From positions 89,142,512 to 89,206,511 of the forward strand of contig OZ023267.1 of NCBI GenBank assembly GCA_964006375.1: a DNA stretch of 64,000 bases, in the 5' to 3' direction. The translations under genes were made by a program, and so were the position numbers. Shown here piece by piece: positions 1 to 64,000 of this stretch. The stretch comes from Tillus elongatus. Taxonomy: Eukaryota > Arthropoda > Insecta > Coleoptera > Cleridae. Numbering within the stretch: the stretch's first letter is position 1; the number at the start of each line of letters is the position of its first letter. Under the pieces are notes generated by a model. That model ran no database searches and was not told where the DNA came from. It worked only from the letters and a program-made list of their open reading frames with translations.

Positions 1-1890
1 AAACAAAAGTAGCAGAAGTTGCAAAAATTGCAAGGAACAGACCCTATACATCATAGAAATAAAAACTAAAAAAATGCGCAGCTATACAATGAAAAAGCCC
101 TATCTTTAATCACTAAACAATTCAAATACCTACAACTTTCTTAGAGAAAATTAAATATCTTCGAGATCATTAATGCTATTTTAATATACATATTTAAACT
201 ACCCAAAAGACTATGTTGGAAACCTACATACCCACTATGATGAAAAACATATCCCCACCACAAGTTTGGAAGAAAATGAGATCTATTAAATCATAGACAA
301 ATTTTCGTGACTCAATAACTCAGATAGGAAATAGTCCCCGAGCTAGAAATTTTGATACATACTTTTCAACAATAATTATCTCACAATGATTGTTGCCAAA
401 GTTTTATCATTGTAATTGTGAAGCACATCAATTACAATGTCTGTGCAAGGAAGATACGCCAAATTAGAACCAAGTAGGTGTAGTCCGATCTCACTAAGTT
501 GCTGTCTATGTAAATTAGTTCAGAAGATAAACCAACAACCAATTTGTGTGGTAGAAAAAGCAACCTGTTAACTATAGCTTAGGGCGAATTCACCACAAAT
601 TGAAACACCAAGATTGTTGAGCTTACAAACGGGAATCCTCCAGGCTTTTGTTTGCAATTAAATCCTTTAGCAGTTTTTTTTTTTACATCTAGAACATGCA
701 TTTGATAATATTTAAGAAAAAATTCGCAGAAACTTGAGGTATAACCATGATAATATCTGAGCATTTTGCTTTAGTTTTACTGAAATCAATGAATTTTTTA
801 CAAGTTCTTATAATCTTCCTTTGGGCTTCGGTTTTTTTTTACAGAAAGTTTTAAAAAATGACATAAAGCTTGCTATAGTATTAATTCGATGACGCTTAGT
901 TTTGGTATCGTGGCGGTGCTTTTGTATGTCAGACAGTTTGTGGTATAGAAAACTTTAAAATGTGTATTGAAAAATTTGTTTTCGACAATTGCAAGGATCT
1001 TACATAAAAAGTTTTACGTTGTCTCTATTTTAAAGTAACTAATTCAGCAAAACCTGATCAAATTTTAAAACAGGATAGAATACTTTTAAACCTTAAAATG
1101 TAAATATTTTATTAATTCCTGGTCGTACAGAAAGGTAGTTCAATGTTAATACGTTTTTTCTGTAAAACAAGTTCACGGTATGTAGATAGAAACTAACTGT
1201 CTCTTTTAACTTTCATGGCACATTCCAGGTAGTAGATCTAACTTCTTAAGATGTAGGTCAGGTTGCTCAAAGCGCTAAGAAAAACAAAGGAAACGAGACA
1301 AAGAGACCTGCAAACTTTGTGGATTACCTGATTACTATCCCAAACTGTTAGAACTCAATAAGTACTTCAAGTTAAGGACTATTGATTGCTCAAATAATTA
1401 AAGATATATAAAAATGTCGGGACGCAGCAAGTGTGTTATGATAGCGAATTCTTATTAGTTTTGTAATACACAACTTATTTCATCTTCTAAGCATATATGA
1501 TTGGATCTGTTTAAACTTATTCATGTTAATATCAGTCTGTAGCTGATAATTGACCTTTCAATGCCATTCCTTTCTCTGTACACACAAATGTTAAATTTAA
1601 GTAGCTGGTTTTTATAGAGAATTAAATCTAAAGCATCTGAATTTTCTCTCAAGATGAAAAGTCACTCAAGCAGGGTTACCAGGTTTTTAAAACTAAATAT
1701 TGCCGTTTTGCTGAACGAGATTGCCCAATATCGCCAACTTTCCATTCATGGGAAATCGCTTAAAATCGTGCACTTTCTGTAAGAATTGTCACTTGTCAAA
1801 TTGTCCAAACTGAATTTTGCGGCGGGAATTTCAATTTTTTTATAAAAGCTTTCTTTTAGGTTGACGAGAAGCTTTAATATAATGATGTAT
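1..1890. other. Non-genic AT-rich stretch
   Basis: No convincing coding sequence, RNA gene or complete mobile element was seen here. Short open frames have no recognisable protein. A fragment at about 1410-1450 (GGGACGCAGCAAGTG, then TAGCGAATTC) matches the core of the 186-bp tandem repeat at 55467-55990, so at least one piece of a dispersed repeat family lies in it. Confidence 0.6.
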
Positions 1891-1900
1891 AGTGCATAGG

Positions 1901-2234
1901 GCTTCGGTGGTCCAGTGATTAGAACGTGTGTCTCTGGACCCAAGCGCACTGGGTTCGATTCCCAGGGTTCCCCTTTCACTTTTTCAGTACATACTATATA
2001 ATTAACATGAACCCGGAGGTTGTGGTAATGTATTTGAGCAAGTCGATTGCCTGCACGTTCCCTACTTCGCGGGGGGGGGGGGGGGGGGGGGGGGGTTGCA
2101 TGCGTGTTGGTCGTAAATCCGTCCGTCTCGTGTACTATACAATGTTGGGCAGGTTAATGATCTCACCCTCCATTACAGAAAGGTTCGGCAAAATTTACAA
2201 GATAGTGAGGTAAAACTGCTCCCTGGCGTCGGTG
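1901..2234 (+). mobile_element. tRNA-derived SINE, copy 1
   Basis: The first ~65 bp resemble a tRNA: an A-box-like GGTCCAGTGATTAGAAC and, 30 nt on, a B-box GGTTCGATTCC. The body then matches the sequence at 54491-54794 in order: TTTTCAGT, GAGCAAGT..ATTGCCTGCACG, a GTCCG..TGTAC block, CATTACAGAAA, TTCGGCAAAATTT, GTGAGGTAAAACTGCT, TGGCGTC. Two copies with the same order and a pol III promoter-like head are what a SINE family predicts. The family name is unknown to me. A run of 25 G interrupts the body. The tRNA head no longer folds as a working tRNA. Confidence 0.75.
2071..2095 (+). repeat. Homopolymer run of 25 G
   Basis: An uninterrupted run of 25 G lies inside SINE copy 1, where copy 2 has only a short G-rich stretch. 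It may be a real expansion with quadruplex potential, or its length may be a sequencing estimate. Confidence 0.9.
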
Positions 2235-3315
2235 ACTACCCATAGTCGCGGAAATAGATCGAAGTTAAAGAAGGGAAAAAATATATAGTGCATCAAAATT
2301 ACATGTAAATAACGGTCTACCTTTGGTCATTGAATTTAAAAAGAAAAAGGAACCAGAACAAGAATTGATTTATAAAATATTAAAACATACACTCAACAGC
2401 AGTGTTATAAGAATGCAAAAATAAAATATTTTCTCTATATAACGAAACATATAAAATATACTGTAATATAATATAACATAAACAACATACTCCTCCTTTC
2501 ACCTGTCAACTATCATCTTTTCTCTATTATCTATCCAAACATGCGGGTACTCTTGGTTTCTCACGGATATCGCAATGTCTTTGCTTCTCACGAATAAAAT
2601 AATGTTCGTCTATGTTTCTTCTGAATAAATCAAACTTTGGCGAAACTGAATAGTTTTACAACAGAGTTCGTTTCTTCAAGATCGCCCAATTGGCGACTTT
2701 TGATAACAAAAGTAGCCCAAATTGCGACTCGGCGCTTTCTTTGAAAAAAAACTCGCAACAAAAGATAAAAGATAGCCCAATTCGCGATAAATCGCCCAAT
2801 CTGGCAACTCTGCACTCAAGTCTTGTCACATTCTGTTCTTTAAAACACTACTGATAACGACTAAATAATTTAATATATCTTTGTTTCTTCTATTCAACTT
2901 TATACCGCACAGTAATGTCCGTTTTTAACGACAGTAGTAATATAGTTCGCAGTGTTTTCCAAATTCTGTTAAATTTAGTTCCCGAAAAGTTGGCTTACAA
3001 TTATTCAACTAAGCTAAATGTTTGGACGTCGCATCTGTAGTTTGATGGGAATATATGAATTAAATTTCGTTAAAAAATTTCAAGAATTTAAAATATGGGC
3101 CTTTGAAGGTTGGTCCAGGTTATTTATCCGTTTATCGCTTTGACCATTTATAAATACTTTTTTTTTAATTTTTTAATGTACAAAAGGCAAAAACATTTTC
3201 CAAATAAAGGAATGTTTTGTTTACAAGTTATACGTATATTACCTGCACACTCTAATGACTGGAGCTAGAACACAATATGTCGACGGCAGGAATAAATGAT
3301 ATTACAATGTTTCAG
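2235..3315. other. Non-genic stretch with short GCCCAAT repeats
   Basis: No gene was seen. Around 2675-2810 the words ATCGCCCAAT, TAGCCCAAT and ATCGCCCAATCTGGCAAC recur, and similar words occur at 1720-1745. These suggest small decayed repeats, too short to classify. Confidence 0.5.
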
Positions 3316-3329
3316 TGACATTTTTGAAA
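3316..3329. repeat. Target-site duplication, left of retrozyme
   Basis: TGACATTTTTGAAA is repeated exactly at 4398-4411. The last AAA overlaps what a continuing monomer would also carry, so the true duplication may be 11-14 bp. Confidence 0.75.
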
Positions 3330-3520
3330 CACTAAGTGAGTGGTGAACGTGTCGCCACCTAGTTCGGAACCAAGTACTATGTTGTCACGCCCGCTCCAAA
3401 TAACACAGAGTGTTAAAAATAGAGACAGTATACAACTAACCAACAATTTAAAAAATTGTTAGCCCTGGCCCATTTCTACCCCAATATAGGGACAAAGTAT
3501 GTAAGACTAGATGCATTCTC

Positions 3521-3589
3521 GCAACAATTAGAACCGTAGACCGGTTTCGCTCTCATTAGAGCTCTTCAGTACAGCATACTAATTGTAGC
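3521..3589 (-). ncRNA. Type I hammerhead ribozyme (monomer A)
   Basis: Read on the minus strand, this holds the core CTGAAGA (fits CUGANGA), stem II GCTCT/AGAGC with an AATG loop, the core GAAA, a minimal palindromic stem III ACCGGT, and the cleavage triplet GTC followed by TACGG. TACGG pairs with CTGTA just before the core (one G-U pair). Beyond an internal loop, CTAATTGT pairs with ACAATTAG to extend stem I. A very short stem III is typical of hammerheads that act as dimers. Confidence 0.8.
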
Positions 3590-4005
3590 AAAAATGCACC
3601 AAAAATAACACGGCTATCGTATAGCCAGTCTTAAAACACTAAGTGAGTGGTGAACGTGTCGCCACCTAGTTCGGAACCAAGTACTATGTTGTCACGCCCG
3701 CTCCAAATAACACAGAGTGTTAAAAATAGAGACAGTATACAACTAACTAACAATTTAAAAAATTGTTAACCCTGGCCCATTTCTTACATACTTTGTCCCT
3801 ATATTGGGGTAGAAATGGGCCAGGGCTAACAATTTTTTAAATTGTTAGTTAGTTGTATACTGTCTCTATTTTTAACACTCTGTGTTATTTGGAGCGGGCG
3901 TGACAACATAGTACTTGGTTCCGAACTAGGTGGCGACACGTTCACCACTCACTTAGTGTTTTAAGACTGGCTATACGATAGCCGTGTTATTTTTGGTGCA
4001 TTTTT

Positions 4006-4074
4006 GCTACAATTAGTATGCCGTACTGAAGAGCTCTAATGAGAGCGAAACCGGTCTACGGTTCTAATTGTTGC
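4006..4074 (+). ncRNA. Type I hammerhead ribozyme (monomer C), intact core
   Basis: This has the same design as the motif at 3521-3589, with a perfect stem I base: CCGTA before CTGAAGA pairs with TACGG after the cleavage site. Stem II is GCTCT-AATG-AGAGC, followed by GAAA and CCGGTC. Predicted self-cleavage is between 4056 and 4057. The outer stem I is ACAATTAG/CTAATTGT. All core residues expected for activity are present. Confidence 0.85.
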
Positions 4075-4312
4075 GAGAATGCATCTAGTCTTACATACTT
4101 TGTCCCTATATTGGGGTAGAAATGGGCCAGGGCTAACAATTTTTTAAATTGTTAGTTAGTTGTATACTGTCTCTATTTTTAACACTCTGTGTTATTTGGA
4201 GCGGGCGTGACAACATAGTACTTGGTTCCGAACTAAGTGGCGACACGTTCACCACTCACTTAGTGTTTTAAGACTGGCTATACGATAGCCGTGTTATTTT
4301 TGGTGCATTTTT

Positions 4313-4381
4313 GCTACAATTAGTATGCCGTACTGAAGAGCTCTAATGAGGGCCAAACCGGTCTACGGTTCTAATTGTTGC
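4313..4381 (+). ncRNA. Hammerhead ribozyme (monomer D), damaged core
   Basis: This copy matches the one at 4006-4074 but the core GAAA reads CAAA and one stem II base is changed (AGGGC for AGAGC). The altered G of the core is essential in known hammerheads, so cleavage at 4363/4364 should be lost or much reduced. Confidence 0.75.
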
Positions 4382-4411
4382 GAGAATGCATCTAGTCTGA
4401 CATTTTTGAAA

Positions 4412-5265
<854 letters not shown>

Positions 5266-5426
5266 ATTACAACTATTCCTATACGAGGGTGTATTATAAT
5301 ACGTCTCTAGCCTTTTTATAGCGCAACTAGCAATTTGTTGTTTATGTCTTGTTTTTAAAAGAAGGACATTTGGTTGACAGTATAACGTATATAGTACTAA
5401 CAATGTACCATATTTCATCATTGGTC

Positions 5427-6336
5427 CGCAACATTTGGTCAATCGAGCCACATCAGATCAAGAAACAAGAAATCGGCGCAGCAGAAGTCCACTGTATCGT
5501 AAGTCCCTTCCATTTCCATTAATTTACCATTTAACAAAACCCATTTATAGTATAATATTGTTTCTCTTTGTGTCAGTGCACGTACAGTTTTTTATTTACA
5601 TAATGTCTGTAATAAGTAGTCAAAGTCAAAAATCAGATAATCTAATTAAAAAAAGTCCAGAACAATTAAAAAACATCAAAACAACAATTAAAGGTAATGT
5701 TACGTGTTTTAAAACTTTTCTTTCCAAAATTAATTCTGCCAAATTAGACGATCAAGTCGTAATGCAAATTCAGTTAAGAACGTCAAAAATTGAGCCACTA
5801 TGGCAAAGATTCGAATCAGTTCAAGATATCTTAGATGAAATCGATCCAACTTAATCAGATGCTCAAGGTGACGGTTTTGAAGAAAATTATTTCTCAACAT
5901 TAGCTCAAGCTAAATCTATCCTTTCCGAGTATTATAAAGTTAAAGATGCTTCTGTATCAAATGTAAATGAGATTGATGTAACTTCTAATCATGAAATTAA
6001 AAGTACGCGTGAAACAAATGAATATTCGTCTAACATTAATCAGGTAAAATTACCAACAATAAAAATGCCCACCTTTTCAGGTAAATATGAACAGTGGATG
6101 GGGTTTAAAGATAGATTTTAAGCATTAGTGGAGGATAATAAGCTTTTGTCAGACATTCAAAAATTTTGTTACCTACAAACATCTCTCGAAGGAGATGCAG
6201 CAGAAATTTTACAAGTCTCTGGAAATTTCCGCCATAAATTATCAAGTTGCTTCGCAATCACTTACTCACAGATATGAGAATAAAAAATTAATAATACAAA
6301 ATCACATTAAGTGTATTTTTGAATTAAACTCCATGA
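5427..6336 (+). pseudogene. gag: BEL/Pao retrotransposon, 5' part: leader and broken gag
   Basis: From an ATG at 5603 the frame encodes a gag N-terminus of the BEL/Pao type: a leader with KTFLSKIN and a coil ending in QDILDEID, then KLPTIKMPTFSGKYEQW, which fits the DUF1759 gag domain. It is broken by a TAA at 5852-5854, a second TAA at 6119-6121 and a frameshift near 6220, after which NKKLIIQNHIK-type gag sequence continues in another frame. Before the ATG, TTTGGTC..CGAGCC resembles the usual BEL leader. No matching 5' LTR could be recognised upstream; only about 15 bp (CATTGGTCCGCAACA) are shared with the 3' end near 17720. The errantivirus inserted at 6337-6340 separates it from its downstream half at 14368. 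Confidence 0.8.
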
Positions 6337-6340
6337 CGCG

Positions 6341-6682
6341 AGTTATGGTTGCACCACCCGGTATACTACACACACCAAGGCTACTGTCAGCACATATGGG
6401 TACGTTGCGCTACACCGGCTTTTCCGTCGACTCAGCGTCCGGTTGATTTGCAGCGACATTACCGAGGGGAAATTGATCAGCAATTAATAGTTTATAAATA
6501 TATGTCGAACATTAATATTGAACAGTTAGTCTTTGCCATCCAGCCTTAATGGTATTAGATTACTCATATGTATTTTATTGTAATTTTTATATTATTTAAA
6601 TTTTAATATATATATCGTTGTACTGTAACTTCAAGTAAATAAATTTAACTTTATGAAGTTCAATTGAAGTACAACTCTAAGT
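6341..6682 (+). repeat. Errantivirus 5' LTR
   Basis: 342 bp from AGTTATGG to CTAAGT. It is matched by 14022-14363 with two differences. The AATAAA at about 6638 (AAGTAAATAAATTT) can serve as poly(A) signal. No clear TATA box was picked out, which is usual in this group. Confidence 0.93.
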
Positions 6683-6692
6683 GGCGCAGTCG
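6682..6692 (+). other. Primer-binding site, tRNA-Ser type
   Basis: TGGCGCAGTCG directly at the LTR end (its T overlaps the last LTR base) is complementary to the 3' end of insect tRNA-Ser (CGACTGCGCCA). The 17.6/297 group also uses tRNA-Ser. Confidence 0.8.
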
Positions 6693-7098
6693 TTAGTATG
6701 AGTTAAGTGCCCTTTTGACAAAAATCGCAAAAGTCCGCACTTCGATTTTTATCGTTAAAAACTCAGAACCAGCTTCAAAGTCAACAAAGAACAGCATCGT
6801 CCAAGTTGATAAAAATAATTTAAGTAACTTTCAATTAAAAATACAGTGAGTGCGCGAGCGATCATAAGAGAAAATAAGGTTTGATACGGAACTTCTGCCT
6901 ACGAAGTTGTCTGCCTTATTCGCTGTATCTTATGATGCTGAAGCAAAGAAGAACAGAAATCGTCTTCATCTTCACATTGGCGTAAGTGCTTTCATTGTTC
7001 CTTTGAATTTCCTTGTCCTACCTTAATCTAAAATCGATTAAAGTTAGAAGCAAATATTACGGGAAATATTAATTAAAATTTTACCCAAATTTAAATTA

Positions 7099-8454
7099 TT
7101 GATTAATAAATTAATGTCAGACTCTGAAACAGAGACAGTTGACAATTTTAATAATAAAGTAAAAATAAATTTAGCAACTCCCAAACTTATAGTAACAGAG
7201 AAAAATACAATAAGCTCAAATAACAATCAAATTATGGCAAATCAATTACAAAATTATCACATTAATGCTATTCCCGCATACGATGGGGACCAGCATACTT
7301 TAGCTTTATTTATTTCAGCGTGTGAAAATTTTCTCACTTCATTTGTTGATAGAACAAATGATGACAATCCAAATAACCAATGGATGCTTAGAATAGTAAT
7401 AAGTAAATTAGAAGGTAGAGCTAGAACATTGATAGGTAGTAGGGAAGATGCCACAAATTGGCCTCGTATTAAACAATTATTGCAACAATACTTCGGCGAC
7501 CAGAGAGACGAAGACTGTTTAGCTAGGGACCTCTTGCTCTTAAAGCCAGACCCTAGAGAAACCCCATACCAATTCGGTATGAGAATACAAGACTCACGTA
7601 GTCTTTTAGCTTCAAAAGTAAGACTAACAACTGCAAACGAAGCATTTCGTTTAATTAAAAATGAATTTTACGATAAAGTGGCACTGAAAACCTATTTACA
7701 TGGTTTGAGTGGTCAACTAGGGTTAGCAGTTAGGCTACAAAACCCGACTAATCTAGAACACGCTATGTCGCTTGTTCTGGAAGAAGAGAATTTTCAATAT
7801 GGAGAAAAACAAATGAAATATCTCCACAATCAATCCACAAATTTTAAAAACTCAAATGTACCAAATAAACAACCTCAATACATACAGAATCAGCAAAATA
7901 ATAGAAATAACGTTCCGCATTTTACGCACCCCCGACAATTCCATAACCAACCCACATACAGAAAGCCCTTAAATTTACGTAATCAGCCCCCACAACAGCT
8001 GACACAAAACGTATTCAGACCAAATCCAAATTTCAGACCAAACTATAGGCCAACACCTATGGAGGTATCTGCAAAAAATTCCTCGATACATACACGTCCC
8101 AATCCAAATTTTAGACAACATTTCCAGCCCGAACCTATGGAAACGTCATCTAGAAATTTCAATACTCATCCGAGAGGTCCTAACGGGCCTAACGCACAGT
8201 CATCACCTACCCAATTATACCATCAAGAGGTTCAACATGAATTTAAATCAGACAACCCTGTTTATGACGAATCTTATGAAAATTATCCTTCAGAAACACA
8301 CTCTTATACAATTCCTGAAGATGACGCTCGTTACTTTGACGAAACGAATCATGAAACGTACGAAGAAGAAACTAGACCTGAAGCAGCTTTTGAACAAACA
8401 GATAACATCGAACAAAATTTTATTCAGGTTATCGAACTAAACAAAAAAATATAG
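7099..8454 (+). CDS. gag: Errantivirus Gag, 451 aa
   Basis: This is the structural capsid/nucleocapsid polyprotein of the element. The central part (residues ~55-240) has the errantiviral gag pattern: IPAYDGD, then NQWMLRIVISKLEGRAR, then a WPRIKQLLQQYFGDQRDE block and TPYQFGMRIQ. The C-terminal third is Asn/Pro/Gln/Arg-rich and has no CCHC knuckle, as in other errantiviruses. The first ATG at 7099 follows a ~415-bp leader; a second ATG seven codons in (MSDSETET) or the one at residue 46 could also start it. It ends in an A-rich tract where pol is open in the -1 frame. No internal stop or frameshift was seen, so it is probably functional. Confidence 0.9.
   Translation: MINKLMSDSETETVDNFNNKVKINLATPKLIVTEKNTISSNNNQIMANQLQNYHINAIPAYDGDQHTLALFISACENFLTSFVDRTNDDNPNNQWMLRIVISKLEGRARTLIGSREDATNWPRIKQLLQQYFGDQRDEDCLARDLLLLKPDPRETPYQFGMRIQDSRSLLASKVRLTTANEAFRLIKNEFYDKVALKTYLHGLSGQLGLAVRLQNPTNLEHAMSLVLEEENFQYGEKQMKYLHNQSTNFKNSNVPNKQPQYIQNQQNNRNNVPHFTHPRQFHNQPTYRKPLNLRNQPPQQLTQNVFRPNPNFRPNYRPTPMEVSAKNSSIHTRPNPNFRQHFQPEPMETSSRNFNTHPRGPNGPNAQSSPTQLYHQEVQHEFKSDNPVYDESYENYPSETHSYTIPEDDARYFDETNHETYEEETRPEAAFEQTDNIEQNFIQVIELNKKI
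8443..8449 (+). promoter_or_regulatory. Probable -1 frameshift site between gag and pol
   Basis: A run of seven A (ACAAAAAAATATAG) lies just before the gag stop at 8452-8454. Gag reads frame 1 and pol reads the frame one base back, which is open across this site and has no ATG at its upstream end. Slippage of one base at the A-run would give Gag-Pol. The exact slippage heptamer is inferred. Confidence 0.6.
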
Positions 8455-8483
8455 TACAGATAAATTCTGTAAACCACCCTAAA

Positions 8484-11400
8484 TTGCCTTATATACTGGT
8501 CGAAATCAACCCCTCATTTCAAATGCGACTTATGCTTGACACCGGTTCGATGAAATCGCTGTTATGTGAAAATATTGCCCATAATTTTTATTCCAAATTT
8601 ATAGAGCATGAAAAATTTCAAATTAAATCTGTTCACCAAACCAGTTTTCATAATGAAATTCTAAAAATTCCTCTACCAAGTATATTTAAAACAGGCAGAG
8701 CTATATTTAAATTCTATGTATTTAACATTAATAATCAATATCATGGGTTAATTGGTACTGACCTTCTCAAACAACTGGGAGCTAAAATAGATTTTTATAA
8801 TAGGAAATTGGTAACGAAGCATACATGCATTCCCTTGTATTTACCATGTGACGACGACATACATCGCGAATGTAACTCGAAACCACAAGAATTAAATAAC
8901 ATAATACTGCCTGCGAGATGTGAAACAATAGTCAAACTTCCTATAGACTGTAGTTCCAACATAGGCATAATAAATAATATAAAACTCGAGTCAGGTGTAA
9001 TTATTCCTGCATCTATCGTGACAGTTTCAAATGGCCAGGCTATAACCTCTATAGTAAATAGTAATGAAAATCCCGTACAGCTGATTATACATAAAGCTAT
9101 TTATGCAGAACCTGTTTCAACTAACGAATTAAATTCCATTCATCATAACAAAGATATCGACTTAGAAAACATAGATGGTACTGCTAATGAAATTGACAAA
9201 TTACAAATTCAAAATTTAAACAGATTAAGACTTGATCACACTAATGACGAAGAACGAGACATGATAGAAAACTTATGTTACGAGTACAGAGACATATTTT
9301 ATTGCGAAGGTGTCCCATTATCATTTTCTAATCAAGTTAAACATAGTATTAGGTTATCTAATCCTAACCCAGTATTTGTTAAGCCATATCGATTACCTGA
9401 AGCTCAAAAGCAAGAAGTCAAAAGACAAATTGACGACTTGTTAAGACAAAAAATTATTCAGCCATCTTCCAGCCCGTGGAATAGCCCTGTCCTGATTGTT
9501 AACAAAAAATCAGATGCCAGTGGCAAACAAAAATTTCGCATGGTCATAGACTATAGACGTCTTAATGAACAAACTATTGGTGATAAGTATCCCTTACCCA
9601 ATATTTCGGAAATATTGGATAAATTAGGTCGTAGCCAGTATTATACCACTTTAGACTTAGCCTCAGGATATCATCAAATTGTAATGAATCCTGAAGATAT
9701 GGAAAAAACTGCCTTCAGCTCTGAAGGGGGGCACTATATGTACAGGCGTATGCCATTCGGGTTGAAGGGAGCGCCTAGTACCTTTCAAAGGGCTATGGAT
9801 AATATCCTTAGGGGTATTCAAAATGAAAAATGTTTTACCTACCTTGATGACATCATAATTTTCAGTACTTCTTTGCAAGAACACATAGAAAGGTTGACAA
9901 ATGTATTCGAAAGGTTAAGAAAGGCTAATTTAAAAATACAGCCTGACAAAAGTGAATTTTTAAAAAAGGAAGTAGCCTACCTCGGGCACATTATCACGTC
10001 CGAAGGCGTAAAACCAAATCCTGATAAAGTAAAGGCTGTAAGAGAATTCCCCATACCTAAAACAAGAAAAGAGATCAAAGGATTTCTAGGTCTTGTAGGG
10101 TACTACCGAAAATTTATTAAAGACTTCGGTAAATTAACAAAACCATTGACTCGATGCTTAAAAAAAAATGCAACTATAGTTCATGATAGTAGTTTTATAG
10201 AAGCTTTCGAAACATGCAAAAATATATTAATGAATGACCCCGTATTACAATACCCTGATTTCACAAAACCCTTTATACTCACTACGGATGCTTCCAATGT
10301 AGCCCTTGGAGCTGTCCTTTCTCAAGGGTCAGTAGGTAATGATAAACCTATTAGTTATGCTTCTCGTACCCTCAATGAAACAGAGCAGAGATACTCCACC
10401 ATTGAACGGGAACTTCTTTCTATTGTTTGGGCCACCAAATACTTCCGCCCCTATCTTTATGCTCGTAAGTTCTATATATATACTGACCACAGGCCTTTAG
10501 TATGGCTTATGCAACTAAAGGAACCCAATTCAAAATTAACACGTTGGCGTTTAAAACTCGAGGAATATGACTATGAAATAATTTATAAAAAAGGGTCTCT
10601 AAACTGCAACGCAGATTCCTTGTCCCGCATCCAAGTTCATGCTTTAGAGGATGCAGAAATTTCATCAATCGCTAATAATTTTGATGAGGACGAAAGACCT
10701 CTCCAAGATTTACAAAGGCAGCTCAACACCCCAAATTTTGATGACGTTGTGCAACCAACTGAACCCGAATATATTCCGCCAATGAGCCCTCCAGAACTCT
10801 CTTTTATTCCAGTAGAAATTCCTAGCACCTCAAGCAACACTATTCCACCTATAAGCCGAACAGACAAAACAACACTTGAACAAAATAACGACTTACGAGA
10901 CAGTGATCATTCACAAGTAAATGTGGAACCAAAAATAGGTATTCAGATATCAGATGTTCCTATAGAAAAACAACTAAACCAATATTATATATCTCCCGTA
11001 CATAATAATCCAAGACCAGTAAAACAACTAAAGGTTAACAATCACAATAAATATTTGGTGCAAATCCCGAGAAATGATAATCGACAAGCAATCATAAATT
11101 TTCTAAAGGAATATACTACAATAGGCAAAAGGTATTACTTTAATTTCGAAACAGAAAAATTATACCAAGATCTCTGTTCAGTGTATGTGGAAATATTTAA
11201 CAACAATGCACCCATTATTATCAGTTGCCCCAAGCATCGTCTGCCCTTAGCCGACGATGAAGAGATTAACGAGGTAATTAGAAATTATCACGAGGGAAAA
11301 ACTAACCATAGAGGTATAATAGAAACTATAAAACAAATATCCAACAAGTATTACTTTCAAAAAATGCGTGAAAAAATAACGGCTTATATTAATGAATGTG

Positions 11401-12308
11401 AAATTTGCAAGCGAGCCAAGTACGATAGAAATCCACCCAATATACCCTTAATGCTAACAGACACCCCTAGTAAACCCTTTCAGGTTATACATGCTGACAC
11501 CTTTATAATAGAAAATCAAGTATTCTTAACAATCATTGATACTTTCTCAAAATTAGGGACAGCAATACCTATAAGTAGTAAGAATCCGGTAGAAACTGCT
11601 AATGCATTCATACAGTATTTTACGTACTATGGCACACCCGAACACATCATTATGGACAGTGGAACCGAATTTCGAACGGAAATCATCCAAAATCTTTTAG
11701 AGCTTCACAAAATTAAAATTCATTTTACTACACCTAAAAATCCAAATTCTAACGGTCCCATTGAACGACTACACTCAACACTAATTGAACACGTTCGAAT
11801 ATTACGACAAACGTACACTAAAGACCCCATAAAATATTTAATGAACTACGCCCTTCTGGCATACAACTCAACTATACATACATCTACAAATCACACCCCC
11901 TTAGAAATAACCTTTGGACACACCTCTAATAGGGATATTTTCGATATAAATGATCATGAAAAGCTATTACAAGATTATCTAATATCGCACAAAAATAAAT
12001 TAAAAATATTATATGAAAAGGTGAAAGAATTAATAGAGAAAAATAAGCTTCGCTCCATTTCTAACGCTAATAATAGAACCAATGATACCGACTTATTTAG
12101 AGATCAAACACATGTATATACAAAAGTAGACAAACGAAACAAGAATAACCCTAAATTTGACGGCCCCTACGAGGTTGTAAGCATATCTGACAAAAATATA
12201 ATGACTTTAAGAAAAAACAAAAAATTGTCTAAACGTCATTTACGAAATCTAAAACGACCTAATGTTTCCGGTCCATCTTCCTTATCCAAACCCAAGGACA
12301 AAGAATAA
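8484..12308 (+). CDS. pol: Errantivirus Pol (protease, RT, RNase H, integrase)
   Basis: Numbering from 8484 (no ATG; the frame is open further upstream and is probably reached by frameshift). An aspartic protease motif LDTGS is at ~18-22. The reverse transcriptase has TLDLASGY (catalytic Asp ~391) and YLDDIIIF (Asp 455/456). RNase H has TTDASNVALG and YTDHRPL. The integrase has an HHCC finger ending CEIC, then the triad Asp ~1005, Asp ~1058 and Glu ~1094, which gives the expected D,D35E spacing, and a GPYEVV module near the C-terminus. All catalytic residues I looked for are present and no stop breaks the 1,274-codon frame. It would copy element RNA into DNA in cytoplasmic particles and insert it. 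Env overlaps its end. Confidence 0.93.
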   Translation: MPYILVEINPSFQMRLMLDTGSMKSLLCENIAHNFYSKFIEHEKFQIKSVHQTSFHNEILKIPLPSIFKTGRAIFKFYVFNINNQYHGLIGTDLLKQLGAKIDFYNRKLVTKHTCIPLYLPCDDDIHRECNSKPQELNNIILPARCETIVKLPIDCSSNIGIINNIKLESGVIIPASIVTVSNGQAITSIVNSNENPVQLIIHKAIYAEPVSTNELNSIHHNKDIDLENIDGTANEIDKLQIQNLNRLRLDHTNDEERDMIENLCYEYRDIFYCEGVPLSFSNQVKHSIRLSNPNPVFVKPYRLPEAQKQEVKRQIDDLLRQKIIQPSSSPWNSPVLIVNKKSDASGKQKFRMVIDYRRLNEQTIGDKYPLPNISEILDKLGRSQYYTTLDLASGYHQIVMNPEDMEKTAFSSEGGHYMYRRMPFGLKGAPSTFQRAMDNILRGIQNEKCFTYLDDIIIFSTSLQEHIERLTNVFERLRKANLKIQPDKSEFLKKEVAYLGHIITSEGVKPNPDKVKAVREFPIPKTRKEIKGFLGLVGYYRKFIKDFGKLTKPLTRCLKKNATIVHDSSFIEAFETCKNILMNDPVLQYPDFTKPFILTTDASNVALGAVLSQGSVGNDKPISYASRTLNETEQRYSTIERELLSIVWATKYFRPYLYARKFYIYTDHRPLVWLMQLKEPNSKLTRWRLKLEEYDYEIIYKKGSLNCNADSLSRIQVHALEDAEISSIANNFDEDERPLQDLQRQLNTPNFDDVVQPTEPEYIPPMSPPELSFIPVEIPSTSSNTIPPISRTDKTTLEQNNDLRDSDHSQVNVEPKIGIQISDVPIEKQLNQYYISPVHNNPRPVKQLKVNNHNKYLVQIPRNDNRQAIINFLKEYTTIGKRYYFNFETEKLYQDLCSVYVEIFNNNAPIIISCPKHRLPLADDEEINEVIRNYHEGKTNHRGIIETIKQISNKYYFQKMREKITAYINECEICKRAKYDRNPPNIPLMLTDTPSKPFQVIHADTFIIENQVFLTIIDTFSKLGTAIPISSKNPVETANAFIQYFTYYGTPEHIIMDSGTEFRTEIIQNLLELHKIKIHFTTPKNPNSNGPIERLHSTLIEHVRILRQTYTKDPIKYLMNYALLAYNSTIHTSTNHTPLEITFGHTSNRDIFDINDHEKLLQDYLISHKNKLKILYEKVKELIEKNKLRSISNANNRTNDTDLFRDQTHVYTKVDKRNKNNPKFDGPYEVVSISDKNIMTLRKNKKLSKRHLRNLKRPNVSGPSSLSKPKDKE

Positions 12309-12352
12309 CATTAGACAAGATCAATGACAACCCCGGACTATTATCAATTAAC

Positions 12353-13990
12353 ATGGGCAAAATGCAAAATTCCATTGACAAATGGACCATTATTCGAGTA
12401 ATCCCTTTAACACCACTTCTCAATGGGTTTCGTTCCATAGATAAACAGTCCCAAGATATCCATGACATTATTCACAATTCCACACATTCTAATCTTTATC
12501 AAAACGAGATACAAAATTACCAAAATATCCTTTCCCATCAAATTGTGGAGACACAAAAAATATTTAACCAAATTATACCCTCTAATAATAATCGTAATAA
12601 AAGAGGACTAGTTAATGCTGTAGGTAGAATCATAAAGACCTTAACAGGCAACATGGACGCAGACGATGCAGAACGTTATGATACGGCAATTTCTCAATTA
12701 ACATCAAATCAAGACAAAATTAAAACAATAGTTGATAATCAAATCATGTTAACAGAACAGGCCATAGAAAAATTTGATAAAACCATATCCTCGGTCATTT
12801 TAAACCAAAACAAAATTGAGGAACGTTTGCAGTTGATCACTTTAGGTTTCGAACAGGAAAAATTTAATAACGAACACATAATGCGTCTGCAGATGGTGTA
12901 TATACAATTGATTACAGAAATCATTAATATTAAAAGCATTTTAAGCACATTAGTTAACGCAATAACTTTTGCAAGATTAGAAACAATGCATCCATCCCTA
13001 TTAGAACCTGAAGACTTACTAATAGAACTTAAAAGAATTGAGAGTTTTGTAACCAATCTCCCCTATAAGCTTGATGCAAATAATGTAGCTTTATACGAGG
13101 AGGTGTCAATAATTAAGTGTTACTACAAAAATTATACTTTAGTGTTTGCTATTGAAATTCCATTAGTAGAATCTAAACATTATAACTATTACCACCTTTA
13201 TGCATTTCCTGTGAAACAAGGTCCTAGTCAAAATTATACCGTCATCATCCCTCAATCCAAATACCTAGCCCTTAACGATGAAAGCTATAACTTACAAAAC
13301 ACACTATGCCAAGAAGTCAGCCCTGGAGACTACTTATGCAGAGGTCAAACGATGAATCAGATCAGTAATAGCAGCCCTTGTGAAGTCCAATTGGTCAAGT
13401 TCACCACCAGATACGAAACTTGCGAACATCACCCAGTCAACATACAGCAGATGAAGAGCCAGAAGATAAGTGCAAACAAATGGATAATGGTATTCCCCCG
13501 TGAAAGTACAGCACACCAACGATGCCGTAGCCGACAAGAAACCACAAATCTAGAAGGAAGCTACTTGGTTCAAATCCCCGAAGGATGTCAAATGACAGTA
13601 AATAAGCAAATGTTCTCCCCATCTCACAATGAGATAGTATCTACCTACCACATCCAACTACCCAAGTTGAAGCTTACCAACTTTCAGCTACAAGAGGTAG
13701 TAAATACAGCCCCAATCAAATTAGAATCAATAGATCTGGATGAATTACAAAAAACAAAGCATCAACTACAACACCAACGGTCATTATTGAATGCAGTTCA
13801 ACATCCGAAAGTAAGCCTGTCTACTAGCATCTGGACCATCCTGTTGTACGTGATTGTTGCCCTGATAGCAGTCTATGCTTTATGGAGACTAAGAAAACCA
13901 ACCAAAGAACCAAGATCCAACACCAACCAACAACAACAAAGATGCCCCATGGAAGAAATCCCCCTGGAGAATATCACTTTGAAAATTTAG
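12353..13990 (+). CDS. env: Errantivirus envelope glycoprotein (Env)
   Basis: This is a class I-type fusion glycoprotein related to baculovirus F proteins. A furin-type site RNKR lies at residues 81-84 and is followed directly by a hydrophobic, Gly-containing fusion-peptide-like stretch (GLVNAVG). There is a coiled-coil-prone region at ~110-200, several Cys in the ectodomain, a single membrane span at about 492-512 and a short basic tail. The first ATG is at 12353, but the frame is open back to 12263 and includes family-like sequence before the ATG, with no signal peptide after it. The true N-terminus therefore probably comes from a spliced RNA that joins a leader to an acceptor inside the end of pol, as known for gypsy. 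No stop or frameshift was seen. Confidence 0.88.
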   Translation: MGKMQNSIDKWTIIRVIPLTPLLNGFRSIDKQSQDIHDIIHNSTHSNLYQNEIQNYQNILSHQIVETQKIFNQIIPSNNNRNKRGLVNAVGRIIKTLTGNMDADDAERYDTAISQLTSNQDKIKTIVDNQIMLTEQAIEKFDKTISSVILNQNKIEERLQLITLGFEQEKFNNEHIMRLQMVYIQLITEIINIKSILSTLVNAITFARLETMHPSLLEPEDLLIELKRIESFVTNLPYKLDANNVALYEEVSIIKCYYKNYTLVFAIEIPLVESKHYNYYHLYAFPVKQGPSQNYTVIIPQSKYLALNDESYNLQNTLCQEVSPGDYLCRGQTMNQISNSSPCEVQLVKFTTRYETCEHHPVNIQQMKSQKISANKWIMVFPRESTAHQRCRSRQETTNLEGSYLVQIPEGCQMTVNKQMFSPSHNEIVSTYHIQLPKLKLTNFQLQEVVNTAPIKLESIDLDELQKTKHQLQHQRSLLNAVQHPKVSLSTSIWTILLYVIVALIAVYALWRLRKPTKEPRSNTNQQQQRCPMEEIPLENITLKI

Positions 13991-14009
13991 CTTCCCTAAA
14001 TTTTCTATC

Positions 14010-14021
14010 TGGCCCCGGAGG
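14010..14021 (+). other. Polypurine tract of the errantivirus
   Basis: CCCCGGAGG lies directly before the 3' LTR start AGTTATGG. It is short and includes the purines expected to prime plus-strand synthesis. Confidence 0.55.
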
Positions 14022-14363
14022 AGTTATGGTTGCACCACCCGGTATACTACACACACCAAGGCTACTGTCAGCACATATGGGTACGTTGCGCTACACCGGC
14101 TTTTCCGTCGACTCAGCGTCCGGTTGAAGTGCAGCGACATTACCGAGGGGAAATTGATCAGCAATTAATAGTTTATAAATATATGTCGAACATTAATATT
14201 GAACAGTTAGTCTTTGCCATCCAGCCTTAATGGTATTAGATTACTCATATGTATTTTATTGTAATTTTTATATTATTTAAATTTTAATATATATATCGTT
14301 GTACTGTAACTTCAAGTAAATAAATTTAACTTTATGAAGTTCAATTGAAGTACAACTCTAAGT
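14022..14363 (+). repeat. Errantivirus 3' LTR
   Basis: 342 bp, identical to the 5' LTR except at GAAGTGC (5' copy GATTTGC). It is followed by the CGCG target duplication at 14364-14367 and then by resumed BEL gag sequence. Confidence 0.93.
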
Positions 14364-14367
14364 CGCG

Positions 14368-15302
14368 CGAGTCACACACGGAACTTGGACAATTATATGA
14401 CAATACCTTAAAACATTTAAGAGCTTTAAAGGTATTAGGGGAATCAACAGATCATTGGGACCGTATTATTATTCATCTATTGACACAAAAGTTCGATCTT
14501 AGAACTCGCAGGGATTGGGAATCATTTAATTGCGAATCAGAATTGCCAACAATGAAACAAAATTTTCTTAATAATAAATGAGATATTTTAGAAAATCTAA
14601 GTTATGCATATAAAGACAAAACAATAAAACATTTTTGGTTCATCATAATAAGACTGGAACAAACAATCTTTAAACTCTCTTGCATCAACAAATAATGCTC
14701 AAAAATTGGAAACGTTGTCATTTATTAATTATCTTTTTTGTAAAGGTGAACATTGTCTTTATGAATGTAGTGAATTTCTAAAATTACCACTTGTTCAGCG
14801 GTTTGCAGAGGTCAGGGGATTAAGACTCTGCGAAAATGGTTTACGTAACCATCATACGGTATCAGACTGCCAGGCAAGTAAATGTAAATATTGTCAGAAC
14901 CTATATAACTCAATCCTTTGTAACAATGGACCGATAATCCACAAGCAGGTAGCGGGTACCTACAATAACCAACAATCCTTAACGGCCAAACAAATAACAG
15001 GCAAAACATTTATGGCTACCACATCGATGGAAAAACCATTTCAAAATTCACAAAAATATTATCAAAGAGATGTACCGGCATCGGCTTCAGTTGGGTCGAG
15101 CCAGCAATTGTCACACGTACACAATAGCGTTCAGGGTAATCCATCTTATCTACCTGTTTACGCCCTTTTATCAACCGTCATTGTAAATATTAGAAATAAA
15201 CACGGAAAGATATATGAGTGTCGGGCTTTATTGGACAATGCAAGTCAAACTAATTTTATTACAAAGGACTTATGTACAAAGCTTCAAATAGTAAAAAAAT
15301 AA
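14368..15302 (+). pseudogene. BEL/Pao relic: rest of gag and protease region
   Basis: Directly after the errantivirus, gag of the split BEL element resumes (LGQLYDNTLKHLRALK, WDRIIIHLL) to a stop near 14581. From 14706 a second frame has a Cys/His region (CLYEC, HTVSDCQASKCKYC) typical of BEL gag-pol zinc knuckles, then at ~15220 a DNASQTNFI motif, the BEL version of the aspartic protease site. Stops and frame changes separate the parts, so no functional protein is made. Confidence 0.8.
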
Positions 15303-15358
15303 AACCGAATTTGTCATTAAGAGTATAGGTAAAAATTATCAAACCTTAATGAACAAAA

Positions 15359-15520
15359 ATTGTGGACTCCCATGCAGGCACATGTTTTTCCTTCTCCCCC
15401 GAAATTTCAAGCCCATAATTAACAAGTTGCCTCTTTCCTCCTTGCCGACACCCAAGGTACGATAGTATTTAGGCTGTAAGCCCTTGTGGTGTGTTGTTGA
15501 AATAAAAAATAAAATAAAAA
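15359..15520 (+). mobile_element. Probable short 3' retroposon fragment inside BEL relic
   Basis: Between two BEL segments lies ~150 bp with no BEL similarity that ends GTTGTTGAAATAAAAAATAAAATAAAAA, an A-rich tail like the 3' end of a LINE or processed transcript. The exact ends and the target duplication are unclear. Confidence 0.4.
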
Positions 15521-15885
15521 CAATTTTTGTACATATCGAATCCAGATTTAATAATTATTCAGCAGGGGTAAATTGTTTAGTTTTATCCACAATTACAAGC
15601 AAACTGCCAATTAGTTCATTTAACATTAATCCATTAAATATCCCTTCCAACATCTTAAGTAACATGGCTGATCCTACATTTAACAGATCAGGCAATATTG
15701 ATATGATTTTACGCGCAGATACGTTTTGGTCTATAATATGTCAAGATCAATATAAATTAGGTCCTTTTTTACCAGTTCTACAATCTGCGTTATTTGGATG
15801 GATCATTGCAGGCAAATTGCCAATAACAATCTGTAATAATTCAGTAACCTGTTTAAGTATAAATACAGAACAAATAATGGACTAA
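15520..15885 (+). pseudogene. BEL/Pao relic: DUF1758-type protease/linker segment
   Basis: The frame reads IESRFNNYS..VNCLVLSTIT, then NMADPTFNRSGNIDMILRAD and LGPFLPVLQSALFGWIIAGK, which is the stretch that follows the protease in BEL/Pao polyproteins. It ends at a TAA at 15885. The reverse transcriptase and RNase H that should come next are absent, because integrase-proximal sequence starts within ~100 bp. Confidence 0.75.
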
Positions 15886-15969
15886 GCCGATGTAAAGGTT
15901 CAAAATAATTCTTATGCTGTGCAAAAATCTCTCTACAATACTTTTTAATAAAAAAATATTCATATTTTT

Positions 15970-17300
15970 CGAAATTGGTGCGCATTGCAGCATTCTGTTT
16001 AAGATTTATAAATAACTTAAAAATTAAAAGGGATCAAAGAAAAATTGGTTTACTTTCACATCATGAACTTAACGTATCGTTAAATAGGTTATTAAAAATA
16101 TCTCAAGAACAAACATTTTTAGTGGAAATTAAACAATTAAAAAATAATTCTGACGTAACAGGCAACTTACAATCGTTATCACAATTTTTAGATAGTGAGA
16201 TTATATTATGTGTTGCTGGCAGGATTCAACGGTCTGCATTAAATGAGGCCTCAAAACACCCAATTCTACTATCAGGCGCACATCATGTTACCTTTCTATT
16301 TTTTTAGAGAGTTAGACACTCAGTTGATGCATGCAGGACCTCAAATGCTTTTGTACCATAGTAGAGGACGGTATTGGGTTATTCGCGGTAGAAATTTAGC
16401 AAGAAAAATCGTTCACCAATGTAGACGGTGCTTTAGAGCAAAGTCGAGTACTGTCCAGTACAAAATGGGAAATTTACCTCAATGCAGGGTTTCAGCGATA
16501 TTTCCCTTTTATAGTGTAGGCGGCGACTACGGTGGTCCATTTTTAGTAAAGGATGGCGAAACCCGCGGAGCGAATCTTTTGAAGGCATATTGTTCGTTTG
16601 TACCAGCACAAAAGCGATACACTTAGAGCTAGTATCACAATTAACAACAAACGCCTTTATTCAAGGCTTGAAACGGTTTGTTTCTAGGCGCGGAAAACCA
16701 CGCCATATTTTTTAGGACAATGCATTAAATTTTATTGGAGCAAACAATACACTTTCACGACTGTCAGTTAAGAGCAATAATGATTTAGTTAATTACTGTA
16801 ATAAGGAAAATATCATCTCGCATTTTATACCGGCTAGATCGCGTACATTAGGTGGACTTTGGCAGGTATTAAATCCACTAAACACCATTTAGTCAGGGTT
16901 CTGGGAACATCAATTTAACGTTTGAACAATTTTATACTGTACTGGCCCAAATCGAGGCTATATTAAATTCCCGACCACTTTCTCACATGTCTTCCGATCC
17001 CAACGACGACAGTGCACTCACTCCTGACCACTTTCTGATTCGACGACCATTGACGGCCATACCCGACGAAGACGTATCCTCACTGCCCACGAATCCTTTA
17101 TCTAAATATCAGCATTACAAGCCATTTGCCAGCATTTTTGAAAACGCTGCAAAGAGAATGAATATATAACCGAATTACGGAAAAGAACAAAATGTAAGAA
17201 ACATTGCCAAGAACAACAGAAGATTGGTATTTTGGTCCGTTTAAAGGAAGACGACGTTCCACCACTGTCCTGGCCAATGGGCAGAATCACACGGCTACAT
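15970..17300 (+). pseudogene. BEL/Pao relic: integrase region
   Basis: Several frames carry BEL integrase in order: a pre-integrase domain ending LCVAGRIQRSALNEASKHPI (to ~16260), an HHCC finger with HQCRRCFRAKS (to ~16450), a core start FYSVGGDYGGPFLVKDG, GKPRHIF near 16700 with a stop where SDN is expected, then ILNSRPLSHMSSDPNDDSAL (~16965) and the C-terminal SWPMGRITRLHPGQDGVIRV (~17270-17330). At least three stops or frameshifts occur. Together with the missing reverse transcriptase, this copy is dead. Confidence 0.8.
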
Positions 17301-17429
17301 CCAGGTCAAGACGGTGTCATTAGGGTGGTCAGCGTTAGAGTCCGATCCTCCGAGGTTAAGTGATCCACTACACGTATATGTGCCCTTCCCATCCACTCAG
17401 AGGAACAAGAATAACACTTGGAAAGCATC

Positions 17430-17745
17430 ATCTTTCAAGGCCGGCGGGATGTCAACGCCAGCCGACGGCAGAGCTAACCACGAGAAGAAAGGGTACCTCA
17501 GGTAGAAGGGACCGATGGTATGAGAGTCGGCAGAGTATTCTCTTTTTCTAGCACATTCATCGATCAGAATCCAAGGGAACAACACGCCAAGGTGTAGAAC
17601 AGTATTATCATAATATTAAGTGTATCGTTTGTACAGTATTAGTTCAATATATTAAAGAGTGTTCAAACAACAAGAAATACATCCACTAATTTAAACGAAC
17701 CAGCAATATATTCAAGCGGACATCATTGGTCCGCAACACTCTTTT
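17430..17745 (+). repeat. Possible BEL 3' LTR remnant
   Basis: After the integrase end, CAAGGCCGGCGGGATGTCAAC resembles the usual start region of BEL LTRs, and CATTGGTCCGCAACA at ~17722 repeats a word found near 5420 just before the gag leader. Only this short word is shared, so the LTR pair cannot be confirmed. Confidence 0.4.
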
Positions 17746-18819
17746 TACAATAACTTACTAAACATTTATTATTCATTACCAACATATCACAAAAACCTTA
17801 GGAAAACTGATTTCTGCGAAAACATTTCAAATTCAGCCATCATTTGAGAGTGCCTGTATACAGCAGCTCGATTTTTTCGACGAAGAATACAAACAAAAAG
17901 CTCTCTGAATGCGTGATTTCCATGGGGCTCCGCTATCTATTGATAAAAACGCCGTATTACAATTTGTGATATGTGTTTGAAATATGTGCCAAAAACGTGA
18001 AAAGTTGCAAAACAATTGAAATAACTTTAAAAAAATTATGAACGATATCAATTATTTTTCCTTACAAACATGCATTATAATTTGATGGAAAACACACAAA
18101 TGCAATAACATAAGGGGTATCCTATTAAAAAAATAAAGCATGTATCACCAACGAATTATGGGCCAGCTTGTGATTATCAAAATAGGTTTATAAGATACAG
18201 CTCAAGACACCTTATAATTAACGTATATACTTTTTTCTCATATCTTGTATAATAACGGATATATTGAGCTTTACCGCAGAAATACGTCACCCTGTATATG
18301 TGTAAACAGGCAAAAACTGAAACTGACCCCGTATAGGGGTTAAAACCTTTTCAAATTGAAGTCGCGGTCTTCTTTATAACGATTTTTTTCTACGAAAATT
18401 TGCTAAAATATAGACCACTAAACCATAAACTCTATAGCGGAAACTACTGCCGAAACATCAGAAAGAGGGTGTATTGAAATGGATTTTCCGAAAATATTTT
18501 AGTAAAATGAAGGACAATCATGGTTGAAGCTGAAACATAAGGCTTTGTAAAACACACTTATTAGGAAATTTTTTCGACAAAATCCGTGTCTGCTTCAAAT
18601 TCGTTGTCTGAAAATTGTAAATTTTGACGTTTCAAATCGCGACTTTGACGTTACAACAAGCAAAATTATAAATTGTTCAAAACATTTTTTCTGCTACTTC
18701 TTGACCTTTTTGCGCCAACAAAACTTAACCGTTGTATGTAATATTCAATTCGTTTTGTTAATCATTTTTTTCTTTAAATGCCTATAACTTTTTTTTAACC
18801 TAGGGATCTGAATTATACT
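17746..18819. other. Non-genic stretch
   Basis: No gene was seen. AAAACTGAAACTGACCCCG at ~18312 resembles the inverted form of a word at ~55255 in the foldback element, so decayed pieces of that repeat family are present. Confidence 0.5.
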
Positions 18820-19019
18820 GTGTAGGGTAAGTTTGATAGTAGAAACGCATATGTCAAATTTGGCTGTTATAGCTCTGTTATTTTGGGAGAAAAAAATTGT
18901 TTCGAAAAAAAAAACAAAAAAACAAAATTGTCTCGGAAAAACGTGCCCGATTTTGCCGGCTAACGAACTTATCCAGGCCACTTACAAAAGAAAGGTACGT
19001 ACCAAATTTCATCAAAATC

Positions 19020-19022
<3 letters not shown>
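18820..19022 (+). repeat. Dispersed repeat end (related to 56270-56480)
   Basis: GTCAAATTTGGCTGTTATAGCT, GGCTAACGAACTTATCCA, GGTACGTACCAAATTTCATC and AAAATCGG occur in the same order and spacing as in the right arm of the foldback element at 56290-56455. The homology stops where an (AT)n array begins. Confidence 0.65.

Positions 19023-19099
<77 letters not shown>
19023..19099. repeat. (AT)n microsatellite, ~77 bp
   Basis: Pure AT array at the exact outer edge of the inverted duplication's left arm. Confidence 0.95.
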
Positions 19100-21758
<2,659 letters not shown>

Positions 21759-22075
21759 AGTAGATAGGGAGTCACCTGGGCCCATCCCCTCCACTTTTTA
21801 CTGCGCATGCGCGTGACGTCATGCGCATGCGCTGACCTGCGCAGACCTGTGACAGTTGACAGCTGACCTGTCAGATTTGACAGGTGTCAAATGTCACTGA
21901 CCTGACAGCTGTCAGCTGTCAGCTGTCAGCTAACCTGACAGCTGTCAACGTCAGCTGTCACCTGACCTGACATGTGTCAACGTCAAATGTCACCTGACCT
22001 GTCAGATGACGTCACAAGCATTCCAAGATGGCTGACCTGTCATAGACAGCCGCAACCCGGGTCTCTATGGAACTG
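21759..22075 (+). repeat. Left terminal inverted repeat of Polinton-like element
   Basis: Matches the inverse of 31690-32000 almost perfectly as far as GGGTCTCTATGGAACTG. Differences are a few substitutions and a small deletion of one CAGCTGT unit. It is built of repeated TGACCTG, TGTCAG and AGCTGTC words, with a dense CRE/NRF1-like block near the end. Confidence 0.9.
21802..21832. promoter_or_regulatory. CRE flanked by NRF1-like sites (left repeat)
   Basis: TGACGTCA, the full cAMP-response-element palindrome, is flanked on both sides by GCGCATGCGC, the NRF1/Ewg-type palindrome. Further in, CCAAGATGGCTGACC resembles a YY1/Pho site. The same cluster is at 31927-31957. Binding is inferred from motif match only. 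Confidence 0.55.
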
Positions 22076-22440
22076 TCTGACCTGAGATGACGTCACAAGC
22101 ATTCCAAGATGGCTGACCTGTCATAGACATCTGCAACTCCGGGGTTCTCTCTATGGAACTAACCTGAGATGTCGTTACAAGCGTTCCAAGATGTCTGACC
22201 TGTGTGTTCATAGATATCTACAAGTCAGGTTAGCTCTCCATGTGTGTGTTTGTCTGATTGTTTATTAAGGTTATGTATTTGTTTATTAAGGTTATGTTCG
22301 CTCACGTGTCATCTGTTTGTTTATTAAGGTTATGTTTGTATTTGTTTATTAAGGTTATGTCATGTGTGTGTTGATTACCATGCATCTGTTTGTTTATTAA
22401 GGTTATGTATTTTGTTTATTAAGGTTAGGTGTTCGTAAAC
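22076..22440. repeat. Subterminal repeats of Polinton-like element, left
   Basis: Two further degenerate units of the GACGTCACAAGCATTCC / AAGATGGCTGACCTG type (about 22085 and 22160) are followed by six copies of TGTTTATTAAGGTTATG between 22258 and 22432. Relatives of both repeats occur inverted at 31210-31690. Confidence 0.75.
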
Positions 22441-22554
22441 ACAGCTGTTTGGTTTGTTTATTGTGTTGTTGTTGTTGTTAAGGTGTATTGAAGTTTGTTA
22501 GGGTATTTCGTTTTTGGCGGGAAATTTGAATTTGTTTGAAAATTTCTGTCTGTT

Positions 22555-22656
22555 GTGTCCAGAGATATGACTCATCGAGCTAGAGAATATTCTATTTGTA
22601 AAGTTGTAGAGTGTAGAGAATATTCTCTAGCTCGATGGGAGACATCTGTTGGACAC
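22555..22656. other. Long hairpin in left arm of Polinton-like element
   Basis: A perfect 21-bp inverted repeat (22573-22593 with 22617-22637; CATCGAGCTAG..TATTCT) encloses a 23-nt loop, and an outer pair GTGTCC/GGACAC (22555-22560, 22651-22656) extends it. It is AT-poor at the base and sits in non-coding DNA. It could be an RNA hairpin or a DNA structure used in replication; nothing shows which. Confidence 0.7.
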
Positions 22657-22780
22657 AGTCATTCGGTTTAGTCACACACACATACATATATGAGGAAGAT
22701 ATATTGAGCGGGTAATTTGAAATTTTGATTTTAATTTGAAATATGATTTTGAAAGAAAAGCGTTCGCCTGAAATTAGATT

Positions 22781-22853
22781 GAATTAGATTCGAACCCCCA
22801 ACCATACAGCTTACTAAGATATGCAAACGTCCCTAAACCGATTATGCTATTCA
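22781..22853 (-). other. tRNA-like sequence, left arm
   Basis: On the minus strand an A-box-like TAGCATAATCGG is followed 40 nt later by a B-box GGTTCGAATC, at tRNA spacing. D, T and acceptor stems do not pair properly, so it is not a working tRNA gene. A diverged relative lies inverted at 30893-30975, and the conserved flank TTCAGGCGAA..CTTTTCTTTC accompanies both. Confidence 0.5.
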
Positions 22854-22856
22854 GAC

Positions 22857-23760
22857 ATACGATGAAAGTTTGTTATCAGTGGGTATATATAAAACAAAAA
22901 CCTGTTACATAAAACGAGTTTATGAGGGTGCTGAGTTTGTGTGTGTGGGCAAAGGTGGTATCTCTATTACATTCCAATTTGAATAATAGGAACTGTAATG
23001 TTAAAAACAATTGTTTATATTTTATAGTAAAAAGAAATTTAAAAGACGTTCCAATTTACCTATCTAATATCATTTTAATAACAAAAAACGTTTGAAGTAA
23101 ACTATATCAATAAGAAAAACGTATTTACATCTAGATATGTTAATGAGATTATTTTAATAGCCTAATAAAACTCGGGGACTTGGTTTTATTGCCGTCGTGT
23201 TTGTTTATGTTAGTGTGTTTGTATTTTGAATGAATGAATCTAAATTTATATAGGGAGTGATCAAAAACACACAAGTAACAAAACTCGATTTAAAACAACT
23301 AAATTAAACTTTGATATACGAGGATTGTTTGATAAGTATTGTTTGTATGTAAACATAAATAATATAATAGTATACTTACATACAGCAAGAGACGTCATAC
23401 TTGTTTCACGGCTTAGTACACACTAACGTATGTTGAGGTCTTGAATGGGGGCCCCGTTATAGAAATAACACAGTTGTTTAATGACATCCACTTGAACCAA
23501 ACAAAACATATAGACGCTGTTGTTGATTGTTAACACACACACACACACGTCATGACAGCTCGAAGTCTTTACTTAGACTGACAGAGCTGTGTAATAAAAG
23601 ACAGACAATTGATTGCCCAACAAGTATCATATAGAACCTTGTTTGAGCTTGTACAGCTGTTTAACAAACACGTCATGACAGCTCGAAGTCTTTGCTTAGA
23701 CTGACAGACAGAAAGGGGTTAATAAAAATGCAACAAAATAAAAATAAAACAACTGTTTTA
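22857..23760. other. Non-coding inner left region of Polinton-like element
   Basis: No gene was seen. Two copies of CGTCATGACAGCTCGAAGTC (23550 and 23668), each followed by CTTAGACTGACAG, and the word CAGCAAGAGACGTCATACTTG (23385) have inverted relatives at 31020-31065 and 30690-30720. The element's arms are thus imperfectly inverted over ~2 kb. A tttatt at about 23774 can be the minus-strand poly(A) signal of the capsid gene. Confidence 0.6.
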
Positions 23761-23826
23761 CATACAATAAAAATTTATTAGGATTAATTAAGTTGTACAT
23801 ATTGATACATAAATGACATACTATTA

Positions 23827-25125
23827 TTACATAATGGCTCTAACGATGCCCGTTGGAGGTTTATATTCCATTACACTGTCATGAATAACCAGACAATAAA
23901 CACGAGTATTTTTTGGGAAGTTGGCGTGACTCATAAACTCCACCTTAATGTCCACCGTTGAAGACTTGATTGACTCGTTCTGGTGCTGACAGTCAATCAC
24001 AAATAGAGCTCTGTCTTTAAACTCGTCATAATTCAAGATAGGCTCCGACATGTTTTTATAACAGAAGCTTTTTTGAAAATCTGTATACATGTTATAGGCT
24101 TCTGCATATTTCGATTTCTCAAAATCCATATTCATAGATTCATAAGGGTAGCATTCTGAATTTAGAAACACTCGAAGGTCCATCATACCAATGTTATCGA
24201 AATAGTCTGACCTCTTCTTCACGTTATCCTTACGATCTGTTTGAAATGCTATAATCACATATCGAGGTCTTTCCAAGTTGGTTGCAGTTTTAACAGCCCA
24301 CACATCTCTGTTGATATCTCTGAGTGCTGGTAACTCGTATATGTCCCATTTGCGGTAGGCGAGAAATATAGAGGTGTCTTTGGCTATTTTATCCATCAGT
24401 TCCAATTTCATTTTATCATTGGGAAAGACATGTTTTACCTTTAAAAACATATTGGTTACGGTAATTTTTGCTCGTGCCGTACCTGTGCTGTAATAGCCAT
24501 TGGAATCGTTTCGACTTCTTGTAAAGCGGAAAGTATGTTTGCCACAGAGAACTCCTTTGAAATGATGAAAGAAACTGAAGAGGAACCAGACAGGTATGAG
24601 CATGTGAAACTTGTTATCATTTAAGGTGATGTGCTCCGACGACACATTCAGACCGGCGTTGCTAAGAGATTGGGCTTCATTCTTACTGAACGATAGCAGA
24701 CTTTTGATGATGGTTGTGGTGTATGGGTCTCGCACTCGTTCCACTTCCTTGTTATTTAACTCATAGGTCATTGATTCAAACAGAGCTGCTCCTCCATTAT
24801 TTGACAGATAACAAGCACCAGTGGCATTTTGGATTGCTACAGGTTCCAGAGCACCTTCGATTATTAGAGCTGACTCGGCCAGACATACGAACGCATCTTG
24901 TTGGTTGATGGCTATTTCAATTTCATCGCTGTTACCAAACGATTTAGTTGGTGAATAGTAAGAGCGCAGCTCTTCTCGATCGATGCCATCATCAAACACG
25001 GGTTCTTTGAATATTTCTAGTTTTGACGACATGATAACCCAGGCTTTGCAGGAACTCAATATTATCGGGACGAAGCGTACCCTTTGACGTGTCTGACTCA
25101 ACTGAATTTGATGTGGTAGATGCAC
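23827..25125 (-). CDS. Capsid-like protein of Polinton-like element (probable major capsid)
   Basis: 432 aa from the first ATG, or 401 aa from an ATG at 25032 that opens MSSKLEIFKEPVFDDGI, the more natural start because the upstream 31 residues look unlike the rest. The protein is beta-rich with regular alternation and has no membrane span or enzyme motif. Features include YYSPTKSFGNSDEIEIAIN near the start, GGAALFESMTYELNNKE around residue 110-130, and a C-terminal block VEFMSHANFPKN. By size, beta content and position beside a smaller beta-rich protein and a packaging ATPase, I infer a double jelly-roll major capsid protein. I recognise it as a family found in many invertebrate genomes but cannot prove the fold by eye. 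It lies 29 bp downstream of the 236-aa gene and is probably co-transcribed. No stop or frameshift. Confidence 0.6.
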   Translation of the reverse strand: MHLPHQIQLSQTRQRVRFVPIILSSCKAWVIMSSKLEIFKEPVFDDGIDREELRSYYSPTKSFGNSDEIEIAINQQDAFVCLAESALIIEGALEPVAIQNATGACYLSNNGGAALFESMTYELNNKEVERVRDPYTTTIIKSLLSFSKNEAQSLSNAGLNVSSEHITLNDNKFHMLIPVWFLFSFFHHFKGVLCGKHTFRFTRSRNDSNGYYSTGTARAKITVTNMFLKVKHVFPNDKMKLELMDKIAKDTSIFLAYRKWDIYELPALRDINRDVWAVKTATNLERPRYVIIAFQTDRKDNVKKRSDYFDNIGMMDLRVFLNSECYPYESMNMDFEKSKYAEAYNMYTDFQKSFCYKNMSEPILNYDEFKDRALFVIDCQHQNESIKSSTVDIKVEFMSHANFPKNTRVYCLVIHDSVMEYKPPTGIVRAIM

Positions 25126-25154
25126 TTGCTTTTATATCCTTGAAGACCAACATA

Positions 25155-25865
25155 CTAAGCAACTTTTATAAGTTTCAAGCGAACAGACACCTCTTCACCT
25201 TGAAAGTTGACAGGAACTGAATCTTGGTCGACGATGTCGATGCTTATATTGGAAATCTCTTGCTTGTTCACCGGTAAGTAAATTAAATTTTTAGGTTCTA
25301 TGTCGATTGCGTAGCCAGGATCAACCATCGGAGCAAACTCATACAGCGTATGTGAGGGTTGTCCGTTATAATAGGAACCAGACACGATATTGGTTTCGAT
25401 GCGAATCTGTCTAACATCCACTATATCAACAGGTAAATCAGATTCATAAAAGGTGTCCGGATGAAGAACTTGTTTTGAAAAGCCCAACATTCGCCCAATC
25501 GAACCATCAAATTCAAAACTGACATTTGTATAACACTTTAGTCTGCATTTGATGGTGTTCGGATTAGGTCTCAGAATCAGAGCCTGTTGCTTTTGTTCGT
25601 GTGTTGCTGTAGCACCAACAAGTTCATTTTGAAGTAACTCTTCCAAGTGTGTTATTTCATAAGCACCGGTGGGTATCGTGATGGTTCGCCAACCGGTTCC
25701 TTCTTTTACATGAAATTTGTTTTTACCTTCATAGATGTTGGGTATGTTGTTGTAGGTGTGAAAGCCTATCAAGGCAACAGCATAATTACCATCCAAAACA
25801 ATTGGTGGATGGTAGTCTGACGACAGATGGGAGCTGCGGTCTTTCAACACAAAGGTGTGCGCCAT
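25155..25865 (-). CDS. Small beta-rich capsid-like protein (possible penton/minor capsid)
   Basis: 236 aa with a clean ATG at 25865 (MAHTFVLKDRSS). Predicted strands dominate and there is no membrane span or enzyme motif. Recognisable blocks are YHPPIVLDGNYAVALIGFHT at ~18-38, IPTGAYEITHLEELLQNEL at ~65-83 and GRMLGFSKQV at ~122-131. Its size and place directly before the larger capsid-like gene fit the penton or minor capsid of Polinton-like viruses, a single jelly-roll protein. This is inference from synteny and appearance. It is intact. The small hydrophobic/basic gene lies 68 bp upstream on the same strand. Confidence 0.55.
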   Translation of the reverse strand: MAHTFVLKDRSSHLSSDYHPPIVLDGNYAVALIGFHTYNNIPNIYEGKNKFHVKEGTGWRTITIPTGAYEITHLEELLQNELVGATATHEQKQQALILRPNPNTIKCRLKCYTNVSFEFDGSIGRMLGFSKQVLHPDTFYESDLPVDIVDVRQIRIETNIVSGSYYNGQPSHTLYEFAPMVDPGYAIDIEPKNLIYLPVNKQEISNISIDIVDQDSVPVNFQGEEVSVRLKLIKVA

Positions 25866-25933
25866 GACTGATACACACAGGCTACTGTTTCAGTCTTTTA
25901 TTGCATTGGTTTTTGCAGATACAACCCATAACC

Positions 25934-26407
25934 CTAGCGCTGTTTCTTGAGATACATGCCTTTGCCCAGTCTCTTGCATTTTGGCTTAAATTTCAAGCCA
26001 CTCCCTCTCCTACCCATAGCGATGGCTTCCATTGTTTTGTTGTGTCGTTCTTCCTCCTCTAGTTTCTGTTTCGCAGACTTGGCATCGTTCACGGCTTTGG
26101 CAATACCTGCAGCACCGCCACCCAGAGCTCCTAGTGCTGACAGCCCACCAAATATAAGAGGCAACAACGGAATGAAGCCTCCACTTTTAGGTATTGGAAT
26201 AACTCGAGGTGTCTGCACATTCTTACGTCCACCAATGTTTCTAACGATTGTATGAGCTATATCAAACACGGCGTTCGCTGTTGGAATAAGGTTTCTATCT
26301 TTTATAACTTCCTCAATCAGACTTAGTATGTTTTTAAAGGGGACCTTCTTCTTTGGCTTTGAGTTGATTACATAAAACCCCTCATCAAGTTTTCTGTTAA
26401 CTTTCAT
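25934..26407 (-). CDS. Small basic protein with Gly-rich hydrophobic segment
   Basis: 157 aa from ATG at 26407. Three parts are visible: a basic N-terminus (to ~25), a Gly/Ala-rich hydrophobic segment at ~77-105 (GFIPLLPLIFGGLSALGALG) that could span or bind a membrane, and a charged helix (~108-128) leading to a strongly basic tail ending KRLGKGMYLKKQR. Adenovirus-like and Polinton-like viruses have small core or membrane-lytic proteins of this build beside their capsid genes, so a virion protein that contacts DNA or membrane is plausible. I do not recognise a named family. It is first in the minus-strand run of three structural genes. Confidence 0.5.
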   Translation of the reverse strand: MKVNRKLDEGFYVINSKPKKKVPFKNILSLIEEVIKDRNLIPTANAVFDIAHTIVRNIGGRKNVQTPRVIPIPKSGGFIPLLPLIFGGLSALGALGGGAAGIAKAVNDAKSAKQKLEEEERHNKTMEAIAMGRRGSGLKFKPKCKRLGKGMYLKKQR

Positions 26408-26565
26408 GGTGTTTGTAACGCTAGCAACGTTTCAGCAAAACCTGTATCTGTCTTTGTTAATAACAACCCTCACTCTGTGACACCAACATGCATACTGACT
26501 GGGTGTCTCACTTGCATTCATTTATATATACACACCCAATAAAATATAGTTTAGTTTAAGTTAAG
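26408..26565. promoter_or_regulatory. Divergent promoter region of Polinton-like element
   Basis: 158 bp separate the minus-strand structural genes from the plus-strand ATPase. TTTATATATAC at ~26520 lies ~45 bp before the ATPase ATG and can serve as TATA box for it. AGTTTAGTTTAAGTTAAG follows it. Confidence 0.5.
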
Positions 26566-27261
26566 ATGCGTACCAGCAAACACGCTTCTGCCTTACCCAT
26601 TACAAATATAGACGATGTTGTTACGGACACAGCTCAACAACAACTGAGGCATGGTCCTCTCTTTCCAAACACCGTTCGCTGTATCATATGTGGTCCGAGT
26701 GGTTGTGGTAAAACTAATGTCATGCTGAGTTTATTGTTTGAAGCAAACGGTTTAAAATTTGATAACGTGTATGTGTATTCAAAGTCTCTGTATCAACCGA
26801 AATACAAGATGTTAAAGGAGGTGATGAATGCAACAAAAGGTGTTGGTTACTATCCTTATAGAGAAAACGATGAAATATTAGATCCGGCAGATGCCAAGGA
26901 CAACTCTGTGTTTATATTTGATGATGTAGCTTGTGACAAACAAGATAAAATAAGAGCATACTTCAGTATGGGCAGACATAAGAATATTGATTCATTCTAT
27001 CTCTGTCAAACATATACACGAATACCCAAGCATCTGGTACGTGACAACACCAACGTTATTGTGTTATTCAAGCAAGATGAAACCAATTTAAAACATGTGT
27101 ACGACGATCATGTAACCACCGATATGGACTTTAAACAATTTAAAACTATCTGCCACCAATGCTGGAAAGATAATAAGTATGGTGTGTTGGTGATTGTGAA
27201 GGAAAACGATGTACACAAAGGTCGATATAGAAAAGGATTCGATAGATATATATTATTCTAA
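26566..27261 (+). CDS. A32/FtsK-HerA-type packaging ATPase
   Basis: 231 aa from ATG at 26566. Walker A is GPSGCGKT at residues 43-50 and Walker B is VFIFDDV at ~115-121. FYLCQTYTRIPKHLVRDNTN at ~144-162 fits the motif that follows Walker B in the poxvirus A32-like genome-packaging ATPases of Polintons, virophages and related viruses. These enzymes pump DNA into preformed capsids. Length is normal for the family (200-300 aa) and all nucleotide-binding residues are present. It is the clearest viral marker in the element and points to a virion-forming ancestor. The frame is intact. A 13/15-bp minisatellite starts right behind its stop codon. Confidence 0.88.
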   Translation: MRTSKHASALPITNIDDVVTDTAQQQLRHGPLFPNTVRCIICGPSGCGKTNVMLSLLFEANGLKFDNVYVYSKSLYQPKYKMLKEVMNATKGVGYYPYRENDEILDPADAKDNSVFIFDDVACDKQDKIRAYFSMGRHKNIDSFYLCQTYTRIPKHLVRDNTNVIVLFKQDETNLKHVYDDHVTTDMDFKQFKTICHQCWKDNKYGVLVIVKENDVHKGRYRKGFDRYILF

Positions 27262-27264
27262 CAA

Positions 27265-27735
27265 TGGTAGACAGGACAGCTGTCTAAGACAGCTGTCTAA
27301 CACAGCTGTCTAACACAGCTGTCTAAGACAGCTGTCTAACACAGCTGTCTAACACAGCTGTCTAACACAGCTGTCTAAGACAGCTGTCTAAGACAGCTGT
27401 CTAACACACAGCTGTCTAACAGACAGCTGTCTAACACACAGCTGTCTAACAGACAGCTGTCTAACAGACAGCTGTCTAACACACAGCTGTCTAACACACA
27501 GCTGTCTAACACACAGCTGTCTAACAGACAGCTGTCTAACACACAGCTGTCTAACACACAGCTGTCTAACAGACAGCTGTCTAACACACAGCTGTCTAAC
27601 ACACAGCTGTCTAACAGACAGCTGTCTAACACACAGCTGTCTAACAGACAGCTGTCTAACACACAGCTGTCTAACACACAGCTGTCTAACAGACAGCTGT
27701 CTAACACAGCTGTCTAACAAGACAGCCGGACATCG
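27265..27735 (+). repeat. AGCTGTCTAA minisatellite (13- then 15-bp units)
   Basis: About 30 head-to-tail copies of AGCTGTCTAACAC / AGCTGTCTAAGAC (13 bp, to ~27400), then AGCTGTCTAACACAC / AGCTGTCTAACAGAC (15 bp). Each unit holds the palindrome CAGCTG within CAGCTGTC. The same AGCTGTC word is repeated in the terminal inverted repeats. There are no unique spacers, so it is not a CRISPR array. Repetitive Leu-Asp-Ser-Cys frames on the minus strand are by-products. Confidence 0.9.
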
Positions 27736-27811
27736 TGATAAATAAGAAGGCATGTACCGTGACAGAGTCAGTATATGTTAAACCACCACACAACCTGTAT
27801 CGCTCAAACAA

Positions 27812-28981
27812 ATGATTAGACCGACTGGTAACACCAAAAACAGTTGTAGCACAATGGAAGTGTTGGGTAAGGAAGAGCGAAAAGTTAAGAGAAGGATTTT
27901 ACAACTTGCTGACAATATTCGAAAAAAACATTTAATGCTTAAACTTAACAGAGCTGAGAATGATGATGCTCTGCAACGTTTATATAAACCACTTGTTGAG
28001 CCCCTAAGTGAAATAGCTAAAAACACAGCAGCACTGCAGCAGCAACAGCCATCGTAACCACCAAAGGTTGAACAAATCAAAGACGAAGTCGATATACCAG
28101 AAACGAAACCCCAAGTACAGTTCCTTAAAGACCATGAAGTTTTTGAAGCTGAACCAAGGGAAGAGGCTGAGGCGACAAGTTCCGATGAGGACATCCCAAC
28201 ATTTGAAGAGCTTGAGGCAGACCTACAAACTGTCACAACCAACCCTGCATATCAAGAATTTTTGGAGCAATATCCTGAACGAGTTCGATATTATGTAGAC
28301 AAGTATTTTACTGAACCACCGAGGCTTGCTACTATTGATCAAACGTATGGTGCTCGCTACGCTAAAGATACTGGTAGCTGGAGTCTTGGCAACAAACACT
28401 TGGACTTTACTGATGCTGAGATTCAACTGGGCCAAAGGAGATACCCGCAAACACAAGGTTTGCTAGAATTGATATTTATGAAAACACCTAGAGGGTATAC
28501 CTATGATGATCTTCAACACTATAGAGATATTCTAGAAGCAACTAGTGTTCATAAAATGAACTATGATCCTAACGCACGAACCAAGGGTTGTTCCTCTGAA
28601 AAGTATCTGACTCTAATAAAACCAGTGATAAATCCACGAGGTCGTAGATCCTCAACACCTCAAGGTTTTGGTTACACCTACGAGGAAGACGATGACGACA
28701 GCAACGACAGACATCTTAACAAAAAACAAAAGACTGAACTTAAAACTCAGAGTGATAAGAGCAGCGATAGCAACGGCATGAGCCCTAACAACAACATCAG
28801 CACCAACAACTATATGATACAAAATAACAAACAAATAGCCTATGTGTATTGGAATGACATAAACGAGTTGGTTGACAGACTTAGACTTTTAGTGGCTTCC
28901 CAAGTTGCAGGTAATAATGCTCATAACAACGAAATTCAGTCAATCTTGGAAGAACTAAAAGAAGCTAGTGTTATCACCTAG
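27812..28981 (+). pseudogene. DUF8207-type protein of Polinton-like element, one in-frame stop
   Basis: A single frame runs from ATG 27812 to the stop at 28981 (390 codons) and is interrupted only by a TAA at 28055-28057. The N-terminal part (~80 aa) is a charged helical region (EERKVKRRILQLADNIRKKH, LYKPLVEPLSEI). After the stop comes an acidic linker, then the recognisable core: YYVDKYF, then TIDQTYGARY, LTDAEI-like and a GLLELIFMKTPRGYTYDDLQ block, ending in an Asn/Asp-rich linker and a C-terminal helix. From memory this is the DUF8207 family found next to Polinton-like capsid genes in invertebrates; its role is unknown. The stop may be a mutation or a read-through point. Translation could also restart at the ATG at 28262. 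A poly(A) signal AATAAA is at ~29114. Confidence 0.75.
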
Positions 28982-29159
28982 TAAACCCACAGCCATGAAG
29001 AGGCACCAACGACAACAACAACAACAGCACCAACGCAACACTGAACCATCTAATGTTAATAATTCTATAAATGTATTCCAACAAAGAGTTTACATACTTG
29101 TACTTAGAATCAAATAAAAGTCTTTGTTAAAATTACTGTGTTTTTATTTTGTAATACAA

Positions 29160-30185
29160 TTAAAAAGTATGTCGTAAAGCAATAATATCCTGAACAAACT
29201 TATCTTGTGGTACATCTGCTATATGTAGGTTGTTTCTATGTGCTGTAAGGTATTTCACTTCAGTCTTGATTCTGTTAAAGAGGTTTACTGAATTTGGATC
29301 GTACAGCTTGTTTAGGATCACTTGGGCGTTGGGGTGTTTATTTTTAAAGTTCCTCACAGCCCTGGGGAAACTTTTCTTTTGTGTTCTTACAGCATGATAT
29401 GGATAGGGGGCGTCTTTCTCGTTTCTTGCAAGTAAACCAAACACACTTATTTTTCCCAGGTTACTTGGCTTTGGGGATATATCTTCAAGATATTCTGTGA
29501 CTTTAGCATTTGTTTCTCGCATACGCTGCAACTCATCATTTATCTCCATTAATTTTACTTCAATCGCATCTAGGCTGTCCCTGTATTTCTGATCAAATTC
29601 GTTTAGGAAAAAATCATAAATAATTTGGTTGCATTTTTTATAGAACTGATTGGATATCCAACAAGCCAAATTTAATATTAAATCTTTACACACATATGTA
29701 CCAGATATCAAGTTGTTTTCAGCCTGTCTCCCACCAAAGTCCACCAGATATGTAGCTGTTGTTGGTATTACTTGAGTTGTTGCTTCCGTTTTAAGGGGGC
29801 TAGTAGTCCAGCTCCCTGGCGATAACTCTAAGTGGGCTCCCTCAGTTGAAATATTGAGGGTATCGGTATTCAGATACCCTGACTCTTCCTTTAGCAGACT
29901 GTTGTAATAGGCAATCAGCTCTTTAGTTTTCTTATTTTCCAACCAATGATACATTTTTTTATTACTAGTTTTACACAGTTTAGTTGCATTAAAATAGCCA
30001 GTGTTTTTATCGATAATAAGTTGAAAGTCTCCAAATAGACCATACCAGAAGTTGTCTTTAATTTGTTGGTAACACACATCACTTAATGTAGCCATTTTGA
30101 AACAGATTTGGGTAGAGTAAACTGCAGTAAGTCTTTTCTCAACAACAACTGAATTGTGAATGAGCTTTAGAGTGTGTGTACCCAC
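29160..30185 (-). CDS. KilA-N domain protein of Polinton-like element
   Basis: 341 aa from the ATG at 30185, or 311 aa from an ATG at 30095 (MATLSDVC) just before the domain, which is the likelier start. The KilA-N pattern is clear: FWYGLFGDFQLIIDKNTGYF, NATKLC, YHWLENKKTKELI, and after an insert VCKDLILNLACWISNQFY. A helical linker follows, and then a C-terminal domain (FGLLARNEKDAPYPYHAVR..) of the kind that follows KilA-N in large DNA viruses. KilA-N is a DNA-binding domain of phages and eukaryotic DNA viruses, so a regulator or replication accessory factor is likely. Nothing interrupts the frame. It converges with the DUF8207-type gene. Confidence 0.85.
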   Translation of the reverse strand: MGTHTLKLIHNSVVVEKRLTAVYSTQICFKMATLSDVCYQQIKDNFWYGLFGDFQLIIDKNTGYFNATKLCKTSNKKMYHWLENKKTKELIAYYNSLLKEESGYLNTDTLNISTEGAHLELSPGSWTTSPLKTEATTQVIPTTATYLVDFGGRQAENNLISGTYVCKDLILNLACWISNQFYKKCNQIIYDFFLNEFDQKYRDSLDAIEVKLMEINDELQRMRETNAKVTEYLEDISPKPSNLGKISVFGLLARNEKDAPYPYHAVRTQKKSFPRAVRNFKNKHPNAQVILNKLYDPNSVNLFNRIKTEVKYLTAHRNNLHIADVPQDKFVQDIIALRHTF

Positions 30186-31689
30186 TTTATATATGCTGCC
30201 ACAACAGCCGTTTTTAAAACCATATTTGTTTTCACAGAAACCTTACTAAATGTGTGTGTGTCTACAAATACGTTGTTTCTTATGGGAAACGTATCAAAAG
30301 CTCTATATTAGGCTAAAATACATGTAATCTTATGGGAAATAGAAACGATTTAAGGTGTGAGCAGGGGCCTTTTCTACAAACACAAATAATGTGATGATGT
30401 CATCCTTTGGGTTTTGTCTGTATTCTAGACAAGCTCAAACACGAATAATGGGGTGATTGAACAGATATAACACAAGATAACATTCGCCAAGGTCATCAAC
30501 CGACACGTTGTTTACCTTTAAGAGGGCCTCTCTCTTGCGTATATTAAACAGATACACAGACAAGCTCAAACAGGATCAAGGTTAACAACTGTAAAACGTT
30601 GTTTATCCTTTGTAAGGCCTCTCTCTCTTACATCAGTTTGTTTCCTCAATACAAGAGACAGAGACACTTGTTCAGTATGTGTTAAGTCGTGAAACAAGGA
30701 TGACGTCTCTTGCTGTATGTAAGTACACTCTTATTATTATGTCTGTTTGCATTCAAATAACAAATACAAACATAACCTTACTAAACAATCAGATGATTGG
30801 TAATCAACATGTATACGAACACCTAACCTCATATGTCAACAACAACTGGCTTTGTTTTATATATACAACAGCGAACAAACTTTTAACGTGTGTGTCTGTG
30901 GAGCTATTGGTTTAGGGACAGTGTATATCTGAGAAAGCTGTCTATGGCCGATTCGAGGTTCGTGGGTTCAAATCTAAGTTCAGGCGAATGCTTTTCTTTC
31001 AAATACACATGCATCTGTCAGTTTAAGCAAAGACTTTGAACTGTCATGACGTGTTTGTTAAACAGCATGTATAAGCTTCAACAATGGCAATCAGTTGTCT
31101 GTCTGTCTGTATCCTCAACACAGGAGACACTTGTTCAATAGTGTGTGTATTAAGCTGTGAAAGAAGGCTAACGTCTCTTGTTGTATGTAAGTACAATCTT
31201 GTATTATCTCTGTTTGCATTCAAATAACAAATACATAACCTTAACAAACAATCAGACAGCTGGTATTCGACAAACACACATGGAGACCTGACTTGTAGAT
31301 ATCTATGGACACAGGTCAGACATCTTGGAACGCTTGTGACGTCATCACAAGACAGTTAATACCTAACATGACTTGTAGATGTCTCTCTGTACAGGTCAGA
31401 CGGAACATCTTACGTCATCACAGGTCAGACATAAGACAGTTAATACCTAACCTGACTTGTGGCTATCTATGAACAGGGTTTGCCATCTTGGAACATCTGA
31501 CGTCATCACAGGTCAGACATAAGACAGTTAATACCTAACCTGACTTGTAGATATCTATGGACACAGGTCAGACATCTTGGAACGCTTGTGACGTCATCTC
31601 AGGTCAGTTAATACCTAACCTGGGGCTGTAGCTATCTCTCTCTCTCTCTCTCTGGACAGGTCAGACGGAACATCTTACGTCAGCACAGG
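30186..31689. other. Non-coding right arm of Polinton-like element
   Basis: No gene was seen. Repeats are plentiful. GTGTTAAGTCGTGAAACAAG at ~30678 and TGTATTAAGCTGTGAAAGAA at ~31144 are each followed by ACGTCTCTTG(C/T)TGTATGTAAGTAC. From ~31280 to 31690 there are five to six units of the CAGGTCAGACATCTTGGAAC / ACGTCATCACAGG type. These are inverted relatives of the left arm. Confidence 0.7.
30893..30975 (+). other. tRNA-like sequence, right arm
   Basis: GGAGCTATTGGTTTAGGGAC resembles an A box and GTGGGTTCAAATC a B box. Inverted and diverged relative of 22781-22853. The cloverleaf is not convincing. Confidence 0.45.
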
Positions 31690-32000
31690 TCAGTTCCATA
31701 GAGACCCGGGTTGCGGCTGTCTATGACAGGTCAGCCATCTTGGAATGCTTGTGACGTCATCTGACAGGTCAGGTGACATTTGACGTTGACACATGTCAGG
31801 TCAGGTGACAGCTGACGTTGACAGCTGTCAGGTTAGCTGACAGCTGACAGCTGTCAGGTCAGTGACATTTGACACCTGTCAAATCTGACAGGTCAGCTGT
31901 CAACTGTCACAGGTCTGCGCAGGTCAGCGCATGCGCATGACGTCACGCGCATGCGCAGTAAAAAGTGGAGGGGATGGACCCAGGTGGGGCCCTATCTACT
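31690..32000 (-). repeat. Right terminal inverted repeat of Polinton-like element
   Basis: Inverse of 21759-22075. The outer TGGGGCCC differs from the left AGTCACC, and one AGCTGTC unit fewer is present. Confidence 0.9.
31927..31957. promoter_or_regulatory. CRE flanked by NRF1-like sites (right repeat)
   Basis: Mirror copy of the 21802-21832 block: GCGCATGCGC, TGACGTCA, GCGCATGCGC. Confidence 0.55.
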
Positions 32001-32228
32001 TGTATGACATGAAGTTGTTTTTATATGTCAACGTCAACTTATGACCGATTATCGACAAAAAGAAGGTAAATCTACAGAGACACTTAAACAGTATAGGAGG
32101 TGTACTAATTATGTGAAATTGACTTATAATAGAGGAAGACACACCCTTCTTTAGCTTCATATAAAAGGAACGATCGCCGAAGATGTGTTGAACTTTGCAA
32201 TGATATATATGTGCTAAAACGACAATTA
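32001..32228 (-). repeat. Right arm of large inverted duplication (outer part)
   Basis: After the target duplication TGTATG the arm continues to CGACAATTA at 32228 and matches the inverse of 19101-19340 (GCGATCG..CGAAGATGTGTTG and others). The two halves show that the Polinton-like element inserted after the duplication formed. Confidence 0.85.
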
Positions 32229-32741
32229 GCTGATTAGTGTGTAAATACACACTTTTAAATAGCCTTTTCACCTGAAATTAATTTGAATAACAAAGATAAA
32301 AGCTGAAGGAGCTTGGGCTTAATAATCTGGTCTTTTACTAATGAAATTTTAGTAATGTTTTAACTTGACTACTTCAGTATAATTTTGTTTTTTGTATAGT
32401 ACGTATACATATTCTCAATTAAATGCACAAAGTGCAGGTGTTAATTGATTTTTGGGAACATTCATTTTCAGGATAATGGAACTTACAGTGTGCTATGTTA
32501 GCGTTGATTTGGACTCATTTCAAGGTAAAAATAAGGCACATGTATTTTGTACATAATTTCCATGTAATTTAAGTCTCCAAATTACTTTTTGGATACATTA
32601 TTAATGCAACAAAAAGCAGAACAAAAAAATTAAAGGGTAAACCAAAGCAAAGGTTGTCATCATGCCAAGGAAATTTTGAAATATATCATCTCTTTTTTGC
32701 AAGTATTATTCTCAAATGACAAATTCACCTTCTACTTCTAG
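32229..32741. other. Non-genic, probably intron 1 of the YqaJ-type pseudogene
   Basis: No coding signal was seen. TTCTACTTCTAG at the end is a good splice acceptor for the next exon. Confidence 0.5.
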
Positions 32742-34390
32742 GGCTACGAAGGAATCTTATGGAGACAATGCAGTGGGATACGTGCAGGTGAAAAGAGAAG
32801 TCAACATCTGCACAATGTGACAATCACCATTGATGAAGAGGAAGAGACTGTGTTTGTGAAGATTGCACAGCATCAGAAGGTATTAGGTTTATTATTTTAA
32901 TTACCTTTACTTTAAATCACCCAAGTATCATTCTTTAACCATAATTATTGTACTATTTTTTGTTATTTTGTTTTGGACCTGGTTTTAAAGAGGTTAAGGA
33001 ATATGAAAGGAAATGTACTTTAAACCTCAGTCTGTCTACTACTTAGAACGGTGGATAAGGTAATTTAAGTTGTAGTTCGATTACAATGCTTCAATCTGTA
33101 CATTTGAATAATCACATGTGCGTTAAAATTTAACTCAAATTTTGGTATTCTTTACAAAGGAACTGAAGGATGTACATTGAATATTTGTTTTATCTTTCGA
33201 ACAGAGCAATAGTTATCATGTTATTTAATATTCCATCATAAATAGGGTTTGTTTTGTTATTTATTAAATTTTGCTGTTTACATAAATGGAAAGACAGAAC
33301 ACATCTAAATTTAATGTAACATTAAATAGCAGCAACAAAACAACATTATCTTTTTCTAGTAAGAAGTTATTTGTATTCATAACTCCTAAAAGAAGAACCT
33401 ATGAATCGTGATTGTTTGAGACAGATTTTCTTTCTATTGAGTTGTTTTCTTGGATAATTATCAGTATTAGAGTATATATTTATTTTACATGACCTCTTCT
33501 GAACAAAGAAGGATATTTTTTTGTGCATTTTTATCGTACCCTTCATTCAATTTATTATTAACTAAAAGTGTGAAATTGTAGAAGAGAATATAGTTTTTTT
33601 TATGTTTCAAATAACATTTAGGTCAGATGATACCTTTCATTTCTTATACAATGTAGAATGAACGTTTTTTTTTTAATTTTCAGGGGGCTGCAAACATTCC
33701 GTTGAGTTTCTGTTTTACCACCTTTTCAACACAAGGACTCTACATTTCTTGAAAGTTTTAAAGGTCTTATTAAAAACCAAACCGGAGGTATTTATGACGT
33801 AATCAAAGAACCGAAGTTTTTGAACACCTCCCTTCATCAGCTATCAATATCTTCTGCTTGGTATGAGCACCGACATGGGCGAAGAACAGCTTCAAAAATA
33901 TGTATGAATCATGAAGGTATCGTACTCCGGATGGCTCATTAATGGAATGGGTGCTGCAGCATTGCCAGAAACTCAAGCGATTAAGAGATGCCATTTACTT
34001 GGAGATGACGTGATTAAAATAATAGAACAGAGAAGAAATATAAACTTAAAAAATGTGGTATATTTTTGAGCAGCAAATATGCAGTGTTTGGAGCTTCGCT
34101 AGATGGCATAACTGACACATTTAGGTTAAGTGTCCCTTTAAAGAAAAGACAGTTAAAAACTATATTTTGAACGACAGTATTACACCTAGATATTTGGCTC
34201 AGATACAGCTGCAAATGTATTTTGCCAAATGACAATATGGTCTATTTTGTGTGGCAGGTCCAGATTTTGAGGCTACAAAAGAAGTCACAGCATATGAAGT
34301 TAGTTTGGATGAAACTTTATGTCTGGATTTATTACATGGTGCTTCTGTATTTTGGAGTGATGTAATATATCCTATTTTAATGAGTGAATA
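32742..34390 (+). pseudogene. Decayed SWIM-finger/YqaJ nuclease gene, exons 2 and 3
   Basis: Exon 2 (32742-32879, acceptor TTCTAG, donor AAG|GTATTA) begins ESYGDNAVGYVQVKRE, reaches a stop, and near its end in another frame reads CVCEDCTASEG. Exon 3 (from 33684, acceptor TTTTCAG) continues GCKHSVEFLFYHL. Across the junction this gives C-x2-C-x7-C-x-H, a SWIM-like zinc finger. Further on are HGRRTASKIC, FGASLDGIT and, near 34320, helices that fit the YqaJ nuclease fold (GRxTASK and GASPDG-type motifs). At least four stops or frame changes (33940, 34064 and others) make it a pseudogene. Exon 1 is probably at 21004. The family is multi-copy in invertebrates; whether it is host or transposon-borne is open. 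Confidence 0.7.
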
Positions 34391-35121
34391 AAATAAGAAA
34401 GAAAATAGTATTCGGATTTTTTTCATATGAAATAAGTCTTTTTTTATAAATAATAGATTTATGCTACCTATTATTAACCTGTCAGTGAAACAAAAATTGC
34501 TTCTCTTATGTATGTCATATGTATTTTGGCAATTTTTGATCTTGCAGAAGCCATCCTATTTTTATTTGTGCAGCAGAACATTTTAAAGAAATCTACATAT
34601 TCGTGATTATGAACAGTTTTAAATTTAAATTCATATAGTTATTTTAAGAATGGGGCTACTGAAAAAATCGTAACCAAATAAGTTTTCTCTTTTTTAATAT
34701 TTTTATATGTAATCTCAGATTGAACCCACGTTATGATAGTTTTCAGTGTTTAAGAAATTATTTTGAAAAATAATGTATTTGAACAATTAACTAGAGAAAA
34801 TGGACACTCCTTAAGTGATATGCAATTACTGATTACCAAATCTAGATGCCGGGTACATATGTGTATAAGGATATGTTATCTTCTACAGGTTAAAGTCTAA
34901 AGCCTTAAGTGGTTCTGATAACTTAAATATAATTAATTACTCTACATTAACTCTGTCTGTTATAAAGTTCTGGACTTTGTACTAACTTTGGTATGGTCAA
35001 TCTTAGTTGTCATTTTATTTAGCTTAGAAATAAATATAGAAATTTTCAAAACTCATTAAGTTTGATTGAAATCAGTTTAGCATTTTCGAGTTATCGCTCA
35101 GATACATATATACATACATAT

Positions 35122-35211
<90 letters not shown>

Positions 35212-35277
35212 GTTTTATAATTTGTATACTGGTATTGTAATGGATATTATGATTTACACTTATGAATCTCAGATTAC
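34391..35277. other. Non-genic stretch with (AT)n
   Basis: No gene was seen. An (AT)n array occupies about 35130-35208, shortly before the Gypsy element. Confidence 0.6.
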
Positions 35278-35676
35278 GTATTGTTACAAAGCACTTCAAT
35301 AGACGTAGGTGCGGTGTTGCCACATCTCCAGAATTTCCCCAACATCTGGGAATTTTTGCACAATCTGGCAACACCGCCTCCCCACCCCCCTGGGGGTGCC
35401 TGGGGTGACCCCCCTCAGGCGAAGTCTCAACCCTCTAGGACCAGAAATAACGAAGTTACCAACTTGTACCCCGTCGGAACGGATAACTGAGGTCTGCACA
35501 TTCCGAACACCCTGTATATACACCCTGTATACGTAGACAACCCTTACACCCTGTATACGCAGAGAGATCTTATAGTTCGAGAAACACCTCTTGTGTGACA
35601 TAGGAGTGGTGACCACATTTGGATCATCCTGTATATACATCCCCCTGTATACACACGGGACCGATCTGTATTCACA

Positions 35677-35730
35677 GAACCTTCTAGTAAAAGAAGGTCC
35701 TGGAACGTTCTGGAATGGAATGCTCTAGAA
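35677..35730 (+). promoter_or_regulatory. Heat-shock element array in Gypsy 5' LTR
   Basis: Eight 3-bp units stand at exact 5-bp steps from 35693 to 35730: GAA, TCC, GAA, TTC, GAA, GAA, CTC, GAA. Six are perfect GAA/TTC units and two have one mismatch. A further GAAccTTC pair is at 35677-35684, one base out of register. The TATA box starts 22 bp downstream. HSF trimers bind three or more such units, and arrays of this size next to TATA are typical of hsp genes. Heat induction is inferred. Confidence 0.8.
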
Positions 35731-35751
35731 AGGAGGGGAAGGTACGGCGAG

Positions 35752-35760
35752 TATATAAAA
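35752..35760 (+). promoter_or_regulatory. TATA box of Gypsy 5' LTR
   Basis: TATATAAAA, 22 bp after the last heat-shock unit. Transcription would start around 35785, near GAGTTAGTTGAGTTCAGT. Confidence 0.75.
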
Positions 35761-36030
35761 GCGGAAGCAAGCCAGCCCGAGTTAGTTGAGTTCAGTAAGA
35801 GAATGTGGTAGTGACTTGAAGAAGCAGTGTAAAGTGTTAAGAGAGTAGTGACTGTAGTACCAGATTAGTGACTTTTGTTGAGAGTAGTAATTGTAAGGCC
35901 AGTAAATGAAGTGTTTTGTGAGAGAGACATTCTAGAAATTTTATTGTATCCATATTTAGAGTGTAAATAAAGTTGTTTTGTTAAAATTAAAAGTCTCACT
36001 TATCCAGAACCCGGAGAAAACGTAACAATT

Positions 36031-36048
36031 TGGTGTCAGAAGTGTGGG
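36031..36048 (+). other. Gypsy primer-binding site
   Basis: TGGTGTCAGAAGTGTGGG, three bases after the LTR end, has the TGG start and position of a tRNA primer site. The tRNA was not identified. Confidence 0.65.
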
Positions 36049-36087
36049 ATAAGTGAGTGAAGAAGTGAACAAGCAAGCTAGCTGTAA

Positions 36088-39000
36088 ATGGTAAACACCA
36101 GATCGACTGACTACGACAAGATGGCTGAAATCAAAGAGTTGATGGACTTACTGAAAAAGCAACGTGAAGAAGACGAACAACGACGACAAGAAGAAGAAAG
36201 AAGACGGCGCGAAGAAGACGAACGACGGCGGCAAGAAGATAAAGAAGACCTCAAGAGGCAACGCGAAGAAGGCGAACAACGACGACAAGAAGAAGAAAGA
36301 AGACGGCGCGAAGAAGTCGAGAGAAGACGACAAGAGGAGGAACAGAGGCGACAAGAAGATAAAGAAGAGCTCCGAAGTATGTTCCACAATATAAGAGTTG
36401 ATGTAAAAGAAGAAATTGAACAGATCAACGAACAAATAGAAAATGTGGACAAGAAAGTAGAAAATGTGGACAAGAAAGTAGAAAATGTGGACAAGAAAGT
36501 AGAAAATGTAACAGAGGATTTGAATAAACGATGGGAAGAAGTGGAAGGGTTGAAAGAACAAATGAAGATGATGATGAAAGGCACAGAAGTCAGACATAGA
36601 GAACTGACAGAGCAGGTGATGGGCCAGACTGACAGAACTCAACCAAGAGGAGTTACTGGAATGTCCCCAGTTCAAAATCGTCGGGAAGAAGATATGCCAA
36701 TCGTGCAGCAGCCTCATGGAACTTTGAAGCCGCCGACTTTTGACGGAGAAACATCGTGGCCCATGTACAGGAGGCAGTTTGAGGCGGCAGCTCTCAGCAA
36801 TGGGTGGAGCGAACAACAGGCAGCAACTGCTCTAATTCTCTCGCTTCGAGGTAAAGCCCTAGAAATCCTCCAGAACATCCCGGAGTCGAAACAGCAAAAC
36901 TACTTAACAGTGATACAGGCCCTAGATTTGAGATATGGTAACAAGTACATGAGCCAGGTCTACCAGACACAACTAAAGTCAAGGGTCCAGAAGCCAAATG
37001 AGACGCTGCAAGAATTTAGTGCCGAAGTGGAGAAACTTGTGCGACTGGCATATCCCCAAGCCCCAGAAGAATTTGTCAACCAGATAACCGTCCAGACCTT
37101 CATCGATGGGGTACTTGACAACGAGATGCAACAAGATTTAAGGCTCGGAAGATTCAAAACACTTACAGACTGCGTCATCTATGGCTTGCAATTTGAAGCA
37201 GCGAAGAATGCATCTCAACCTCGCCGCAACAGGCTGCGCGAAGTGAAGGAGATAGAGGACCATGCAGACACGACAGAGGAACTAAGGCGAGAAATCAAGT
37301 TGATGAAGGAAGCCATAAGCAAGCTCACTGCAACGGTTGGAGCACGTAGGAAGAAAGCAGATTGGTCAGACATAGAATGTTACAAGTGTGGTAGGAAAGG
37401 ACACATAAGTAGGCAGTGCTCACAAACCCAACAGGTGGCATGCAGAAGACAAGAATACACCAACAGGGAGCGCCATCAGGGAAAACGACCTGACGCCAGT
37501 GTAGGTGGGCGACACGTGGCATGCGAGACCCAATGCCCCAAAGTCAGGGTCTCCACTATCCGACGCTGCCGCGAGAGCCTCGTCATACCTGGCAGCATAG
37601 ACGGAAGACAATGCAGTTTTACCATCGATACTGGCGCCACTACATCCGTTGTACGTCCAGACATGTTGCCAAACAGGTCGGCACTCACGACCAACAAACA
37701 GCCTGTGTTGGAGACGGCAAAAGGAGATAGGATACCCGTGCATGGAGAGGCCACTGTTTACATTAGGCTGGGCAGTACTGAGCTACAGGTAAGGGCTGTT
37801 GTCGCAGAAATCGTCGACGAATTTATTCTGGGCCTGGATTTAATGGAAGAGTTCGATGTCCTTTCAGTAGACTTCCAGAATAAGATCTTGAAAATCGGTA
37901 ACGAAGAGTTGTATTTATCTCCACCAACAGGCGAAGCTAATCCCAGGGTGAGACTTATTGTCGACGAAGATACACGGATTCCTGGTAACAGTGAGAAGAT
38001 TGTCAGAGCCAGGCTAGAGAAGAAACTTGATGGTATGACTGCTCTCATAGCGGAGCCCCTAAAAGATAGGCATGATGGTGCCCTCGTCGCACGATGCTTA
38101 GTAGACCCGAAGAGGACAATACCCATAAGAGTGGCTAACGTACAAACTAACAGGGTCACATTGAAGAGAGGTGAAGTTATCGCCACTTGCGAACCCATTG
38201 ACCGAGTGACGTTGTCCAAAAACGTGACACCCACTGCATTAGACAGAAGACTGCCAGTAGAAATGGTAGAGCGGTTCAAGAATTCTTGGGGCCAATTGAA
38301 CGACATGGAGATGGAAATGGCCCTGAAGTTCGTATTGGAGGAGGCCGATATTTTCGCTCAAGATAAAATCACAGGTCGTACGAGTCTAGTGCAACACAGA
38401 ATTAATACTGGCGACGCAAGACCAATTAGACAGCCGCCGAGAAGACTGCCTTTTGCCAAGCAATCAGAAATCAAGGCGATGGTTAACGAAATGCTGGAAG
38501 ATGGTGTGATCGAGGAGTCTAATAGTCCTTGGTCGTCCCCAGTAGTTTTGGTCACCAAGAAAGATGGCACTATGAGATTTTGCGTGGACTATAGAAAGCT
38601 GAATGATGTCACCAAGAAAGACAGTTATCCCCTGCCCCGGATCGACGACACTTTGAACACTTTGGCCGGATCAAAGTGGTTCTCTACATTATACCTGAAA
38701 AGTGGCTACTGGCAAGTAGAACTCCATAAAGACGATAAGGAGAAGACTGCTTTTTCAACCGGGAATGGGTTGTACCAATTCAAGGTCATGCCATTCGGCT
38801 TATGTAATGCTCCTGCCACCTTCGAGCGACTAATGGAGTTAGTGCTGAGAGGACTTACATGGGAAACATGCCTGGTGTATCTCGACGATGTCATGGTGAT
38901 TGGAAGGACTTTCGATGAACACCTGTCGAATCTGAAGCAGGTTTTCTCCAGGCTGAGAGGTGCCAATCTGCAACTCAATCCCAAGAAATGCGTCCTCTTC

Positions 39001-39690
39001 CAGAAGAAAGTGAGTTTCCTCGGACATGTCGTTTCTGAGAAGGGGATAGAAACTGATCCAGAGAAAATAAAGGCAGTAAGAGACTGGCCTGTGCCGAAGA
39101 ACAAACATGAGGTCAGAAGTTTTCTGGGACTTTGCAGCTACTACCGACGCTTTGTGAAGTACTTCAGCAGCATTGCGAAACCTCTGCATAGCCTGACTGA
39201 AAATAAGGTTGAGTTCATCTGGTCACCAGATTGCCAAGAGTCTTTTAGAGAACTCAAACATCGTCTTCTCACTGCTCCTATACTGGCTTATCCTCGGGAC
39301 GAAGGACTGTTCATACTGGACACCGATGCTTCCCAGTATGGCATTGGGGCAGTACTCTCACAGCTCCAAGCCGGAGAAGAAGTTGTGATAGGCTACTTCA
39401 GCAAAACGTTCGGAAAAGCAGAAAGAAATTACTGTGTAACCCGGAAAGAACTGCTGGCAGTTGTAAGATCCATCGAACATTTCCACAGCTTCCTGTACGG
39501 AAGAACATTCCGCGTGAGGTCAGATCACTCTGCTCTGCAATGGCTTCTGAACTTTAGAAATCCTGAAGGACAGATAGCACGATGGATAGAGAAACTGCAG
39601 AGCTACGACTTCCGGATTGAACATCGAAGAGGAAGAAGTCACGCCAATGCAGACAGCCTGTCGAGAAGACCATGTTCAGTGCATGAATGA
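36088..39690 (+). CDS. gag-pol: Gypsy Gag-Pol (gag, protease, RT, RNase H), RT site altered
   Basis: 1,200 aa from ATG 36088, ending at TGA 39688-39690. Residues ~25-110 form an extreme Glu/Arg/Gln coiled coil with three direct repeats of KKVENVD behind it (~122-145). The gag core follows, then a CCHC knuckle CYKCGRKGHISRQC at ~431, a protease DTGA at ~514, RT, and RNase H with DTDASQYGIG at ~1078. The RT motif A reads TLYLKSGYW: the codon at 38692 is TAC (Tyr 869) where the family has the catalytic Asp. YLDD (Asp 933/934) is intact. Without the first Asp the enzyme should not polymerise. The TGA falls in a C-x2-C-like linker before integrase. This copy can at best be mobilised in trans. Confidence 0.9.
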   Translation: MVNTRSTDYDKMAEIKELMDLLKKQREEDEQRRQEEERRRREEDERRRQEDKEDLKRQREEGEQRRQEEERRRREEVERRRQEEEQRRQEDKEELRSMFHNIRVDVKEEIEQINEQIENVDKKVENVDKKVENVDKKVENVTEDLNKRWEEVEGLKEQMKMMMKGTEVRHRELTEQVMGQTDRTQPRGVTGMSPVQNRREEDMPIVQQPHGTLKPPTFDGETSWPMYRRQFEAAALSNGWSEQQAATALILSLRGKALEILQNIPESKQQNYLTVIQALDLRYGNKYMSQVYQTQLKSRVQKPNETLQEFSAEVEKLVRLAYPQAPEEFVNQITVQTFIDGVLDNEMQQDLRLGRFKTLTDCVIYGLQFEAAKNASQPRRNRLREVKEIEDHADTTEELRREIKLMKEAISKLTATVGARRKKADWSDIECYKCGRKGHISRQCSQTQQVACRRQEYTNRERHQGKRPDASVGGRHVACETQCPKVRVSTIRRCRESLVIPGSIDGRQCSFTIDTGATTSVVRPDMLPNRSALTTNKQPVLETAKGDRIPVHGEATVYIRLGSTELQVRAVVAEIVDEFILGLDLMEEFDVLSVDFQNKILKIGNEELYLSPPTGEANPRVRLIVDEDTRIPGNSEKIVRARLEKKLDGMTALIAEPLKDRHDGALVARCLVDPKRTIPIRVANVQTNRVTLKRGEVIATCEPIDRVTLSKNVTPTALDRRLPVEMVERFKNSWGQLNDMEMEMALKFVLEEADIFAQDKITGRTSLVQHRINTGDARPIRQPPRRLPFAKQSEIKAMVNEMLEDGVIEESNSPWSSPVVLVTKKDGTMRFCVDYRKLNDVTKKDSYPLPRIDDTLNTLAGSKWFSTLYLKSGYWQVELHKDDKEKTAFSTGNGLYQFKVMPFGLCNAPATFERLMELVLRGLTWETCLVYLDDVMVIGRTFDEHLSNLKQVFSRLRGANLQLNPKKCVLFQKKVSFLGHVVSEKGIETDPEKIKAVRDWPVPKNKHEVRSFLGLCSYYRRFVKYFSSIAKPLHSLTENKVEFIWSPDCQESFRELKHRLLTAPILAYPRDEGLFILDTDASQYGIGAVLSQLQAGEEVVIGYFSKTFGKAERNYCVTRKELLAVVRSIEHFHSFLYGRTFRVRSDHSALQWLLNFRNPEGQIARWIEKLQSYDFRIEHRRGRSHANADSLSRRPCSVHE

Positions 39691-39753
39691 AAATTTTGCG
39701 AGCGACAAGAGAACAAAGAGATCGACAAAGTAACTCATCAGATCAAACAACTG

Positions 39754-41139
39754 GTGGCAGGACAGAAGAATAACACCGATCTAGACGTAAATCTTGAATA
39801 CATCAGAGACGCACAGAAGACAGATCCAGACTTGAAAAATATTAGAGAATGGCTACAAAAGGGGAAAAGACCTGAGTGGCACGATGTGTCCCGGTTTGGG
39901 GCGGAGGTTAAAGGATACTGGCTACAATGGGACTCATTGTGTCTAAAGAATGACATGATCACTCGAAAATGGGAAACTGCCGATGGTAGAGACTGTATAT
40001 ACCAGACCGTTGTGCCAAGTGAGTGCATAAGCAGTGTTCTTCAAGAGTTACACAATAGTAGAAGTGGAGGCCACTTTGGGGTCAACAGGACTCTTGCCAG
40101 AGTGAGAGACCGCTTCTATTGGATAAACTGCCGAAGAAGCGTGGAAGAATGGTGCAAAAGGTGTGACCAATGTGCTTCAAAGAAAGGACCAAAGACCCGA
40201 TCCAGAGGAAAAATGATGCAGTACATCTCAGGTACACCGTGGGAGAGAGTTGCCGTAGACATCGCAGGACCTTTTCCCATCACAGAGTCTGGGAACAGAT
40301 ACATAATGGTGGCGATGGACTACTTCTCGAAATGGCCTGAAGTTGCGCCGATCCCCAACCAAGAGGCAACGACCGTAGCAGAAGCCCTGATGGAAAATGT
40401 CATATCACGGCATGGCGTACCCTTGGAGATTCACACCGACCAGGGCCGGAATTTCGAATCAGAGGTCTGGAAGAGCCTAATGGACTTGCTAGGCATAAAG
40501 AAAACGAGAACAACGCCACTCCACCCTCAATCAGACGGCATGGTAGAACGGCATAACAGGACCATCAATCAGTATCTTGCTATGTTTGTCGACGAGAATC
40601 AAAGAACCTGGGACAAGTTGATACCTCTGTTCCTCCTAGCTTACAGAAGCTCTCAGCATGAATCTACCGGCTACACTCCATCCATGATGTTGACCGGCAG
40701 AGAGATGCGGTTACCAATCGACATGACGAGACCACCACCGAACGAGGACATAGCGGACCTAGCTACGTTACCTGAGTATGTCGCCGACCTAGAAGGAAAA
40801 CTGCGCACTATACACAGATGTGTCAGAGATAGGCTCCTCTTAAGCAGTGACCGGATGAAGATGCGCTTGGATCGCAGAGCAACACCCCATACATTCAAGG
40901 AAGGTGATGCAGTGTGGCTGTACCAACCAACAAGGAGAAAGGGCCTCAGTCCCAAACTTCAGAAACCATGGGAAGGGCCATACTTGGTGACTAAGAAAAT
41001 TAACGACCTAGTCTACAGAATCCAGCTGTCTCCAAGAACTAAACCCAAAGTTGTTCACATAGAGAGGTTGAGTCCCTATCGGGGCAACGAACCCCCAAGT
41101 TGGCGGCCGGTAAATACTGTTCGGGACGAACAGTCTTAA
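39754..41139 (+). CDS. pol: Gypsy integrase region (same frame as gag-pol, after TGA)
   Basis: The frame is continuous with the upstream polyprotein from codon 39691 onward; 39754 is only the first ATG. The domains are an HHCC finger (SGGHFGVNRTLARVRDRFYW .. CKRCDQC), and a DDE core with AVDIAGPFP, HTDQGRNF and QSDGMVERHN (Asp, Asp, Glu all present, D,D35E spacing plausible), then a GPY module (WEGPYLVTKK) and a short C-terminus ending near 41139. It would be expressed as part of Gag-Pol only by read-through of the TGA at 39688. No other lesion was seen. Confidence 0.88.
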   Translation: MAGQKNNTDLDVNLEYIRDAQKTDPDLKNIREWLQKGKRPEWHDVSRFGAEVKGYWLQWDSLCLKNDMITRKWETADGRDCIYQTVVPSECISSVLQELHNSRSGGHFGVNRTLARVRDRFYWINCRRSVEEWCKRCDQCASKKGPKTRSRGKMMQYISGTPWERVAVDIAGPFPITESGNRYIMVAMDYFSKWPEVAPIPNQEATTVAEALMENVISRHGVPLEIHTDQGRNFESEVWKSLMDLLGIKKTRTTPLHPQSDGMVERHNRTINQYLAMFVDENQRTWDKLIPLFLLAYRSSQHESTGYTPSMMLTGREMRLPIDMTRPPPNEDIADLATLPEYVADLEGKLRTIHRCVRDRLLLSSDRMKMRLDRRATPHTFKEGDAVWLYQPTRRKGLSPKLQKPWEGPYLVTKKINDLVYRIQLSPRTKPKVVHIERLSPYRGNEPPSWRPVNTVRDEQS

Positions 41140-41151
41140 GGAGGGGGGCAG
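41139..41151 (+). other. Gypsy polypurine tract
   Basis: AAGGAGGGGGGCAG lies directly before the 3' LTR (TGTTAC at 41152). Confidence 0.8.
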
Positions 41152-41887
41152 TGTTACAAAGCACTTCAATAGACGTAGGTGCGGTGTTGCCACATCTCCA
41201 GAATTTCCCCAACATCTGGGAATTTTTGCACAATCTGGCAACACCGCCTCCCCACCCCCCTGGGGGTGCCTGGGGTGACCCCCCTCAGGCGAAGTCTCAA
41301 CCCTCTAGGACCAGAAATAACGAAGTTACCAACTTGTACCCCGTCGGAACGGATAACTGAGGTCTGCACATTCCGAACACCCTGTATATACACCCTGTAT
41401 ACGTAGACAACCCTATACGCAGAGAGATCTTATAGTTCGAGAAACACCTCTTGTGTGACATAGGAGTGGTGACCACATTTGGATCATCCTGTATATACAT
41501 CCCCCTGTATACACACGGGACCGATCTGTATTCACAGAACCTTCTAGTAAAAGAAGGTCCTGGAACGTTCTGGAATGGAATGCTCTAGAAAGGAGGGGAA
41601 GGTACGGCGAGTATATAAAAGCGGAAGCAAGCCAGCCCGAGTTAGTTGAGTTCAGTAAGAGAATGTGGTAGTGACTTGAAGAAGCAGTGTAAAGTGTTAA
41701 GAGAGTAGTGACTGTAGTACCAGATTAGTGACTTTTGTTGAGAGTAGTAATTGTAAGGCCAGTAAATGAAGTGTTTTGTGAGAGAGACATTCTAGAAATT
41801 TTATTGTATCCATATTTAGAGTGTAAATAAAGTTGTTTTGTTAAAATTAAAAGTCTCACTTATCCAGAACCCGGAGAAAACGTAACA
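41152..41887 (+). repeat. Gypsy 3' LTR
   Basis: 736 bp. It has the same elements as the 5' LTR, minus one 10-bp CCTGTATA-containing unit near 41412. Confidence 0.92.
41537..41590 (+). promoter_or_regulatory. Heat-shock element array in Gypsy 3' LTR
   Basis: Same GAA/TTC array as at 35677-35730, followed by TATATAAAA at 41612-41620. It could drive transcription into flanking DNA after 41645. Confidence 0.8.
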
Positions 41888-41891
41888 GTAT

Positions 41892-45100
<3,209 letters not shown>

Positions 45101-45112
45101 GCGTGGGGGATT

Positions 45113-45121
45113 GATATAAAA
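45113..45121 (+). promoter_or_regulatory. TATA-like box before repeat-rich unit
   Basis: GATATAAAAGCAC is a good TATA match. ~530 bp downstream AACG|GTGAGTG (45646/45647) fits a splice donor. Together they suggest a transcription start and a first exon with no long open frame. Confidence 0.4.
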
Positions 45122-45249
45122 GCACATACGATTGGAACGGAGAGGAGACTTCATCTGTCCCTCAGAGTGGTCTGACCTGCAAAGCTTTCTTCGAACTGAA
45201 GGTTCTTAAGCAGACTTGTGGACTATCCTGTTGGAAAACCCTACGGCTA

Positions 45250-45610
45250 GTAAGCAACAGCATACTCTCGCAATGATCGATTCTGGCTGATTGGTGCTGC
45301 TGTTGAAAACTGTGGTTTTCCTTGGAATTGTGTCTGCCTTTTGAACGTCCGTCTGCTAAAAAGTTCCCTGTGGTTATTAGGCACAGCATAATATCGCAAT
45401 GATCGATTCTGGCAGATTGATGCTGTGTTGAACACTGTGGGGTTCCTAGAACCTCGTCTGAAGTCAGCCGGCCATAGTGCGGAATTTCTATAGGTAGTAG
45501 GTGCAGTATACAATCGCCAAGCTCAATTCGTGTCGGTTTATACTGTTACTGAAAGCTGTAGGCTTCCAAGCGACTCATCTGGGGTTTCAGTTTTTCATAG
45601 TGTAAGCGGA
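45250..45610 (+). repeat. Three degenerate ~123-bp tandem units
   Basis: GCATACTCTCGCAATGATCG (~45260), GCATAATATCGCAATGATCG (~45383) and GTATACAATCGCCAAGCTC (~45505) head three diverged units that also share a GTTGAA.ACTGTGG-like middle. Confidence 0.65.
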
Positions 45611-45719
45611 GAAGCCACGGACAGAATGTCCGAGTAACAGCAAACGGTGAGTGTACCTTTAAAATGACATATGCTATCGGTGTCCCTAAATTGTTTGCCC
45701 AATTTAATATATTTAAACG

Positions 45720-47280
45720 GAAACTTGAACCCTGTAAGTTTATTTGCCTGCATATTATTTGAATAAATTTATTTGTGCATTAAATGTTGCCAAGTTTGTT
45801 ATATTTAATCTAAACTTGAAACTTAGCATTTTATTTACTTATATATCATGTATAGAAAGTATCTTTTGCACCTAAATGTTGCCAAATATGCCATATGTAA
45901 ACTAAGCTTGAAACCTAGCGTTTTAATTGTGAACATATAATGTACAGATATTATTTTTTTGTTACCGAAATCGGCGTATTTAGACTAAACTTGACCCCTA
46001 ATATTTTAGTTATTTTTATTTGTGCATTAAAAGTTGCCAAGTTCGATATATTTAAACTAAAACTTGAGAGCTGAGATTTTGTTGATTTGTATATTATCAA
46101 AGCGAAATTATTCGTGCATTTGAATGTTGCCCAATTTAGTAGATTTAAACTAAACTCGAAATCGGGAATTTTATTAGTTTGGGTATTATGTAGAAAAATT
46201 ATTTGTGTGTTCAGAGTTGCCAAATTTGATATATTTGAATGAAACTTAAAGCCTGAAATTATATTTGTTGGTATATTAGTTCATGAAACTAATTGTGCAC
46301 TCAAAAAAATATCACCAGACATGAAACCAGGAGTTTTATTTGCTATACGTTTTTAATAAGGCTAGTTGTGCATTTGAATGTTTCCAAATTTAATATGATT
46401 AAATTATAACTTGAAATCTGGAATTTTATCCGCTTGTTAGGTAAAGAAATTATCTCTACATCTAAAAACGTTGCCAAATTTAATATATTTAAACTAAGCT
46501 TGAAACCTAGTATTTTAGCTGGTTGCATATTATACGTAGAAATTATTTGTACGTTTAACTTGTATAAATTAAACTGAAACCTGAAATCTGGACGGTTATT
46601 TGTTTGCTAATCATGTAGAAAAATTATTTGTGGGTTCAGATGTTGCCAAATTTGATATATTCGGACTAAAACTTGAAGTCTGGAATTTTAGTTTGTTTGC
46701 ATATAGTGTGGAAGAAATCCTCGAGCATTGAAATGTTGCCAAATTTAATATATTTAAACTAAACTTGAAACCTAGTATTTTTGTTGGCTGTATATTATAT
46801 GTAGAAATTATTTGTGCATTTAAATTGTATAAATTAAACTGAAACTTGAAATCTGGACGGTTATTTGCTTGTACAGTATGTAGAAAAATTATTTGTGCGT
46901 TCAGATGTTGCCAAATTTAACATATTCAGACTAAAGTCTGGAATCTTGATTTGTTTGCATGTAGCATAGAGGAATTACTCGAGCATTGAGACGTTGTCAA
47001 ATTTAATATATTTAAACTAAACTTGAAATTTGGAAACTTATTTGTTTACATTATGTCGAGAAATTATTTGTGCCGGTAAATGTCACAAAATCTGATATAT
47101 TCAAACTGAAACTTGAAGCCTGCAATTTACTTTGTTTGTATGTCATTCAGATAAATTACTTCCGCATCTGAAGAGTTGCCAAATTTCCTGATAGGTAAAC
47201 TGAAACTTGAAATTAGAAACGTTACTAGCTCATGCCGTATTTAATGAAATTACTTTGCATTTGAAAACAAATATCTTGTT
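45720..47280. repeat. Degenerate minisatellite, ~80-95-bp units
   Basis: About 15 diverged units share GTTGCCAAATTTAATATATT, then TAAACTAAACTTGAAACCT, then ATTTTATTTG and a TATGTAGAAATTATTTGTGC block. Divergence suggests an old array. Confidence 0.85.
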
Positions 47281-47284
47281 CACA

Positions 47285-48160
47285 CCTAATGGAATTTAAA
47301 CTTGGGTCATGAAACCAGAATTCTGTAGCTCTCTATAATATAATTTAAATCTGAATCGTGAAACCAGAATCATGTAGCTCTGTATAATATAATTTAAATT
47401 TGAATCGTGAAACCTGAATTAAGTAGCTCTTTATAATATAATTTAAATCTGAACCATGAAACCAGAATTATGTAGCTCTTTATAATATAATTTAAATCTG
47501 AATTGTGAAACCAGAATTATGTAGCTCTTTATAATATAATTTGAATCTGAATCGTGAAACCAGAAGTATGTAGCTCTTTATAAAATATAATTTAAATATG
47601 AATCGTGAAACCAGAATTCTGTAGCACTTTATAATACAGTTTAAATCTAAATTGTGAAACCTGAATTAAGTGGCTCTTTATAATATAATTTAAATCTGAA
47701 TCGTGAAACCAGAATTCTGTAGCTCTTTATGATATGATTTGGATCTGAATTATGAAATCAGAAGTATGTATCTTATTATAATGTGAATTAAGTCTGAATC
47801 TGGAAACCAGAAGTATGCAGCTCTTTAGAATATAATTTTGAATCTGAAACTTGAAAACGAGAGGTCCGTAGCTCTATATAAGATAATTTGAATCTGAAAT
47901 TTGAAATCAACAGTACCTAGTCTTACATAATACAATTTTGAACCTGAATCGGGAAACCAGCAATATCTAGCTCTACATGAGGTAATTTTAAACCTGAAAC
48001 TTATAACTGAAGGTATGTAATTCCATCTCTGTGTGATATTGAAACTGAAACTTGAAGTCAAAAATATGTGGCACACTTTTAATGCACTTTGAAACTAAAA
48101 CCTGAAGTTAGGAATCTCATTATTTTATATGTTACCTGATGAAATTGTTTTGTACCTGAA
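47285..48160. repeat. 49-bp tandem repeats
   Basis: Units TAATATAATTTAAATCTGAA + TCGTGAAACCAGAATTATGT + AGCTCTTTA repeat at 49-bp steps (47324, 47374, 47423, 47472, 47521 for the word GTAGCTC) and become diverged after ~47830. Shared words (AAACTTGAA, ATGTAG) hint that they derive from the preceding array. Confidence 0.85.
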
Positions 48161-49583
48161 ACATACATCTTGGCTTACCCTTTTGTATTAAACTAAAACT
48201 TGAAATTGAGAATATGTGGTGTGCACTGGACGGTTCGGAGAATAAAGCAAAGGGATATAGAATAGATGAAGTACTTTCCCCTATGTTTTGACAAAGTTGT
48301 GTAATTATTCTCCTTGTGTCTAGAATGACATTCAGGTGAAGCCTTGTTTCACGAAGTGCCACTATCCGAACATTTAAGACCTCCAGTGAGGCATAGTCTA
48401 TGAAGGACTTCGCGATTTATCACAATTTTGCATGACTGAAACGAGAGGGCAACCTGAAGGTCAGTAATTAGTTGAAAGGCTTGCGATACACGTCAAAATA
48501 TTGGGCGAGGTAGTATTAGGTTCGTTACCGTCTCCGCTTAGTCAGTCAACAGTGATCTGGCCTGAATTACAACAATACCTTCCCCTTGCGCCTCCTAGAG
48601 CCTACAGGTCCAAAACAAAATACTTGTCAAGCGGTATTTGGGTGAACTTTCTACTTCTTGACCTGCCAAACCTCCGAAAATCTAAGACCTCCAGTGAGGC
48701 TATAGCCCAAGAAAGGGCTCGCGAAATATCTTAACTGTGGCACCATGGAAGTGGAAAAGGCAACCCAAATGCGCAATGCGTCATTTCCTAGTGACCAATG
48801 GCCACATGAGAGACGTAGAGGGAGGAGTCGGTTAGCCTCAAGTATATGTCCGGGTGTGGTGTCCTGTTCTGCGGTGTTGCTCAATCAGTCCCACGGTAAT
48901 AAAGCAAAGACAAACCAAAACTGAAATGTGAACGATGAAACCAATAAAATCTAAATAATGAATATTGAAATGAAAATACCAATCTTTAATTCTACACCAC
49001 TGTGGGAACTGAGAGTGACATCGGAGACCTTGATCCACACCAGGTCATCACCCCTCCAAGCGATCCAAATTTTGTATGCTAGTGCATTCCCCATATGTGT
49101 AATATTAGGCCCAGCCGTGTGATTTCTCGTAGCAATAGGGCGCCTAGATGTCTGTGCTTTCATGTCCGTTTCACTGTATTGGTCAAATGGGAAACTTTGT
49201 TAAATAAATTAAGTGTTTGCGAATTATAGCGTTTCTCTCACAATGTTCCAACCCATAGTCTGAACAAACACAACCTGGTCCTAACCCTAGATTTTCACGC
49301 CTTAATCCATCCTGGTAGCCCAGAAAATTATTCATTCTTAGTAAGCAAATGTAGAGGCCTTTAAAGTAAGGTAAGTGAATATATTTCAGGTCACCTGTAG
49401 TAATTTAATGAAGTCAGGGATTCAATTACATATTAGTCAACAATGCAAGACAGACTAAGATGCATTTCCTTGAAATAAAATTTGTTTCAATTAGGTATTA
49501 CATAATATCATGCTATGTTGCCATTTTAGTTGTTTTGTTAGTTTTGTTTTGTGTGTAAAAATTCGTTCAGCTTTGGGGATATT

Positions 49584-49672
<89 letters not shown>

Positions 49673-50080
49673 CATAAAAAAAAATTAACGGACCTTGGTT
49701 TTATATGTATTTTCTCGAATATTACATTTTTACGCATTATCTTAAATTATCAGTAACATCGTAACTTGACTAACTGATTGTTTTCTCAATTATATGCATT
49801 TAAACTAAATCATTACTTACTTAATAATAGTAAGATATCCTTTGTTCAAAAGGATTTATTTATGCACACATTTCTGTTTATATGTTCATAACATATTAAA
49901 ACATTAACCAAGTTGTTTGTGAAACGTGTTGAACATGTAGTCCTTATTTATTTCTCTGCATTTAGCTGCACGTAAAATGAATTAACAAAAAATTTGTTAT
50001 GTCCTAAAAAACTACTTCCTTAAATTCTAATTATGTGTGATGTGTTGTGGTTATTCAACATATTTATAAGAGTAATTTGC
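48161..50080. other. Non-genic stretch
   Basis: No gene was seen. GACCTCCAGTGAGGC is duplicated (48380 and 48688), followed each time by ATAG and CTCGCG or CTTCGCG. An (AT)n array is at about 49589-49671. Confidence 0.55.
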
Positions 50081-50084
50081 TCAG

Positions 50085-50850
50085 AGACAGAAGGCATAAA
50101 GAGGAATGCTTCTGAGGTAAAAGTGTTAGTGTATGCTGACGACGCAGTACTACTTAGTAATTTTGAAAGACAAATGCAGTGGGTGTTAGAGAGACTGGGT
50201 TAGATAAGAGGGTGGAACGAGTCACTGCAGTCTGGATAAATGGCAATCCAGTAGAGAAAATAAAGGAATTTAGATATTTAGGAACACTGTTTTCAAACAA
50301 CGGTACAATAGATGATGAGATACAAAGTAGGGTAAATGCAGCCAGAAAGGTGCTGGGAGCTATGACCACTGTAGCTAGGAGTGAATGTATATCTAAAGAG
50401 GCCAAAAAGGATGTATATGACAGCGTACTGGTACCGAATGTTGTATATGGGTCTGAAAGTTGGGTATGTCCCATGCTGTTGGAATGGACCACCTAAGACA
50501 AGTGACGGGTAAATCAAGGAAATGCAGAGTTAGAAATGAATGGGTTCTGGGGGAATCTAATGTAGAAAAGTGTATTGAAAGTATGAGAGCAGTCTGCTTA
50601 GATGGTTTGGACACATAAAACGAATGGATAATGATATAATGACAAGGAGAATTTATAGATAGAATGTAATTGGTAAGAAGGTCTTAGAAGACACAGGAAG
50701 ACTTGTTCGGATGTTGTGGGTGAGATATTCAAGAGGTTAGAAGTTTACATAATAGGATAGTGTGTATGGGGAGGTGTATTAATGTAGAAGATGTGAAAAT
50801 AGTTTGTCAGGACAGAAATGCATGGAGAAACATTGTTACAAAATAGCGTA
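50085..50850 (+). pseudogene. LINE reverse-transcriptase C-terminal relic
   Basis: VLVYADDAVLL near 50130 is the catalytic RT motif. After an internal deletion, INGNPVEKIKEFRYLGTLFS (~50235) and DSVLVPNVVYGSESW (~50420) follow, then WFGHIKRMDNDI (~50605) and a DRNAWRNIV-like end (~50820). This is the usual order downstream of the RT core in many non-LTR elements. Frames change several times; it is dead and 5'-truncated. Confidence 0.8.
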
Positions 50851-52790
50851 GCCTTTGCGGTGTACCCACCCCTTCATGGCAATGGTGTGACTGATAGTGG
50901 TAATAGTAGTCTATTATGTGATATTTCAGCCATACGAAACGTCTTTGTTATATAAATTTGGATAACATGTAGTAAGTAAAAGTAAGTTTAAAACTGTAAG
51001 TAATTTAAGAGAGAAAATGTATTAAATCCTGAAAACCAATTAATTGATTTACTATTTTAGCTTAACTCTCAACACAAAATCACATTCAACACATGCAAAC
51101 GTGTATGAAATCTTGTTATAGTATCATGGCTGCAAATATATAGTATACTTACATTGAAATGGTCTTCGCAACAATGTAAAGCTTTCGCTCGTCGCTCGTT
51201 TGAAGGTACACTAAGAAAGTATTTTTTCTTAGAGTTTTGGGAATTATTGGGACAGGTTCAATAAAACAATACTTAATAATCATCTTTTACTGTTGCAGAT
51301 CAAAATACTGTAGTCTATGTATGAACAAAAATTATTAATTTTATTGAAACTTCTCAATACTAAATACTAACGCAGAATAAACAATACAAAATTACTAAAA
51401 GCTACCTAATTTAAACTATAAACTAACAAGAAACTACTGAAAGTTAGCTAAAGTAACTGAAAACAAAGGACAAAATGAATTTATTAAATAAATACCAGCT
51501 TCTAAAATACGTAAATGATTATTAAATCTAGCACACTAATGAAACAATAAAAATTATAACTATATGACAATAAAAAGATATAACAAAGGGAAAACTAAGT
51601 CGCACAAAGGCAACGAAAAAACAAAGGAAACAAGGAATTTATTAAATAAAGTATACTTCTAAATATAAGTTTATCTAAATAATTATTAAATATAGCAAAA
51701 TATAATGAGTAATGCAAATTCTAACTATGTAACAATAAAAATACACAACAAAGGGAAGACTAACTTATACAAAGGCGAGGATGATTTAAAACTGGAGCGC
51801 AACGGCGAAGAGCAAAAGTGAAGGGACTAATAAATGATAGAGCACAGAGCACAAAACAGCTTCATAAAACCACCATGATTCCTTTGACTCACTATTCTTC
51901 AAATCCAAGGTAAAAATTGTGAACATGACAACATGGCAAGGATGATCCTCTGGCGCTTAAACACGACCGCTAAGTATCCTTTAAATATTCTGTGACACAA
52001 GTAGCGACGCAAACCGCTTAACGCCGGCGCCATCTTCAGTCGGAAACGCGAACTATCTATATTTTGTGACGTCTTAACCCTAGTTAGGAATTCAAATTTA
52101 CGCACTCGATCATTGAAATTTTTGATAATTTTTTTCTGCGATATTAGAACACTCTAGAGAAAAATAACTGGTGTCTCAGACTCGTATTTACACGAACTTT
52201 CGAAATATGCAATAAAAAACATGTGTTACGACCCCCTACTTGTTTTCCAAGTGTTGTATTACAGTTGTGTTCCATGCAACCATAATGCAAATTTTTAACA
52301 CTTGCGTTTAAGTAGAGCATGCGAGTATGCTCTTTGCAGCAATATTCTATCGTAGAATATATTAATAAAACAGTCGTCTATAAATGCTCATATGAATACC
52401 TAAGAATAGTTTTATAAACGTTTGCAAGTTGATAAATATATTTGTAAGATCGTTTTTATAAAGCCATTACTAGGCAATTTTGTTCTGTACGCTAATATAT
52501 TCTGTAACAATTGTTGTATAGGCGTTCACAGAACCAACAAAAAATGAAATCCCTAAAATGTTTTATAATTTTGCTCTAACAAACTTTCTTGATTAAATTT
52601 AATTAAGCATTTTGCTGCGAGAATCCGAATACTCACATAGCAGTCTTAATAGAACAAAACAGCATTTGAAGAGCAATAATAGAACAATAACAAAACAAAT
52701 CTGCACTATTATTTAAAAATTATAAAACATTTTTGTTAGTTGGGAGGTACTGTCTAGTTTTTATATTTCTACATTTAAATGCTAGGTACG
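50851..52790. other. Non-genic stretch
   Basis: No gene was seen. Two similar AT-rich blocks (AACAATAAAAATTATAACTA near 51545 and its relative near 51715, each followed by AACAAAGGGAA.ACTAA) suggest a diverged ~175-bp duplication between 51470 and 51790. Confidence 0.45.
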
Positions 52791-52794
52791 TATG

Positions 52795-53130
52795 AACGTT
52801 TCTGTCAAAAGTATGGTCTTTCAAGGTCAGATGGTTAACAGTATGTACCAGTGGAGTGATCCCACGCTTTCAATTGGAAATTGTTAGGGTTGTGCAGATA
52901 ACTGTGATTAGGTTGCTATGAAAGGGTCCATAAGCCTAGCTCAAATTCGTAAAGATTTGGTGAAAACATAATCAAACGTTGGCATCCGGTATTTAAACAT
53001 GGTAGGACTCGTGAAGAGGAACATGCTGGAGGCCCTCTCATTACAGTCACTGTTCAAGAAAAGGTGATACTGCATATTAGAGGCCAACTAATTTAGGATA
53101 AATCGATTGCTGATAGATGACGTTTAGTAC
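52795..53130 (+). pseudogene. Possible Tc1/mariner-like transposase relic
   Basis: SISLAQIRKDL (~52930) followed by a stop, and then GRTREEEHAGGPLITVTVQE (~53003), resemble the helix-turn-helix start and the basic GRPR linker of Tc1-type transposases. Stops and frame changes interrupt it, and no inverted repeats were found. Weak assignment. Confidence 0.35.
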
Positions 53131-53461
53131 ATTTGTGCACTCTGGTACTATTTTTATGCTGTGAGAATCTGTTGTTGCCAACAGTCTCTTGTGTGTGTGG
53201 TTTCACAACATTTTTCTTCTTATTTATGCATACTAGAGTGGTTTTAAGCATGTTGGGTTTCAAAATTGCAGCTTTGAAAAGGTTGCGCTCGACCTACCTT
53301 TCCTAGTTAACTTGAGGGGGGCGAAAGTCACTCCCGCTAGGGAGCGATTGCTACGAATTCTGTTACGGTTAAAAAAAGTGAACCCTTCGCAGGTAAAATC
53401 GACGTGTTTTAGGGTTTTTCGAAATTCTCAGCAGTAGTTGGGAATACCCTGCAATGGACAC

Positions 53462-53596
<135 letters not shown>

Positions 53597-53599
53597 TAA

Positions 53600-54490
53600 A
53601 AGTATGAACAAAGAATGGCCCGTGAATAAGATACCTCTATACAGTTCGTTATTTACTATGATACCTATCTTTTTAGATCAGTGTCTCTTTCAAACAAAGA
53701 GTGCTCACACCTCGTCAGAAGAATGATTAGAGATAGTTTCGGTAAACATAAATAGCGGAAGTATATTTAAAAACCTCCCTCGAGGGCGCCGGTTGTTGTG
53801 GTGAATTGGGTTCTCCAAAGTGTACCTAAACGTATGGTAACAAGAAACTTAAAAATTTTGAAGGAATCAACCCTTAATTTATAAGCCTTACTGAAATTAC
53901 CTCATTTTTTAGTTATTTTAGGGTAAGGTTATGCATTACGTTTATCATTGTTTTATTACGATAGCAAATTAAATATGTCAGATTGTTAAGTAAATTAACT
54001 GTCAACATAAATAGTATCTATCATTAATGTACGCAAATGTAAGTTAAAGTTATGTTCATTGATAAATTACACAATAAAATAGGCAACGAAATTCTCAATG
54101 AAATAATTCAATGAAATGAATGTTCTATTATATACAACTTACTACGGTAAGATCTACACATCTGATTTACATACAGACATCCACAAGGATATCTCTTATA
54201 ATACTCACTGCCAGTTTATGTGTTTATCTACTCGATGAAATAGTATTCAATATCTTTAGAGAATTCAAAATGCCATGCCGCAATTTTAATTTCGACAACA
54301 TTAAAACTTGTAATATGAAGAGTTTATAGGGGTATTGCTTTACTATGACTGAACGTAGGGTATGATCTTACATAAGAAAACTTATGTTAAACCAATTTTC
54401 AGACTTAGGACAAATATTTTCAATTTACAAGCCATTGCAAAGATTTTATTTATGTTTTTATTGCATATTATGTTTATATCTCATTTTACA
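53600..54490. other. Non-genic stretch
   Basis: No gene or element was recognised. Confidence 0.5.
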
Positions 54491-54794
54491 GCCTTGGTGG
54501 TCCAGGGGTATGAACGTGAGCCTATGGACCGAAGGATTCCGGGTTCAATTCTCAGTAGATATGTCAAATTATTTTTCAGTGCACACTGTTAATAAACATC
54601 AACCGTTGCTGTGGCATTGTCTATGAGCAAGTTGAATATCTGCACGTTTGGGCCTTCGAAGGGGGCGTTAAGCCGTCGGTCCGGTGTACCATGCAATATT
54701 GAGCACGTTAGATATCCCTACCCCTGTAACAGAAATAAAGGGTTTCGGCAAAATTTCTAAAATAATGACGTGAAACTGCTTCGTGGCGTCCATG
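54491..54794 (+). mobile_element. tRNA-derived SINE, copy 2
   Basis: Begins GCCTTGGTGGTCCAGG, with a B-box-like GGGTTCAATTCTC ~40 nt on. The body follows the same block order as 1901-2234 (TTTTTCAGTGCACACT, GAGCAAGT, CTGCACGTTTGGG, GTCCGGTGTACCATGCAATA, AGAAATAAAGGGTTTCGGC, GTGAAACTGCTTCGTGGCGT). Confidence 0.75.
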
Positions 54795-55149
54795 TTTCTC
54801 ATTTTATACTGGATATTAGATATTAGTTATAAATCCTCTAGAGCATTTTAAAAACCTTTAACTAATTTGTTTGTCACCAAGAAGTACGTAACATTAAATT
54901 TCACGTCAAAATCACTGTCAGCTGTCACTTGATTCTTGGGGATATATCACTAGTTAGGTTGTAAGCGATTGATTGACGCTGATGGAGTAGTAGGTACATT
55001 ATAGCATCCTTTTTTTCTTTACTTAACTATTCTTCCTCCAATGTATAACAATGTACTGTATATTACTGAATGTCCATTGAGAAAACTCACTAATAGAGAG
55101 GTAACCATGGTAAGACTTTCGAAAAAAATTTCAAATTTAAATTTTTAAT

Positions 55150-55465
55150 AAATTTTGTTAAAAAAAATCCACTAATAAGGAGATCCCGCCTTTTGAATTT
55201 TGAAAAAACTTTTTCAAATGAGCGCTAATTAGGCCCCCTAGAACACAAATCCGGGGTCAGTTTAAGTTTTTCTATGTTTATATATACCATACACACACGC
55301 ACGCACGCGCGCGCGCGTGTGTGTGTGTGCATGGATGTATCACACCGATAACTCAAAAAATAATGGGCCGATTTTGATTAAATTTGGTGAATATCTTCCT
55401 TTTGCAAGTGGCTTCGATAAGTTCGTTAGCCAGGAAAATCTGCCTAGTACAAATATATTAAACAT

Positions 55466-55498
<33 letters not shown>

Positions 55499-55649
55499 GT
55501 CCGTGCTAGTTCTAAGCTGACTTTTAATGTATCTAATTTCGACCAGGTAGGTTAATTATAATGCGTGTTTGTAAGAAAAGAAATTCGAGACGCAGCAAAT
55601 GCGTTGTGGTAGCGAATTTTTATAAAATCTGCTCAGTCGAAATGAATTA

Positions 55650-55682
<33 letters not shown>

Positions 55683-56600
55683 CGGTCCGTGCCAGTTCTG
55701 AGCTGACCTTTAATGTATCGAATTTCGACCACGTAACTATAATGCATGTTTGTAAGAAAATAAACTCGGGACGCAGCAAGTGCGTTATGGTAGCAAATTT
55801 TTATTAAAATCTGCTCAGTCCAAATAGATTAAACAATGCTTTGTTTTAATTAGATAGTCGGATTTCCCAGTCAGTGCAAGTTCTGAGCTGACCTTTAATG
55901 TATCGAATTTTGACCACGTAATTATAATGCATGTTTGCAAGAAAATAAATTCGGGACGCAGCAAGTGCCTTATGGTAGCGAATTTTTATTAAATGCTTCA
56001 AATTTGAACAGCTCAATTTGCTATTAAACTAAAAGGTTCGTTGGCCAGGAAACTATTTTTTTTCGGGAACCTTTTAAGTTTATTTTCGAAACATTTTTGT
56101 ATATCTTCAAACATAAAGTTATTTTGATGATATATGGTACATTGTTTCTACTATATAGGTTATACTGGTAACCAAATTTGATGCCTGATTTTTTTTTAAA
56201 CACATATTTGCTATTTAAAACATTTTAATGAAAATTCACTACCATAACACACTTTCTGCGTCCAGGCTTTTTATGATATAAACCGGCGTACCAAATTTGG
56301 TTGTCCTAGCTTTGTTATTTCCGGAGATATAAACATTTTCGGAAAGAAAATACAGCATTTTCCGGGAAAAACTAGTCCGATTCTCCTGGCTAACGAACTT
56401 GTCCAAGCGACTTGCGAAAGGAAGGTACTCACCAAACTTTATCAAAATCGGCCTATTATTTTTTGAGTTATAGGTGTGACGCGTAAATATAAATACACAC
56501 ACCACGGATGTGGGTACTAACAGGCCTAGTTTGCGCTCATTTGAAGAAATTTTTTCAAAGTTCTATAGCTGCGATCTCCTCATTAGTGAATTTTTTTAAG
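55150..56600. mobile_element. Foldback-type element with tandem-repeat core
   Basis: The left arm (~55160-55445) and right arm (~56385-56600) are inverted relatives: ACTAATAAGGAGATC with GATCTCCTCATTAGT, TTTTTCAAATGAGCGC with GCGCTCATTTGAAGAAA, AATAATGGGCCGATTTTGAT with ATCAAAATCGGCCTATTATT, and AAGTTCGTTAGCCAGGA with TCCTGGCTAACGAACTT. Between them is a 186-bp tandem array. The family recurs at 18820-19022 and 57120-57260. It encodes no protein. Class unknown, probably a non-autonomous DNA element. Confidence 0.7.
55467..55990. repeat. 186-bp tandem repeat, ~2.8 copies
   Basis: GCTTTGTTTTAATTAGA starts units at 55467, 55653 and 55839, exactly 186 bp apart. Each ends with CGGGACGCAGCAAGTGCGTT-like sequence and TAGCGAATTTTTATTAAA. 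The latter core also appears inverted at 56237-56262 and 56675-56710, and singly near 1410. Confidence 0.9.
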
Positions 56601-57119
56601 AACACTGGAACCATATCTGGATTTAATAATTATAAAAGATTAATGAAAGAAATTTGTATGATTCAAAACAGTTTTATGAAAATTCGCTCCCACGAGGCAC
56701 TTGCTGCCTCCAGACTGTTTTCAGGAACCTTCTGATCAAAATACGTCAACGTAACAACGAATTTTCATTTATAGTTGCGATAAATGCATATAAATAAATT
56801 CAATTTTCTTACGTTGCCGTAAAAGGTGCATTCGGTTGCAGGGAAGAAAATAAGGAATTTTATAGCCAGAGAAAACATTTTCACATCTATATACAAATAT
56901 TAACTGTTAACAATTAACATATATTCTGTAACTATAAAAAAATCAAGTATTTTATTTTGTATACACGGTGTGCCAATTAAAACTTCCCACCTGAAAAAAT
57001 CGGAATGAAATCGGAAACCCGAGATGGGTGACTTTGTTTTCCAGGAGAGCACATAATGGCATACGTTTTGGTGACTTGGAACCTACCCTTTAGGCAGCGA
57101 CGTAAATTACCCTTAAACT

Positions 57120-57317
57120 TTAACTTAAAATTCGCCAATAGAGAGGTTAGAGAGGTATCGATGGTGAGACTTTGCAAAAATGTTTTCAATTAAGCGCGAA
57201 TTTGGGTCCATAGAACCCGAAACCAAGGTCCGTTTGAATATTTATATGTACACACACACGCGCGCGCGCGCACACGCACGCACGCATGCACGCACACGCA
57301 CGCACACACGCACGCAC
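57120..57317. repeat. Fragment of the foldback family plus CA/CG microsatellite
   Basis: AATAGAGAGGTTAGAGAGGT, ATGGTGAGACTTTGC and AAGCGCGAATTTGGGTCCAT match 55095-55270. From 57247 a mixed (CA)n/(CG)n/(GCAC)n tract runs to the LINE start at ~57318. Confidence 0.65.
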
Positions 57318-57489
57318 GTATCAGATATATCATGGCGCTTCGCAAAAAACCGCCTGGCAGACGCCATATTCTTAAACAGAGCAGGAATTAGAAACACCGA
57401 CTAATGTCCATTCTGTACGAATGTCCAAGGAACTTCATGGCATTTGTTGATGATATGCCCAGAAAGTTTAGAATTATGGCAGTTTGTAG

Positions 57490-57490
<1 letters not shown>
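57318..57490 (+). pseudogene. LINE ORF2 3' fragment fused to ORF1
   Basis: RFAKNRLADAIFLNRAG, then CPFCTN, then TSWHLLMICPESLELWQ match the zinc-finger end of ORF2 in the same window (RFAKNRLADMVFL .. CRRCQK .. AWHIFTECHEVKDLW at 61830-61980). It is joined in frame to ORF1 sequence at about 57490, with no 3' tail between them. Confidence 0.75.
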
Positions 57491-58474
<984 letters not shown>

Positions 58475-58500
<26 letters not shown>

Positions 58501-61500
58501 GATAAAGGTTCGAAATATTAATTTATTGTCTTCTTTACACACAGGCGTTTATTTATTTATTTTAACAAATTTCATATTCAAAGGCTTACGTATAACAACT
58601 TTAAATGTTAAAAGCATAAAAAGTGAAATAAAATGGCTAAATCTTGAATCATTTAATAGTTATATACAGCCAGATATATGTTGTTTACAGGAAACCAATA
58701 CCCATGGTTCACCTTTTCCTTTTCAAAAATCACATTACACATTTTATTTTAATCCACCTGAAGAACCTTATTCTGGTACAGTTATCGGAATAAAGAATAC
58801 TTCTGGGTTAGGTGCTATTACTCATCAAATTCTATATAGAGGCTATTTGCAAATGATATCTTTTAAAATCAACGAAAAGGAAATAAACCATTTCAATATT
58901 TATATACCACATGACACTAACATTGCTCTGAATGTTCTCACTATTTTAGAAAATAATTTAAATCAGTTAGGTGCCTTTTTAATCGTTGGTGATTTTAACT
59001 GTACCCTTAACCCAATTGTCGACAGGCTTAATTCACAGGAGAAGGGTCTTGAGATTTCGTGTAAGTTAAGAAATATCATTGACCGTTTTGACCTCTGTGA
59101 TGTGTGGCAACTTACTCAAATTGATAAACCAGGATACACTTTCTATACGCGAATATCGGCCTCAAGGCTGGATCGTATATATTGTTCAAGAAGTGAAACA
59201 ACGCTAATTTCTAGTTCAAAACTAATTCCATCATTTTCGGATCACCTGTGTTTATCGGCTCATCTAAAATTTAACCAATCGTATAACAAAAGTCCATATT
59301 GGCGTTTTAACAACAATTTACTGCAAGATGATAAATACCTAGATTGTATAACGACATACCTAGACTCTATTAAATGTGCCAAAACAGGTAGTATAAAATG
59401 GTGGGAAATTTTCAAAACTAATGTCAAAGATATAACACAGAATTATGAAATACAAAAAAGACAGCAGGAAAATATGATTCTGAACAGATTAAGGATATCG
59501 TTGGAAAAAACTCTAAAAACTGAAGGGTCAGTTGACACTCTAGCGGTTCTCAAAATAAATAGAGAAGTTAACGACATTTTTAGAGGATATAGTGAAAAAA
59601 AGTTAGCTGCTATAGGAATGCAAAATCTGATAGAAGTGGACAGACCGACAGCCATGACTCTGTTACCAACGATCTCCAAAAAGAAGAATTTGACAGAAGT
59701 ACGATGTGAGGGATATGTTATCAGTGAGCCAGTTAAGATATGTTCAGTAGTAAGGTCGCATTTCCAAGTTTTATATAGTGATGATGAGACAATCGTAGAT
59801 AAAGACAATGAATTGTTTACTGACATAAAATGTTTAGACGATAAAAATAAAAAAATCCTTGACGAACCCCTAAATCTTGAAGAACTAACTAAGGCCTTAA
59901 GATCCTTAAACAAAAACAAGGCGACGGGAATAGATGGATTGACTCCAGAGTTTTATTTAGCATTCTGGGAAAAACTAAAAACTCACTATTTAGATATGAT
60001 TCAAGAATCATTTGCAAAAGGTTCACTACCTAAATCACTCAGAACAGCAGTAATCAGTTTACTGTTTAAAAAAGACGACCCCGAAGTTTTGAACAACTGG
60101 CGTCCTCTATCGCTCATGACAAGTGATTACAAAATATTGTCAAAATGTTTAGCTAATCGTTTTCTAAATATTCTGGGTAATATTATCCATACGGACCAAA
60201 GCTACTCTGTCCCTGGAAGATCAATTTATGACAGTCTTCATCTGTTTCGTGAGTTTATAAGTCATGTCAATGAAACAAGAGCTTCCTCGGCGATTATATC
60301 TCTTGACCAGCGGGGCGCGTTTGATAGGGTAAGTTATAGGTACGTTTTTTACATCTTGGAAAAATACAACTTTGGTCCAGAATTAAAAAAATATGTTGGC
60401 GTTCTATACAGTGAAGCAGTATGTATGGTACGTGTTTCGTCTCTCCTAACATCTCCGGTGAAATTTTCTAGGGGAATACGTCAAGGTTGTCCAATGTCTG
60501 GGATTTTATTCACGTTATGTATTGAACCGTTTCTTAATCTTATTAGAAAATCTGTCAGTGGGTGTACAATTTCTTTTGAAAGTAAAACTATTAACCTTCA
60601 AGCTTCAGCATATGCTGATGATGTTAATATATTCGTGTCTAGAAAGGCGGAGATTGACGAGGTGTTGAAATGTTATAATACATACTTAAAAAATTCAGGA
60701 GCTCAGCTTAACCTGGATAAGTGTAAGCGATATTGGTTAGGAAGCTACAAGGGTTCTGTTGAAACGCCTCTGGGCATCTCTTGGTCTTCGGGAGATATCA
60801 CTATCTTAGGTGTTACTTTTAAAAACAGCCAAGACATAATGAGCAAAGACGCATTAGACAATCTCTACAAACGCATTGAATCATCTGTGCAAAAATGGAG
60901 AGGCATTTTTCCATCACTTTCGTGGAAAGGCAGAGTTATGGCAATTAATCGTTTTATAGCTCCAAAACTGTGGTACCATTTGCAGATCCTTCCAGTCGAT
61001 GAGGTTTTTCTAAATAGTATACAATCCCTACTTACAGACTTATTCTGGGCTAATCGGCGACACTGGATGACATAAAAGCACCTGTGTTTACCAATGAGTC
61101 ATGGTGGTTTAGGTCTTGTTCATGTACAATCAAAAGTGAGAATGTTCAGGGTTTATTTTGCTTTAAAATTTCTAAACAATCATGAAGAATCTAATTGGTT
61201 TCGTGTAATTAAATATATATTGTGTACATATAAATGGCCGGATTATCCTGGCAACTATTTTTTATTAAACAAACAGTTCACTACTCAGACCTATCTCCAT
61301 TCCTAAAACAAGTTCTACATTGCTGTTCGGCCTTAAAAATTTCAGTTGCAAATTATCCAGAAAACTTCCAGCAATTACAAGACATACCTCTCATGCCATC
61401 TAATATAATACCTGAGACGCTGAGCAATATATCTAATCTTTGGCTTAATTGTGGCATATACACTTTTAGAAATATATGTGTGGGTACTGGCTTGATAAAT

Positions 61501-62322
61501 TTTGAGGATCTGCCTCTACATCGACTTGATGAGGAGTTGAGGAACGTCCTGCGAAGAGACTATTTAAATATACATGATTATGTCATAAACCAACAGGATA
61601 GTTTCAACACCAGTCCACAAACGCTCGGAGAAGGAAACAAATTTTACTACACTAGTCTTAATGATCAGAGAATGGTACTGGCAAATAACAACAAGAGAGC
61701 GATTCTTATGGATCTGGTACTAGGACATTAAAATCAAGTTAATGTTTTGACAGGCGAGTGGACTGATGACCCAATCTTCTGGAGTTCGTTCTGGGTTCAA
61801 CCTACCCTTGCATATGAGGCCTCAGTGTCCCTGCGTTTTGCAAAAAACCGTCTAGCAGATATGGTTTTCCTTCAACGAATAAACAAAACACCGTCTAACC
61901 TGTGTAGGAGATGTCAAAAACTTGGGACTGCGTGGCATATATTCACTGAGTGTCATGAAGTGAAAGACTTGTGGAACTTTACCAGCAGTGTCAAAATGAA
62001 GTTAACCAATCGTTCATTAACAGTATCCGATATACATTCGTGTTTTGAAAATATTCAAAATTGTTTTTATGCAATATGTAGCTACTTATGTAACCTAGCA
62101 AAAAGTGCCATATATAATGATTTTATATCAGAGTATAAGAATGGTCTACAACACAAAGCCCTATTGCCTATTTTTAAAGCCAGACAGAAGTCCCGTGTCC
62201 TTAAAGAATATATCTGGTATAAAGGAAAAAACGATATAGATTCCTTCAGGAAGAAATGGTGGAATAGCAACCAATTGTTTACAATCGGGGAAGAGCCCAT
62301 ACATTTTGTCTTTTATCAATAG
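58475..62322 (+). pseudogene. Tx1/L1-like LINE ORF2 (endonuclease, RT, zinc finger), broken
   Basis: ATG 58475 overlaps the ORF1 end by 26 bp. An APE endonuclease lies at ~40-275 with TLNVKSI, CLQET, IVGDFNC, RLDRIYC and SDHLCL. The RT lies at ~500-790 with WRPLSLMTSDYKILSKCLANR, SVPGRSIYDSLHL, RGIRQGCPMSG and YADD (Asp 715/716). A C-terminal zinc-finger domain with CRRCQK..WHIFTECHE is at ~61910-61960. The RPLSLMTSDYKI and SVPGRSI blocks resemble the Tx1 branch of L1. Lesions are TAA at 61073-61075, a frameshift at ~61240-61300, and TAA at 61729-61731. Endonuclease and RT residues themselves look intact. The 3' end has A-rich (TAAA)n at 62470-62497. Confidence 0.85.
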
Positions 62323-62469
62323 TAACATTCGTTTTTTTGTTCATGTTTTTTTCTTGTATATTCTATGTAGTTGTAGATATATAGATTTTTTTATATGTGT
62401 GTATGTATGTATTATTTGTTACTTATTTTTAAAATGGAATGTAATAATTGGTGTATATATCCTTTCGTT

Positions 62470-62515
62470 AATAAACATAAATAAATAAATAAAAAAACAC
62501 ACACACACACACACA
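62470..62515 (+). repeat. LINE 3' tail and flanking (CA)n
   Basis: AATAAACATAAATAAATAAATA then AAAAAAA forms the tail, followed directly by (AC)n to 62515. The 5' flank of the LINE is also CA-rich (57247-57317). Confidence 0.75.
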
Positions 62516-63129
62516 TAGGGTTTATTCAGCGAAAAAAAAATACATAAGAGAAAATAGTTCGAAATCGTTATCCTTAAATATAGATGTCTCAGAATAAACA
62601 GTGAGATAAATACTCACGAAGTACTCACAATAGGTACTTTTATGTGAGTTAATATAATCCCTAACACGCTGTCATCTAAAATTCAGCCTCCCGTGAAATA
62701 AAGACCCGCAGAGCACCCGGATAATCCACTGCACTTCCCGTAATTGCAGCCCACCGTCTCGTGTACGCAAGCATGGACATTTATTTAAATGACTATGCTA
62801 CCACCAATGTAATTATTTGCTCATTTACACGCGCACACACACGCGCGCACGCACACACACGCGCGCACGCACACACAGACACGCACGCACGCGCGCGCAG
62901 ACACACACAAAGAGAGAGAGAGAGGCAGGGAGACAGGGGCAGAGGTAGAGATAGATGGGGGGGGGGGGGCATACCGGTCACAGAATAAAAGAAAAGGGTC
63001 ATATAGATAAACTTCTGGACGGTTCACAAATGTAAACAGTACAAAAAATATATATAAAAAAATTAAGTTATGTATATAGTAATGGTTTTTGAATTTTCTT
63101 AGCATGACACATTCTCTCAGTGACTGAGG
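62516..63129. other. Non-genic with simple repeats
   Basis: No gene was seen. A (CA)/(CG) mixed tract (62828-62910), (GA)n (62911-62925) and a G12 run (62958-62969) follow each other. Confidence 0.7.
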
Positions 63130-64000
63130 GATCCAGTTATATTACTTTTGTTCTATGTAAATATGGCTTCGCTGACCAATTCCTTTCCTACGCTTAACCT
63201 TTCTGCACTGATTTATTTATCTGGTCTCATATCGGTGGTCTGGAAAGGTCAGTTCATCTGCGTGTTTATAACGCTCCGCAAGTGCCGCCTGGCAGTACAG
63301 TTTTCTACAGTCTAGAACGCCAACTCCCCTAAAAAGATCTTCACTAGGGTAGGTTAAAGGTTTGCGGTAAATTATCTTGAGTACCCATTTTTGCAAAACA
63401 TCTAATCCCCTATACAAGTTTTGTCTTACTCCACCCCAACCAACTATTCCGTAAGCCAGATGGGACTGTACTAGTTAATAATATAATATCGTCGTTTCCC
63501 TGGTGTTTAAATACTCCCTCAGGAACTTAAACTTATAGAATAAATATCTGACCCTGTCCACAATTTGATCCACTTGTTTACCCCATCTGAGGTATCTATC
63601 TATTATGATGCCCAGGTATCGAATACTTTTTGCTTGATCTATTCTAAGAACCTTTTGGGTCTCTGTTTTAATCATCAGCGGGTCATTGACAGGTAATGTA
63701 TTACTGTACGTTGAGAATGGCAGAAATTTAGTATTTTCCTGATTAACTGTCAAGAAGTTTACGTTGAACCAGTTAACAACTCACCTTGAGCCATTTGCTT
63801 GACCCCGTCCCAAGTTCGATCACTCCAGAATATCACCGTATCATCTGCATAGCTCATGATTTCACCCTCCCATTCCAAAGACAATAAGTCATTTATATAG
63901 AGATTAAACAAGGTAGGCCCCAGAACACTACCTTGTGGAACTCCGCAGCTAACCTCCGGATTGTCACTATATACATCTTCTGTCTAAACCCACTGCTTCC
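63130..64000 (-). pseudogene. Jockey-like LINE RT fragment, runs off window end
   Basis: Reading the minus strand from 64000: CGVPQGSVLGPTLFNLYIND (63950-63890), MSYADDTVIFW (63861-63830), then after a frame change NWFNVNFLTVNQENTKF, SIRYLGIIIDRYLRWGKQVD (~63620-63560) and, after a stop, a GLDVLQKWVLKIIYRKP end (63415-63360). This is the RT palm and thumb of a Jockey/CR1-type LINE. Frame changes near 63780 and a stop near 63475 show decay. The 5' part is outside the window. Confidence 0.8.

What the first reader, a model, noticed from the sequence alone, without database searches (positions are those of the whole stretch)
21759..32000. Polinton-like element with exact 6-bp target duplication but no polymerase, integrase or protease
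Ends (AGTAGATAGG / CCTATCTACT), ~315-bp inverted repeats and TGTATG at 21753-21758 and 32001-32006 are seen directly. The empty target exists in the same window in inverted form near 19333, so the insertion can be subtracted exactly. The gene set is packaging ATPase, two beta-rich capsid-like proteins, a small basic hydrophobic protein, DUF8207-type and KilA-N. Known Polintons carry pPolB and an RVE integrase; none is visible here and the two non-coding arms (~1.6 kb each) leave little room. The element looks like a virion-module satellite that borrows replication and integration, or a distinct virus lineage with an unrecognised replication system (perhaps via KilA-N).
Basis: partly seen in the sequence, partly recalled or inferred. 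Interest (0 to 1): 0.9.

Follow-up and report, generated by a model that had tools for sequence, protein, structure and literature searches.

The report
Capsid-only Polinton in an insect genome
A 10-kb virus-like element, probably in a beetle genome, carries genes for a virus shell and for packing DNA but none of the usual genes for copying or inserting itself, so it most likely depends on complete relatives.

Summary
A 10,242-bp element (21759-32000) has inverted repeats, a TGTATG duplication and an exact empty-site paralogue at 19525-19098. It encodes a double-jelly-roll major capsid protein (PF21738; fold), a penton (fold), a small basic protein, an A32-type packaging ATPase, a PF26634-family protein (broken by one stop) and KilA-N/DUF3627. 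No intact polymerase, RVE integrase or C5 protease fits: no unassigned reading frame exceeds 157 codons.

The MCP lies in a supported clade whose named members are beetles. Published Spodoptera Mavericks have ATPase and ORF7 proteins of matching size plus POLB, INT and PRO (PMC5803895). One penton relative has a C5-like protease segment read into its N terminus (below Pfam's cut-off). Most likely this is a non-autonomous, capsid-bearing Polinton mobilised in trans; a polymerase-free virus lineage is less likely but not excluded.

New: the palindrome GACAGCTGTC occurs 17 times in the window, all inside the element: two near each end, 13 in an internal array.

The decisive test, other genomic copies with these ends, could not be run: the genome search answered none of 20 requests.

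The parts
21753..21758 (.). left target-site duplication TGTATG
   Evidence: read directly
21759..22072 (+). left terminal inverted repeat (near-identical part; weaker homology to 22233)
   Evidence: 307 aligned, 4 substitutions, one 7-nt gap; 484 columns at 87.8%
21904..21946 (.). two GACAGCTGTC palindromes in the left repeat
22073..23826 (.). left non-coding arm, with repeat blocks shared, in other order, with the right arm
   Evidence: no stop-to-stop frame above 63 aa lies in the left arm
23827..25032 (-). major capsid protein, double jelly roll, 401 aa, intact
25155..25865 (-). penton (single jelly roll plus insert), 236 aa, intact
25934..26407 (-). 157-aa basic protein (pI 10.5) with a hydrophobic Gly/Ala/Leu stretch; candidate core or membrane-active virion protein (inferred)
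   Evidence: no Pfam hit
26566..27261 (+). packaging ATPase, 231 aa, A32/FtsK type with Walker A GPSGCGKT and B-like VFIFDD
   Evidence: Pox_A32 3.6e-9; motifs
27276..27719 (.). tandem array, about 31 copies of a 15-bp unit, with 13 GACAGCTGTC palindromes (the first starts at 27275)
27812..28981 (+). PF26634-family (DUF8207-type) gene, interrupted by one in-frame stop at 28055-28057
   Evidence: frames; homologues; conserved C-terminal motif
29160..30095 (-). KilA-N + DUF3627 protein, 311 aa, intact
30096..31693 (.). right non-coding arm with 80-90 bp repeats
31694..32000 (-). right terminal inverted repeat (near-identical part; weaker homology from 31535)
31820..31855 (.). two GACAGCTGTC palindromes in the right repeat
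32001..32006 (.). right target-site duplication TGTATG
19098..19525 (-). paralogous empty target site (single TGTATG at 19327-19332)

Best explanation
A non-autonomous Polinton/Maverick of an insect (probably a beetle) that keeps the ends and the virion module but not the replication, integration and maturation genes. Shown: integration with 6-bp duplication; intact near-identical terminal repeats; intact frames for MCP, penton, 157-aa protein, ATPase and KilA-N; predicted capsid folds. Inferred: a complete Polinton in the same cell supplies protein-primed PolB, acting on the shared-type ends, RVE integrase, which cuts and joins the ends giving the 6-bp duplication, and adenain protease; the element supplies its own shell and packaging motor and so can be encapsidated and spread, as a satellite or as cargo. 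The palindromic GACAGCTGTC sites in both ends and in the internal array are a candidate binding site for a dimeric element-encoded factor (KilA-N or PF26634 protein) or for a host bHLH factor. This particular copy is probably not fully functional, because the PF26634 gene has a stop.
For: Ends, TSD and empty site. DJR MCP and penton, A32 ATPase. No unassigned stop-to-stop frame exceeds 157 aa, whereas published insect Maverick POLB is 1162 aa and INT 310 aa (PMC5803895 section 11). 18 of the 35 frames of 60 aa or more were scanned against Pfam and none hit PolB, rve or C5; the other 17 overlap assigned genes, the array or the right end. The same paper's ATP (228 aa) and ORF7 (404 aa) match the window ATPase (231) and MCP (401) in size; BLAST identity was not tested. 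MCP in a 21-row clade (100/99) whose named members are beetles. C5-like segment read into the penton frame of relative P0133. Precedent: Yutin et al. 2015 propose that integrated PLVs without an integrase could use integrases of resident Polintons in trans (PMC4642659, passages seen).
Against: No helper Polinton and no second copy was seen: the genome search did not complete. The gene order is not a simple internal deletion of the Spodoptera layout, in which eight small ORFs share one strand; here ATPase and PF26634 gene run opposite to the capsid genes. The C5 match in P0133 is below Pfam's cut-off (17.7 against 21.3 bits). No virion evidence. Viral- and genome-contig scans found no relative with which to compare gene content.
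Confidence: 0.57

Rival explanations
1. A rearranged internal-deletion copy of one autonomous beetle Polinton family: a one-off defective copy, moved once by its parent, not a lineage.
For: All inferred relatives of the genes belong to an ordinary insect family; the PF26634 gene is broken; intact frames are also expected in a young deletion copy; one relative seems to have a protease beside the penton.
Against: Capsid frames, 157-aa protein, ATPase and KilA-N are all intact and no fragment of PolB, INT or PRO was recognised in the 18 of 35 frames scanned. MCP and penton sit on long end branches (0.79 against a median of 0.18; 1.06 against 0.47), which is more like a separate lineage, though poor sampling gives the same picture.
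Confidence: 0.28
2. A distinct autonomous virus lineage that replicates with an unrecognised system (KilA-N or PF26634 protein plus host polymerase, acting on the GACAGCTGTC sites) and integrates by an unrecognised enzyme.
For: GACAGCTGTC 17 of 17 inside the element, symmetric in both ends; KilA-N is a DNA-binding domain (recalled); long branches.
Against: A 6-bp duplication with long inverted repeats is what Polinton integrase leaves (recalled); no integrase candidate frame remains; PF26634, MCP and penton families are widespread in the protein collection (44, 157 and 145 hits), so they are not special to a polymerase-less element.
Confidence: 0.1
3. Assembly artefact: a collapsed or mis-joined complete Polinton.
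For: The region is repeat-rich.
Against: Exact TSD, both ends and an exact empty-site paralogue; divergent and convergent gene layout without truncated frames.
Confidence: 0.05

Closest known systems
Insect Polintons/Mavericks (for example Spodoptera Maverick 1 and 2, PMC5803895, section 11 part 1 read)
   Same: ATPase of about 230 aa, protein of about 400 aa (here the DJR MCP), one of about 158 aa; the same kind of virion module
   Different: They have POLB 1162 aa, INT 310 aa, PRO 133 aa and CAP 258 aa (PLA2 domain); here none of these was found. Eight small ORFs on one strand there; two divergent blocks plus KilA-N here
Polinton-like viruses (PLV; Yutin 2015, PMC4642659, passages seen)
   Same: MCP + penton + ATPase without protease; mostly no RVE integrase; integrated members without integrase proposed to borrow one in trans
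   Different: PLVs are defined by a PgVV-like MCP and most carry primase-helicase or polymerase genes; here the MCP is the insect PF21738 type and no replication gene is recognised; known PLVs come from algae, protists and metagenomes
Mavirus and Sputnik virophages
   Different: Virophages depend on giant viruses and code for protease and a replication protein (recalled); no sequence-level match here
Adintoviruses / Eupolintoviridae (ICTV 2025, PMC12451622, passages seen)
   Same: Animal-associated Polinton virion genes
   Different: Drosophila-associated adintovirus 1 codes for PolB and integrase (PMC8363768, passages seen); absent here

Membership tests
Polinton/Maverick (Polintoviricetes) | Protein-primed PolB | tested here: not met
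   no unassigned frame above 157 aa; no PolB hit in the 18 of 35 frames scanned; core gene per PMC3671162 (passages)
Polinton/Maverick (Polintoviricetes) | RVE integrase | tested here: not met
   same calls; rve domains in the window lie only in LTR elements among the proteins scanned
Polinton/Maverick (Polintoviricetes) | C5 (adenain-like) protease | tested here: not met
   no C5 hit in the 18 of 35 frames scanned; identifiable in 74% of Polintons per PMC4028283 (passages)
Polinton/Maverick (Polintoviricetes) | Packaging ATPase (A32/FtsK type) | tested here: met
   Pox_A32 3.6e-9, above the curated cut-off; Walker motifs
Polinton/Maverick (Polintoviricetes) | DJR major capsid protein | tested here: met
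Polinton/Maverick (Polintoviricetes) | Single-jelly-roll penton next to the MCP | tested here: met
   gene adjacent upstream of the MCP
Polinton/Maverick (Polintoviricetes) | Long terminal inverted repeats and 6-bp target duplication (the 6-bp rule is recalled) | tested here: met
Polinton-like virus (PLV) | PgVV-like MCP | tested here: inconclusive
   PF21738 MCP; a Tetraselmis virus S1 protein is the top BFVD match of the penton, but no direct comparison with PgVV MCP was made
Polinton-like virus (PLV) | MCP + penton + ATPase without protease | tested here: met
   no C5 hit in the 18 of 35 frames scanned
Virophage | Replication dependent on a giant virus | not testable with these tools
   needs infection experiments
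Satellite of a Polinton (functional class) | A complete helper Polinton with compatible ends in the same genome | not tested

The most novel reading that the evidence does not exclude
A self-maintaining lineage of capsid-coding, polymerase-less Polinton satellites in insects: it builds and fills its own shells but borrows replication and integration, and it marks its DNA with a palindromic GACAGCTGTC signal (both ends and an internal array) bound by its own KilA-N or PF26634 protein, for origin choice or packaging.
Probability: 0.2. Interest if true: 0.8.

Novelty: new variant of a known kind. Interest (0 to 1): 0.52.

Why it matters
Polintons that lost capsid genes are described (Krupovic 2014: nine elements without MCP also lacked PRO and ATPase; PMC4028283, passages). 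The reverse, a capsid module kept between good Polinton ends while polymerase, integrase and protease are gone, would be a satellite strategy in animals and would show that Polinton proteins act in trans and that virion formation itself is selected. The exact empty site makes the insertion event clear, and the palindromic repeat gives a testable cis signal.

Tried and rejected
Adenain-type cleavage sites in the 157-aa protein: two matches, not significant (16% of shuffles reach it). Relatives in viral contigs by MCP, MCP alignment, penton alignment, ATPase and PF26634 alignment: none; in prokaryote genome contigs: none. Solved-structure searches by sequence: no meaningful match for MCP, penton or ATPase; the penton profile hit adiponectin at 0.0035, taken as chance. 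PHROGs: weak hits only, except KilA-N to phrog_129 (1.2e-13) and others. Rfam and tRNA: nothing. A sixth-gene reading of the arms: no Pfam family above its cut-off. Paper searches for PF21738, DUF8207, or capsid-only or nonautonomous Polintons in insects found none describing this; the library lacks most subscription papers, and two papers I asked for were not held, so I do not claim that nothing is in print. The protein-homologue lists were capped at 120 of 157 and 120 of 145. Trees used thinned sets: 57 of 120 MCP relatives (P0034, a fused or odd gene model, dropped) and 44 of 120 penton relatives (P0133 dropped as a fusion). The window penton has no starred grouping, so the beetle placement rests on the MCP only.

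Full report
OBSERVATION. The element is 10,242 bp (21759-32000). Its terminal 10-mer occurs only at the two ends. The near-identical part of the inverted repeat is 314/307 nt with 4 substitutions and one 7-nt gap; weaker homology extends to 475 nt. TGTATG flanks both ends. The flanks, joined in a script, match 19525-19098 on the minus strand at 96% over 430 columns with one TGTATG. That paralogue is the other arm of a longer palindrome around 19.1-21.7 kb, so the element lies inside one arm. This is an insertion, not a chance pairing.

WHAT IS MISSING. Of 35 stop-to-stop frames of 60 aa or more, 18 were scanned against Pfam, with no PolB, rve or C5 hit; the other 17 lie over assigned genes, the array or the right end. 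The longest unassigned frame is 157 aa. Spodoptera Mavericks have POLB of 1162 aa, INT of 310 aa and PRO of 133 aa (PMC5803895, section 11 part 1 read), so intact versions of the first two cannot be present, and no C5 was recognised. Decayed fragments in unscanned frames are not excluded.

RELATIVES. The MCP has 157 database relatives (120 listed), the nearest 52% identical. Among the 16 named ones listed, the best five are beetles (Sitophilus twice, Exocentrus, Phaedon, Harmonia) and the other 11 are Hymenoptera. In a 58-row tree the window MCP lies in a 21-row clade (100/99) whose four named members are beetles, on a long end branch (0.79 against a median of 0.18). The penton has 145 relatives, including beetle proteins and one filed under a Rickettsia endosymbiont of a weevil, probably host contamination (inference). 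In the penton tree the window again has a long end branch (1.06 against 0.47) but no well-supported group. The host is therefore an insect, probably a beetle; this is inferred, not given. Relative P0133 is a 340-aa frame in which about 100 residues resembling adenovirus C5 protease precede the penton (C5 at 0.0031, 17.7 bits, below the 21.3 cut-off; a weak ASFV S273R match at 0.028). So at least one relative probably has a protease gene next to the penton, where the window element has the 157-aa gene.

CIS SIGNALS. GACAGCTGTC, a perfect palindrome, occurs 17 times in the 64 kb, all in the element: two in each terminal repeat and 13 in the 27276-27719 array (expected 0.00). The array copies are tandem repeats and the two ends are repeats of each other, so these are not 17 independent events; what is unusual is that two differently built arrays share the palindrome. 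TGACGTCA occurs 8 times, all in the terminal blocks (expected 0.65), and GCGCATGCGC 4 times, all there. These resemble known transcription-factor sites (CRE, NRF1; recalled). A binding or origin role is inference.

MECHANISM. The best-supported account is a non-autonomous Polinton whose ends are still recognised, moved by enzymes of a complete Polinton, and possibly packaged in its own shell. Integration, ends and capsid frames are shown; the helper, replication in trans and virions are inferred. Yutin et al. proposed integrase supply in trans for integrated PLVs (PMC4642659, passages). The gene order differs from a simple deletion of the Spodoptera layout, which argues mildly against a one-off deletion copy; the broken PF26634 gene argues that this copy is not fully active.

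LIMITS. The decisive comparison, copies with the same ends in this genome, could not be made: 20 identical genome-search requests were unanswered. No DNA locus of a relative could be fetched, so relatives are known only as proteins.

VERDICT. Observation confirmed; interpretation partly supported; new variant of a known kind; interest 0.52.

Noticed in passing
6340-14373: LTR retrotransposon with 353-bp LTRs 98.9% alike and three long ORFs; the pol frame carries RT, RNase H and rve, and the third frame (12263-13990) is a baculovirus-F-like envelope (2.7e-37): an errantivirus-like element.
   Followed up: partly
35282-41887: Second LTR retrotransposon with roughly 740-bp LTRs 98.7% alike; its gag-pol is split into two adjacent frames (36088-39690 and 39691-41139).
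   Followed up: partly
58424-61075: Non-LTR retrotransposon ORF2 with endonuclease and reverse transcriptase domains.
   Followed up: no
19098-21758 and 32001-32228: Long palindrome of TA-rich DNA (arms up to 98-100% alike in blocks); the Polinton-like element lies in its right arm.
   Followed up: partly
22073-23826 and 30096-31693: Both arms share repeat blocks in different order, including copies with a TGTATGTAAGTACA-like core, so the arms may once have been longer inverted repeats.
   Followed up: no
21759-22300 and 31250-32000: TGACGTCA (8 of 8 in the window) and GCGCATGCGC (4 of 4) lie only in these terminal blocks, as in a promoter or enhancer.
   Followed up: partly
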